A stretch of DNA of 50,528 nt from Pseudomonadota bacterium (GTDB lineage: Bacteria; Pseudomonadota; Gammaproteobacteria; Nitrosococcales; Methylophagaceae): positions 1-50,528 of the forward strand of contig JALIBN010000034.1 in NCBI GenBank assembly GCA_030576275.1, read 5' to 3'. The translations under genes and the position numbers were made by a program. The first letter of the stretch is position 1; each line of letters starts with the position of its first letter. Below are positions 1-50,528 of this stretch, in pieces. The notes under the pieces are model-generated. The model was not told the DNA's origin, did not search any database, and was given only the letters and a program-made list of their open reading frames with translations.

Positions 1-16
1 GATTAGGAGTTAAGTA

Positions 17-730
17 ATGGTTACCAATTCACAACACATTTCCCAGCAGTTTGAAAAAGAACTGCAAGATGTTCGCTCTCGTGTATTAGCGATGGGTGGA
101 TTATTAGAACAACAAGTTAGCAATGCACTAGAAGCCTTAATGACCGGTAACACCGAATTAGCACGTATGGCCATTGATGCAGATACAGAAGTTAATGCTC
201 TAGAAATGAGCATTGATGAAGAATGCATTCAAATTATTGCCTTACGTCAGCCTACCGCTGGCGATTTGAGGTTGGTAACCGGCATATTAAAAACAATTAC
301 TGAGCTTGAGCGTATCGGTGATGAAGCATCTAGCATTGCCAAAATGGCACTTAATTTGGCGGAAAAAGATCGACCTAAGAAGAATTATCGTGAGTTACAA
401 GCATTAGGTACTCATGTATGCAATATGTTGCGTGATTCTTTGGATGCCTTTGCACGTTTTGATGTCGATCAAGCTTTTAAAGTCGCGAGTGAAGATCAAT
501 ATGTAGATTCTGAGTATGAAAGTATTGTTCGTCAACTTATTACATATATGATGGAAGATCCTAGAGCTATTTCACGAGTGATTGATATGATGTGGTCCGC
601 TCGGTCATTAGAGCGAATTGCCGATCATGCCCATAATGTATGTAAGCACATTATTTACTTGGTTGAAGGTAAGGATGTTCGTCACCTCAGTATCGAAAAA
701 ATGGAAAAGATGCTTAATCGCACAAGCTGA
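17..730 (+). CDS. phoU: Phosphate signalling protein PhoU
   Basis: A 237-residue protein, the usual PhoU length, made of two similar three-helix PhoU halves. The metal-binding acidic motif ELERIGDEAS in the first half is echoed by SLERIADHAHN in the second, which is diagnostic of the family. PhoU is a cytoplasmic peripheral protein that links the PstSCAB phosphate transporter to the PhoR kinase and restrains phosphate uptake. The start is supported by a good ribosome binding site (AGGAG, 8 bases upstream). The pst genes, if linked, would lie left of the window. The next gene is a polyphosphate phosphatase, a common pairing in phosphate control. Family assignment is firm; the signalling role is known from the family. 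Confidence 0.95.
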   Translation: MVTNSQHISQQFEKELQDVRSRVLAMGGLLEQQVSNALEALMTGNTELARMAIDADTEVNALEMSIDEECIQIIALRQPTAGDLRLVTGILKTITELERIGDEASSIAKMALNLAEKDRPKKNYRELQALGTHVCNMLRDSLDAFARFDVDQAFKVASEDQYVDSEYESIVRQLITYMMEDPRAISRVIDMMWSARSLERIADHAHNVCKHIIYLVEGKDVRHLSIEKMEKMLNRTS

Positions 731-854
731 TCTAGATGGCTTAGTTATTATTAGAAGTTGTGATGGTACGCTATAAATAATCATTATCAGAAAGCTGGTC
801 AGGCAGGTCGAAGTCATGCAAAATGGCAACGACCTCAGAATATAAGTGACTAAA

Positions 855-2372
855 ATGGAACAACAGACTGAAAATGATATTTTAGCGGCCGTTGATCTAG
901 GCTCCAATAGCTTTCATATGATCATTGCTCGCTTACGTGATGGTCATTTTCAAGTGGTAGATAAGCTTCGTGAAATGGTGCAATTACGAGCTGGCCTAGA
1001 TAAACATAACGAATTATCTGATGAAGCTCAGGCGCGAGCCATTGCTTGTTTAGAACGATTTGGTGAACGAATCAAAGATTTGCCGGCAAACAGTGTGCGT
1101 GTAGTGGGCACTAATACCTTACGGATAGCTGAAAATAGTCGGCCCTTTTTAGCTAAGGCACGTCAAGCACTTGGCCATTCAATTTCCATTATCGCTGGTG
1201 AAGAAGAGGCTCGACTGGTCTATTTGGGGGTTGCCCATGCCTTGGCTTTTGATAATTCTCGTCGCCTCGTTATTGACATTGGTGGTGGCAGTACGGAATT
1301 TATTATTGGTGAAGGGTTTAATGGTTTAAGACGTGAAAGTTTAGAAATGGGCTGTGTCAGTTTTTCTCAGCGATTTTTTGCTGATGGCACGATTACTAGA
1401 ACGCGCGTTCAAATTGCTTTAATTGCCGCCGGCTCACGAATACGTGCTATTCAGCAACCCTATCGAAAAATGGGCTGGATGGAGGCCGTTGGCGCATCAG
1501 GTACGATTCGAAGTGTTGCCAATATAGTTAAAGAAAATGGTTGGGCAGATGATGGTGTAATAACGCCAGAATCAATTGATAAAATAATTGATGCAATGGT
1601 CAATGCTGGCCATGTGGATGCCTTGCAGATTGAAGGTTTAAGCAGTGAACGTGCGAATGTTTTGGCGGGTGGTGTATGTGTCTTAAAAGCGGCCTTTGAA
1701 CGCCTTAACATTGAGCGCATGATTGTGTCTGATGGTGCCTTACGTGAAGGTTTATTGTATGACTTGTTGGGACGTATTCAACATGATGATGAGCGCGATC
1801 GAACCGTAGTTTCCTTAGCGAGACGTTATCAGGTTGATGAAGATCATGCGGAACGTGTCAGTGTCATGGCGACGCAGTTTTTTGAGCAGGTAGCTAAAGA
1901 CTGGTTGATTGATAGTGACGATCATCTGCAACATTTACAGTGGGCGGCAAAATTACATGAAGTTGGCTTATCGATATCACATGACCAATTTCATAAACAC
2001 GCCGCATATCTAGTTGAATATTCAGATTTACCTGGCTTTTCGCGAGAAGAGCAACATGCTTTGGCGGTTATCGTACGCGGCCAACGTCGTTCATTTCCGC
2101 GAAAAGAACTTAGAAAACTACCGGATGAATTGCAACAATCAACAGAACGATTAACAGTATTATTGCGGTTGGCGATGGTCTTTAACCGTGGCCGTTCTGA
2201 ACAAACAGATACTTTTGTTGCTTTAACGGTTAAAGAAAAAGGCTTACGTTTAGATTTGCCGGCGGGTTGGTTGAGTGAGCATCCTCTGACAGAGTCAGAT
2301 CTTCTGCGCGAAGCTGAGTACCTTAAGGATATAGGACTTAAACTAAAGATTCGTGAAAGCATACCGAACTAA
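855..2372 (+). CDS. ppx: Exopolyphosphatase / pppGpp phosphohydrolase (Ppx/GppA family)
   Basis: About 505 residues from the ATG at 855; an in-frame GTG nine bases earlier is an alternative start. The N-terminal ASKHA-fold motifs are clear: AAVDLGSNSFHM near the start, the GTNTLRIAEN segment, the acidic EEEARLVYLG catalytic stretch, and DIGGGSTEF in the second phosphate loop. The C-terminal half is the helical HD-like domain of the long Ppx/GppA proteins. The enzyme removes terminal phosphate from polyphosphate or from pppGpp; sequence alone does not separate ppx from gppA. The neighbour phoU, 124 bases upstream, favours a role in polyphosphate turnover. Confidence 0.9.
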   Translation: MEQQTENDILAAVDLGSNSFHMIIARLRDGHFQVVDKLREMVQLRAGLDKHNELSDEAQARAIACLERFGERIKDLPANSVRVVGTNTLRIAENSRPFLAKARQALGHSISIIAGEEEARLVYLGVAHALAFDNSRRLVIDIGGGSTEFIIGEGFNGLRRESLEMGCVSFSQRFFADGTITRTRVQIALIAAGSRIRAIQQPYRKMGWMEAVGASGTIRSVANIVKENGWADDGVITPESIDKIIDAMVNAGHVDALQIEGLSSERANVLAGGVCVLKAAFERLNIERMIVSDGALREGLLYDLLGRIQHDDERDRTVVSLARRYQVDEDHAERVSVMATQFFEQVAKDWLIDSDDHLQHLQWAAKLHEVGLSISHDQFHKHAAYLVEYSDLPGFSREEQHALAVIVRGQRRSFPRKELRKLPDELQQSTERLTVLLRLAMVFNRGRSEQTDTFVALTVKEKGLRLDLPAGWLSEHPLTESDLLREAEYLKDIGLKLKIRESIPN

Positions 2373-2411
2373 TATTTTTGTAATCCTATCTCACGATGAT
2401 AGAAGAATGTT

Positions 2412-3005
2412 ATGTCACGAATTAAAATAATCATATTGATTTGTTTGTTCAACAGCGGGCTTGTTCAGGCAAGTGAATCCGTTGTGCTGCAAAGTACTAC
2501 TGACGATACCTTAATGTTTCATCGATTGAATAACGGTGAGATTTGGGGGAGTTTTCTGATTACCGACCAAGTGGCTGCCAGTTTTGCTGAGCATGAACTC
2601 ATTGTGATGCAAATAGATCAGAATCAACCCATCAAGTTGGATCAAGCCAAGCGCTGTGGTGGCGGTAAAGGAGAGTCTTCACAACAAGTGGCTTATTCTT
2701 TCGAGACCGAGGCATCACAAGATAAGTGGCAATTTAACCAAGTCGAGGCGGTGAAGCCGGATATACTCAAATTGGCTGGTTGGGATAAAGAGACATACCA
2801 GCATATGCGATCGGATCGCCGACCTGAAGTAGTCGATTTTCCAATTCGCGGCTCACTGGCCATTGATAGTTTATGGCGGCAAGTCACTCAAGGTGATGTT
2901 ATTGTATTTCACTATGTAACTGATGGCGCTGAAACAGGGCAGGCTGAATTTGATTTGCACTCAAAGCAGGATGTGATACTTGAGCTTAAGTCCCTTAGGC
3001 ATTGA
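2412..3005 (+). CDS. Unrecognised exported protein with signal peptide
   Basis: I do not recognise this 197-residue protein. The first ~20 residues form a signal peptide (Ser-Arg-Ile-Lys, a hydrophobic run, then VQASES with an Ala-Ser cleavage site), so the mature protein is probably periplasmic. It has no lipobox and no further membrane segment. A single cysteine lies in a glycine-rich patch (KRCGGGKGES, about residue 76). It follows the Ppx/GppA gene by 39 bases on the same strand, so the two may be cotranscribed, and a strong bidirectional terminator comes just after it. Codon use resembles that of the neighbours. No function is proposed. Confidence 0.75.
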   Translation: MSRIKIIILICLFNSGLVQASESVVLQSTTDDTLMFHRLNNGEIWGSFLITDQVAASFAEHELIVMQIDQNQPIKLDQAKRCGGGKGESSQQVAYSFETEASQDKWQFNQVEAVKPDILKLAGWDKETYQHMRSDRRPEVVDFPIRGSLAIDSLWRQVTQGDVIVFHYVTDGAETGQAEFDLHSKQDVILELKSLRH

Positions 3006-3037
3006 GTTCCCTACTTATGCGACATTACTTACATATA

Positions 3038-3067
3038 AAATAGGCCGGATAGCTATCCGGCCTATTT
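3038..3067. terminator. Bidirectional rho-independent terminator
   Basis: A near-perfect palindrome: TAGGCCGGATAGC reads into its own complement, flanked by AAA on the left and TTT on the right, so it ends transcription in both directions. It lies between the convergent exported-protein gene (ends 3005) and the TonB receptor gene (ends 3133). Confidence 0.9.
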
Positions 3068-3132
3068 ATACATTTCTTCTAAGCTACTATTGGTCTAGTT
3101 ATATCTCGCAAAGAAATTAAACTAATTGGCTA

Positions 3133-5256
3133 CTACCAGTTGAAATTAACACCCCCATAGACGCTACGACCTAAGCCAGGTAAACGATCGCCCTGAGCAA
3201 TGTCTGGATTATCACTAATGCGGTTATAACCCCCTAAATGATTCTTATAATCACGATCAAATAGGTTATTGATGCCAGCAGAGAATGTCAGCGCTTCAGT
3301 TGCTTGATAATTGCCCATCAGATTAAATAACGCATAACCACTGGTCTTTTGTTCATTATTTTCAGATGATACTTTGTTTTGTGCCGCTACTGTTTCGGCT
3401 TCAACGCCAACGCGCCAAGTCGTTTTAACGTAACTCAACATGGTGCGGGCTGTTAGTGGTGCAATGCGATATAAATTATCGGCAGTATCACGACGTTCAC
3501 CACGGACATAACTCACCGTACCGTCTAATTGCCAAGTATTGGTCATCGCAACAAACCAATTAGCGTCGATCCCATAGAGTTTGGCGTCAACGTTGTTGAA
3601 TTGTAATATCGTGCGATCTACAGCAGATGTCGCCATCATGTGGTTAATGGCATTAACTGTTGCATTGGAATTGTATAAGGTGCCTTGAATATAGTTATTT
3701 ACGTGATGGTAAAAAATATGCGGTGAAAATGCCGCTTTTTGAGTGTGCCAATCAAAACCTAATTCACCTTGATACGCTGTTTCTTTATCTAAATTGACAT
3801 TACCCATGTAGTTATTGCCATCAGCTAAACCTGAGGTTGATTCCATCGGTAGCCATAAATAACGTTCTTGATAGCTAGGCGCACGTTCTTTACGGGCTAA
3901 ACCAAAATTAAGGTCCAAATCTTCATCAATTTTATGGGTAAATGTCGCTGTTAAATCAACTAGGTTTTCGTTTTGACTACGATCTGAGTTATTAAATTCT
4001 GTTTGTAATATGTTGACGTTAGATTGCATCATCGCCATCATGCCGCCCATATTCATAGGGTTCATATTGCTATTTACCCGTCCTGCATCCATCTGAATTA
4101 AGCTATAACGAGCACCTAGTTCAGTGTTCCAGCTTTCATTAAGCTGCTTATTCCATTGTGCAAAGACACTGTAACGGTCCCGTTCAACATCATTATAATT
4201 ATCGATAAAAAAAGCGCCCATGTCTGGATTATATATGGTGGCATTGTGTTCAGCTTGATCACCATCAAAGCCCACTGTCCAGTCACTTTTAGCATAGTCA
4301 ATATGATAGCCTTGCGATTGAACGTCACTATCTGCGTAACGTTTCATCGCGGCTCCACCCATATTGACCATGACAGGGTTTGTCCTTAGCACATAATTAC
4401 TCATTAAATGCTCAGCATCTTGATAGTTCAATCGAGCATTGATTTTGCCACCATTATTGAGCGATTTGCTGAACTTGGTTTTGTAGTTTTCACCTTTGGC
4501 ATACATGATATCCATCGGTAAGGCTGCTGTGCCTGTTTTACCCGTATCGTGCTGTTCGATATCTAATTCTAGTTCATGACCGAGTTTTTGAAAGCCATAG
4601 GTGATGCCAATAGTATCGCGCTCTTGTCTGCTAGGCCTTATAGTGCCGCCACCAAAATCTAAGTCATTACCGCGATCGGCACTGCCCGCGACTTGAAAAC
4701 GATGCGTGTCATTGGCAACGCTGGCTAATAAACCTGCATAGCGAGTATTACCATTGTCTGCATAACCGGCTACGGTATTGCCATGAAACTCTGCTTCATC
4801 GTCAGCACCAAATTCTGCTTTTTTAGAATTAGCGATAATGGTGCCACCAATCGTTTCGATTCCTGAACTAACAGGGGCGATACCACGGTATAAAGCGACA
4901 TCAGCAACACGAGACGATGGTAGGTAACTTAAAGGTGAGTCCATGCGGTTTGGACCGGCTTGACTGATCCGCACACCATCAATTAATACGTTGACGCGAT
5001 CACCAAATAAACCACGATATTGAACAACGCTGGTTAATGGTCCGTTACTATTAATATTGGCACCAGGTAGACGTTTAATCATATCACCCGTATCGGGAGT
5101 GGAAAGGGTGATTGGTGGTAGTGCATAGGGCGTTTCTTCACCCGCAGAACCTTCAACCGACATTGATGGCAGGCGAAGTTGTTCTGCCGCATAGGCTGAA
5201 TGATTGAATGCAGTAAGTAGTACCAAGGATAGGGGTAATAATTTAAAATACGACAT
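3133..5256 (-). CDS. TonB-dependent outer membrane receptor, probable copper receptor (OprC/NosA type)
   Basis: A 707-residue protein with a signal peptide (cleavage near AYA-AEQ), a plug domain (GDMIKRLPGANINS, then YRGLFGDRVNVLIDGVRI) and a long beta-barrel ending in an aromatic residue (GGVNFNW). A TonB box is not obvious. The barrel carries a methionine-rich stretch around residue 395 (NMNPMNMGGMMAMM) and others (NPVMVNMGGAAMKR, NAINHMMATS). Such methionine clusters suit copper binding and resemble the OprC/NosA copper-receptor family, as does the KERAPSYQERYLWLP segment. Start: GGAG eight bases before the ATG. It is divergent from a TauE/SafE-like gene over a 153-base gap, which may hold shared control. 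The receptor family is firm; copper as ligand is inferred. Confidence 0.9.
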   Translation of the reverse strand: MSYFKLLPLSLVLLTAFNHSAYAAEQLRLPSMSVEGSAGEETPYALPPITLSTPDTGDMIKRLPGANINSNGPLTSVVQYRGLFGDRVNVLIDGVRISQAGPNRMDSPLSYLPSSRVADVALYRGIAPVSSGIETIGGTIIANSKKAEFGADDEAEFHGNTVAGYADNGNTRYAGLLASVANDTHRFQVAGSADRGNDLDFGGGTIRPSRQERDTIGITYGFQKLGHELELDIEQHDTGKTGTAALPMDIMYAKGENYKTKFSKSLNNGGKINARLNYQDAEHLMSNYVLRTNPVMVNMGGAAMKRYADSDVQSQGYHIDYAKSDWTVGFDGDQAEHNATIYNPDMGAFFIDNYNDVERDRYSVFAQWNKQLNESWNTELGARYSLIQMDAGRVNSNMNPMNMGGMMAMMQSNVNILQTEFNNSDRSQNENLVDLTATFTHKIDEDLDLNFGLARKERAPSYQERYLWLPMESTSGLADGNNYMGNVNLDKETAYQGELGFDWHTQKAAFSPHIFYHHVNNYIQGTLYNSNATVNAINHMMATSAVDRTILQFNNVDAKLYGIDANWFVAMTNTWQLDGTVSYVRGERRDTADNLYRIAPLTARTMLSYVKTTWRVGVEAETVAAQNKVSSENNEQKTSGYALFNLMGNYQATEALTFSAGINNLFDRDYKNHLGGYNRISDNPDIAQGDRLPGLGRSVYGGVNFNW

Positions 5257-5409
5257 GATTTAAGCTCCATAAAATAACCTCACCATTCTACGGGTCACTA
5301 AAAGGTAATAAATGTGTTTTATCAGTAATATGTGTGTGAAATGACGCAATATTATTTTTTTATGACATGTTAATCTGCCCTATATTTATTAATTTGAAGG
5401 TTTTAATCG

Positions 5410-6147
5410 ATGGAAGCCATTACTAGTTCATATGTCGCCGCTTTCTTATTAGGTTTATTTAGCACGGTGCATTGTATTGCCATGTGTGGTTCGATTATTG
5501 GTGCTTTGACTTTAAGCTTGCCTAAAGAAGTGCGTGAGAATCAGTCAAAAATGTTTCCCTATGTGCTGAATTACAATTTAGGGCGATTGTTTAGTTATGG
5601 CATGGCGGGTGCAATTGTTGGTTTATTAAGTTCGCCGCTAGTCGAATTTAATGGTCATGCCGTATTACGTTATGTATCGCTGGTGGTGATGATTGCTATG
5701 GGCCTATATTTGGCAGGTTGGTTTCCTAAATTTGCTCGTATGGAGCGTATGGGTGCACCTATCTGGCGTTGGTTACAACCGATAGGACAAAAATTATTAC
5801 CGGTAAAAACACGCACACATGCCCTGTTTTTAGGGGTTATTTGGGGTTGGTTACCCTGCGGTTTGGTCTATGCCGCCTTGGCTGTGGCTGCAACGGTTGG
5901 CGATCCGGTCAAAGCATCATTAGTTATGCTGGCATTTGGTGCTGGCACATTGCCTGCTGTCATGGGTGCCGGTTTATTTACAGGCATGTTGGCTGCGATG
6001 GCGAAAGTAAAACACTTAAGACAAATAGCGGGTTTGTTAATTATCGCGATGGCATTGGTCACGACATTTTGGCCGATAAATATGGAGCCAGTTGTGCAGG
6101 ATGGCGAGCAAGTCGACCAAAGTGTACATTTACTTCATTCAATGTAA
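5410..6147 (+). CDS. TauE/SafE-like (UreH_2-type) integral membrane protein, probable metal-related
   Basis: A 245-residue protein with about six hydrophobic segments. The first helix holds the HCIAMCGS motif (His-Cys-x3-Cys-Gly) and a later one WGWLPCGLVYAAL. Both are hallmarks of the UreH_2/'sulfite exporter TauE/SafE' proteins that often lie beside cytochrome oxidase assembly or copper genes. The paired Cys/His residues in membrane helices suggest metal handling, but no member is characterised well enough to name the substrate. It is divergent from the methionine-rich TonB receptor and 12 bases ahead of a regulator gene, so the three look like a metal-uptake unit. GAAGG precedes the ATG. 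Confidence 0.8.
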   Translation: MEAITSSYVAAFLLGLFSTVHCIAMCGSIIGALTLSLPKEVRENQSKMFPYVLNYNLGRLFSYGMAGAIVGLLSSPLVEFNGHAVLRYVSLVVMIAMGLYLAGWFPKFARMERMGAPIWRWLQPIGQKLLPVKTRTHALFLGVIWGWLPCGLVYAALAVAATVGDPVKASLVMLAFGAGTLPAVMGAGLFTGMLAAMAKVKHLRQIAGLLIIAMALVTTFWPINMEPVVQDGEQVDQSVHLLHSM

Positions 6148-6159
6148 GGCGGCAGTGTT

Positions 6160-7080
6160 ATGAAGAATATTTTAGGTCAATCGCCTCAAATTACGCACTT
6201 ACTACGTACCTTACCCATGATTGCTGTGAGCGAGGCGAGTGTTTTAATTTATGGCGAAACGGGTACGGGCAAGGAATTACTGGCAAAGGCCTTACATGCT
6301 GAAAGCCGGCGAGGTGACAAAAAATTAGTCACTATAAATTGTGCCGCGTTACCTTTAGAAGGTATAGAAGCTGATTTATTTGGCCGTGCCAATACATCAG
6401 GTGAAATCGAATATCGTGGTCGATTGCTGGCGGCAGAAGGTAGCACGGTGTTTTTTGATGAGGTTGATGCCTTACCCTTATCTGTTCAGACTAAAGTATT
6501 ACGCTTTTTAGAAGCAGGTGAATGTCAGTTACAAGGTAGCCATAAGTTACATGTTGCCGATGTGCGAATCATAGCGGCAACCAGTGCCGACTTACAGCAA
6601 GAAGTTGCCGCAGGTCATTTTCGCGCTGATTTGTTTTATCGTCTGCAAGTCGTGCCGATCACTATGCCACCATTACGAGAGTGTAGTGATGATATTAGCC
6701 TGTTGTTACGTCACTATGGCCGAGAGTTTGCTGGTGATAATGCCGTGGTGCGTTATTCAAAAAACATTGAACATTGTTTGCTGACTTATGCATGGCCTGG
6801 CAATATTCGCGAGTTGAAAAACTTCTGTCAGCGTATGGCCTTACTTTATCCCGGCAAGGCCTTAGTGGAAGAAGATTTGCCGCCGGAAATGTTGCCACAA
6901 GTAGCGGCAAGTCATCATGCTTTTACTTTGCCGCCAACGGGTATCGATTTGGCACAGGTTGAATTGGATTTAATTGAACAAGCCTTGGATCTCGCCGCAG
7001 GTAATCGCTCTCGTGCAGCAAGATTATTAGGCATAAGCCGCGACACTTTACTCTATCGAATGCAGAAATATTCCTTGTAA
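6160..7080 (+). CDS. NtrC-family AAA+ regulator lacking receiver domain and GAFTGA motif
   Basis: A 306-residue protein that is essentially only the sigma-54-activator AAA+ module plus a Fis-type helix-turn-helix. Visible motifs: Walker A GETGTGKE (residues 32-39), Walker B VFFDEVD (97-103), arginine finger region FRADLFYRL (154-162), WPGNIRELKN (212-221), and a DNA-binding helix pair RSRAARLLGISRDTLLYRMQ near the end. It has no N-terminal sensory domain. Where activators carry GAFTGA, between LFG (73-75) and GRLL (87-90), this protein is three residues shorter and reads RANTSGEIEYR, so the sigma-54 contact loop appears lost. ATPase residues are intact. AAGGCGG sits upstream of the ATG, and the gene is 12 bases behind the TauE/SafE-like gene. 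Confidence 0.85.
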   Translation: MKNILGQSPQITHLLRTLPMIAVSEASVLIYGETGTGKELLAKALHAESRRGDKKLVTINCAALPLEGIEADLFGRANTSGEIEYRGRLLAAEGSTVFFDEVDALPLSVQTKVLRFLEAGECQLQGSHKLHVADVRIIAATSADLQQEVAAGHFRADLFYRLQVVPITMPPLRECSDDISLLLRHYGREFAGDNAVVRYSKNIEHCLLTYAWPGNIRELKNFCQRMALLYPGKALVEEDLPPEMLPQVAASHHAFTLPPTGIDLAQVELDLIEQALDLAAGNRSRAARLLGISRDTLLYRMQKYSL

Positions 7081-7121
7081 TAAGCCATAATAGGCGCACT
7101 CATTTATTGCTAAGGTAAGTC

Positions 7122-7973
7122 ATGAAACAGTATCTCGATTTGTGCCAACGAATTATCGATGACGGTCATTGGATTGAAAATAAACGTACAGGTAAACGTT
7201 GCCTAACGGTTATTAATGCCGACTTGAATTACGATGTTGCGAACAATCAATTTCCTCTAATTACAACGCGTAAAAGTTACTGGAAATCAGCCATTGCAGA
7301 GATTTTGGGCTATATCCGTGGTTATGATAATGCGGCGGATTTTCGTGCTTTAGGTACAAAAACATGGGATGCCAATTCTAACGATAATGAGCAATGGCTA
7401 AAGAGTCCTTTCCGCAAAGGCCGCGATGATATGGGGCGGGTTTATGGCGTTCAAGGGCGATCTTGGGCCAAGCCAGATGGCGGTCATTTAGATCAACTTC
7501 GTAAGCTGGTAGATAACTTGTCTCAAGGCATTGATGACCGTGGTGAAATATTATCGTTCTACAATCCGGGTGAGTTTGAAATGGGCTGTTTACGCCCCTG
7601 TATGCATACTCATACCTTTTCATTATTGGGTGACACACTTCATTTAACATCTTATCAACGTTCTTGTGATGTCCCCCTAGGGCTTAATTTTAATCAAGTA
7701 CAAGTCTTTACCTTGCTTAAAATCATGGCGCAAATTACCGGCAACAAGGCTGGCATGGCGTACCATAAAATAGTGAATGCTCACATTTATGAAGATCAAT
7801 TGTTATTAATGCGTGATGTCCAGCTTAAACGACAACCCTTTCCTTCACCACAATTGTCGATCAATCCTGAGATTAAAACGCTAGAAGATCTTGAAACGTG
7901 GGTGACCATGGATGATTTTGAAGTGACAGGTTACGAATGTCATGACGCGATAAAATATCCCTTTTCGGTGTGA
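7122..7973 (+). CDS. thyA: Thymidylate synthase
   Basis: A 283-residue ThyA-type thymidylate synthase, slightly longer than the 264 residues of the E. coli enzyme. It converts dUMP to dTMP using methylene-tetrahydrofolate. The catalytic cysteine is C160 in [10 protein letters not shown], followed by the conserved nucleotide-binding [14 protein letters not shown] segment and the HIYEDQL motif. The usual 'LAPCH' around the cysteine is LRPCM here, a mild variant. AAGGTAAGTC directly precedes the ATG. It is transcribed alone, 41 bases after the regulator gene and 60 before a cytochrome gene. The presence of ThyA means folate as well as H4MPT is needed for C1 chemistry. Confidence 0.95.
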
Positions 7974-8033
7974 TTTAAGCTTGATGTAAGTTTCTAGCTC
8001 TAAAATAGTCTTTATTTTCTAAGGAGAGACAGC

Positions 8034-8765
8034 ATGACACAACAACTCACAGCTTATCCGGTATGGGATCGCACTGTTCGTATTTTTCATTGGATTAATG
8101 TGCTTTGCATATTAGGCTTGATTGCCATTGGCGTGGCGATATTAAATAGTAAAGCGTTAGGGGTGACGGATGATGGCAAGCTGTTATTAAAAACAGTTCA
8201 TGTTTATATAGGTTACGTGTTTGCCGCTAATTTAACGTGGCGAATTGTCTGGGGATTTATCGGCAATCGCTATTCACGTTGGAAATCTATTTTACCGTTT
8301 AATGCTGAACATCGTGCTCAATTGACCGTGATGAAAGAGGGTGCAAAAACAGGTAAACCGGTTGGTTTCTTGGGTCACAGCCCTATTGCACGATTAATGG
8401 TTGGCTTCTTGTTTGTATTAATGTCAGTACAAGCAATAACAGGATTAGTGTTAGCGGGCACCGATGTATACATGTTGCCGTTTGGTAATATCGTCAAAGA
8501 ATCTATTGCGATTGACTCCACAACGGTAGACATCATTAAACCGTATTCAAAGGAAGGCATCGATGACGCGGCATATAAAGACATGCGCGATGTTAGAAAA
8601 CCGTTTATCACCGTTCATTATTATGCGTTCTGGGTTTTGTTAGCCGCTATTTTATTGCACATACTTGGCGTGGTTGTGAGTGAGTTACGTGAACGGAACG
8701 GTTTAGTATCCGCCATGTTTAACGGTAAAAAAGTCTTTGCTGACAAGCCATTTGATGCCGAGTAA
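8034..8765 (+). CDS. Cytochrome b561-type di-heme membrane protein
   Basis: A 243-residue membrane protein of the bacterial cytochrome b561 / Ni-Fe hydrogenase b-type subunit family. It opens with VWDRTVRIFHWINV, the typical first helix with its heme-ligand histidine. Further membrane segments carry KTVHVYIGYVFAANLTWRIVWG, ARLMVGFLFVLMSVQAITG and HYYAFWVLLAAILLHILG, which supply the other histidines. Such proteins pass electrons between the quinone pool and periplasmic partners, often a soluble cytochrome c. No partner gene lies beside it, so the donor or acceptor is unknown. A strong ribosome binding site (AAGGAGAG) precedes the ATG. Confidence 0.85.
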   Translation: MTQQLTAYPVWDRTVRIFHWINVLCILGLIAIGVAILNSKALGVTDDGKLLLKTVHVYIGYVFAANLTWRIVWGFIGNRYSRWKSILPFNAEHRAQLTVMKEGAKTGKPVGFLGHSPIARLMVGFLFVLMSVQAITGLVLAGTDVYMLPFGNIVKESIAIDSTTVDIIKPYSKEGIDDAAYKDMRDVRKPFITVHYYAFWVLLAAILLHILGVVVSELRERNGLVSAMFNGKKVFADKPFDAE

Positions 8766-9111
8766 GTATTTCTAAGATTTGAGTTATAGATTGCTTTAGG
8801 CTTGCAATGAATATACCGCAGAACGTGGACTCGAACCGCGCTAAAGATCCAAGAATATATTTACATAAACACCGCCATTAGCCAAGGAAAGTATACCGCT
8901 ACTAACTCTCTGTGGTGACGAGTCATAATTTCATGTGTGGTCGACACTAATTAGAATTAACAGTGCTATTGCACCAAGCTCATTGGAGCTTATTATTAAG
9001 AATGATTTACGATTAAAAAATTGATTAATTGATTAGATTGATGCAAGTAGATGGTTTCGTCGTTTGCTATTAATGCTGGAGTTTGTCAGGATTAAAAGAA
9101 AAGGTTCATCT
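8766..9111. other. Intergenic region of 346 bases before the BCCT gene
   Basis: No open reading frame of note. There is a small hairpin (AAGCTC, loop ATTG, GAGCTT at 8976-8991) with only a weak AT-rich tail. A stretch at about 8820-8845 reads, on the minus strand, like a tRNA T-arm (GGTTCGAGTCC) but has no matching acceptor, D or anticodon arm. The last ~100 bases are very AT-rich and probably hold the promoter of the osmolyte transporter, but I could not place -35/-10 boxes with confidence. Confidence 0.4.
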
Positions 9112-11100
9112 ATGACCAACCCACAACGAGCATTATCGGGCACTATATTACTGCCAGTATTTGTCCCTGCCGTGCTCATTACGCTAATGTTGATTCTTGG
9201 AACTCTAAGTAACCCTGAACTCGCAGGCGAGGTCTTTAAAAACGCACTTGCTTGGGTTACTGCAACCTTCGGCTGGTTCTACATGCTTGCCACAGCAATT
9301 TTTTTAATCTTTATCGTTTATGTTGGATTCAGTCGCTGGGGCAATATACGTTTAGGCTCAGATCATGGTGAACCCCAGTATAGTTTTCCTGTGTGGTTTG
9401 CGATGCTGTTTTCCGCAGGTTATGGCATAGCCTTATTATTTTTTGGTGTTTCCGAGCCTGTACTGCATTTCTCGCAACCGCCTAACGCAACGGCAGAAAC
9501 CGTCAATGCTGCGCGTGAAGCAATGCAAATTGCGTATTTCCACTGGGGCCTACATATCTGGGGGATCTACGGGCTGATGGGGTTAGTATTGGCCTACTTT
9601 GCTTTTCGTCATGGATTACCTTTATCCGTGCGTTCAGCGCTATACCCTCTCATCGGCGATCGGATCTATGGCCCTGTTGGTCATGTCATCGATGTATTTG
9701 CGATTTTAGGCACGTTATTTGGTTTGGCGACCACATTAGGTTTATCGGTAACGCAGATTAATGCTGGTCTTCATTACCTCTGGGAAGACATACCGATCAA
9801 TACCACGGTACAAGTTAGCGCAATTGGCTTGATTACGTTAGCGGCTATTGCTTCTGTTGTTGCCGGCATGGATAAAGGCATTAAAAATTTATCCATCTTG
9901 AATATGGTGTTAGCCATATTTTTAATGGCTGTGGTTTTTGTTGTTGGACCTAGTATTCATATCCTTGATGCCTTTGTACAAAACACTGGTGCTTATCTTG
10001 GCAGCATCGTTGAGCGTACTTTTAATTTACAGGCCTATACTCAAAGCGATTGGATCGGAAATTGGACCTTATTTATTTTTGCTTGGACGATTTCTTGGTC
10101 ACCCTTCGTAGGGTTATTTATTGCTAAGATTAGCCGCGGACGTACTATTCGCCAGTTTGTATTTGGCGTGCTAGCTGTTCCCACCCTATTTACCTTCTTG
10201 TGGTTTGCCATTTTCGGCGATACTGCCTTGCACCTGATCATGGATGAAGGTAAACAAGTGTTGATCAGTGAAGTTCAAGCTAACCATGCTGTCGCTTTAT
10301 TTGAGTTTTATGACTTATTACCAGGATCTGTTTTTCTATCAGTTATTACCGTCTTTTTAATTATTACTTTCTTCGTGACGTCATCGGATTCTGGTTCGCT
10401 AGTGGTGGATTCGATCGCATCAGGTGGCGCACATGAAACCCCTATTTGGCAACGCGTTTTTTGGGCATCGTTGGAAGGTGTTATTGCCGCAACCTTATTA
10501 TTGGCAGGTGGTTTAAGCGCGCTTCAAACCATGAGTATTTTGGCTGCTCTGCCATTTGCCATTATCATGTTACTTGCAGTACTAGGCTTGTGGCGAGCCT
10601 TAGTGATTGAAGGGCATCGCGGCGCGACCTTAGATGTTGTCGTAGCAAACTCCGCACGCGGATTTAACAATCAGGGAAGTTGGCGCAAGCGGCTAGATAA
10701 TTTATTTAAATTTCCAGAACAGCCGAAGGTTAAGCATTTTATTGAAGAGGTCGTGATACCTTCCATGAACGATGTACAAAAAGAGTTAGCCGTACATGGC
10801 TGGAAAGCCGAGATCACTACTGAAGAAAATGGCGTAACTTTTCAGCTAGAACGTAATGACGTCGTCGATTTTTACTATCAAGTGCTTGCGACTGAACATG
10901 TTGTACCAGACGCACATACTGGTGACTCAAAAGAAACTAGTCACTGGCAAGCCGATGTATATACACGTAGTGGCTCATTGGGTTATGACCTTTACGGCTG
11001 TAGCCGCGAAGAAGTTATTCGCGACTTAATTGACCAGCTAGAGCAGTACTTTAATTTTATGGATCTCGCGCCGGGACAGCTTCCTTGGAATACGGTGTGA
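9112..11100 (+). CDS. BCCT-family osmolyte transporter (BetT-like)
   Basis: About 662 residues from the ATG at 9112, chosen because AAAAGG lies just upstream and the protein then opens with a normal MTNPQRALSG cytoplasmic tail; a TTG start 48 bases earlier is possible. Twelve hydrophobic segments are followed by a ~120-residue soluble C-terminal domain, as in BetT-type choline carriers. The BCCT signature WTISWSPFVGLFIAKISRGR is present, as is the tryptophan-rich substrate segment. Family members import choline, glycine betaine or related compounds against osmotic stress, driven by protons or sodium. The long C-terminal tail fits a BetT-like osmosensing carrier; the exact substrate is inferred. 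No choline oxidation genes are nearby. Confidence 0.9.
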   Translation: MTNPQRALSGTILLPVFVPAVLITLMLILGTLSNPELAGEVFKNALAWVTATFGWFYMLATAIFLIFIVYVGFSRWGNIRLGSDHGEPQYSFPVWFAMLFSAGYGIALLFFGVSEPVLHFSQPPNATAETVNAAREAMQIAYFHWGLHIWGIYGLMGLVLAYFAFRHGLPLSVRSALYPLIGDRIYGPVGHVIDVFAILGTLFGLATTLGLSVTQINAGLHYLWEDIPINTTVQVSAIGLITLAAIASVVAGMDKGIKNLSILNMVLAIFLMAVVFVVGPSIHILDAFVQNTGAYLGSIVERTFNLQAYTQSDWIGNWTLFIFAWTISWSPFVGLFIAKISRGRTIRQFVFGVLAVPTLFTFLWFAIFGDTALHLIMDEGKQVLISEVQANHAVALFEFYDLLPGSVFLSVITVFLIITFFVTSSDSGSLVVDSIASGGAHETPIWQRVFWASLEGVIAATLLLAGGLSALQTMSILAALPFAIIMLLAVLGLWRALVIEGHRGATLDVVVANSARGFNNQGSWRKRLDNLFKFPEQPKVKHFIEEVVIPSMNDVQKELAVHGWKAEITTEENGVTFQLERNDVVDFYYQVLATEHVVPDAHTGDSKETSHWQADVYTRSGSLGYDLYGCSREEVIRDLIDQLEQYFNFMDLAPGQLPWNTV

Positions 11101-11153
11101 TAAAGAGCGGAAGACTAAGCTGCGTTATTTCATGGATTATTAATAAAGAATAG

Positions 11154-11828
11154 TTATAAATGGCCTGTTTCAGCAAAAGATATCGTTTCGCCATCGCCTA
11201 CAACAATATGATCTAACACCCGAATGTCGACCATTTGTAATGCTGTTTTGAGACGTTCTGTGATGTTGTAATCAGCTTGGCTGGGTTCGGCAATGCCTGA
11301 TGGATGATTGTGAGCAAAGATAACCGCTGCTGCATTGTGAGCCAAAGCTTGTTTGACGACTTCACGCGGGTAGACCGAAGCACCATCAATTGTGCCGCGA
11401 AAGAGTTCGTCGAAGGCAATCATCCGATGTTTGTTATCGAGAAATAAACAGGCAAATACTTCGTAGGGATAGGCACGTAAACGTTGTTGCAGGTATTGTT
11501 TGGTTGTTGCTACATCCGTGAGCGCATCGCCGCGAGTTAAGGTTGATTCCATATGGCGGCGACTCATTTCTAATACCGCTTGTAGTTGGGCATATTTGGC
11601 TGGGCCGAGACCGTGTTGCAGGCAAAATTGTGTTTGATTAGATTCTAATAAGCTACGAAGGCTTCCAAAATTCGCTAGAAGTTGTCGCGCGAGTTCAACC
11701 GCAGAAAGCCCTGTTACCCCCGTTCTTAAGAAAATTGCTAACAGTTCAGCGTCGGATAATATCGATGCGCCATGTTGTAGTAGTTTTTCTCTAGGTCGTT
11801 CATCGGCCGGCCAGTCCTTGATTGCCAT
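11154..11828 (-). CDS. radC: RadC-family JAB-domain protein
   Basis: About 224 residues from the ATG at 11828, preceded by AAGGATAAATAT. A longer reading frame begins 20 residues earlier, but its extra residues do not match the family, which starts with a short basic segment and [12 protein letters not shown]. An N-terminal helix-hairpin-helix-like region ([19 protein letters not shown]) is followed by the JAB/MPN domain with the zinc motif HNHPSG and the downstream SQADYNIT. Once linked to DNA repair, RadC proteins have no settled function; the JAB fold suggests a metallopeptidase-like or nuclease-like activity. It is divergent from miaB over 125 bases. Confidence 0.92.
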
Positions 11829-11894
11829 ATATTTATCCTTAAATATGAATGCAGAATTTAATATACTGTTTTTAATAAAAACAATCACTTATTT

Positions 11895-11923
11895 TTGAAT
11901 TAAAGTGTTAAAAATAGTATTCT
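11895..11923 (+). promoter_or_regulatory. Candidate sigma-70 promoter for miaB
   Basis: TTGAAT, a 17-base spacer, then TATTCT, placed 30 bases before the miaB start. Spacing is ideal and each box matches at four or more positions. It probably drives the miaB-phoH-ybeY-corC-lnt operon. Seen by eye only. Confidence 0.5.
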
Positions 11924-11953
11924 GTGCAGTCTTTAAACTTATGATTATATTGA

Positions 11954-13294
11954 ATGGCCGGTAAACTTTTTATTAGAACCTTTGGGTGTCAGATGAATGA
12001 GTATGATTCATCAAAAATGGCAGATGTACTTGCGAAATCGCATCAATTAGAAATAACGGATGTCGCAGAAGACGCCGACGTGTTATTGCTTAATACCTGT
12101 TCGATCCGCGAAAAAGCACAAGAAAAGGTGTTTCATCAGCTGGGTCGCTGGAAAAAGTGGAAGGATACTAAGCCTGGCTTGATCATTGGCGTTGGTGGTT
12201 GTGTAGCTAGCCAAGAGGGCGATGCTATTCGCCGTCGTGCGCCGTATGTTGATCTTATCTTTGGCCCTCAGACATTACATCGCTTGCCTGAAATGCTGAC
12301 GGATGTCCGGCAAAGTCATAAACCTCGCATTGATATTTCATTCCCAGAAATTGAAAAGTTCGATAATTTACCAGAAGCAAAAGCAGATGGCCCGACCGCT
12401 TTTGTGTCGATTATGGAAGGTTGTAGTAAATACTGTACTTTCTGTGTTGTGCCATACACTCGTGGTGAAGAAGTCAGTCGACCTGTTGATAAAGTATTGA
12501 GAGAGATCCGCGGTTTAGCTGCGCAAGGTGTGCGTGAAATTAATCTTCTTGGTCAAAATGTGAACGCCTATAGTGGGGAAATTGAAGGTGATGACCCTGC
12601 TGATTTAGCATTATTGATTCATTATGTGGCAGCAATTGATGGTATCGACCGTATTCGTTTCACGACCTCACATCCTGTTGAATTCTCAGACAGTTTAATT
12701 GATGCTTTTGCTGAAGTGCCTGAGCTAGTTAATCATTTACATTTACCTGTGCAGTCAGGTGCCGATCGTATTTTGGCAATGATGAAGCGCGGTCATACCG
12801 TTTTAGAATATAAAGATAAAATTCGTCGTCTACGTGAAGTACGACCAACCATTAGCATGTCGAGCGATTTTATTATTGGTTTTCCTGATGAATCTGATGC
12901 TGATTTTCAGGGCACGATGGATTTGATCAATGACATCGGTTTTGACCATTCATTTAGTTTCATCTATAGCCAACGTCCTGGTACTCCCGCGGCGGCATTT
13001 CTCGACTCTGTGTCTGATGATGTTAAAAAGAATCGTTTGAAAATGGTACAAGAACGTTTACTTGAACTAGAAGCGGGCCATAGCCAAGCGATGCTAGGCT
13101 CAACACAACGTATTTTGGTAGACCAAATAGCAGAACGCGTTGCTGGTGAAATAAAAGGTCGCACTGAAAATAATCGTACGGTTGTTTTTGCAGGTGAGAA
13201 ATCATTGATAGGTAAGTTTGTTGATGTCATTATTACTGAAGCCTATAGCAATTCTTTACGTGGCGAACTACTTGCTGATGGCGTCATCAGTTAA
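11954..13294 (+). CDS. miaB: tRNA-2-methylthio-N6-isopentenyladenosine synthase MiaB
   Basis: A 446-residue radical-SAM methylthiotransferase that adds a methylthio group to isopentenyl-A37 of tRNAs reading U-starting codons. The N-terminal domain carries the three auxiliary-cluster cysteines C12 ([11 protein letters not shown]), C49 (NTCSIREKA) and C83 (GGCVASQEG). The radical-SAM cluster motif follows as C157, C161 and C164 ([11 protein letters not shown]). A TRAM RNA-binding domain closes the protein. Length and motif order match MiaB rather than RimO. It leads the conserved miaB-phoH-ybeY-corC-lnt order; the next start is 21 bases after its stop. Confidence 0.97.
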
Positions 13295-13315
13295 CTCCTT
13301 TAGGAAATCCTATTA

Positions 13316-14299
13316 GTGACAATCTCAGCTCCAGCTCCTTCATTGGATAGTATAAGTTTTGAATTAAGCCCGTCTGATAATCCTCGTTTAGCGAATCTTT
13401 GTGGTCATCTTGATGAGCATTTACGGATGTTGGAACGCGGTTTCGGTGTTGAAATCAATAATCGCGGCAGCAAGTTTCAAATCATTGGTAAAGCAGACGT
13501 TTTATCTAGCGCGCAAGAAGTTATTCATGAGCTTTATGCTGAGACAGCTCAAACAATATTGGTACCAGAACAAGTACATCTTGCCATTCGCGAGACTGGT
13601 GGTGCCGATTCGATTGTGCATGTAGAACAAGATGAAATTGTGATTAAAACCAAACGCGGCTTAATTAAAGCACGTGGTGAAAATCAACAAGATTACCTAC
13701 GTAAAGCGATGACCTATGACATCAACTTTGGAGTCGGACCAGCAGGAACGGGGAAAACGTATTTAGCCGTCGCGTGTGCGGTCGAGGCCCTAGAGCGTGA
13801 TTTTGTACGTCGTATTTTATTGGTTAGACCCGCTGTTGAAGCGGGTGAAAAACTTGGCTTCTTGCCGGGCGATTTAAGTCAGAAAGTCGATCCGTATTTA
13901 CGGCCCTTATATGACGCTTTATATGAAATGTTAGGCTTTGAACGCGTCGCCAAGCTTATTGAGCGTAATGTAATTGAAGTCGCGCCATTAGCGTATATGC
14001 GTGGTCGTACATTGAATGAATCATTCGTTATTTTGGATGAGGCGCAAAATACTACCGCCGAACAGATGAAAATGTTTCTGACACGTTTAGGTTATAACTC
14101 GACAGCGATGATTACCGGTGATATTACTCAAATCGATTTACCAAAATCCCAAAAATCAGGTTTGCGCCACGCGATTGAAGTTTTAAAAGATGTGGAAGGC
14201 ATTGGTTTTACTTTCTTCCAAGCGAAAGATGTGGTTCGTCATGCTTTAGTACAGAAAGTTATTATTGCTTATGAAAAAGCGGAGCGAGCACAGCTGTGA
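13316..14299 (+). CDS. ybeZ: PhoH-like ATPase (YbeZ)
   Basis: A 327-residue PhoH-family protein starting at GTG, with AGGAAAT upstream. Motifs: Walker [12 protein letters not shown] (about residues 141-151), Walker [11 protein letters not shown], and the [24 protein letters not shown] helical segment between them. PhoH proteins are P-loop ATPases tied to RNA metabolism; in many bacteria the gene travels with the endoribonuclease gene ybeY, as here, where the two overlap by four bases (GTGA). The N-terminal ~100 residues include a KH-like segment. The ATPase fold is certain; its cellular role is not settled. Confidence 0.95.
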
Positions 14300-14763
14300 C
14301 GGTCACCGTTGATCTGCAAATTGCCTATGAAGGTCAGGTGCCAGAACTGGCTCTTTTTCAAAAATGGGCAGAGGTAGCATTGCAGGAAGATATAACAGAA
14401 GACTGCGAACTGAGTATCCGATTGGTTGAGATCGAAGAAAGTGCAGAGTTGAACAAAACGTATCGCGATAAGATTGGCCCGACCAATGTACTGTCTTTTC
14501 CCTTTGACTCGCCGATACCAATGGAGCCAAAATTACTAGGTGACTTGGTAATTTGTGTGCCGGTAGTGGAAAAAGAAGCGTTAGAACAAGCCAAGCACCT
14601 TGAGCATCATTGGGCTCATTTGGTTGTGCATGGCTGTTTGCACTTATTAGGTTATGATCACATTGAAAATGATCAAGCAGAAGAGATGGAAGCTTTTGAG
14701 ATTGAAATTTTGCAAATATTAGCGATAGAGAATCCTTATCAAGATCAAGGAGAAACAGCATGA
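14296..14763 (+). CDS. ybeY: Endoribonuclease YbeY, 16S rRNA maturation factor
   Basis: A 155-residue protein whose zinc-binding motif [17 protein letters not shown] matches the HGxxHLxGYDH signature of YbeY. YbeY is a single-strand endoribonuclease needed for 16S rRNA 3'-end processing and 70S ribosome quality control. The start is GTG and overlaps the phoH-like stop by four bases; its own stop overlaps the next start (ATGA). Translation is therefore probably coupled across phoH-ybeY-corC. TNVLSFPFD, another conserved block, is also present. Confidence 0.96.
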
Positions 14764-15629
14764 GTGAAGGACGATCGAGTCGGTCTTTTACTAAGTCACA
14801 ATCGTGGTTAAAGCGACTCAGTAAATGCTTTTGGGAACCAGAAGATCAGGAACAATTGATCGATCTTCTGCGTAGTGCCTCACAGCGCCATATTCTTGAT
14901 GCGGAAGCACTTGCTATCGTTGAAGGTGCTTTGAATGTTTCGCAAATGAAAGCGCGGGATATTATGATTCCACGTTCGCAAGTGGTTATGGTCTCTCGTG
15001 ATGCCTCAGCAGAAGATATGTTGAAGCTGATTACCGATACTGCACATTCACGTTTTCCTGTTATTGATGATGATAGGGATGATGTGATTGGTATTTTGTT
15101 AGCAAAGGATCTGCTGGCCGCAGTAGTCACTGCAGGTAAATTTGACTTTGATCTACGAGAACTTCTGCGACCTGCGGTGTTTATTCCTGAAAGTAAACGC
15201 TTAAATGTGTTGTTACGTGAGTTTCGTGCCCGACGTAATCATATGGCGATTGTGGTTGATGAATACGGTGGTGTTGCCGGCATGGTGACCATAGAAAACG
15301 TACTTGAGCAGATCGTGGGTGAAATTGATGATGAGCATGACGTTGATGATGATGCACCTATCGTACAACGTAGCGATAATACATATGTTATTAAAGCACT
15401 GACAGAAGTTGAAGATTTTAATGAACATTTTGCTGTTTCATGGAGTGATGAGGATTTTGATACTGTCGGCGGTTTTGTTGTAAATCAGTTTGGTCATTTG
15501 CCTGCACGAGATGAGCAAGTTGCGATCGGTGGTTTCGAATTCAAGGTGTTGCGGGCTGATAATCGTCGTGTTCATTTGCTTGAAATGAGAATATTGCCTG
15601 AACCCGAACAGGATACTGATCCCGAATAA
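14760..15629 (+). CDS. corC: CorC/YbeX-type CBS-domain protein
   Basis: A 289-residue cytoplasmic protein with two CBS domains (about residues 70-200; [10 protein letters not shown] and [25 protein letters not shown] are typical) and a C-terminal CorC/HlyC transporter-associated domain ([15 protein letters not shown]). It lacks the DUF21 membrane part of larger relatives. CorC/YbeX has been linked to magnesium/cobalt efflux and, by its position beside ybeY, to ribosome metabolism. The adenosine-binding CBS pair suggests it senses ATP or AMP. It overlaps ybeY by four bases and lnt by one (TAATG). Confidence 0.93.
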
Positions 15630-17125
15630 TGAGTGCTGTGATGAAGCAAGGTTATTTAACTTGGCGAGGTGATGTCATTGCATTGCTGGCGGGTATGTTA
15701 TTGCCATTATCTTTTTCGCCCTTTCATTATTACCCAATTGCCCTTATAAGTTTGACCTTATTGTTTGTCTCTTGGCAGGGTATATCCTCTAAACAGGCCG
15801 CCCTACGAGGCTTTTTATTTGGCCTAGGATTTTTTGGCGTTGGTGTGTCATGGGTCTATGTTGCCATTCATGATTTTGGCAGTGCCAGTATGCCTTTAGC
15901 TGTGTTACTCACAGCAGTGTTTGTTGCTTTTTTTGCTTCCTATCTGGCATTTGTCGGCTGGGGAATTAAAAAAATTAGTAATGAGACTTTGTCGACGGTT
16001 GATTTTGTCTTGTTACTGCCCGTCGCTTGGCTAGTGTTTGAGTATTTTAAGGGCTGGTTTTTAACCGGCTTTCCTTGGCTTGAAGTTGGCGCAGGTCAAA
16101 TTGATGGTCCCTTAAGTGGTTATACGCCTATTGTTGGTGTTTTGGGCGTGTCGTTATTAACGGCAATCTCTGCAGGGTTGTTAGCCGCTGCATGGCAAGC
16201 AAAACGTGCGTCTTTGTTGATAATCGTAGTGGTGATTTGGACTGCAGGGTATCTCCTGAAGCCTATTTTATGGACGCAACCCGTCGATAAAAAAATTAAA
16301 GTCACTATTATTCAAGGTAATATTCCACAAGAAATCAAGTGGGATCCTGAGCAGTTATATAAAACCTTAGCCTTATATCAAGCAAGAACAGAGCAAAATT
16401 GGGATAGTGACTTGATTGTATGGCCTGAGAATGCAGTGACGGTTTTTTATCATCAAGTGAAATCATTTTATCTTGATCCCCTAGAGAAGCTTGCACGAGA
16501 GAATAAAACCGATATTTTATTGGGCTTGCCCGTACTCAATAAAACCACCGACGAGTATTACAATAGTATGATTGCTTTGGGGGGACAAGAAGGTTTTTAT
16601 TATAAAACTCACTTAGTACCTTTTGGTGATTATGTCCCCTTTGAATGGTTGCGCGGTGTCACTAAGTTTTTTGATTTACCGATGTCGTCTTTTCGTCCCG
16701 GTCCGATATCTAGTGAATTAGTGCATGCTGCCGGCCAAGCAATAGGCCTGTCCATTTGTTATGAAGATACATTTTCAACGGAAGTGCTACGAAGTCTGCC
16801 TAAAGCTAGTTTGTTAGTAAATGCGACTAATAATGCATGGTACGGGAATTCATTTGCACCACACCAGCACTTACAAATATCACAAAATCGGGCATTGGAA
16901 ACGGGCCGACCAACAATACGTGCAACTACCAATGGCGTTTCGGCATTAATAGATTTTAAAGGTGATTTGCAACAACAAACTGAGCAGTTTAAAGAAGCGG
17001 TGTTAACAGGTAATGTGCAACCGCGTCAGGGGGCAACACCCTATGTAATATGGGGGCAAATGCCTCTATGGTTATTCTCACTGTCCATGCTGATGGCGTG
17101 GATGTATTATCGACGCGCTGAGTGA
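15629..17125 (+). CDS. lnt: Apolipoprotein N-acyltransferase Lnt
   Basis: A 498-residue inner-membrane enzyme that N-acylates the terminal cysteine of lipoproteins, the last step of their maturation. About six N-terminal membrane helices are followed by a periplasmic nitrilase-like domain and one C-terminal helix. The catalytic triad can be read as E267 (WPENAVT), K326 (YYKTHLVPFGDYVPFEW) and C377 (SICYEDTF), spaced as in E. coli Lnt. ATG overlaps the corC stop by one base; an in-frame ATG four codons on is an alternative. Last gene of the miaB operon, with trkH only 16 bases behind. Confidence 0.96.
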   Translation: MSAVMKQGYLTWRGDVIALLAGMLLPLSFSPFHYYPIALISLTLLFVSWQGISSKQAALRGFLFGLGFFGVGVSWVYVAIHDFGSASMPLAVLLTAVFVAFFASYLAFVGWGIKKISNETLSTVDFVLLLPVAWLVFEYFKGWFLTGFPWLEVGAGQIDGPLSGYTPIVGVLGVSLLTAISAGLLAAAWQAKRASLLIIVVVIWTAGYLLKPILWTQPVDKKIKVTIIQGNIPQEIKWDPEQLYKTLALYQARTEQNWDSDLIVWPENAVTVFYHQVKSFYLDPLEKLARENKTDILLGLPVLNKTTDEYYNSMIALGGQEGFYYKTHLVPFGDYVPFEWLRGVTKFFDLPMSSFRPGPISSELVHAAGQAIGLSICYEDTFSTEVLRSLPKASLLVNATNNAWYGNSFAPHQHLQISQNRALETGRPTIRATTNGVSALIDFKGDLQQQTEQFKEAVLTGNVQPRQGATPYVIWGQMPLWLFSLSMLMAWMYYRRAE

Positions 17126-17141
17126 ATAGGTAGATGGATTA

Positions 17142-18593
17142 ATGCAGTTTTTAACCATACAACGCATATTAGGCATCTTATTAAGCCTGTTTAGCATCAC
17201 AATGTTGCCGGCGGCAGCTGTCTCTTTATATTACCAAGATGGTTCAGTTAACGCGTTTATGGATGCCTTTGTTTTGTTGTTAGTGACCGGCATTATTTTC
17301 TGGTTGCCAGCAAGAAATCATCGAAAAGAACTTAAAATTCGTGATGGTTTTATCGTTGTTGTGATGTTCTGGATCACCCTGGGGATATCGGGAGCCTTAC
17401 CGTTCTTTTTGACCGAAGTGCCCAAAATGTCATTCACAGATGCCGTATTTGAATCGATGTCGGGCCTTACCACTACTGGGGCTACGGTCTTAACTGGCTT
17501 AGAGACTTTGCCGGAAGCAGTATTATTCTACCGTCAGTTTTTACAATGGCTGGGTGGTATGGGTATTGTGGTTTTAGCGGTAGCTATCTTGCCTTTATTA
17601 GGTGTCGGTGGGATGCAGCTTTATCGTGCCGAAACACCAGGGCCGATGAAAGACTCTAAATTGACGCCCCGTATTACCGAAACAGCAAAAGCCTTATGGT
17701 ATATCTATTTAAGTTTAACGGTTGGCTGTGCCGTGGCATTTTACTTTGCAGGAATGAGTTGGTTTGATGCCGTAGGTCATAGTTTCTCAACGGTAGCTAT
17801 TGGTGGCTTTTCAACCCATGATGCCAGTATGGGCTATTTTAATAGCACTACGATAGAGATGATTACCGTGGTATTTATGCTGTTAGCAGGCATGAATTTT
17901 TCACTGCATTTTTTAGCATGGCGCCATCGATCTATTCGTCATTATTGGGCAGACTCTGAGTTACGTACTTATGTTTGGATTTTAGTCGTCATTTCGATGG
18001 TGGTATCTGGGTATTTGTATTTTACACATACCTATCAAGACCCATGGGTTGCGCTTCATCAAGGAATTTTTCAGACTGTGTCGATAGGGACTACGGCAGG
18101 GTTTACAACGGCTGACTATTCGCTATGGCCCGGTTTTTTACCAATTTTATTATTGATGACGAGCTATATTGGAGGCTGTGCGGGTTCAACGGGTGGCGGA
18201 ATGAAAGTCATTCGAGTGATGTTGTTATTTAAACAGGGCTATCGTGAAGTTTTACGGCTAATTCATCCTAATGCCGTATTTGCTATCAAGGTGAATAATA
18301 AGGCCTTACCTCCTAAAATCGTTGGTGCTGTTTGGGGGTTTCTTGCCATGTATGTTTTTTGTTTTAGCATTATGCATTTGTTTTTAATGGCAACAGGTTT
18401 AGATATTGTGACTTCATTTTCTGCTGTCACTGCGTGTTTGAATAACCTTGGTCCGGGATTAGGCGAAGTTGGTGCTAATTACAGTAGTATTAATTCACCT
18501 GCAAAGTGGGTGCTATGTTTTGCGATGTTATTAGGACGACTTGAGATATTTACTTTGTTAGTGGTCCTTACGCCGGCATTCTGGAGACGTTGA
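17142..18593 (+). CDS. trkH: Trk-type potassium uptake protein TrkH
   Basis: A 483-residue membrane protein, the usual TrkH length, with four pore-loop repeats that form the K+ selectivity filter: SGLTTTGATVL, STVAIGGFST, SIGTTAGFTT and CLNNLGPGLG. It conducts K+ inward together with the cytoplasmic NAD-binding regulator TrkA, which is not in this window. The ATG is 16 bases after lnt and could be cotranscribed with it. Potassium uptake and the BCCT carrier upstream both fit life at raised salinity. Confidence 0.95.
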   Translation: MQFLTIQRILGILLSLFSITMLPAAAVSLYYQDGSVNAFMDAFVLLLVTGIIFWLPARNHRKELKIRDGFIVVVMFWITLGISGALPFFLTEVPKMSFTDAVFESMSGLTTTGATVLTGLETLPEAVLFYRQFLQWLGGMGIVVLAVAILPLLGVGGMQLYRAETPGPMKDSKLTPRITETAKALWYIYLSLTVGCAVAFYFAGMSWFDAVGHSFSTVAIGGFSTHDASMGYFNSTTIEMITVVFMLLAGMNFSLHFLAWRHRSIRHYWADSELRTYVWILVVISMVVSGYLYFTHTYQDPWVALHQGIFQTVSIGTTAGFTTADYSLWPGFLPILLLMTSYIGGCAGSTGGGMKVIRVMLLFKQGYREVLRLIHPNAVFAIKVNNKALPPKIVGAVWGFLAMYVFCFSIMHLFLMATGLDIVTSFSAVTACLNNLGPGLGEVGANYSSINSPAKWVLCFAMLLGRLEIFTLLVVLTPAFWRR

Positions 18594-18595
18594 TC

Positions 18596-19165
18596 ATGAG
18601 CGATATTCAGACTAAATGGGATACTGTCTATAGTAATAAAGAGCATTCACCAACAGCGTCATTGGTGTTAACGCAAAACCAACATTTATTACCGCGAGAA
18701 GGCACCGCTTTGGATTTAGCCTGTGGTCAAGGTGGTAATGCTGTGTTACTAGCAAAAGCAGGGTTGGACGTGTCAGCATGGGATGTATCACCCCTTGTCA
18801 TTAAACAGTTACGGGGTTTTGCTGACATAATTAATATTACAATTAATGCCCAGATACGAGATGTTGTTGAATCGCCTCCTGAACCAAATAGTCTGGATGT
18901 TTTAGTGGTGAGTTTTTTCCTAGACCGTAGCTTATGTAAGCCTTTGTTAGCCGCATTACGTCCAGGGGGGCTATTGTTTTATCAGACCTATTGCCAACAA
19001 AAAGTAGAACAACAAGGCCCTCGCAATGCTGATTTTTTATTGGCGGATAACGAACTATTAAGCTTATTTTCGACAATGAAGGTACGTGTCTATAGAGAAG
19101 AATCTCTATTAGGCGATCATCAGCAAGGTTGGAGAAATCAAGCCCTGTTAGTAGCAGAAAAGTAA
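18596..19165 (+). CDS. Class I SAM-dependent methyltransferase (TehB-like)
   Basis: About 189 residues from the ATG at 18596, two bases after the trkH stop; a TTG two codons earlier lies across that stop. The SAM-binding motif ALDLACGQGGNAVLLAKAG and the following acidic position (VSAWDVSP) define a class I methyltransferase. DVLVVSFFLDRSL and LRPGGLLFYQTY are the usual motifs IV and V. It resembles the small TehB-like group, which methylates tellurite or small molecules, but the substrate cannot be told from sequence. A weak hairpin (19187-19203) follows. Confidence 0.85.
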   Translation: MSDIQTKWDTVYSNKEHSPTASLVLTQNQHLLPREGTALDLACGQGGNAVLLAKAGLDVSAWDVSPLVIKQLRGFADIINITINAQIRDVVESPPEPNSLDVLVVSFFLDRSLCKPLLAALRPGGLLFYQTYCQQKVEQQGPRNADFLLADNELLSLFSTMKVRVYREESLLGDHQQGWRNQALLVAEK

Positions 19166-19302
19166 TTTATGCAAGCAAAGAGGTCCCTATAACTAGGGTC
19201 CCCCTTAGCTGTCTGCGCAATTATTTCTACATTTCATCAACAGAAATATTTTTACTTACGTAGCTAAAAACCTACTTAAATGGCACATCGCTATAGGTTT
19301 GA

Positions 19303-19785
19303 TCACTTAGCATTTACAGCGACAAAAATATCGACAAAGGTTGTTGGTAATTCAATTTGAAGTGGTATATGTAACCTACGGGTAATACCAGAAGCAGAAA
19401 TCAGCCCTCGGATTTGATTCTGCTCCGAATCAACTACCAAGTAATGTTGAGCCCCTTTTTGCTTGAGAGCCTTCACGATATCTGCCCACGATTAATACCT
19501 TTGTTTTGTAATATAAGAAGCTTTTGTTCATCTAAGTCACTTGAGTTTATTAAGCCGAGTAAGTTCATCGTTATCGTCAACAACAAGTTGCATATGCACA
19601 TGGGTTTTACGCATGAGGTATTGCACCTGTATGGCAGGTGTATCCGCTTCAATTTCAAGTGGCGTATGTTTTTTAAAGTCGGTAAAGATCGTTACTGCTG
19701 GAAAATGTAAAGTAATTTCGTTAAATTCTTCAGGGTGAACTAAATGAGCTTCGTGCTCGAGCGCTAGTAAATTAATATTTTTCAT
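19303..19785 (-). pseudogene. Decayed CBS-domain protein gene with frameshifts and an internal deletion
   Basis: Starting at an ATG with a good ribosome binding site (GGAG, 7 bases upstream), the first ~80 codons encode HPEEFNEITLHFPAVTIFTD and a CBS half-domain (ADTPAIQVQYLMRKTHVHMQ, LVVDDND). Near 19565 the frame is lost, but the next frame continues the same fold (LLGLINSSDLDEQKLLILQN). Near 19490 it shifts again to ADIVKALKQKGAQHYLVVD and RGLISASGITRRLHIP, ending at 19303. A CBS pair would need about 25 more residues between the second and third pieces. I read this as one CBS-domain gene broken by two frameshifts and one deletion. The intact family is of unknown function. Confidence 0.75.
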
Positions 19786-20356
19786 AATCAACTCCGGATA
19801 TACTTTTTATTGCTTGATTCACACGAGCCTTATTGAGGCCGTTAATGTGAGTAGCACAATATGATCGGCTCAACCTAGCTAGTCGCTGATTTGGCCAAAG
19901 GCACTATGTATTACGAGTAGATACCAGGAGGGGCGCGAATGAGCGGTGTGGAGTGAAAGAGACCAAGGGCATTTATGGGGGGAACAAAGAAACGTGTATA
20001 AACAGGTTTTTAGTTCTAAAAGTCAAATTGATAATTAAATGTATGTAATTACGCATAGAGAAAACTGGGAGGGGGGGGGAGTAGTTCAGTGTTGCGACGC
20101 TAAACTTAAACGGGATTTGTTACTCATAGTTCCTAATAATAATGTTAGTGTCTAGCCGTTTTTATCGGAGGAATCCGGTGATTGTTGATGAAGAATTTAT
20201 GAGCATCATTTCACTTTAAGTTCTACGTTGAATGTTGGGCAATTAAATAAAACTTGCCGATATAGACTTTGACGGGTAGACTTATTCGGTTATGAAGCCT
20301 TGTTTTTTTTCATGGCTCACTATTTATTTTAGACAACACACAAAACGAGAACAGAT
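19786..20356. other. Gene-poor intergenic region upstream of rpmE
   Basis: No credible gene is seen. The left end should hold the former promoter of the decayed CBS gene (minus strand). A run of nine G bases lies at 20071-20079 inside a purine-rich patch. A tiny 13-codon frame (GTG at about 20178, preceded by GGAGG) encodes nothing recognisable. The right end carries a candidate rpmE promoter. Confidence 0.5.
20269..20296 (+). promoter_or_regulatory. Candidate sigma-70 promoter for rpmE
   Basis: TTGACG, a 16-base spacer, then TATGAA, about 60 bases before the rpmE start. The -35 is close to consensus; the -10 matches at four of six positions. Confidence 0.4.
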
Positions 20357-20557
20357 ATGAAAGCTGATATCCATCCAGAATATAATGAAATCGATGTTAC
20401 ATGTAGCTGTGGTAACTCGTTTAAAACACGTTCAACACGTAGCACCGCATTGACTTTAGATGTGTGTTCAGAATGTCACCCATTCTACACTGGCAAACAA
20501 AAAATGCTTGATACTGCTGGTCGTGTTGATAAATTCCGTCAAAAATACGGAAAATAG
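20357..20557 (+). CDS. rpmE: 50S ribosomal protein L31 (zinc-binding form)
   Basis: A 66-residue L31, the normal size. It has the zinc-ligand cysteines of the C+ form ([13 protein letters not shown] and [15 protein letters not shown]) and ends [10 protein letters not shown]. The C+ form can be exchanged for a zinc-free L31 under zinc starvation; no second copy is in this window. A GAGAACAG sequence lies upstream of the ATG. Its likely terminator lies inside the next reading frame. Confidence 0.97.
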
Positions 20558-20577
20558 TTTGTCGGGCCGATCAGGCC

Positions 20578-22086
20578 TTGCTTATTAAGAATTCATATAA
20601 CGTGTTTGTACATGCCTGTACAGTTCGTAATATATTACAAAGCCTCTGCTGGTTAGCAGGGGCTTTGTTGTTTCTGACCTTAGGTGGTTGTGCTCAAAAT
20701 CCTGTTAGTGGCAATCAAGACTTTGTGTTGCTGGGTGTTGACAGTGAGATAGCTATTGGTCGAACCAATCATCCCAAAATAATCGAGCAATATGGGCGAT
20801 ATAATGATGAATCGCTACAAGCCTATGTTCAGTCAGTAGGTGATAAACTCGCCTCAGTAAGTCATCGCCCAGAGTTATTGTATCGTTTTACTGTTCTAAA
20901 CTCGCCGGTGATTAATGCCTTTGCTTTGCCTGGTGGTTATATTTATATCACGCGAGGCTTGATGGCTTATTTAAATTCAGAAGCCGAATTAGCGGCGGTA
21001 TTAGGCCATGAGATTGGTCATGTAACAGCACGTCATGGTGTACGCCAGCAAAGTGCGTCACAAGCGGCCAATTTAGGCTATACCCTCGGTTCTATTTTAT
21101 TTCCCGAATTACGTGGGGCACCTTCTCAAGATCTATTTAATGTATTGGGCGGCGCATTGCTGAGTGGTTATGGACGTGAACATGAATTGGAGTCTGATGG
21201 TTTAGGCGCAGAGTATCTAGCGCGAGCAGGATACGACACCAAAGCGATGATTGATGTAATTCGCGTACTCAAGGATCAAGAGTCATTTTCTGCAATTGAG
21301 GCTAAAAAACAAGGGCGCGAAGCCAAAGGCTACCATGGCTTATTTGCCAGCCACCCAGATAACGATACCCGATTGCATGAGATTGTGGCCGGTGCAGATC
21401 AATATGCCAGTGCACAACAAACTAAAATAGGGCGCTCTGAGTATTTAACGCATATCAATGGTCTTATTTTTGGCGATAGTGAAGCACAAGGAATTCGTTC
21501 AGATCGCCATTTTTATCATTTAGCGATGAACTTTGCTGTTGAGTTCCCGATTGGCTGGCAGATTAATAATAATCCGGATAGTCTACAGTCGTTATCGCCC
21601 AATGGGGATGCAGTTGTTGAAATGCGAGCAACAGATCTTAACCGAAAATTAACGCCTCGTGAATTCATTGCACAGCGTTTAAAAATAGCTAAGTTAAAAT
21701 CAGGACAGCCGTTGAATGCCAACGGTTTAGATGGATATACGGGTATATTCACGATCCAAGATAAACTGGCGCGTGTTGCTGTAATTTATCTACGAGATAA
21801 GGCCTTTGTCTTTTTTGGTAGTGTAAAAAGCAATAAAATGTTCAACCAATTTGATAGTGACTTTGTTACAGCGGCAAAAAGCTTACATGCCTTGAGGGCT
21901 GATGAAACAGCATTAGCAAAAGCGTTGAAATTGGATGTGGTCACCGTAGGAAAAGCTGATAACTATATGGCTTGGGCGCAAGACTCTCGGATTAGCAATA
22001 GTCCAATAGAGCAATTGAGATTGCTAAATGGTGATTATCCAGCTGGTGAACTAGACGCTGGCGAGATGGCAAAGCGAGTCAATTAG
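20578..22086 (+). CDS. M48-family metalloprotease lipoprotein
   Basis: Up to 502 residues from TTG at 20578; GTG at 20602 is the other workable start. No in-frame ATG occurs before the protease domain, so a non-ATG start is needed to keep the lipoprotein signal peptide (hydrophobic run, then LGGC lipobox with Cys near residue 38). The zinc site HEIGH (H144, E145, H148) is followed by the third-ligand motif HELESDG. M48 lipoproteins of this type (YfgC/BepA- and LoiP-like) work in outer-membrane protein quality control. The C-terminal ~200 residues form a separate, less conserved domain. It is 20 bases after rpmE, with a terminator-like hairpin inside its signal-peptide codons. Confidence 0.88.
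   Translation: MLIKNSYNVFVHACTVRNILQSLCWLAGALLFLTLGGCAQNPVSGNQDFVLLGVDSEIAIGRTNHPKIIEQYGRYNDESLQAYVQSVGDKLASVSHRPELLYRFTVLNSPVINAFALPGGYIYITRGLMAYLNSEAELAAVLGHEIGHVTARHGVRQQSASQAANLGYTLGSILFPELRGAPSQDLFNVLGGALLSGYGREHELESDGLGAEYLARAGYDTKAMIDVIRVLKDQESFSAIEAKKQGREAKGYHGLFASHPDNDTRLHEIVAGADQYASAQQTKIGRSEYLTHINGLIFGDSEAQGIRSDRHFYHLAMNFAVEFPIGWQINNNPDSLQSLSPNGDAVVEMRATDLNRKLTPREFIAQRLKIAKLKSGQPLNANGLDGYTGIFTIQDKLARVAVIYLRDKAFVFFGSVKSNKMFNQFDSDFVTAAKSLHALRADETALAKALKLDVVTVGKADNYMAWAQDSRISNSPIEQLRLLNGDYPAGELDAGEMAKRVN
20639..20666 (+). terminator. Rho-independent terminator of rpmE, inside the M48 gene start
   Basis: AAAGCCTCTGCT, loop GGTT, AGCAGGGGCTTT: a 12-pair stem with one G-U pair, followed by the T-rich GTTGTTT. 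Its position 82 bases after rpmE is normal for a terminator, yet the same bases encode the hydrophobic core of the M48 signal peptide. Confidence 0.7.
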
Positions 22087-22157
22087 AAAACCTTAATCTC
22101 TCACCAGGTGGCGTAGTGAATATTGAATATTCTGCACGACAAGGTGAGTCTTAATTA

Positions 22158-22195
22158 AGCTGACGCACAAATAATCGCAATATCCTGCGTCAGCT
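22158..22195. terminator. Stem-loop between the convergent M48 and PBP1A genes
   Basis: AGCTGACGCA pairs perfectly with TGCGTCAGCT across an 18-base loop. It lies between two convergent genes, the expected place for a terminator, but neither side has a clear T run. Confidence 0.45.
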
Positions 22196-22214
22196 GAAAC
22201 CCTAGTTTTCGATG

Positions 22215-24617
22215 TTAAAATAAATCAACAGATGATGGCGACTCCTGTACATTGCCGTTGCTGATATAATTACTAGGCATGGCCATGTGAGTCGGCACAT
22301 CTTCTGTACGGAATGTCTCATCAATCGCATCTCTTGAATCTGAGCTAGCCAATAATCCAGTGTAAGGGTCAATTTTGACAGTAATCATGCCTACAGGTTC
22401 TATAAGTGGCGCTTCTGGTACATCATCTAATGCTACCCTCATGAAGTCTATCCACATCGGTAATGCTGCCCGTCCACCGGTTTCGTAATGGCCCAATGTC
22501 TTAGGTGAGTCAAATCCTACCCAGCTAATCGTAACGAGTTCAGGATGAAACCCATTGAACCAAGCATCAACTTGATTATTGGTGGTACCTGTCTTGCCTG
22601 CAAGATCATTACGGCCTAGGGTCAGAGCCTTACGACCAGTACCGTAACGAACAACGTCTCGCATCATACTGTTCATGATGTAGTTGTTTTGAGGCGTCAT
22701 GATACGTTCAGCTGGTTTAGGTTCGAGCGAATCATTAGCAGCTTCTGGTAGCTGACTATCACTTGCCATTAAGCACGCTTCACAGACCGTTGCGGGTTGG
22801 GATTGCATTAATATTTTGCCGTTGGCATCTTCGATTCGCTGAATTACATAAGGTTCAATACGATAGCCTCCATTCGCAATAGCGGAATAAGCGCGGGCCA
22901 TATCCCAAGGTGCGGCGCTACCACTGCCCAGGGCCAGAGATAAATTATGTGGCATTTGTTCTGTATCAAAGCCAAATCGTCCAGCGTATTCAATAGCGTA
23001 ATCTGGAGTAATATCTCTGAGTAGGCGGATAGACACCAGGTTTCGAGAATGGATGAGTCCTTCTCTCAATCGTGTCGGGCCATAGAACTTTTGGCTATAA
23101 TTTTGAGGCCGCCATTCGTTTTCTAAGCTTGCATCATCCAACACTACGGGAGCATCATTAATAATGCTTGCCGCGGTATAGCCTTTTTCAAGTGCGGCGG
23201 AATAAATAAAGGGCTTAAAGCCCGAGCCGGGTTGACGACGAGATTGGGTTGCCCGATTGAATTTATTTTGGAAATATTCAAAACCACCATTCAATGCAGT
23301 TATAGCACCATCTTGGGGGGAGACAGCAATTAATGCCCCTTCAACTTGTGGTAATTGTGCCAGAGACCATTGACCGTCTTGGTCTTTGGTTACATAGATA
23401 ATGTCACCAACTGATAAAACATCGTTGACTTTTCTTGGGGTTTTACCACGACTATTAGTACTCAATTGTTTGCTGGCCCAAGTCATAGAGGCAAGCTTAA
23501 GTTCGATTATACCGACTGATTTAATATAAACTTCAGCCATACTGACATCTAATGTCGACACAATGCCTGGAGAAAGAGGGCCAATGGTATCGAAGGTGGT
23601 AATTGCTTGTTCAAATGTTTCTTGATTAGGTGTTTCATCAAAGGAAACGTGCTTGAGTACGCCACGGTATCCGTGGCGTTTATCATAATCTAAAAGTGCC
23701 GATTGCAGTGCTTTATTGGCCGCCTGTTGATGTTTAGCTTTTATGGTCGTGTAGACGTTTAAGCCAATGTCATATACCTCCTCACCATATTGTTCTATGA
23801 GTTGTGTCCGAATCATCTCGGCGACATAGGGTGCATATACTTCAATACCTCGGCTGTGATAGCTGGCAGTGATTGGGGCCTGAATAGCAGTGAGATAATC
23901 TTGTTGACTGATATAGCCCACATCCCACATGCGACGTAGTACATAGTCTCGGCGTAACAGGGCACGATCAGGATTAGCAATCGGATTAAATGCGGATGGT
24001 GCTTTTGGTAAACCAGCAATCATGGCAAATTGAGGTAGGTTTAGTTCTTGGATTGACTTGCCGTAATAAACATTAGCTGCGGCACCCACACCATAGGCGC
24101 GGTTTCCTAAATAAATTTTGTTTAGATAAAGCGTTAATATTTCATTCTTGCTTAGAGATTGTTCAATTTGCAAAGACAGAATTATTTCAGTAAGTTTACG
24201 GAGGTAAGTTTTTTCTCTAGTTAAAAAGAAATTACGAGCAACTTGCATCGTAATAGTGCTACCACCTTGGGCTTTTACACCTGTAGTGGCGAGAGAATAA
24301 ACGGCACGAAGAAGACCTTTATAATCGACACCATGATGCTCAAAGAAACGTGCATCTTCTGATGCAAGAACTGCTTGAATGAGTTGTTCTGGAATTTCTT
24401 CATGTTCAAGGGGGATGCGACGTTTTTCACCAAACTCGGCCATTAGGCTCCCTTCGGCGCTGAAGATCCTTAACGGGACTTGTAATTGCGTATCGTTAAG
24501 TGTGGTGGTATCTGGTAGGTCTGGGGCAAGGAATAGATAAATGGCTGAGATTGCGACGGTCATTAACGCAGCAATCACGATAATTAGAGTAAGTAGACGA
24601 CGTATAAAAAACAACAT
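22215..24617 (-). CDS. mrcA: Penicillin-binding protein 1A, bifunctional murein synthase
   Basis: An 800-residue class A PBP anchored by an N-terminal helix. The glycosyltransferase domain shows the catalytic SEDARFFEHHG and GGSTITMQVARNFFL motifs. The transpeptidase domain has SGFK (the SxxK serine, in RRQPGSGFKPFIY), SRN (SxN) and KTGTTN. Between them lies the OB-like insert typical of PBP1A. It polymerises and crosslinks peptidoglycan. In Gammaproteobacteria mrcA is commonly divergent from pilMNOPQ, exactly as here, over 315 bases. Length is slightly below that of E. coli PBP1A. Confidence 0.96.
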   Translation of the reverse strand: MLFFIRRLLTLIIVIAALMTVAISAIYLFLAPDLPDTTTLNDTQLQVPLRIFSAEGSLMAEFGEKRRIPLEHEEIPEQLIQAVLASEDARFFEHHGVDYKGLLRAVYSLATTGVKAQGGSTITMQVARNFFLTREKTYLRKLTEIILSLQIEQSLSKNEILTLYLNKIYLGNRAYGVGAAANVYYGKSIQELNLPQFAMIAGLPKAPSAFNPIANPDRALLRRDYVLRRMWDVGYISQQDYLTAIQAPITASYHSRGIEVYAPYVAEMIRTQLIEQYGEEVYDIGLNVYTTIKAKHQQAANKALQSALLDYDKRHGYRGVLKHVSFDETPNQETFEQAITTFDTIGPLSPGIVSTLDVSMAEVYIKSVGIIELKLASMTWASKQLSTNSRGKTPRKVNDVLSVGDIIYVTKDQDGQWSLAQLPQVEGALIAVSPQDGAITALNGGFEYFQNKFNRATQSRRQPGSGFKPFIYSAALEKGYTAASIINDAPVVLDDASLENEWRPQNYSQKFYGPTRLREGLIHSRNLVSIRLLRDITPDYAIEYAGRFGFDTEQMPHNLSLALGSGSAAPWDMARAYSAIANGGYRIEPYVIQRIEDANGKILMQSQPATVCEACLMASDSQLPEAANDSLEPKPAERIMTPQNNYIMNSMMRDVVRYGTGRKALTLGRNDLAGKTGTTNNQVDAWFNGFHPELVTISWVGFDSPKTLGHYETGGRAALPMWIDFMRVALDDVPEAPLIEPVGMITVKIDPYTGLLASSDSRDAIDETFRTEDVPTHMAMPSNYISNGNVQESPSSVDLF

Positions 24618-24932
24618 AAGCGAATTCTGGTGACAGACCTAAAGGTGATGGTGACAACTAGTATATATAAAGAAGGCTATTGCACAACATCTTAAAGGCA
24701 ACTAATATGTAGATTAGTTATCAATTAAGATGTCTATTCTCGATTACAAACCCTTTAGCAATATAATTTGTAACGTTTTTTGGTAATAATATTTCAAGTC
24801 GCGGAGCGACATAGGCTTATTAAGAGACTAAGTTAACTATTGTGTTTTTATAATGCATGCACTATAGTCTTGAGAAACTACATTAAGTAGGCGAAGTAAG
24901 TTGTTTTTGATTGTCGATTAACGGGGCCGTAA
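24618..24932. other. Divergent intergenic region between mrcA and pilM
   Basis: No gene is seen. It should hold the promoters of both divergent genes. One candidate for pilM is listed separately; I could not fix one for mrcA. A short GTCGC-GGA-GCGAC hairpin lies at about 24798-24810 and is of unknown use. Confidence 0.5.
24840..24868 (+). promoter_or_regulatory. Candidate sigma-70 promoter for pilM-Q
   Basis: TTGTGT, a 17-base spacer, then TATAGT, about 65 bases before pilM. A second TATAAT (24849-24854) has no fitting -35. Confidence 0.4.
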
Positions 24933-25991
24933 ATGTTTGGACGAAATAAAGCACCACTCTTAGGGATAGATATTAGCTCGTCAGTGGTTAAAGTCTTAGA
25001 GCTGAGCCATAAAGCGGGTAAGTATACTGTTGAAGCATACGCGGCAGAGGCTTTACCTCTTAATGCTGTTATCGAAGGTCGAATTGAAAATAAAGATGAA
25101 GTAGCAGCGGCTATCAATCGAGCCGTTAAGCGTTCAGGCACAAAAGCAAAAGAGGCCGCAGTTGCCGTTTCCGCTAACTCAGCCATTACTAAAGTAATCT
25201 CATATCCAGCATCACTTTCGAACAAAGAATTAGAAGACCAAATAATGATGGAGGCGGAAACCCTGATTCCATATCCATTAGACGAGGTTCGATTGGACTT
25301 TGAAGTTCTTGGACCATCTTCAACAGACGTGGATGTCGTTGATGTGTTGCTGGCGGCTTCTCGTAGTGAAAATGTTGATGCGCGTACCGAAGTACTTGAA
25401 AAAGCCGGTTTGATAGCAAAAATTGTCGATGTTGAAGCGTATACAATGGAAAATGCTTTTTCGCTCATTTCTGAGCAATTAATCAACAGCGGTCAAGGCT
25501 TAACGGTGGCAGTTGTTGATATTGGCGCTAATATGACGACCTTACATGTTTTGGTGGATAGTAAAATTGTATTTACTCGCGAACAAACCTTCGGTGGCAA
25601 TATATTAACTGAAGAAATAGAGCGTCATTATGGCTTGTCATATCAAGAAGCCGGACGAGCTAAAAAAGAAAATAACTTACCGGACGACTATGGCTTGAAA
25701 GTGTTGGAGCCATTTAAACGGTCAATGACAACCACAGTAACACGGGCCCTACAGTTTTTTTTCTCGGCATCAGCCCAATACCAATCAATCGATCATATCG
25801 TTTTATCTGGAGGCTGTGCATCTATCCAAGGCGTCGATGCCATGATTGCTGAAGAAACAGGGACGTCAACGTCGATCGCCAATCCTTTCTCCGATATGAC
25901 TATAGGAAGACGAGTTTCTATCCAGTCTTTAAGTAATGATAGTCCGTCAATGTTGATTGCATGTGGTCTTGCCATGAGGAATTTTGACTGA
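24933..25991 (+). CDS. pilM: Type IV pilus assembly protein PilM
   Basis: A 352-residue actin-like (ASKHA) cytoplasmic protein. LLGIDISSSVVKVLEL and VVDIGANMTTLHVL are the two phosphate-binding loops, and VLSGGCASIQGVD the adenosine motif. PilM binds the short N-terminal tail of PilN and joins the inner-membrane pilus platform to cytoplasmic motors. First gene of the canonical pilMNOPQ operon; its TGA overlaps the pilN ATG by one base. The ATG lies after a weak GGGG ribosome binding site. Confidence 0.96.
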   Translation: MFGRNKAPLLGIDISSSVVKVLELSHKAGKYTVEAYAAEALPLNAVIEGRIENKDEVAAAINRAVKRSGTKAKEAAVAVSANSAITKVISYPASLSNKELEDQIMMEAETLIPYPLDEVRLDFEVLGPSSTDVDVVDVLLAASRSENVDARTEVLEKAGLIAKIVDVEAYTMENAFSLISEQLINSGQGLTVAVVDIGANMTTLHVLVDSKIVFTREQTFGGNILTEEIERHYGLSYQEAGRAKKENNLPDDYGLKVLEPFKRSMTTTVTRALQFFFSASAQYQSIDHIVLSGGCASIQGVDAMIAEETGTSTSIANPFSDMTIGRRVSIQSLSNDSPSMLIACGLAMRNFD

Positions 25992-26554
25992 TGCCACGAA
26001 TTAATTTACTACCATGGCGTGAAGAACGTCTACAAGAACGTCAACAGCAATTTTTAACGGCGGTTATTGTTAGTCTTGTCGTGGCTATTGCGTTATTTTA
26101 TGCCGCACTCTTGTATGCAGATAGCTTGATTGACGAGCAAAATCAACGCAATGCCTACTTGAAAAAAGAAATCGCACTAATGGATACTAAGATTGCTGAA
26201 ATTAGCACATTGGAGGCTGAGCGAACACGATTGTTGGCGAGAATGAATGTCATCCAAGAATTGCAAACTAGCCGTCCGAAAGTAGTTAAGGTGCTTGATG
26301 CTTTGGTAAGAACGTTGCCTGATGGTATTCATCTTGAAAAGCTTACTCGACAGGGTGATTCTTTAATTTTGGATGGTGTTGCACAGTCAAATGCACGTGT
26401 TTCGGTATTCATGCGGCAACTGGATAGTAATCCAGAGCTGACGGAGTCTACTCTTAGTGTTATACAGCGGACCTCGACCAAGGATGATGCAATTATGAAA
26501 TTCAGCTTAAGTATTGGCGAATCTAAAGTGAAAAAAGAAGATGGAGAAAGTTAA
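25991..26554 (+). CDS. pilN: Type IV pilus assembly protein PilN
   Basis: A 187-residue inner-membrane protein. The N-terminal PRINLLPWREERLQER is the PilM-binding tail, followed by one membrane helix (about residues 22-44), a coiled coil and a periplasmic ferredoxin-like domain. It pairs with PilO to make the alignment subcomplex between the motor and the secretin. One-base overlaps with pilM and pilO point to coupled translation. Confidence 0.95.
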   Translation: MPRINLLPWREERLQERQQQFLTAVIVSLVVAIALFYAALLYADSLIDEQNQRNAYLKKEIALMDTKIAEISTLEAERTRLLARMNVIQELQTSRPKVVKVLDALVRTLPDGIHLEKLTRQGDSLILDGVAQSNARVSVFMRQLDSNPELTESTLSVIQRTSTKDDAIMKFSLSIGESKVKKEDGES

Positions 26555-27144
26555 TGGAACTGTCATCTTTAACTGAGTTAGATTTTAATGAAAGTGGTGA
26601 ATGGCCTCTTTCGATAAAGATCGTGGCCATAATGCTATTAGCCGCACTGATTTGGGGTGGTGGCTATTACTTTATGATAAAAGATAAACAAGCCGAATTA
26701 GAAACGCTAGAACGCACTGAAGTCCAGCTCAAAAAGGAGTTTGTGACTAAACAAGAAAAGGCTTGGAATTTAGACGCATATAAGGCTCAATTGGCAGAGA
26801 TGAGAGTTACTTTTTCTTCTATGCTGAAACAGCTACCGCGCAAAAATGAAGTGGCTGATTTATTGATAGACATATCACGGACAGGTTTGATTAATGGCTT
26901 AGAGTTTGAGTTGTTTAAGCCAGGAGCTGAACGTCCGGTAGATTTTTACGCTGAACTACCTATTGATATGAAAGTGACTGGAACCTATCATCAGTTTGCT
27001 GGCTTTGTGAGTGATGTGGCTTCTTTACCTCGAATTGTCATCTTGCATAATTTGTCCATGGCACCGCTAGCAAAGAGTGGGGATAAAATGACCATGAATA
27101 TTACAGCTAAAACATACCGTTACTTAGATGATGAAGGTAAATAA
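26554..27144 (+). CDS. pilO: Type IV pilus assembly protein PilO
   Basis: A 196-residue inner-membrane protein with a short cytoplasmic tail, one helix (IKIVAIMLLAALIWGGGYYF), a coiled coil (residues ~45-75) and a periplasmic domain containing the family segment LIDISRTGLINGLEFELFKPG. It forms heterodimers with PilN and binds the lipoprotein PilP. Its start overlaps the pilN stop (TAATG). Confidence 0.95.
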   Translation: MELSSLTELDFNESGEWPLSIKIVAIMLLAALIWGGGYYFMIKDKQAELETLERTEVQLKKEFVTKQEKAWNLDAYKAQLAEMRVTFSSMLKQLPRKNEVADLLIDISRTGLINGLEFELFKPGAERPVDFYAELPIDMKVTGTYHQFAGFVSDVASLPRIVILHNLSMAPLAKSGDKMTMNITAKTYRYLDDEGK

Positions 27145-27184
27145 CGTTGTTGCCATATACAAGCAAGAGAAATAGGATTTAGTA

Positions 27185-27718
27185 ATGGTTAAATTAGCAA
27201 AAATAATAATGCCGGTTTTTATTGTGTTTACACTGTCGGCTTGTCAGCAAGATAAGCAAGATCTAAACGTTTTTGTTGCCGAAGTGAAATTAACACCACA
27301 TGCTGATATTGCACAAATCCCCGTAATGAAACCATATGAAAAATTCATCTACGCGGCAGCTGAGTTACGGGATCCTTTTGTGCCAACAGTCATCGAGATA
27401 CCGGATAAGGAAGACAACATAAAAGTGGCGGATAATGGCATTCACCCAGATTCTCAAAGATTAAAAGAAGCATTGGAATTCTACCCATTGTCTGAGTTGG
27501 TTTTAGTTGGCACATTGGAACAAGAACCCGATGGTATCTGGGGCTTGGTGCGGGCTCCAGACGGTATTATTCATAGAATACAAATTGGCAATTATATTGG
27601 GTTAAATCACGGTAAGGTGTTGACTATTACTGATGTCGACTTAACATTGAAAGAAATTGTACCGGATGGTAATGGTGGCTATTTAGAGCACGATGCCTCC
27701 CTTTCGGTCATGAATTAA
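27185..27718 (+). CDS. pilP: Type IV pilus lipoprotein PilP
   Basis: A 177-residue lipoprotein. The signal peptide ends in the lipobox LSAC, so the mature N-terminus is an acylated cysteine at about residue 20. A flexible segment leads to the C-terminal beta-sandwich (ELVLVGTLEQEPDGIWGLVRAPDG). PilP links the PilNO pair to the periplasmic domains of the PilQ secretin. AGGATTTAGTA precedes the ATG; a 40-base gap separates it from pilO. Confidence 0.95.
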   Translation: MVKLAKIIMPVFIVFTLSACQQDKQDLNVFVAEVKLTPHADIAQIPVMKPYEKFIYAAAELRDPFVPTVIEIPDKEDNIKVADNGIHPDSQRLKEALEFYPLSELVLVGTLEQEPDGIWGLVRAPDGIIHRIQIGNYIGLNHGKVLTITDVDLTLKEIVPDGNGGYLEHDASLSVMN

Positions 27719-27731
27719 AGGTAGATTAACT

Positions 27732-29867
27732 ATGACTAGCAATCGTGTAATGACAATGTTTAAGTGGCAGACTCTAACAGGGAAAAGACAAGTGAAAAAC
27801 GAGAAAATGGTAATTAATTATCTAAAAGCGACGTTAACTTTTAGCATCTTAAGTATGATGACCATGGTAAGCGTTATTGCCGCCGCAGCAGATTTGCAGT
27901 CTGTGGATTATTCATCATTAGCCGGTGATAAAACACGATTAGTGCTGACATTTTCAGATCCTGTCGAAAAACCAAACACGTTTTCAATAGATGACCCTGC
28001 ACGCGTAGTTCTAGATTTTACTGGCGTAAAGAATCTGTTAGATAAAAAGACACAACAAATCAATCTCGGTGCTACCAAAAGTGTTTCTACTGTCGAGGCA
28101 GGTGAACGCACAAGAATGGTTATCAACCTAAATCAAAAGGTACCCTATAGTATCGAGCAGTCTGGCAATACTGTCATGATTACAATTGATGGTGGTATTC
28201 AGTCAATGGCATCAGTAGCAAAAGGTCATTATCAAGTTACTGATATTGACTTTCGTCGCGGTGAAAAAGGCCAAGCTAAGTTGATGATCGAGCTTAATGA
28301 TCAAGGTGCGGCGATTAATATTCAACAAGAACGCGATACTGTTGTTGTTGACTTAGTCGGAGTAACACTGCCGGAGAAATTGCAACGCCGTTTAGATGTA
28401 ACTGATTTTGCTACGCCAGTTAATATTATTGATAGCACCCAGAAAGGTGGTAACACAAAGCTTACGTTGTCAACGGTAGGTAAATTTGAGCATATTGCTT
28501 ATCAAACAGATAATATGCTGGTCATCGAAGTTAAACCTGTTGTAGAAGACCTGCAATCTGCCGAACGTAAAGATGAGTTTGGATATACAGGTGATAAATT
28601 ATCACTGAATTTCCAAAGCATTGAAGTCCGAGCTGTATTGCAGTTATTAGCTGATTTCACTGAAATGAATTTGGTGACAAGTGATACGGTACAGGGTAAT
28701 TTGACGCTAAGGCTAAAAAATGTCCCCTGGGATCAGGCTTTAGATATTATTCTAAAAACCAAAGGTTTGGCGATGCGTCAAAATGGCAACGTTATGTTGA
28801 TTGCCCCTGCCGCAGAAATTGCCGCGCGTGAAAAACAAGAGTTAGCAGCACAAAAACAATTAATCGAACTAGAACCGTTATACTCAGAAATTATTGAAAT
28901 TAACTTTGCTAAAGCAACTGACTTAGCAACACTTCTGTCAAGTAATACTGAAGAAACAGGAGCAGGTGTGACCGGTTTCCTCTCAACACGAGGAAGTGCG
29001 ACTGTCGATCTTCGAACAAATTCGTTACTTCTACGAGATACACCTGGGCAATTAGTTCAAATTAAAAAGCTTATTGCTAAATTAGATATACCTGTACGTC
29101 AGGTATTGATTGAGTCACGAATTGTAATTGCCAATAATGACTTTACCAAAGAGTTAGGCGTTAGATTTGGTACTAGCGCTCAAAGTAATACGCTAGGGGC
29201 TGGGGTGACAGGTAATCTTGAAAATTTGGTTATTGATGGAGCAAATGATAGAGTTTCCCCTGCTATTCCAAGTGCTACGAATCTAAATGTTAATCTGCCG
29301 GTGACAAATCCTGCAGGCTCAATTGCCTTGGCGTTAGCGAAACTACCATTTGGTACCTTGTTAGAGTTAGAGCTCTCTGCGATGCAGGCGGAGAATAAAG
29401 GTGAAGTCATTTCTAGTCCACGTGTTATTACTTCAAACCAAGCCACTGCGATTATTGAGCAAGGTACAGAAATCCCTTACCAAGAAGCGAGTTCTAGTGG
29501 TGCGACATCAGTATCATTTAAAAAAGCGGTGTTGAGTCTAGAAGTTACGCCGCAAATAACACCTGATGATAAAATAATCATGGACTTGAAGGTTAATAAA
29601 GATCAGGCTGTCTTTGACCCTCGATTTACAGTGCCGAGCATAGATACTAAAAAAGTTGAAACACAGGTATTGGTAGAAAATGGTGAAACGGTTGTTCTAG
29701 GTGGTGTCTATGAGCAAACAAAAAGTAATGGCGTGTCACGAGTACCCTTTTTTGGTGACTTGCCTTATGTAGGGTTTTTATTTAAAACAACGAACAGTGT
29801 CGATGATAAACAAGAGTTGTTAATTTTTGTGACACCTAAAATAATTAAAGATAGCCTCAATTTTTAA
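27732..29867 (+). CDS. pilQ: Type IV pilus secretin PilQ
   Basis: A 711-residue outer-membrane secretin. Two N-terminal AMIN domains (VDYSSLAGDKTRLVLTFSDP and a second copy near residue 165) bind peptidoglycan, followed by STN/N1 domains (SLNFQSIEVRAVLQLLADFT) and the secretin channel (VISSPRVITSNQATAIIEQG, then VENGETVVLGGVYEQ). It ends QELLIFVTPKIIKD, typical of PilQ. The first ATG is used, with AAGG upstream. An internal ATG at 27807 would give a more normal signal peptide (MVINYLKATL...VIAAAA), so the true start may be there. Confidence 0.95.
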   Translation: MTSNRVMTMFKWQTLTGKRQVKNEKMVINYLKATLTFSILSMMTMVSVIAAAADLQSVDYSSLAGDKTRLVLTFSDPVEKPNTFSIDDPARVVLDFTGVKNLLDKKTQQINLGATKSVSTVEAGERTRMVINLNQKVPYSIEQSGNTVMITIDGGIQSMASVAKGHYQVTDIDFRRGEKGQAKLMIELNDQGAAINIQQERDTVVVDLVGVTLPEKLQRRLDVTDFATPVNIIDSTQKGGNTKLTLSTVGKFEHIAYQTDNMLVIEVKPVVEDLQSAERKDEFGYTGDKLSLNFQSIEVRAVLQLLADFTEMNLVTSDTVQGNLTLRLKNVPWDQALDIILKTKGLAMRQNGNVMLIAPAAEIAAREKQELAAQKQLIELEPLYSEIIEINFAKATDLATLLSSNTEETGAGVTGFLSTRGSATVDLRTNSLLLRDTPGQLVQIKKLIAKLDIPVRQVLIESRIVIANNDFTKELGVRFGTSAQSNTLGAGVTGNLENLVIDGANDRVSPAIPSATNLNVNLPVTNPAGSIALALAKLPFGTLLELELSAMQAENKGEVISSPRVITSNQATAIIEQGTEIPYQEASSSGATSVSFKKAVLSLEVTPQITPDDKIIMDLKVNKDQAVFDPRFTVPSIDTKKVETQVLVENGETVVLGGVYEQTKSNGVSRVPFFGDLPYVGFLFKTTNSVDDKQELLIFVTPKIIKDSLNF

Positions 29868-29888
29868 GCAATAATAAATTGAGTTTTA

Positions 29889-29918
29889 AAAGGCCGGGTC
29901 ATTAGATTCGGCTTTTTT
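29889..29918 (+). terminator. Terminator between pilQ and aroK
   Basis: AAAGGCCGGGTC, loop ATTA, GATTCGGCTTTT: a 12-pair stem (three G-U pairs) running into six T bases. It should end or attenuate the pil transcript before aroK. Confidence 0.8.
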
Positions 29919-29949
29919 GTCGTAAAAATAAATTAAGAGTGGGCCGCGA

Positions 29950-30471
29950 GTGGTAAGAGGTAATATATTCCTGATAGGACCAATGGGTGCAGGAAAATCA
30001 ACTGTTGGAAGGCAATTAGCTAAGGCTTTAGGCCGAGATTTTTTTGATAGTGATAAGGAAATTGAAAAACGTACCGGCGTGTCTATTTCATGGATATTTG
30101 AAATGGAAGGCGAGGCTGGTTTCCGGATACGTGAACAAAAAATAATCGAAGAATTAACCAGCTTAAATGATATTGTCCTTGCCACCGGTGGCGGCGCTAT
30201 TTTAGCAGAAGAAAATCGTCGAGCTTTGCGTTCACGGGGAAATGTGGTTTATTTATCGGCAACTGCCGATCAATTGTTTCGACGTACTGCTAAAGATAAA
30301 AAAAGACCGCTATTACAAACTGATGATCCTAAAAAACAGATAGAGGATTTACTTGCGTTACGGGATCCTCTTTACAGTAGCGTGGCAGATGTTGAATTGC
30401 GTACAGGTGAGCAATCTATTCAACATGCAGTAGCGCAAGTAATTGAGCAATTAGAAGAACTGGTTAAATAA
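29950..30471 (+). CDS. aroK: Shikimate kinase
   Basis: A 173-residue kinase that phosphorylates shikimate in aromatic amino acid, folate and quinone biosynthesis. Walker [10 protein letters not shown] (near residue 10), the shikimate-binding [11 protein letters not shown] and FRIREQ segments, and the LATGGGAI motif are all present. It starts at GTG; the sequence from the third residue matches the E. coli AroK start. Eight bases separate it from aroB. Chorismate made through this pathway would also feed the pabB gene in the one-carbon region. Confidence 0.96.
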
Positions 30472-30479
30472 GGTTTGTC

Positions 30480-31559
30480 ATGAAAACACTTCAGGTTTCC
30501 TTAGGTGATCGTAGTTATCCCATTTATATTGGTGGCGATTTATTATCACAAGCAACACTACTTAAAGAACATATTAAAGGAAAGGACGTATTAGTGGTAA
30601 CAAATACCACGGTAGCGCCTCTATATTTACAATCCGTCCTAGATACGTTATCAGGTTATCGCTGTGAATCCGTTATTCTTCCGGATGGCGAACAATATAA
30701 AACGTTAGAAGTATTGAACCAAGTCTTCACCAAACTATTGGAAGCAAAATTTTCTCGTAAGGTGACTTTGATCGCTTTAGGTGGCGGCGTGGTGGGCGAT
30801 ATGACAGGTTTCGCCGCGGCATGTTATCAGCGTGGTGTGCCATTCATTCAGATCCCGACAACATTATTATCTCAGGTTGACTCATCAGTGGGAGGTAAAA
30901 CCGCTGTTAATCATGCCTTAGGGAAAAATATGATTGGTGCTTTTTACCAACCGCAATGCGTTATTGCTGATACCTTGACCTTAACGACTCTAGACGACCG
31001 ACAATTATCTTCAGGATTGGCGGAAGTTATCAAATACGGCTTGATTAACGACCCTGAATTTTTTGACTGGCTAGAACAGAATATGCCGAGATTAATCGCT
31101 CGCGATCAAGCACTATTAGCTGAAGCCATTGAGCGCTCTTGCCAAGACAAAGCTGATGTAGTTGCAAGTGATGAGCTTGAGCAAGGTGTGCGAGCATTAC
31201 TAAACTTAGGCCATACTTTTGGACATGCTATTGAAACGGGTATGGGCTATGGTAATTGGTTGCACGGTGAAGCGATCGCAGTAGGTATGGTGATGGCTGC
31301 AGAGTTATCGCAACGAATGGGTTGGATACAAGATATTGATGTCGCTCGGATTAGAGCATTGTTTGTAGCCGCGGGCTTACCTATATTAGCACCTAAAGGA
31401 ATGACTTCCGAACAGTTCATGACTTTAATGTCAGTTGATAAAAAAGTCCAAGATGGTCATATTAGGCTTGTGTTGTTACGAGGTATTGGTCAGGCCATTA
31501 TTAGTGACGATTATTCTGTGACAAAATTGGCTGATACCTTGGAGTCCTTCGAGCGCTAG
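30480..31559 (+). CDS. aroB: 3-dehydroquinate synthase
   Basis: A 359-residue NAD- and zinc-dependent enzyme making 3-dehydroquinate from DAHP, the second step of the shikimate pathway. The conserved [20 protein letters not shown] and [20 protein letters not shown] segments are present, as are the metal ligands in [11 protein letters not shown] and [11 protein letters not shown]. Length is normal. AAGG precedes the ATG; the damX-like gene begins three bases after the stop. Confidence 0.97.
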
Positions 31560-31562
31560 CTG

Positions 31563-33101
31563 ATGAATGAATTTACATCTCCTTCAGCTGAACCTAACTA
31601 TATTGCACGTTTAGCACTGCAAGCTGCGCCATTTAATGTCTTGGTTGAACCCAATATATTTTTCAAAGGTGAGCAAATAGAGCAACGTTATAATCTTTTA
31701 TTGCACTTGATTAGAGCCAGTGACAAGGTAGGCTTATTATTAGCTGAGCAAGGCTTAGGAAAAAGTACACTGCTCACACAACTGCAGCTTAACAAAACTG
31801 ATGATCTGAGAATTTGCCGTATTAATGGCCATGCTTCTTTAACATCGATGGAAATTATCATGCAGTGTTTATCTGCTTTTGGCGTTGATGATAATGACGT
31901 TAAATTCAGTAATGATCATCTTATTCTTCTTAAAGATAGATTATCTGGTCTTCGCCAGTTAAACATCAAACCGCTATTACTTATTGATGATATCGATCTA
32001 GTCTCCGAAGAGCCTTTGGTAGTATTGATGGACTGTCTATCGTGGCAAAACAACGATGCTTTTTTACTACAGGCCATATTCACTAGTAAACAAATATTGC
32101 CTTCCTTAGCAAATATTCACGGACGATTGCAACAGATTGATTTGCCTGCACTATCGGAACAAGAAGTGCCCTCATATTTAGATTATCGCTTAAAGGTGGT
32201 CGGCTATAAGGGTGAATCTGTTTTTAATCTAAAGGATTTGAAACAGTGTTATCGACAATCGACGGGTATACCGGCTTTAATCAACCAATGGGCTCATCAA
32301 CACCTATTGGGGTTGAAATCTACTGTCGCTAACCCGATAAAGATCAACATGAATTTTAACGTTGGGCGCTTTATCCCATTACTCCGTTGGTCGGGTTTAG
32401 GATTATTGGTAAGCACGCTCATTGTGCTATTGTTATTTCAAGATACAATTAATGACTTGTTTGCACCAAAAATGGTTGAAGAAATGACCATTGAAAAACC
32501 CTTTACTAAACAAGAAGAGTCATTGGCGACCGTTATTCTCGATGAAGATAAAGTCACTTCTTCTGCACAAGCAGAACGAGATGAACTCAAATCATTAGTT
32601 TCTGAGTTAGCTCAAGTTGCTGTCGAGCCTGAGAAAGTCACAGATGCCATCTCACAAGATGAAAATAATCCTAAAGTTCAAACCATCGTGACTCAACCAA
32701 TTTTAGTACCTAAGCCAGAATTAGTACCTAAGCCAGAATTAGTACCTAAGCCAGAATTAGTACCTAAACCAGTTTTAAAAGCAGAACTGTCCCCCGCTAT
32801 TCATCAAAAAAAGTGGATTTTACAACAGAGTGCAACCGATTATACCTTTCAGCTCATGGGGTCCTGGGAGAAACAGGAAGTGGTGGCATTCCTAGAAAAA
32901 TATGCCTTAGCAGGTGATGTAGCTGAATTTGAAAGTATGCGTAATGGTCGCGTTTGGTATGCGTTAATTTATGGTGTTTATGACAATAAACAAGCGGCAT
33001 TGGATGCAAGTAGTAAATGGCCTGCTCCAATTAATACCTTGCCATCATGGTTACGACGTTTTGATAGTGTGCAACAGCAGATTAAAAAAACGGCCAATTA
33101 A
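31563..33101 (+). CDS. damX: DamX-like AAA/SPOR-domain cell division protein
   Basis: A 512-residue protein in the standard damX position after aroB. An N-terminal ExeA-like AAA ATPase domain has Walker A EQGLGKST (residues 62-69) and Walker B LLLIDDIDLV. One membrane helix follows (about 272-293), then a charged linker with a Pro-Lys repeat (381-404) and a C-terminal SPOR domain that would bind denuded peptidoglycan at the septum. The fold order matches DamX of Vibrio and Pseudomonas relatives. The usual downstream dam gene is absent; the furan-cofactor operon converges on this gene instead, 15 bases away. Confidence 0.88.
   Translation: MNEFTSPSAEPNYIARLALQAAPFNVLVEPNIFFKGEQIEQRYNLLLHLIRASDKVGLLLAEQGLGKSTLLTQLQLNKTDDLRICRINGHASLTSMEIIMQCLSAFGVDDNDVKFSNDHLILLKDRLSGLRQLNIKPLLLIDDIDLVSEEPLVVLMDCLSWQNNDAFLLQAIFTSKQILPSLANIHGRLQQIDLPALSEQEVPSYLDYRLKVVGYKGESVFNLKDLKQCYRQSTGIPALINQWAHQHLLGLKSTVANPIKINMNFNVGRFIPLLRWSGLGLLVSTLIVLLLFQDTINDLFAPKMVEEMTIEKPFTKQEESLATVILDEDKVTSSAQAERDELKSLVSELAQVAVEPEKVTDAISQDENNPKVQTIVTQPILVPKPELVPKPELVPKPELVPKPVLKAELSPAIHQKKWILQQSATDYTFQLMGSWEKQEVVAFLEKYALAGDVAEFESMRNGRVWYALIYGVYDNKQAALDASSKWPAPINTLPSWLRRFDSVQQQIKKTAN
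32703..32774 (+). repeat. 18-bp tandem repeat in damX linker
   Basis: Four copies of TTAGTACCTAAGCCAGAA, encoding LVPKPE. The first three are identical at the base level; the fourth has two regions of change. They extend the stiff Pro-Lys linker between the membrane helix and the SPOR domain and are open to copy-number slippage. Confidence 0.95.
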
Positions 33102-33116
33102 AAATACGATTGCCCA

Positions 33117-34274
33117 TTAAAAATAGGATTTAAGTGCAGTAAGTAGCGGCTTGGCTTGGCTAGTGTGACTGGCAAAAACGACACGGTATACTTCTTGACC
33201 ATTTACTTTTGCCGTAGATAACTGCCCAATGTTTATCAAATGAGTTAAGTCGACGGCTGTTGAAGGCCTGAAACAGACGATTCCTGTAGCTGAGTGTAGT
33301 AGCCACCAACTTGACTGTTGTTTTAATCCAACAGCAAACTGTTCTGCTTGGTCGAGGCGCTGGTTAATACGATCTGAGAATGATTGTTTGCCACTTACTA
33401 TTAAACTACACCAAAGCGGCAGAAATAATTCGCCACCATAAGAGCCTCCTATGGTCTGTTTAGGTGGTTGCGTTAGATAATCGACATCAATATCAGAACT
33501 GTTTGTTAAGGACTGTTTATACAGTAACAAGCTACAGGGTTTTGGTTGTCCTAACGCTTTGTGGGGGTCGAAACATATCGAATCAGCTTGGGCAATGCCG
33601 CTAAGATGATGCTGATGAGCTAGTGATAACATTAATGCACCGCCCCATGCGGCATCAATATGACACCAGCTATTAAATTCTTTGGCAATATCAATGCATG
33701 TAGGAATAGGATCAATTGCGCCACAAGAAGAGGTACCCGCAGTGACTACAATGGCTATAGGAGGAATGAGTTGGCAAGCTGAGCGTAAAGCCTTAACATC
33801 TATTTGTCCGAATTCATTAGTCGGAATAGCTTGAAAGTTTAAACCTAAGATGCGGCAGGCTTTACTGATTGAGTAATGAGCCGCTTGTGAGCCATAAATA
33901 ACATTGGATGAATTTGTACTGCGATCTCTTGCTTGCCATAAGGCATCGAGATTGCCATAACTGCTGCCGTGAGTGAAATGTGCAAAAGGCTGTTCAAACA
34001 ACTGACAAAACCAGTCTAGTAATTGTTGTTCAATAGCCGCTAATTGCGGATAGAGTTCGGATGAGAGCAAATTGCCATTGTGCAAGCCTGCTAACAGTTG
34101 TCCTAAGAGAGCAGGTAGGTCGATGGCAGGCGTCATATGTCCTGCCCAGCTAATTTTATGGTGTAGTTGACCTTCCGTTATCAATTGTTGAATGAGCTTT
34201 GCTGACTTGTCATCCTTAGGTAAGGCGTAGAGTTGATTCTGTAATAAGCTGAATATCTCAGATAGTGCTGTCAT
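33117..34274 (-). CDS. PLP-dependent decarboxylase, predicted L-tyrosine (or aspartate) decarboxylase, MfnA-like
   Basis: A 385-residue group II PLP decarboxylase. Visible: the THGSSYGNLDALWQAR segment (101-116), TAGTSSCGAIDPI (178-190), the PLP-pairing aspartate D207 in HIDAAWGG, and the Schiff-base lysine K239 in FDPHKALGQP. Archaeal MfnA makes tyramine for methanofuran, and related enzymes make beta-alanine from aspartate. Its position as the last gene of an operon with MfnD-, MfnE- and MfnF-like genes supports tyramine formation, but substrate cannot be read from the sequence. It overlaps the kinase gene upstream by four bases. Confidence 0.82.
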   Translation of the reverse strand: MTALSEIFSLLQNQLYALPKDDKSAKLIQQLITEGQLHHKISWAGHMTPAIDLPALLGQLLAGLHNGNLLSSELYPQLAAIEQQLLDWFCQLFEQPFAHFTHGSSYGNLDALWQARDRSTNSSNVIYGSQAAHYSISKACRILGLNFQAIPTNEFGQIDVKALRSACQLIPPIAIVVTAGTSSCGAIDPIPTCIDIAKEFNSWCHIDAAWGGALMLSLAHQHHLSGIAQADSICFDPHKALGQPKPCSLLLYKQSLTNSSDIDVDYLTQPPKQTIGGSYGGELFLPLWCSLIVSGKQSFSDRINQRLDQAEQFAVGLKQQSSWWLLHSATGIVCFRPSTAVDLTHLINIGQLSTAKVNGQEVYRVVFASHTSQAKPLLTALKSYF

Positions 34275-34861
34275 GGTAAATACAAGTTGGCTTCATTGCC
34301 ATGGTTTGGAATGCTTTCGGCAAACCCAGCATAGGATTGATAGTGGATGATCCGAGTTGGAATGGAATGCTTAGCAAATAAATCAACAAAGCTACGATCA
34401 ATAACGTTATTGGCCGTGAGTTTTTGGATTGAGGCGCTACTAACGTGAACGTGCTTGACCAATAATAATTGTTCGGCCTCTAGTTTTGATGCTAGCCATA
34501 AAGCAAGGCTATCAGAAGTTAGAGCCCAGCTCTGGGGTAAAATGGGGTCTGCAAGCACGGAATCATCAGGTAGCCATACCGATAATGCTTGTTCGGGCTT
34601 GAGGGCATTAAATGGCTGACATTTAGTTTCAAGTGCGGTCAACATTAAGCCAAACTGTTTCATCGCTATCAGCGCCATATGATGAGCTACTGCATCGTTA
34701 AAATGATGAATTGTCTGAGCTTCACGTACTAGATCGGCAAAGGGACCACCCCCTGGAACTATTACGATGGGTGTTGATATGGAGGTATCTGTCAGAGTTT
34801 GTAGCCATAGCTTTAATTCTGGTGTGCTGTATAAACTGCCACCGAGTTTGACTACTAGCAC
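34271..34861 (-). CDS. Amino-acid-kinase-family protein, MfnE-like, predicted furan phosphate kinase
   Basis: A short (196-residue) amino acid kinase fold. VVKLGGSLYS at the N-terminus and VPGGGPFADLVR (about 34-45) are the nucleotide-binding glycine loops; LTSDSLALWLASKL is the third. In methanogens MfnE phosphorylates aminomethylfuran phosphate to the diphosphate used in the coupling step. The short length and the operon partners fit that role here. It overlaps pabB by seven bases and the decarboxylase gene by four. Activity is inferred from family and context. Confidence 0.78.
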   Translation of the reverse strand: MLVVKLGGSLYSTPELKLWLQTLTDTSISTPIVIVPGGGPFADLVREAQTIHHFNDAVAHHMALIAMKQFGLMLTALETKCQPFNALKPEQALSVWLPDDSVLADPILPQSWALTSDSLALWLASKLEAEQLLLVKHVHVSSASIQKLTANNVIDRSFVDLFAKHSIPTRIIHYQSYAGFAESIPNHGNEANLYLP

Positions 34862-36255
34862 TTTAGTTGTTCAAGTAGTTGGAAAATAGCAGCGGCTTTG
34901 TCGTGCACTTCTTGGTACTCAGCATCAACGGTTGAATCGACAACGATGCCTCCTCCCGCCCAAAAACGCAGGCGATTATCGCTGTATATTAAGGTGCGAA
35001 TAGTGATATTACTATCCATTTTGCCATCAAAACCAATGTAGGCGATGCTACCGCAATAAAGCCCACGACGATGTGGTTCAAGTTCTTCTATGATTTCCAT
35101 CGCACGTAACTTAGGCGCGCCAGTGATTGAGCCACCGGGAAAACAGGCACGTAATAATGAAACGGCATTTTGCTTATCTGCCAAGGTGCCGGTGATCGTG
35201 CTGACTAAATGATGAACGGTTGCAAAAGATTCTAAGGCGAATGGTTTAGGTACTTTAATAGAACCAGGCACACAAACTTTGCCCAGATCATTGCGTAATA
35301 AATCAACGATCATTAGATTTTCAGCCCGATCTTTAAGACTAGCCTGTAATTCATCAGCGAGTAATTTATCACGTTGGGTATTATTCAAATCACGAGGGCG
35401 CGTACCTTTGATTGGCTTGGTTTCAACATGCTGTTGCGTTACTTTCAATAGCCGTTCAGGTGATGAACTGAGTACGGTGGCATAGGGTGTGGCAAAGAAA
35501 CTGGAAAAGGGTGCGGCATTTTGTTTTCGCAGTAATTGGTAGGCAAACCAAGGATCACCTTCGGCATCGATTTCAAATCGTTTAGCGAGGTTGACCTGAT
35601 AACAATCCCCTTCATGAATATAGTGCTGGATTTTGTTAAAGGCAAGTTGATATTCTTTTTGATCTAAATTACAACGTAGCTGACCACTGACATGAAAAGT
35701 GACTGGATTTTTAGGTGGCGTTATAGTCGTTAACGCGCTGACAATGCTAGCCCATTGACCTTGCGTCTCTGCATTAAGCCCGTAACTTGCCAACCAGCAG
35801 CGTTGTTGTTGATGATCGGTAACGATAGCCCAGTCGTAAATACCTATCACCATGTCAGGGATATGTTCTGCATCTATAGCTTGTTGAGGAAGGTTTTCGA
35901 TTCGCCGGCCCAAATCATAAGCAAAATAGCCTAATGCGCCGCCACAAAATGGAAAGTCAGCGTGTTGATGAGGTTTAAACTCATGCAAGATATTTTGTAG
36001 TAGCACAAAAGGATCGTCACTAGACAGTAGGGCATCTTGATTGTGATGTTTGATCAGCGTATCTGCACCAGTAGTGACCAGCGTTATAAAGGGTGCTGCA
36101 GTTTGAATATCATAACGACTATCATCAGATTGACTTGAGTTACTACTATCTAAGAATACCGGCCATGGCTTATTGCGGAGCGCCTCAAAATAAAGGGCGC
36201 TATCTGCCAGATAAGGAAGCTCAGTACAAAGAGGTGGGAGATTTATATCATTCAT
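34855..36255 (-). CDS. pabB: Aminodeoxychorismate synthase component I (PabB)
   Basis: A 466-residue chorismate-utilising enzyme. The PIKGTRPR motif carries the lysine that marks PabB rather than anthranilate synthase (which has PIAGT). LKDRAENLMIVDLLRNDLG and GGSITGAPKLRAMEIIEELE complete the active site. With a PabA/TrpG amidotransferase (not in this window) it makes 4-amino-4-deoxychorismate, the precursor of p-aminobenzoate. p-Aminobenzoate is part of both folate and H4MPT. The gene sits inside the furan-cofactor operon, 10 bases after the MfnF-like gene and overlapping the MfnE-like gene, so its supply is tied to C1-cofactor synthesis. Confidence 0.92.
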   Translation of the reverse strand: MNDINLPPLCTELPYLADSALYFEALRNKPWPVFLDSSNSSQSDDSRYDIQTAAPFITLVTTGADTLIKHHNQDALLSSDDPFVLLQNILHEFKPHQHADFPFCGGALGYFAYDLGRRIENLPQQAIDAEHIPDMVIGIYDWAIVTDHQQQRCWLASYGLNAETQGQWASIVSALTTITPPKNPVTFHVSGQLRCNLDQKEYQLAFNKIQHYIHEGDCYQVNLAKRFEIDAEGDPWFAYQLLRKQNAAPFSSFFATPYATVLSSSPERLLKVTQQHVETKPIKGTRPRDLNNTQRDKLLADELQASLKDRAENLMIVDLLRNDLGKVCVPGSIKVPKPFALESFATVHHLVSTITGTLADKQNAVSLLRACFPGGSITGAPKLRAMEIIEELEPHRRGLYCGSIAYIGFDGKMDSNITIRTLIYSDNRLRFWAGGGIVVDSTVDAEYQEVHDKAAAIFQLLEQLKC

Positions 36256-36265
36256 AGCGCGTATT

Positions 36266-37312
36266 TTACGGTAACTGTTGTTGGGCTAAAAGGGCAACCG
36301 CAACTGCCGGTGCGTGATCAGCGCTAGCAGGATGTTGAATTGATAATATTTCATTGAAATCTAGATAAGGTCGATTAAGACGCTGCGCGCAAGCTTTGGC
36401 GATAAATCGACCCACACCCGCCCCAATAATAGGCGCATCCGTAGCTAATTCCGTGTGTGCAGATAATACTTGTAATATGGCATTGCTAACCAGATGACTT
36501 TGTTGCTCTGCAAACCATTGAGCGAGTTGTTTCCATTGAGCTATATTAGCTTGATTAGCATCGGTGCCGAGTAGTCTAGCGATACGACTAGCGCAAAAAT
36601 CAACTTGCCATGGTTGGCCATCAGCACTGCAATCTTGAATTGAAGTCGGCTCAAGTAAGCCCAATAAACACCAGCAATCACCGGTAGTGGCAAAAACTTC
36701 GGCGGCAAGACTGACTAATACTCCATTGAAGGGGGCATTGTGGCTGAGTGCGAACAGTGGCGTTCTGATTGCGCCGGTATAAAGTAATTCACGGTTAGTT
36801 TGTCGTTGAAAGTCATCAAGGCCATGCGGGATAGCGAAGCCATGACGGAGCGGAATGATATCACAAGTGGTACTGCCAATATCAACGAATAAACCGTCGG
36901 GTATAGCTTGAGCAACGAGACTGGCGCTGGCCTGCCAGTTACGTGATGCGACACTTTTCCAGTATTTAGCGGCTAGTTCTGGTTTTAACCAGCCAGCTTC
37001 CGCGGCATAAACGACGATTTTGTCATGGTTTATATATTGAGCAACACAGGCTAAAATTTCTGCGACGCCCGCTTGGCGATTTGGGAATATATCGACCAAT
37101 TCACCGGTCATGGTGATGGCGGTAATATCATTTTGATTACCAAGTTGTGCAAACACCGATTCAATTGCAGTGGCTAGTTGGTCAATGCCTTGCCATAAAG
37201 GACAAGCAATTTGAATAACGTCTTGTATGTTTCCATTATGATCACTGCGTGCAACTTTGACATGGGCACCGCCAATGTCCCAACCGCTAATATAAGGAAA
37301 TGTTTGTGTCAT
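36266..37312 (-). CDS. H4MPT-linked C1 pathway protein, hydantoinase/oxoprolinase-like, MfnF-like
   Basis: A 348-residue ASKHA-fold protein with GWDIGGAHVKVARS at the N-terminus and GLFVDIGSTTCDIIPL near residue 135, the two phosphate-binding loops. It belongs to the hydantoinase A/oxoprolinase-like group found only with H4MPT-linked C1 pathways. The archaeal member MfnF couples aminomethylfuran diphosphate to gamma-glutamyltyramine in methanofuran synthesis. Operon partners here (MfnD-, MfnE- and MfnA-like) support the same role. It overlaps the upstream ligase gene by four bases. Confidence 0.8.
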   Translation of the reverse strand: MTQTFPYISGWDIGGAHVKVARSDHNGNIQDVIQIACPLWQGIDQLATAIESVFAQLGNQNDITAITMTGELVDIFPNRQAGVAEILACVAQYINHDKIVVYAAEAGWLKPELAAKYWKSVASRNWQASASLVAQAIPDGLFVDIGSTTCDIIPLRHGFAIPHGLDDFQRQTNRELLYTGAIRTPLFALSHNAPFNGVLVSLAAEVFATTGDCWCLLGLLEPTSIQDCSADGQPWQVDFCASRIARLLGTDANQANIAQWKQLAQWFAEQQSHLVSNAILQVLSAHTELATDAPIIGAGVGRFIAKACAQRLNRPYLDFNEILSIQHPASADHAPAVAVALLAQQQLP

Positions 37313-38331
37313 ATGAAGATCTCAATGGCATTTCGTTGAATGTTGAGGGGCAGTCCCGAGAAACCTTGTTTCATCATGTTCACGAGTAGTTGAGCTGGAT
37401 TGAGGTTTAGTGACTCACCTAGACCAACGTAGGCAGTAGTGAGCCGTGGATTGATATCAAGGATATAAGTTTCGTTATCTGTGACGATGAGATCGATACC
37501 GATAAACCCCCATAAACCGGGAATGGCATGATGAGTCTTCTCGGCTATTTCGGTTGCCTGTAGCAGGCTAAATTGAGTTTCAGCAATACCATTGACACAA
37601 CAGCCATGGAAACTAAGCTTGCCATCTTCAAGTTTAATATATTGCTGATTAATCGCCAGTACTCGGATCGTATCATCATCGACTAATAACGAGAGACTCA
37701 TTGCATGGCCTTCGATGTATGGTTGAATAATAGTCTGCTCAAGTTCAATGGAACTTGTTATTAACCACGCTGTAAGCATGGTTTGAGTACTAAAAAACAG
37801 TGTATCAATACAGCCTGCGCCATCACGCGGTTTAATAATAAAACCTGATGGCGAGTTAAACGGATTTAGCGACCATTCATCGGCTGTAATGGTGTGTGGT
37901 GTGAGTATATTATTGGATCTTAATTGCTCATGGCAGATGACTTTATCTGTGCAAATGTGCGTTGCCATAGGCTGGCAACCTAGTAACTGCTTGTGCTGAT
38001 TTAATACCGTTTGTTGAAGATTTCGTAATAGTCCATCCGTTTCAGGTGCGATAATTAATACGGCATCAGCTTCCTTAACCGAGCTGGCATAATGTTGCTG
38101 AAATGTACTGTAGTCATCGATAATTAAGCACTGGTGATGAGCACTATCGATAATATCAAACAGTGGCTCAAGACGAAAATCACGTAAAATGATAAGCTGG
38201 ATATCGGTTAATAGCGTCATATCATGGACAATAGCGCTGAGCATTTCATTGCCCTCATGGGCAAGACTTGCTGGCAATGACTCATTAATGAGTGCACCGC
38301 TTGTGATATGTTCGTAAACAAATACTTTCAT
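37309..38331 (-). CDS. ATP-grasp ligase, MfnD-like, predicted tyramine/tyrosine-glutamate ligase
   Basis: About 340 residues from the ATG at 38331 (MKVFVYEHITSG), which matches how the family begins; the frame is open 14 codons further upstream. ATP-grasp features are FIIKPRDGAGCIDTLFF (ATP-binding strand-loop) and the magnesium-binding YILDINPRLTTAYVGLGES. Archaeal MfnD joins glutamate to tyramine through the gamma-carboxylate for methanofuran; in the bacterial cofactor the acceptor may be tyrosine. It is the first gene of a five-gene minus-strand operon and is divergent from a HisA-like gene only 22 bases away. Confidence 0.8.
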   Translation of the reverse strand: MKVFVYEHITSGALINESLPASLAHEGNEMLSAIVHDMTLLTDIQLIILRDFRLEPLFDIIDSAHHQCLIIDDYSTFQQHYASSVKEADAVLIIAPETDGLLRNLQQTVLNQHKQLLGCQPMATHICTDKVICHEQLRSNNILTPHTITADEWSLNPFNSPSGFIIKPRDGAGCIDTLFFSTQTMLTAWLITSSIELEQTIIQPYIEGHAMSLSLLVDDDTIRVLAINQQYIKLEDGKLSFHGCCVNGIAETQFSLLQATEIAEKTHHAIPGLWGFIGIDLIVTDNETYILDINPRLTTAYVGLGESLNLNPAQLLVNMMKQGFSGLPLNIQRNAIEIFI

Positions 38332-38353
38332 TAAATGAAATCTGAGGAATAAG

Positions 38354-39046
38354 GTGGAAATTATACCTGTCATCGATGTATTGGGGGGAAAGGTTGTACA
38401 TGCTCGCGGCGGTGTTCGATCTCAATATCCCTTATTACAATCTGTTTTAACCTCACATTGTGAGCCATTAAAGGTGATTAATGACGTGTTGGGTTGGCAA
38501 CCATTTTCGACTATTTATGTTGCCGATCTTGATGCGATTTTACAACAACAGCATAATATTGAGTTGTATAAAAGCTTAGCTAAGGATTTTCCTCGAGTTA
38601 CTTTCTTGTTGGATGCGGGTATTGATTCAAAAGAAAGCTGGCAACATTTTCTGGACTATCCCAATATTAAACCTGTTATTGGTAGTGAGACTTTAGTAGA
38701 TATTGGTTGGCTGGCAGATTCAGGTATACAACAAAAAAGTATTTTGTCGTTAGATTTTCAGCATGGTCAGTTTTTAGGCGATCAACAACTTTTACAGCAA
38801 CCAGAAGTATGGGCTGAAAATATAATTGCAATGAATATAGATCATATTGGCTCGCACTCTGGACCCGACTTTGAATTATTAGCTAGCTTGCAACGGCAAG
38901 CAATCAATAGCCAAATTATTGCTGCTGGTGGCGTTAGATCTGAACAGGATTTGATTGATTTAGAACTGCAGGGAGTAGGGCGTGTGTTGATTGCTAGTGC
39001 ATTGCATGATGGCAGGATCACCAAACGTAGTGTGGATAAAGTTTAA
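38354..39046 (+). CDS. HisA/HisF-related TIM-barrel protein of the H4MPT/methylofuran gene set
   Basis: A 230-residue TIM barrel of the HisA-like group seen in methanogens and H4MPT-using methylotrophs. It starts at GTG with GAGGA seven bases upstream and reads IIPVIDVLGGKVVHARGG, the phosphate-binding start of the barrel. ILSLDFQHG and IIAAGGVRSEQDLIDLELQGVGRVLIASALHDG are the C-terminal phosphate loops. It is too divergent, and wrongly placed, for histidine synthesis. The reaction is unknown; a step in furan or pterin cofactor assembly is likely from context. It converges on fae. Confidence 0.8.
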   Translation: MEIIPVIDVLGGKVVHARGGVRSQYPLLQSVLTSHCEPLKVINDVLGWQPFSTIYVADLDAILQQQHNIELYKSLAKDFPRVTFLLDAGIDSKESWQHFLDYPNIKPVIGSETLVDIGWLADSGIQQKSILSLDFQHGQFLGDQQLLQQPEVWAENIIAMNIDHIGSHSGPDFELLASLQRQAINSQIIAAGGVRSEQDLIDLELQGVGRVLIASALHDGRITKRSVDKV

Positions 39047-39069
39047 ACTTACAAGGCTTTAAAACAAAA

Positions 39070-39099
39070 ACGCCGTTCCCTCTTGCGAGTGAACGGCGT
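39070..39099 (-). terminator. Terminator of fae
   Basis: ACGCCGTTC pairs with GAACGGCGT across a 12-base loop. Read on the minus strand it is followed by TTTTTGTTTT, so it ends the fae transcript. On the plus strand, after the HisA-like gene, the tail is weaker. Confidence 0.88.
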
Positions 39100-39122
39100 A
39101 TCGATTTAACGTGTTCTAAAAC

Positions 39123-39641
39123 TTAGCTTGCAGCAAAAGGGTGTGAGCTAGTTTTATATTGTGCTAAAACGTCTGCTGCTTTTGGTTCACGAGCAACGGC
39201 ACGTTTGATTGATTCTTTAGTTGCGCGGTAGTTCCAATCTTGAATTTTTTGATCGTTATCTGCAGTTGGAGAAATGAAAACACCAACACAGATGAAACAA
39301 TCATCAGCTTCAGCCATAGGAATTGTGCCGTCTTCAACACATTCAGCAACAGCCATCGCAACACCGCGTTGAGCTGGGCCGAACATTTGTACCGCTTGTT
39401 TCATGTTTTTGATAGTTACTTTGTTGAACATAACTGTCGCAGGTTTAACCATAAGGTTAGGTGCAACTACAGCTAGTAAGCCGTTAACACCTGCTTTTTG
39501 GTCTGTCATTGTGCGGCAGAAAGCGTCTTCTGCTGCTGAACCACGAGGGCCCATAAGTAAGTCAATGTGTGCTACGTTGTCTAGGTCGCCATCTTCAATT
39601 ACTAAAGATTCACCTACTAATACGCGATCGATAACTGGCAT
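39123..39641 (-). CDS. fae: Formaldehyde-activating enzyme Fae
   Basis: A 172-residue Fae from the ATG at 39641, chosen because AGGAATAAATAAC lies just upstream and [14 protein letters not shown] aligns with known Fae starts. The frame is open 14 codons further (ATG at 39683, no ribosome binding site). Fae condenses formaldehyde with H4MPT to methylene-H4MPT in the cytoplasm. The catalytic histidine is H25 in [34 protein letters not shown] and GVAMAV are highly conserved. It ends SSHPFAAS, as in other Fae proteins. Presence of Fae is strong evidence for methylotrophy or formaldehyde detoxification. Confidence 0.97.
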
Positions 39642-39711
39642 GTTATTTATTCCTGTTCCAAAAAATTTGTTAAAAAGGCCCATTTTACACTCGCCTTATT
39701 ACTACGGAGAG

Positions 39712-39740
39712 CTTATACGTATTAAAGGAACGTATGACCT
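39712..39740 (-). promoter_or_regulatory. Weak candidate promoter for fae
   Basis: On the minus strand TATAAG (39712-39717) lies about 70 bases before the fae start. With a 17-base spacer the -35 would be AGGTCA (39735-39740), a poor match. A promoter is expected because fae is usually highly expressed. Confidence 0.3.
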
Positions 39741-39746
39741 GCTCAG

Positions 39747-39774
39747 GCCTTGATGCGAAATATCGCATCAAGGC
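39747..39774. repeat. 12-bp inverted repeat at the end of the CitG-like gene, upstream of fae
   Basis: GCCTTGATGCGA pairs perfectly with TCGCATCAAGGC around the loop AATA. The stem covers the stop codon of the CitG-like gene and lies 106 bases before the fae start. It has no T run, so it is not a standard terminator; it may stabilise the upstream mRNA end, act as a processing site, or bind a regulator. Confidence 0.8.
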
Positions 39775-40643
39775 GCTGAAATGCTGTTAGAAGAAAGAGC
39801 TTGTTGGAACGCATAGATTAACAGCGTCGCTGCGGTTAAATCTGCGGTGGTTCCCGGATTGATTGCTTTCTTCTTTAATTCGTTATCCCAAGTAATTATT
39901 TCTGCCTCAAAAGAGCTTAACATATTGTTTTCATTTACTTTCGTTAGTATCTTTGTTGCTGCTTTAGTTATTTCTAGGGCGTGTTTGCTTGATTGTTTTC
40001 GGCGAATCAAGGTGTCAGGAACACTTGCTAAGAACTTAAGATACGCGAAAGCGGTGGCCCATTCAACACTTTCCCCAGATTTTATCGAAGATGTCAATAT
40101 TGGCAGTCCGAAATTTAAGATATCCTTGTAATTATTAACGTATTGCTTAGCTATAGCGTCGCGTTCTTCAGCAATTTTCATTGCTTGCAATAAAGTTACG
40201 CTAGGAATCGCGTCAATATCTTGTTGTTCACTGCTACCAAGTCCCCCCGCATCCGCTAAACGAATGGCTTGGTAGCATGCTTTGGCATCATCAATCGTGA
40301 GGCTGAGTAATACTTTCTCTAGCTCATCAGGGAGTTGTTTAAAATGCGAACATTGGTGAATTGCACGGCATAATGGTGCAAACAACAATACGATGCCTAG
40401 GTTAGTATTGCAATTCACTACCGTGCGTGTGGCCTGGATGCCTTGTAAGATAAGTTCGCCGACAGACAATGCTTTTTGCGACATAATCGGAGCAATGGCA
40501 TGAGCGCTTTTGATGAAATCTTGCACCTCCATTCTATGGCCATCACTGAAGCAGTTTACATTGCCCGGTTTGGGGGCTGCGACTTCGTTTTTACACGCCC
40601 AGATAACGCAGCTTTCGATTGTGTTGCTAGATAATATGTTCAT
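39768..40643 (-). CDS. CitG/MdcB-like protein of the H4MPT cluster (Orf7 type)
   Basis: A 291-residue protein of the triphosphoribosyl-dephospho-CoA synthase (CitG) family. EVAAPKPGNVNCFSDGHRM near residue 20 and DAGGLGSSEQQDI near residue 130 are its motifs. True CitG makes the prosthetic group of citrate lyase, but no citrate or malonate lyase gene is present. In methylotrophs a relative lies next to fae and is needed for H4MPT-linked formaldehyde oxidation, probably in cofactor synthesis by a phosphoribosyl-type transfer. The exact reaction is unknown. It overlaps the upstream ATP-grasp gene by four bases. Confidence 0.82.
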   Translation of the reverse strand: MNILSSNTIESCVIWACKNEVAAPKPGNVNCFSDGHRMEVQDFIKSAHAIAPIMSQKALSVGELILQGIQATRTVVNCNTNLGIVLLFAPLCRAIHQCSHFKQLPDELEKVLLSLTIDDAKACYQAIRLADAGGLGSSEQQDIDAIPSVTLLQAMKIAEERDAIAKQYVNNYKDILNFGLPILTSSIKSGESVEWATAFAYLKFLASVPDTLIRRKQSSKHALEITKAATKILTKVNENNMLSSFEAEIITWDNELKKKAINPGTTADLTAATLLIYAFQQALSSNSISAP

Positions 40644-41557
40644 GTGACATGGCTAACGGGAGTTATTGAGCTTATTCGTTGTAAAATTGCGCGTGCAAGA
40701 TGTCCTGCGACATCAATGCCCGTTGCTTGATACAAGCCTTTCCATGCTGGCACGCTGTTTACTTCTAAGACGGTATAAGCGCCACTGATTGTTCTGATAA
40801 TATCAACACCGGCATAATCTGCGTGAACAGCCTTGGTTGCTGCAATGGCTAGTTGTTCCATTTCTGGGGTGACCGTTGTCGCTAAACAGCTCGCACCTTG
40901 GGCAAAATTTGTGATCCAATGGTCTGACTGTCTAGACATCGCTGCACAGACTTGTCCATCAACTACCATCAAGCGCCAATCTTGCCATTTTTCTGGTGTA
41001 AACGGTTCAATATATTCTTGCAAATAAAAAGCATCACCCACTACTTTTAGCTTATCAAACTCAGCTAAAGTGGTGATTTTTTCTATACCCTTGCCTTGGC
41101 AGCCAAATAAGGGTTTTACTACTATCGTATTGTGTTTTGCGAACTGTTGACTTGCTATCTTTCGTGCTAACACGCGATTTTCGCAGGCCCATGTTTTAGG
41201 TGTGTTTAATCTTGCCAGATGAAGTCTTAATGAGGTACGTGCTTTATCAACTGTATGTTCGATAGCAATGGCAGGATTGAATACTGGCACATGGAGCTCG
41301 GCTAAAGTATGTAATACATCCATTCTTAAGGTAATTTGTTCAAGACTACCAGGGGCAATACCCCGTACCATTGCCGCAGCGGGTAAATGCTCTTCAAAGC
41401 CAGGAATTTTAAGGCCCGCAGGATGATCGAGATCGATCACGCAATCCGCAAGATCAGTGAGTACCGCTGATATGCCTATACTCTGCAGGGCTTCGACTAA
41501 CTGGTCGCTGTGCCAGCCATGGGTGTCGTTAAAAATGACGATTTTAGGTGATGACAT
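40640..41557 (-). CDS. RimK-like ATP-grasp ligase of the H4MPT cluster (Orf5 type)
   Basis: A 305-residue ATP-grasp protein. TIVVKPLFGCQGKGIEKI is the ATP-binding loop, YLQEYIEP the hinge, and YTVLEVNSVPAWKGL the magnesium-binding end. It resembles RimK and the archaeal H4MPT:glutamate ligase MptN, so addition of glutamate to H4MPT or to the furan cofactor is a reasonable guess. Relatives lie between mch and fae in other methylotrophs. Its start is 58 bases after the mch terminator, and it overlaps the CitG-like gene by four bases. Confidence 0.82.
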   Translation of the reverse strand: MSSPKIVIFNDTHGWHSDQLVEALQSIGISAVLTDLADCVIDLDHPAGLKIPGFEEHLPAAAMVRGIAPGSLEQITLRMDVLHTLAELHVPVFNPAIAIEHTVDKARTSLRLHLARLNTPKTWACENRVLARKIASQQFAKHNTIVVKPLFGCQGKGIEKITTLAEFDKLKVVGDAFYLQEYIEPFTPEKWQDWRLMVVDGQVCAAMSRQSDHWITNFAQGASCLATTVTPEMEQLAIAATKAVHADYAGVDIIRTISGAYTVLEVNSVPAWKGLYQATGIDVAGHLARAILQRISSITPVSHVT

Positions 41558-41577
41558 GTGCTACTGACTTTCTAAAA

Positions 41578-41606
41578 AAACGAAGTGACATCTTGCCACT
41601 TCGTTT
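41578..41606 (-). terminator. Terminator of mch
   Basis: Read on the minus strand: AAACGAAGTG, a 9-base loop, CACTTCGTTT, then a run of T. It lies nine bases after the mch stop and separates mch from the ATP-grasp gene. Confidence 0.9.
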
Positions 41607-41615
41607 TAAATTTAC

Positions 41616-42599
41616 TTATAGACCGAATGATGTAGTTAATAATTCTGAATTTAACTCGCCAGCGGTGAAACTCTTACCTGTTTTTGCATTAGTAATAATA
41701 ACTTTTGCTGGGCTGAATAACATAGGATCAATCTTGAAAAAGTCATATTCATATGCTTTAAAGATTTCACCAAATGGACGTCCATAGTCTGAAGAGGTGT
41801 TACTTGGCATCTTTTCAGCTAAATCACGGGCTTCATCATCGGTGGCATTTACGAATAAATGCACCATGCCGCCATAAAGAATAGCATCGTTAGTACGGCC
41901 CATACCCGTTATGAAGTCACCACCTGGAGGTGCAACAGGAGTTACACCGAAGCCATCAATGATTTTATCCATAGGAAAATGTAAGGTATGTGCTTTATGC
42001 ATCGCGACTTCAAGTACACGAATGGCAATTTGCATAACACCAGCAAGGCTTGATGTCGGCGTTAGGATAAACGTTAAATCTTCGGGCTTGATGCCACAGT
42101 CCTTAGCTACTTTCTCAGCAACTTCAATAGGCGGGAATGAGTCGACTTCTAAGACGATGCATGTTGATGTTGCTTCATCTTTATAGCCAAATTCTTTTAA
42201 TACTTCTTCTTTACCCGCTAAAGCGCGACCAGGACCTGAACCTAATGCGAAGAATTTACCTGCTTCACTTTTATGCGACAAGCTCCAGCCGGCATATTGG
42301 CTACCTAGACAACTTAAAACAGGCGTTTTAGCATGAACATTAACTGACCACGGCCAAGTAGCAAAACCGCTATTAGTACCTAAAGTAACAGTACCCAAGC
42401 CACCCATGCAAATTTCACCAATCAAGCGGCCGGCTTCTAAGCCACCAACACAATTAATGCCTGCATCAACAATGCGTGTGCCATTGCTTAGGGTGCTGAT
42501 TTCAAGTTGTAATGCTTGCGCATCGGCAACTAAACGTTCAACTAACGGTTGGCAGGCAGCGTTAACGCTACTCCAATTGGCAGAAATGTTTCCGCTCAT
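41616..42599 (-). CDS. mch: Methenyl-H4MPT cyclohydrolase
   Basis: A 327-residue Mch, the normal length, that interconverts methenyl-H4MPT and N5-formyl-H4MPT in formaldehyde oxidation. Conserved blocks include GTRIVDAGINCVGGLEAGR, TWPWSVNVHAKTPVLSCLGSQYAGW, FALGSGPGRALAGKE and DGFGVTPVAPPGGDFITGMGRTND. TAGGACC lies before the ATG. It has its own promoter and terminator and so is transcribed alone, although it precedes the ATP-grasp, CitG-like and fae genes. The next enzyme, the formyltransferase/hydrolase complex, is not in this window. Confidence 0.97.
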   Translation of the reverse strand: MSGNISANWSSVNAACQPLVERLVADAQALQLEISTLSNGTRIVDAGINCVGGLEAGRLIGEICMGGLGTVTLGTNSGFATWPWSVNVHAKTPVLSCLGSQYAGWSLSHKSEAGKFFALGSGPGRALAGKEEVLKEFGYKDEATSTCIVLEVDSFPPIEVAEKVAKDCGIKPEDLTFILTPTSSLAGVMQIAIRVLEVAMHKAHTLHFPMDKIIDGFGVTPVAPPGGDFITGMGRTNDAILYGGMVHLFVNATDDEARDLAEKMPSNTSSDYGRPFGEIFKAYEYDFFKIDPMLFSPAKVIITNAKTGKSFTAGELNSELLTTSFGL

Positions 42600-42634
42600 G
42601 GTTAAGGTCCTAAATTAGAGAATAATGATGCTGG

Positions 42635-42663
42635 ATTATACGTGATGTATGCAGGGCTGTAAT
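42635..42663 (-). promoter_or_regulatory. Sigma-70 promoter of mch
   Basis: Read on the minus strand: ATTACA, a 17-base spacer, then a perfect TATAAT, about 36 bases before the mch start, giving a leader of roughly 28-30 bases. Confidence 0.6.
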
Positions 42664-42677
42664 GTGTGCCGATATTT

Positions 42678-43901
42678 TCAGCTGGCTTTCGCTTCGATCA
42701 TGATCTGTTTTATCAGATTAATCCGTTGTTTACGTATGGCTTCACCAATTTCAGGCCCTTGCTTCCCCGCTTCAATAAATGCCTTCGCAGTAACCGTCTG
42801 ACAGACGGAAAGGCACTGTTTAAATACATTGATCGCGGGTAGGGGTAGGTCTTCATAACCTGGTCGGCCGCGAAAATCTGCCTCACCGGCGAGTAAATAT
42901 TGTTCAAATCGATCGGGTCTGCGAAAGGCATCTAAGTCTTCAATTACTTGTAAGATAGTCGCAGGACGGAGTTCGAACAATAAATGAACATGCGTGTGAT
43001 ATTCGGCCACTTTTAATGCTAGTGTTTTAATATCTTTAGGGACTCGAATGCGTTGGCATAATGTCTGAGTAAGTTTGATGCTACGGGCTTCGTGGCCATT
43101 ATGCTGGGGTAAAATATCGGCAGGCGTAGTGCCTTTGCCCAGATCATGGCACAAGGCGGCAAATCGTACGGCAATATCATCGGTGAGTTTTGCCGCTTGA
43201 TCAATGACCATCATGACATGCACACCGGTATCTACTTCAGGATGCCATTTCGGTACTTGTGGCACGCCAAAAAGGCGATCAACTTCAGGGAATAGGCTCT
43301 TCAACGCATCTGCCTCACGTAACGCCATAAAGAATAACGATGGCTGTGTTGTTGCGAGTGCTTTTTCAAGTTCTTGCCAAACTCGTTCGGCTACTAAGTA
43401 ATCGAGTTCTTTTGCGGCAACCATATTTTTAATTAATATTAAGGTCTCATCGGCAATGGTGAAGCCAAAACGCGCAGCAAAACGGGCAATGCGTAATACT
43501 CGAACGGGATCCTCGACAAAAGCAGGCGAAACATGACGTAAGATTTTATTTTGAAGATCGCGTTGACCATCATAAGGATCAATCAATGAGCCGTCTTCAG
43601 CTTGTGCTATGGCATTGATCGTGAGGTCTCGTCGAGCAAGATCTTCTTCTAAAGTCACGTTCGGTGAGGCATGCACGACAAAGCCTTTATAGCCAGGCGC
43701 CGTTTTACGCTCAGTTCTAGCAAGCGCATATTCTTCGTGTGTCTTAGGATGCAGAAAGACAGGGAAGTCCTTACCTACAGGCTGAAATCCCTCGGCAATC
43801 ATTGCTTCTGGGCTACTACCGACAACAACCCAGTCGCGATCTTTAATTGTTAAGCCTAGCAGCTTGTCGCGGACACTGCCGCCAACGAGATATGTTTTCA
43901 T
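42678..43901 (-). CDS. cca: CCA-adding tRNA nucleotidyltransferase
   Basis: A 407-residue enzyme that builds or repairs the 3'-CCA end of tRNAs. The N-terminal nucleotidyltransferase domain has YLVGGSVRDKLLG and the catalytic acidic pair in KDRDWVVVG; EEYALARTE and LARRDLTINAIA follow. A C-terminal HD domain (FAALCHDLGKGTTP) makes it the gammaproteobacterial bifunctional type with phosphohydrolase activity. Its start is nine bases after the slt stop, so slt and cca are probably cotranscribed. Confidence 0.96.
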   Translation of the reverse strand: MKTYLVGGSVRDKLLGLTIKDRDWVVVGSSPEAMIAEGFQPVGKDFPVFLHPKTHEEYALARTERKTAPGYKGFVVHASPNVTLEEDLARRDLTINAIAQAEDGSLIDPYDGQRDLQNKILRHVSPAFVEDPVRVLRIARFAARFGFTIADETLILIKNMVAAKELDYLVAERVWQELEKALATTQPSLFFMALREADALKSLFPEVDRLFGVPQVPKWHPEVDTGVHVMMVIDQAAKLTDDIAVRFAALCHDLGKGTTPADILPQHNGHEARSIKLTQTLCQRIRVPKDIKTLALKVAEYHTHVHLLFELRPATILQVIEDLDAFRRPDRFEQYLLAGEADFRGRPGYEDLPLPAINVFKQCLSVCQTVTAKAFIEAGKQGPEIGEAIRKQRINLIKQIMIEAKAS

Positions 43902-43910
43902 GATGACAGT

Positions 43911-45836
43911 TTAAGGTATTTTTGGTTTTACTGTTGGCATACGCTCGGACAATGGGGTGATTGCTTGCTTGCGTTGATAATCAAAAATAGCCGCATAGCT
44001 CAAAACACTAGTCGCGTAGCCACGTGTTTCATTATAAGGGATATTTTCAATCCAGATATCTGCAGGCAGGGCTTTTTCAGGTAACCACCGGGAAATACGG
44101 TGAGATCCAGCATTATAGGATGCAGTGGCCAGAACAGGGTTTCGTTGATTCTGGTCATACATCCGCCGTAAATAGGCACTGCCAAGTTGAATATTTCTAT
44201 CAGGGTTTAATAGTTCAGACTGAGATTTTAATGGCTGATTGATGAGTTTAGCGATCTGCGTAGCTGTTTTTGGCATAAGTTGCATTAGGCCTGAGGCGCC
44301 AACAGGCGAGCGGGCATGTGGATTAAATGCACTTTCTTGACGCGTAATACCAAACAACCAAGAAGGATCAACGTCGTTTGTTTTACTTGCCTTTAAGATG
44401 GCGGTGTCGTAGAGCACTGGAAAACGCAAATCTAAGGCATCCCAATATTGAGCTTTACCTAGTAGGGCGATGGTTTGATTATGCCATTGCCATTGATGGG
44501 TCAACGTTGCAAGAAGTTGTAAGTCTCGCGGACTCATCGATAGCTTTAGATAATAGGCTTGACGTCGTGCTTCTAGTTGCATGTCCATCATATAAAATTC
44601 ACGTAGACTTGCTACGGCGGGAAGTTGGGAGAAGCTATTAAATTCAGCTTGTTCAAAAACGATCGGTCGGTGATTCATTTGGTATGGCTGACCTAGCTGA
44701 TCCGCCGCCAAAAATGAGTAATAATCACGTTGCGAAATAATGTTTTGGAACGTTTGATTCGCCGCTTGTTTGTCGCCTAGTTGGTCCTGACTTCTGCCAA
44801 GCCAATATTGCCAGCGCGTCGACAATTGTTCATCACTACTTAAACTGAGAATCGCTTTTTGCGCTGACCTCCAATCCTGTTGCCAGAGGGCTGCACGAAC
44901 ACGCCACTCTTCATTAGGTAGATCTCCAAAATACTCTAAAGTCCGTTGTTCACGATTTAAAGCCGCTCTATTGGCGATAGTACTTTGCATCCTGCTATTG
45001 TCTTGCTCGCTAAATTGATATTTAGACTGGATTGTTTGCCAGTAGTAATAGGCTTGATCCGTGGATTTGCGTGATAAGCGTTCAATTGCGTGTTTAATAA
45101 TGTCACGGCTTATTGCTTGATCCTTTTTTAGTGGGCTAGAAGCGAGTTGTTTTAATACCGTTAGCGGCTGGTTATGACTTTGTTCCCATAGCGGAATCCA
45201 GATATGAGCTTGATGATTGTTGTCAAATGGTCTTGCTAGGTATTTCGCCATACTAAATTGATTCTCTTGCAGAGCAAGTTGAATCCGTTGCCAACGCAAC
45301 TCATTGGTTAAAAAACCTTGAGCTTGCCAATATTTAAACGCGGAATCACAGTTATTATCTTGCGAGTGGCCCACTAACCATAGCGCAGGAGTATCTGCCG
45401 ATGCTTGCCTAGCATTGCCCGTTGCAATGAGCGCATCTAAACGTAAGCATTGTTGTGACGTAGAAGCTGGTGAGGGTAAGTAGTTTAAAAATAGTGACCA
45501 TTGTTTATTTTTAGCGAGTTGTTCGAGCCAGCTATTACGTAATCTGTCACCATAAAATGTGTTTGAATTTTCTTGTACAAACTGACGGATGGTACTGTTA
45601 TCCGTTAAATGAAGACGATGCCGTAAATAGAGATAATCTAAATAAGGTTGTAATGGATAATCTTTCAGTTGATCCTTAAGATTATGGAATCGATCTAATT
45701 GATGCGTTTCCAGTGCTTTTTTGGCCTGCTGAAAAATAGTGCGTTGTTGGGTTAGTTGCGCGTTATCGCTGGCAAAGCTGACTGCAGACAAGCCAAGCAT
45801 AAGGCCCAGAATAACCACAGATTTTAGAATCGACAT
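43911..45836 (-). CDS. slt: Soluble lytic murein transglycosylase
   Basis: A 641-residue periplasmic protein with a signal peptide (cleavage near SFA-SDN). The long N-terminal part is the helical superhelix (U- and L-domain) of Slt70. The C-terminal catalytic domain shows the active glutamate in ITRQESAFNPHARSPVGASGLMQLMP and the later ASYNAGSHRISRWL motif. It cleaves glycan strands to 1,6-anhydro-muropeptides. Length matches Slt70 (about 645). Confidence 0.95.
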   Translation of the reverse strand: MSILKSVVILGLMLGLSAVSFASDNAQLTQQRTIFQQAKKALETHQLDRFHNLKDQLKDYPLQPYLDYLYLRHRLHLTDNSTIRQFVQENSNTFYGDRLRNSWLEQLAKNKQWSLFLNYLPSPASTSQQCLRLDALIATGNARQASADTPALWLVGHSQDNNCDSAFKYWQAQGFLTNELRWQRIQLALQENQFSMAKYLARPFDNNHQAHIWIPLWEQSHNQPLTVLKQLASSPLKKDQAISRDIIKHAIERLSRKSTDQAYYYWQTIQSKYQFSEQDNSRMQSTIANRAALNREQRTLEYFGDLPNEEWRVRAALWQQDWRSAQKAILSLSSDEQLSTRWQYWLGRSQDQLGDKQAANQTFQNIISQRDYYSFLAADQLGQPYQMNHRPIVFEQAEFNSFSQLPAVASLREFYMMDMQLEARRQAYYLKLSMSPRDLQLLATLTHQWQWHNQTIALLGKAQYWDALDLRFPVLYDTAILKASKTNDVDPSWLFGITRQESAFNPHARSPVGASGLMQLMPKTATQIAKLINQPLKSQSELLNPDRNIQLGSAYLRRMYDQNQRNPVLATASYNAGSHRISRWLPEKALPADIWIENIPYNETRGYATSVLSYAAIFDYQRKQAITPLSERMPTVKPKIP

Positions 45837-45945
45837 TACTGGTTCTCGATAAGAATTTGTTCATGATAAAGAGCTAAAAAAAATCTATCGATATGTAATC
45901 TAGAGATCCTCTTTAACAAGATAATATTTCTTATTATCTTACTGC

Positions 45946-46410
45946 TTATAGTAGTTGTTTACTAAGCATTGTTTCAATCGCATCTAAATTAGGAATATAA
46001 GCGATTTTATTACCTACCTGAATTTGATAGTGAACATAATCAGATGTGATGACTTTTTCTGCTATTTTAAGTGCGGATTCAGTGAGATGAATAAGTTGAG
46101 GTACACCATAACATGGTAAACCATAAATACTGATATTGGCGGAGGCATTGATGCCGCGCAACACACACAGTTTGTTAGCATCGGCAGTATCTGAGGGTTT
46201 GTTATCAACAAGACCTTCTAAATCGATGATCTGGATGGTTTGAGACTGCCAATCACATTGGCCAATCCAATAACTAGGCTTAGCGTTATCGGTGTGAATG
46301 ACACGAGGAGTAGGAATAACCTCGGCAAGCGTGCTGTTTGGTAGCAGCAAATAATGGTATTGCAGAGGAATAATCATGCATGGCACGAAATCTGTGACGT
46401 TGTCAGCCAT
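45946..46410 (-). CDS. CheW-like adaptor (ChpC/PilI type)
   Basis: A 154-residue CheW-domain protein. MIIPLQYHYLLLPNSTLAEVIP, WIGQCDWQSQTIQIIDLEGL and the VPQLIHLT strand fit the CheW fold, though it is divergent. It begins 15 bases after the ChpA/PilL kinase stop, so the two form one transcript. In Pseudomonas the pilus chemosensory system has a CheW-like protein (ChpC) after the kinase; the adaptor would couple receptors or signals to the kinase. No CheB-like gene separates them here. An AT-rich hairpin (45918-45940) follows. Confidence 0.82.
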   Translation of the reverse strand: MADNVTDFVPCMIIPLQYHYLLLPNSTLAEVIPTPRVIHTDNAKPSYWIGQCDWQSQTIQIIDLEGLVDNKPSDTADANKLCVLRGINASANISIYGLPCYGVPQLIHLTESALKIAEKVITSDYVHYQIQVGNKIAYIPNLDAIETMLSKQLL

Positions 46411-46425
46411 AAGGGTATTCCTGTC

Positions 46426-49400
46426 TTAGTGATCTACATGTGGGTAATGAGTACCCAGTAAATTTTTCATGGTTTCGACGAGTTCAAGTTCTTGGTATGG
46501 TTTACCCATATAGGCATTAACACCAATAGCCATTCCTCTATCACGATGTTTTGCACCAGTACGTGATGTGATCATGATAATGGGAATGTGTTTATATTGT
46601 TCAGTATTCCTGAGCAGTGTTGCAAATTCAAAACCATCCATGCGCGGCATTTCAACGTCAAGCAGGATGATATCGGGTGTCTGTTCGTTCAGTTGTGCTA
46701 CCGCATCCATGCCATCGCGGGCAGTCATAACATCAAAGCCATGTCGTTTTAGTAAGTTGCTCGATGCTTTACGCATTGTAATTGAGTCATCAACCACCAT
46801 CGCTAGGGGAGTATGTTGGACAGCTATTTCTTCAGTAATCGTTAGAGATTTAACGGAATCTAATTTGACTTCATTGCTTGCAATCCCAGTATCCATTGTT
46901 TCAACTAAGGTTGGGATATCGAGTATAAAGACAACTTGGCCATCGCCGAGGATAGTAGCGCCAGTAATAGAAGCAATATGACCCAATTGTTCGCCAGCAG
47001 ATTTAAGTACAATTTCGCGATTGCTATTAATGGCGTCAACCAATAAAGCGATATGCATATCACCATAGCGGAACAATAAAAGAGGTAGCTGTACTTTAGG
47101 ATCGTTTGGAAGAATAAGTGGCAGATCAAGTAAAGTGCTTAAAGGCAGGAATCGGTAATGATTGCCATTGACTTTATATACTGACTCACCATCCTGTTGA
47201 AGTAATTCTTTGACTGCACTAACAGCAATTCGGTCACCCGCGTGAACAGCCACTAGCGGGATTGCATATTGATGCTCATGGCTACTGACCAGTAAAGCTT
47301 GCATGACAGATAAAGTGAGCGGTAACCGAATATTAAAGGTCGTACTTTTACCAGCAATAGATTGGATCGATAGTCGACCTTTTAAGGCGCGAATTTCATT
47401 ACTGACTACATCCATACCGACACCTCGGCCAGCAAGCTGTGATACGTTATCTGCAGTACTAAATCCAGAGGATAGAATTAACTGAATTAAGTCTTCATCA
47501 CTAGGCATGTTTTGTGGATTGATCAGTTTTTGCGCCAGTGCTTTTTCGCGTACTTTTTGAATATTAATGCCTTGACCATCGTCTGATAGAGAAATCAGAA
47601 TTTCTGAACCTTCTCGTATGATCTTAATGGTTAATGTACCTATAGTATTTTTCCCTAAGGCTCGCCGTTCATCAGCCGTTTCAATACCGTGAGCAATGGC
47701 ATTTCTGAGAATATGTTCAATGGGCGCGACTATGCGATCAATGATCGTTCTATCTAATTCTCGATCTGCACCATGGATAATTAGTTGAGATTGCTTGCCA
47801 ACTTCAGCGTTCGTTTGACGAACGATACGCTCAAATCGGGGTACAAGTCCTTCAAATGGAATTAAGCGTGTGTTCATCAGCCCCTGTTGCAAATCGGTGC
47901 TGAGCCGAGATTGCTGCAATAGAATACCGTCAGATTCTTGTACTAACAGTTCAAGAGATTGACTGATTTCATGCATATCACTGACTGATTCAGTTAAGCC
48001 GCGCGATAATTGTTGAATCATCGAGAAGCGATCAAGCTCGAGCGGATCGAACTCAGATTCTTGCTTAAGTAGTTCGTCGTCATAACGAAATAGAATTTGA
48101 GTTTCAGTTTCTATTTCAAGATTACGCAGTTGATCTTGTAGCCGTGACAGAGTACTTTCCATCTCTGCTAATTGTTGTTTAATGGCTGAGTTTTGTTGGC
48201 CGACACGGTCACGGGATATATTTACTTCCCCTGCGAAGTTAGATAAAAAATCCAGTAAATCAGTTCGAACACGTATTTGGTCACTATGACTATGATGTGG
48301 CACATTGCTTGAATCAGTTGGCGCAATGGCCGCTGTAGCGGTTTCCGTTATCGGGATTTGCGGAGCAGGAATAGATAAGGTTTGCTGAGAGAACGAGGCT
48401 ATTTCGGTAATCAAATCATGAGCAAAGTTAAAGCTAGATTGATTAGCCAGTAATTCCTGCATATCAGCTAGACGATCTTGACTGCGCTGTAATAAATCAA
48501 AAAAAGCAGGACTAGCATCAATTGCTGTCTCAGTGATTTGAAATACTAATGACTCTACTTGATGAGTGAGATCGGCAATTGGCGTAATACCAGCCAGACG
48601 TGCGCCACCTTTAAGTGTATGAAGATCTCGCTGTAATTGTAAAACCGCATCTTGGGCGCCCGGTTCTTTTTGCCAATGTTTAATTGCCTCGCCACTAGAT
48701 GCAAGAAGTTCAGCACATTCTTCAGTAAAGGCTTCTAATAATTCAGGATCTTCATTTGGAATCGAAAACAACTCATTGCTCACTTCGGCAGGTTCAATCA
48801 CAGAAGCTTGAGATAAGCTGTTCTCTAGCTTCTGTTTAAAGTCATTGATACTCGGACTTGGTTTGTTTTGTAGCAAGTTCTCAATTTGAAGATTAATTTC
48901 TTCGCTAGCTAGTTCAAATAGCATTAAGTGGTCGTTATTACCGCTATTAGCAATCTCTGTTAACTTGATTAACAATTGATATAGCTCAGATAGACTATTG
49001 AGCTTGAGTATGTCTGCATTATCACGCAGTGTTGTGAGGAGCTTTTTTAACGTAGTTTTAATGTCATCAGGATTAGTCGCACGCTGCTTAAACTGGTTAA
49101 TTTGTTCCTCATATTGTGATAACAATTCATCAGATTCTTCAATAAATACGGCAAGAAAATCAGGATCAATAAGCTTTTGTTGTTGTGCTTTTTCATCATC
49201 ACTAGGCAATAGTTGTTGCAGTGACTCGCTGAAAGACGAAATATCTGGCTTAGAATTTGTTTGAGGAGATTTTACATGTTCAACGTAGCGTTCAAGGCCA
49301 TCGATTGCCGATGATAATACCTCACGTTGCTCATCATTGAGGATAGCACCGTGTTCATAACGTTCCCGTAAGGATTGGTCTAATTGGGTTGCAAGTTCAG

Positions 49401-50528
49401 CTACAGGGAAAAGTTGGACGATATTAGCACAGCCTTTTAGGGAATGTGCCGCCCGCAATAGTTCTTTATCGATAGTAAAGTTTGATGTTGATTTATTCAG
49501 CGCTTGTTTGAATGTGGCAATGTGCTGAGTTGCCTCAAGATTGAATATTTGTTGCAACTCATCATCTTCGGATACATTATTTTCTGTTTCTAATAACAGA
49601 GTAGCGGTCTTAGTTAATTCCGTTGCGCGCTCATTAGAGGCCATTTCACCGTTGTTGAAGTCAGTGAGTAAATCAGGAATCAGCTCTGCACAGCTTGAGA
49701 TTAGGGGCGTGAGTTGTGTTGAAATGGTTAGATTATTTTCTAAGACCTTGTTGATAAGATATTCGATAGCTTTTGCTAAGTCAGCAATGACATTGGCTCC
49801 CGCCATATAGCCACTTCCTTTCAGAGTGTGGAAATGGCGACGAATTATAGCTAATACTTCAGGGTTGCCTTGGGTATCCCATTTAGGGATTAGTTCGAGC
49901 AGTTCGGCAAGTACTTCATTGGCTTCTTCAATAAAGATTTCTGCAATTTCACTATCAATGCCATCAGCAAATTGGGCGGTGAAGGCCATTGTTGGTGGCA
50001 AGTCGGTTAATTGACTTTGGATGTTGATAAGCTCTTCTACACTGGCTTCCAATGGAATAGTAGTGATTGAAATTTCAGAAGCATTGGTTGCTAGTTCAGC
50101 CTGTTGATTAATATAGCGTTGAACACTGGTTTCCGATGGGGTAGTCGTGACCGAAATTTCAGGCTCATTGATTGCTAATGCCGCCTGTTGATCAATATAG
50201 CGCTGAACACTGGTTTCCGATGGGGTAGTCGTGACCGAAATTTCAGGCTCATTGATTGCTAATGCAGTCTGTTGGTCAATATAGCGCTGAACACTGGTTT
50301 GTGATGGCGAAGACGAGAGCGATATTTCAGTCGCATTTGTTGCTAATGCAGTCTGTTGGTCAATATAGCGCTGAACACTGGTTTGTGATGGTGAAGACGA
50401 GAGCGGTATTTCAGTCGCATTGTTTGCTAATGTAGCCTGTTGATCAATATAACGCTGAACACTGGTTTGTGATGGTGTAGTCGTGACCGAAATTTCAGTC
50501 GCATTGTTTGCTAATGCAGTCTGTTGAT
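46426..50528 (-). CDS. chpA: ChpA/PilL-type hybrid chemosensory histidine kinase, 5' end beyond the window
   Basis: An open frame of more than 1,360 codons that runs off the right edge, so the start is not seen; an apparent start at 50052 is only a TTG inside the frame. From the N-terminal side: 28-residue repeats; an Hpt domain (His codon at 49828, FHTLKGSG); a second (49444, AHSLKGCA); a third that lacks the histidine (TTLRDNAD); a fourth (48619, LHTLKGGA); a dimerisation helix pair; a CheA-type ATPase (LRNAIAHGIE, DDGQGI, GRGVGMDVV); a CheW domain; and a C-terminal receiver (VVDDSITMRKA, LLDVEMPRMDG). It would control type IV pili or twitching, in line with the pilMNOPQ operon. Confidence 0.93.
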   Translation of the reverse strand, partial: QQTALANNATEISVTTTPSQTSVQRYIDQQATLANNATEIPLSSSPSQTSVQRYIDQQTALATNATEISLSSSPSQTSVQRYIDQQTALAINEPEISVTTTPSETSVQRYIDQQAALAINEPEISVTTTPSETSVQRYINQQAELATNASEISITTIPLEASVEELINIQSQLTDLPPTMAFTAQFADGIDSEIAEIFIEEANEVLAELLELIPKWDTQGNPEVLAIIRRHFHTLKGSGYMAGANVIADLAKAIEYLINKVLENNLTISTQLTPLISSCAELIPDLLTDFNNGEMASNERATELTKTATLLLETENNVSEDDELQQIFNLEATQHIATFKQALNKSTSNFTIDKELLRAAHSLKGCANIVQLFPVAELATQLDQSLRERYEHGAILNDEQREVLSSAIDGLERYVEHVKSPQTNSKPDISSFSESLQQLLPSDDEKAQQQKLIDPDFLAVFIEESDELLSQYEEQINQFKQRATNPDDIKTTLKKLLTTLRDNADILKLNSLSELYQLLIKLTEIANSGNNDHLMLFELASEEINLQIENLLQNKPSPSINDFKQKLENSLSQASVIEPAEVSNELFSIPNEDPELLEAFTEECAELLASSGEAIKHWQKEPGAQDAVLQLQRDLHTLKGGARLAGITPIADLTHQVESLVFQITETAIDASPAFFDLLQRSQDRLADMQELLANQSSFNFAHDLITEIASFSQQTLSIPAPQIPITETATAAIAPTDSSNVPHHSHSDQIRVRTDLLDFLSNFAGEVNISRDRVGQQNSAIKQQLAEMESTLSRLQDQLRNLEIETETQILFRYDDELLKQESEFDPLELDRFSMIQQLSRGLTESVSDMHEISQSLELLVQESDGILLQQSRLSTDLQQGLMNTRLIPFEGLVPRFERIVRQTNAEVGKQSQLIIHGADRELDRTIIDRIVAPIEHILRNAIAHGIETADERRALGKNTIGTLTIKIIREGSEILISLSDDGQGINIQKVREKALAQKLINPQNMPSDEDLIQLILSSGFSTADNVSQLAGRGVGMDVVSNEIRALKGRLSIQSIAGKSTTFNIRLPLTLSVMQALLVSSHEHQYAIPLVAVHAGDRIAVSAVKELLQQDGESVYKVNGNHYRFLPLSTLLDLPLILPNDPKVQLPLLLFRYGDMHIALLVDAINSNREIVLKSAGEQLGHIASITGATILGDGQVVFILDIPTLVETMDTGIASNEVKLDSVKSLTITEEIAVQHTPLAMVVDDSITMRKASSNLLKRHGFDVMTARDGMDAVAQLNEQTPDIILLDVEMPRMDGFEFATLLRNTEQYKHIPIIMITSRTGAKHRDRGMAIGVNAYMGKPYQELELVETMKNLLGTHYPHVDH
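50037..50528 (-). repeat. 84-bp tandem repeats encoding 28-residue units in chpA
   Basis: The marker GAACACTGG recurs at 50121, 50205, 50289, 50373 and 50457, exactly 84 bases apart. A degenerate unit precedes it (from 50037), and the array continues past the window end. Each unit encodes a variant of SVQRYIDQQTALA followed by an EIS-(T/S)-rich stretch ending PSxT. No stop or frameshift is seen. Confidence 0.95.

Follow-up and report, generated by a model that had tools for sequence, protein, structure and literature searches.

The mfn operon and its surroundings

The window, by which we mean the whole stretch of 50,528 nucleotides analysed here, carries a methylofuran (mfn) operon of five minus-strand genes, placed at 33117-38331 by the ORF listing (Table 1). 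The initial annotation had described these genes as overlapping or nearly abutting, and both the ORFs and the protein families (MfnD, MfnF, PabB, MfnE and a decarboxylase) agree with that description. The decarboxylase and mfnE genes overlap by 4 bp (ATGA), as do mfnF and mfnD; mfnE and pabB overlap by 7 bp, and pabB and mfnF are separated by 10 bp. The longer mfnD ORF spans 37309-38373 (354 aa), and the internal ATG at 38331 avoids an overlap with the divergent MfnB gene starting at 38354. The source bacterium is methanol-using, with methylofuran as its formaldehyde-oxidising coenzyme.

Table 1. Genes of the mfn operon and its flank, with the profile evidence for each
Product	Position	Strand	Evidence
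Group II PLP decarboxylase, predicted tyramine supplier for methylofuran	33117..34274	-	PF00282 147.2 bits, cut-off 27; 385 aa
MfnE-type kinase (5-(aminomethyl)-3-furanmethanol phosphate kinase)	34271..34861	-	AA_kinase; GTG start, 196 aa
PabB, aminodeoxychorismate synthase component I	34855..36255	-	TIGR00553 368.4 bits > 328.4; Chorismate_bind; 466 aa
MfnF-type enzyme	36266..37312	-	TIGR03123 (H4MPT-linked C1 protein) 319.5 bits > 244.1; 348 aa
MfnD-type ATP-grasp ligase (tyramine or tyrosine to glutamate)	37309..38331	-	ATP-grasp_3
MfnB-type HisA/HisF-related protein	38354..39046	+	TIGR00734 top match, 105.4 bits vs 179.85
Fae, formaldehyde-activating enzyme	39123..39683	-	TIGR03126 214.9 bits > 118.05
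CitG-like protein	39768..40643	-	PF01874 237.2 bits
RimK/MptN-like glutamate ligase (as MyfB/Orf5)	40640..41557	-	TIGR00768 164 bits > 143.4
Mch, methenyl-H4MPT cyclohydrolase	41616..42599	-	TIGR03120 414.7 bits > 228.8

For the MfnB, MfnD and MfnE homologues the expected models are the best matches, with scores below the cut-offs (105.4 of 179.85 bits for MfnB, 115.8 of 400 for MfnD with NF040722 and 77.1 of 300 for MfnE with NF040622). The same holds for the MfnF equivalog model NF040623 on the MfnF-type enzyme (160.3 bits, cut-off 520) and for the MptN model on the RimK/MptN-like ligase (208.5 bits, cut-off 350). The role of PabB is the provision of para-aminobenzoate for H4MPT or folate, and the CitG-like protein is presumably of the same kind as Orf17 of Methylorubrum. 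A profile search found fhcA, fhcB, fhcC and fhcD, all above cut-off, in the window's genome (G000:C12).

Distribution of the decarboxylase among mfn clusters

A survey of which bacterial mfn clusters hold the decarboxylase had been proposed. The gene is present in 53/57 genomes of the Methylophaga-containing family and in 0/26 mfn neighbourhoods fetched outside it. Within the family, 62 loci in 53 genomes carry the decarboxylase. In 61 of them it lies directly after mfnE in the same orientation, with 0-177 bp between the aligned ends; the remaining one is a fragment at a contig edge. The gene is under purifying selection, with dN/dS of 0.095 for the pair with G006 and 0.158 for that with G001; a further pair was saturated. 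Given this low dN/dS and the recurrence in 53 genomes, the operon arrangement is more than chance.

Two of the four decarboxylase-less family genomes, G029 (rated 100% complete) and G013 (86%), also lack MfnF. In G055, a 68% complete MAG, mfnD-mfnF-pabB-mfnE is followed by aroB, and about 2.7 kb corresponding to the decarboxylase and its neighbour are absent; no PF00282 match was found elsewhere in this assembly. Four genomes of the same order (L081-L084) likewise have mfnD-mfnF-pabB-mfnE towards aroB and no decarboxylase.

The restriction to the family rests on two samples, the genome survey (57 + 38 genomes) and the 26 outside mfn neighbourhoods. In the former, genomes outside the family gave weak generic matches only, in 13 of 38. 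In the latter (L081-L086 and L094-L113, with 18 inspected gene by gene and G061 and G062 left out), tblastn at E 1e-4 on the fetched stretches found no relative of the decarboxylase; several of these stretches stop at a contig edge, and several have mfnE apart from mfnF. PF00282 genes occur in 18 of the 33 genomes checked, and among the subset whose context was inspected only one, L120, adjoins recognisable C1 genes. No C1 gene was recognised on inspection of the genes around the 475-510 aa PF00282 proteins of the order-mates. A search of plasmids returned distant relatives only (326 records, all below 60% identity).

Family, structure and descent of the decarboxylase

The decarboxylase is the sole PF00282 match in the window's genome, with both a score over the curated cut-off and the expected active-site residues. 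In group II decarboxylases, the residue equivalent to K239 is the PLP lysine and D207 its aspartate, while H133 is the stacking histidine and Y266 the tyrosine of the catalytic loop. Alignment confirms the earlier observation that D207 and K239 are intact, and H133, D207, H238, K239, Y266 and R364 are invariant in 21/21 aligned family decarboxylases. The AF2 model (pLDDT 89.9) has as its top PDB match a bacterial PLP decarboxylase, that of Sphaerobacter thermophilus (4rit, 4rlg, 4rj0; Z 42.7, 29-30% identity). This enzyme, whose name states no substrate, is also the best PDB sequence match, with 8zpi practically tied (E 7e-36 and 8e-36). Y266 aligns with one of its tyrosines, which we take to be Y333, mutated in 4riz and 4rj0. 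Structural ranks do not separate substrates, with Z 38.8 for plant tyrosine decarboxylases, 37.7 for MfnA and 41.0 for GAD. A column comparison of the decarboxylase with its relatives likewise left no defensible tyrosine-specific pocket signature, so the pocket carries no weight in the case for tyrosine.

The gene had been called MfnA-like, and this label needs correcting. MfnA, the archaeal L-tyrosine decarboxylase (TIGR03812; 3f9t, 6lds), does share with it the PLP fold, the catalytic Asp and Lys, a similar length and the proposed reaction. Descent from MfnA is rejected: the MfnA model gives 113.7 bits where its cut-off is 299.4, and constraining the decarboxylase to a clade with archaeal MfnA, sampled from one phylum, lowers the lnL by 76.9 (AU p 0.00019). 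The models for diaminobutyrate decarboxylase (NF052646, 134.8 bits, cut-off 900), histidine decarboxylase (130.2 bits, cut-off 305) and PanP (TIGR03799, 122.5 bits, cut-off 606.1) score somewhat higher, and all four scores are far below the respective cut-offs. TIGR03812 scores over its cut-off in 31/60 genomes of one archaeal phylum and in 0/369 genomes of the window's class.

The tree places the decarboxylase in the PanP/diaminobutyrate/aromatic-decarboxylase branch. It was built on 56 selected rows, including 15 of the 62 decarboxylase loci, 16 of 28 PF00282 rows, 10 of 30 loci from the class search, and 5 PanP-type and 4 other relatives picked among the 80 loci listed in the named-genome search. 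Four of the PanP-type rows pass the PanP cut-off, and L217 is classed solely by where it falls in the tree. The MfnA rows are six loci, all from the archaeal phylum of Poseidonia, with M. jannaschii MfnA left out; an earlier tree lacking these six agreed on the branch to which the family belongs. The two trees disagree on the deep order inside this branch, and L118, L148 and L225 are long branches. Among the matches listed, the nearest relatives with names outside the family are one Porticoccaceae protein (35%) and then mostly PanP-type aspartate decarboxylases.

A predicted tyramine supply for methylofuran

Methylofuran of M. extorquens has tyrosine where archaeal methanofuran has tyramine. 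The initial annotation had reasoned from this contrast, a premise that is out of date: in a 2021 study, LC-MS found the tyramine-containing form, the commoner one among the bacteria surveyed, in 6/9 strains (PMC8141765). Tyramine-type methylofuran in bacteria is thus already known. For three of these MYFR-tyramine strains the same study reports homologues of MfnA; for the other three it leaves the source of tyramine open, and it postulates tyrosine decarboxylases that share little similarity with MfnA. It also describes a gammaproteobacterium, Methylomicrobium album, whose methylofuran is of the tyrosine type although MfnD is present (PMC8141765); MfnD is therefore no predictor of tyramine.

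We propose that the decarboxylase converts tyrosine into tyramine and is dedicated to methylofuran, a reading that we consider probable from the gene's context. The conserved operon position and the co-occurrence with MfnF favour a tyramine-type cofactor, as had been suggested initially; the product itself is a prediction. The PLP-dependent enzyme would remove the carboxyl group of L-tyrosine, and MfnD would join the resulting tyramine to glutamate. MfnB, MfnC (which has no assigned gene) and MfnE would produce the activated furan, which MfnF would couple to the glutamate-tyramine part; RimK-like ligases such as MyfB would then add the polyglutamate tail, and in formaldehyde oxidation MYFR-tyramine would serve FhcABCD. 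In the family's ancestor, the decarboxylase gene was probably appended to an mfnD-mfnF-pabB-mfnE operon that already existed, and it derives from the PanP/diaminobutyrate/aromatic-decarboxylase branch. Since the enzyme does not descend from MfnA, "archaeal-like", as the cofactor had been called, suits the predicted product and not the gene. What we infer is the tyrosine substrate, a tyramine-containing cofactor and the stage of the pathway at which decarboxylation occurs.

Several observations count against this proposal: the operon of G055 without the gene, the PanP-type relatives, the lack of a pocket signature, the scores of MfnE, MfnD and MfnB below cut-offs, the tyrosine form of Methylomicrobium album despite its MfnD, and position 279, an arginine in 16/16 PanP rows and variable in the family decarboxylases. 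The relatives raise the alternative that the enzyme is PanP-like and makes beta-alanine from aspartate for coenzyme A, its place in the operon being incidental. Group II enzymes change substrate easily, and four PanP-type relatives at 29-32% identity to the decarboxylase pass the PanP cut-off (897-972 bits). Nevertheless, the initial suggestion of beta-alanine is improbable, since canonical PanD is encoded in the window's genome, in 55/57 family genomes and in 52/53 decarboxylase holders. The PanP score of the decarboxylase is also far too low, and the K and E found at positions 71 and 183 in all 16 PanP rows are replaced by S (21/21) and S/A/T/V/R. The protein shares the branch of PanP and is about 160-175 residues shorter. 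The enzyme could instead make a different amine that acts near methylofuran but not in it, its substrate being for example diaminobutyrate, histidine or a further aromatic amino acid. The two top NCBIfam models point that way, but both scores are far below their cut-offs and the operon position is fixed across 53 genomes, which makes this reading unlikely.

Other alternatives keep the enzyme within the pathway. Decarboxylation could take place after tyrosine is built in, on gamma-Glu-Tyr or a methylofuran intermediate, rather than on free tyrosine. Tyrosine is always in the cell, which would suit such a route, but we know of no group II decarboxylase acting on peptides. According to PMC8141765, M. 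extorquens enzymes accept either core, this species uses tyramine supplied to it, and the sequence of the initial ligations is not settled; against late decarboxylation, archaeal MfnA is described there as an L-tyrosine decarboxylase and MfnD as taking only tyramine in vitro, and we regard this route as unlikely. Finally, the protein could be the MfnC that the pathway lacks, an aminotransferase that likewise belongs to the PLP enzymes of this fold type and would aminate the furan aldehyde. MfnC has no assigned gene in bacteria (PMC8141765), and the decarboxylase is the sole PLP enzyme in the operon. However, MfnC is expected in every methylofuran producer, and none of the 26 outside neighbourhoods has a relative (the other loci of those genomes being checked for PF00282 alone); the protein also belongs to a decarboxylase family and conserves the loop tyrosine. 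We consider this assignment very improbable.

The predicted tyrosine decarboxylase is a concrete candidate for the source of tyramine. Its family has members in culture (Methylophaga), among them M. aminisulfidivorans, whose genome carries the gene, and the records listed by a literature search include no LC-MS of the methylofuran core for this family. A natural contrast comes with it: the gene appears to be lost in one relative, and same-order genomes have a similar operon that lacks it. The core type would become predictable from the genome, and the reason for a tyramine core testable. We see even odds that bacterial methylotrophs recruited, outside the MfnA lineage, enzymes that decarboxylate tyrosine for methylofuran, perhaps on more than one occasion (one in the mfn-operon family and another beside an mxa-like cluster). 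If so, the tyramine core shared with archaeal methanofuran would be a convergent restoration, and the tyrosine decarboxylases of the MfnA-less MYFR-tyramine strains should be sought in the PanP/diaminobutyrate/aromatic branch.

Among the closest known systems is the MYFR-tyramine pathway proposed for methylotrophic proteobacteria in PMC8141765, with a single amino-acid decarboxylation, from tyrosine to tyramine. In both systems the prediction of a tyramine core builds on a PF00282 decarboxylase together with MfnF, a RimK-like ligase, Fhc and, here as candidates, MfnB, MfnD and MfnE. In that study BLAST searches with MfnA supplied the candidate genes, one of which is said to adjoin mxa, whereas here the decarboxylase ends the mfn operon, in a gammaproteobacterial family not represented in the nine strains tested (PMC8141765). 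New here are the family-wide decarboxylase after mfnE, its joint absence with MfnF in two genomes and its non-MfnA descent. The PF00282 protein L120 of G397, a genome with an mfn cluster, is mxa-adjacent, next to a gene row of the MoxR-DUF58-VWA type, and fits the description of Mfla_2033. A joint clade of L120 and the decarboxylase is borderline rejected (p 0.035), the tests joining L120 or L128 with either group having been chosen after the tree was seen. At 28.5% identity, L120 lies in the same branch as the decarboxylase and, likewise, is not MfnA by descent.

The operon and its terminal gene

The five minus-strand genes that the initial annotation grouped into a methylofuran operon are present as described, each an ORF matched to the protein type given in the table below. 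The mfnE stop and the decarboxylase start share an ATGA overlap, and the same ATGA is found at the mfnD/mfnF junction. In the window, the operon is flanked by a divergent MfnB-type gene and by genes for Fae, a CitG-like protein, a RimK/MptN-like ligase and Mch. The genes for FhcB, FhcA, FhcD and FhcC lie on a different contig of the same genome; hence, the organism possesses the user of methylofuran. Positions 46426-50526 encode, on the minus strand, a large CheA/ChpA-like protein whose reading frame is open at the window end; it starts with repeats that resemble one another and are about 28 residues long (SVQRYIDQQ...).

Coordinates of the operon genes in the window and of the mxa-adjacent decarboxylase of genome G397
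Feature	Position	Strand or orientation	Basis
MfnD-type gene	38373(38331)-37309	-	ORF + profile match
MfnF-type gene	37312-36266	-	ORF + profile match
PabB-type gene	36255-34855	-	ORF + profile match
MfnE-type gene	34861-34271	-	ORF + profile match
PF00282 decarboxylase gene	34274-33117	-	ORF + profile match
G397 PF00282 decarboxylase	6427-7956 in locus L267 (G397:C11:83001-97000)	convergent to mxa-like row	

The structure model of the protein (pLDDT 89.9) is that of a group II PLP decarboxylase; its top PDB match is a Sphaerobacter enzyme (Z 42.7), with archaeal MfnA at Z 37.7. D207 and K239 stand where they had been placed, and the catalytic residues are unchanged in 21/21 family members. The dN/dS of the decarboxylase is 0.095 against G006 (mfnE 0.137, mfnD 0.170, mfnF 0.094) and 0.158 against the close relative G001 (mfnE 0.533), which implies purifying selection on the gene; these values rest on two pairs, a third being saturated.

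Distribution of the decarboxylase

We searched for the protein in 95 genomes, 57 of the window's family (its own genome included) and 38 others. We take this family, which includes Methylophaga (M. aminisulfidivorans MP, locus L144), to be Methylophagaceae, presumably with Nitrosococcaceae as its sister in the order. The initial annotation had asked which bacterial mfn clusters hold the decarboxylase: it occurs in 53 of the 57 family genomes and in none of the 26 mfn neighbourhoods fetched outside the family, within the stretches fetched. The 38 outside genomes gave weak matches alone, in 13 (best E 2e-29 to 3e-17). Of 62 loci with the gene, 61, representing 53 genomes, place it directly after mfnE in the same orientation, 0-177 bp separating the aligned ends; the 62nd is a contig-edge fragment in G006. 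A second, partial copy of the gene in G006 (L080, G006:C23:1-6000), 45-47% identical to the window's, lies with aroB at a contig edge. This genome also carries two PanD genes and is possibly a mixed bin.

MfnF was likewise found in 53 of 57 family genomes, once as a fragment below cut-off, and both genes occur together in 51. G005 and G053 have the decarboxylase without an MfnF match, and their contigs break off in mfnE and pabB. Four family genomes lack the decarboxylase. MfnF is absent as well from G029, a small family member of 1.1 Mb that is rated 100% complete and may have lost the whole H4MPT/methylofuran route, and from G013 (86% complete). In G049 the contig breaks off inside pabB. The true exception is G055, a Methylophaga-group MAG whose contig reads mfnD-mfnF-pabB-mfnE-aroB. 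Compared with its nearest relatives, about 2.7 kb holding the decarboxylase and a neighbour (window gene 31563-33101) are missing at about 3810-3886 of L075 (G055:C75), between flanks of 81-85% DNA identity. This could be a natural knock-out; since the MAG is 68% complete, natural loss and assembly fault are both compatible with the gap.

Outside the family, four loci from genomes of the window's order have mfnD-mfnF-pabB-mfnE heading to aroB as in the window, without the decarboxylase; mfnE adjoins aroB in two, and unrelated genes lie between them in the other two. The simplest history would be a single gain at the operon end in the family's ancestor.

Lineage and function

"MfnA-like" does not hold as a statement of descent. 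Membership in the MfnA family was rejected: the profile score is under the MfnA cut-off, and in a tree of 56 chosen PF00282 rows, with archaeal MfnA from one archaeal phylum, the decarboxylase falls in a separate part (100/99 split). Forcing a clade with archaeal MfnA costs 76.9 lnL units (AU p 0.00019). Its branch also contains PanP, diaminobutyrate-type and aromatic-type decarboxylases.

The gene and operon finding is real and functionally coherent. A decarboxylase that holds a constant operon position, is coupled to mfnE and, in two genomes, is missing along with MfnF is best read, from sequence, as the predicted tyrosine-to-tyramine step of the methylofuran pathway. A role in beta-alanine supply is unlikely, since PanD covers it. 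Column comparison gave no defendable tyrosine-substrate signature; residue 279 is Arg in 16/16 PanP rows and variable in the decarboxylase family (Y 11, R 4, H 4, F 1, N 1; n=21).

Relation to known methylofuran producers

G397 has an mfn cluster (L099) and a single PF00282 match, adjoining a row MoxR-DUF58-x-VWA-x-x-PF10604 that we take to be mxaRSACKLD. A joint clade of this gene with the window decarboxylase is no more than borderline rejected (p 0.035), in a test picked after the tree was seen. The tree row nearest to the G397 gene (98/98 support) is a G057 gene (L128/L272, G057:C1:310442-311449); G057, a genome of the window's order, has an mfn cluster without an operon decarboxylase. The G397 gene appears to match the description of Mfla_2033 of Methylobacillus flagellatus, a proven tyramine producer, as a gene beside mxa (PMC8141765). 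If so, that "mfnA" is likewise not of MfnA descent (AU p 6e-10).

According to the same paper, LC-MS detected tyramine-form methylofuran in six strains, the tyrosine form, already known for M. extorquens, in M. radiotolerans and in Methylomicrobium album, and neither form in Methylosinus trichosporium; the proposed pathway includes a single decarboxylation of an amino acid, that of tyrosine to tyramine (Hemmann et al. 2021, PMC8141765). The earlier premise of a bacterial methylofuran made without any decarboxylase thus applies to only some of the bacteria. Titles and abstract openings of papers on methylotroph or Methylophaga tyramine, tyrosine decarboxylase, MfnA and methanofuran showed no report of a decarboxylase within this operon. 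The core idea is already published for other bacteria; what is new here is the lineage of the enzyme, its place in the operon and its near-fixation in the family.
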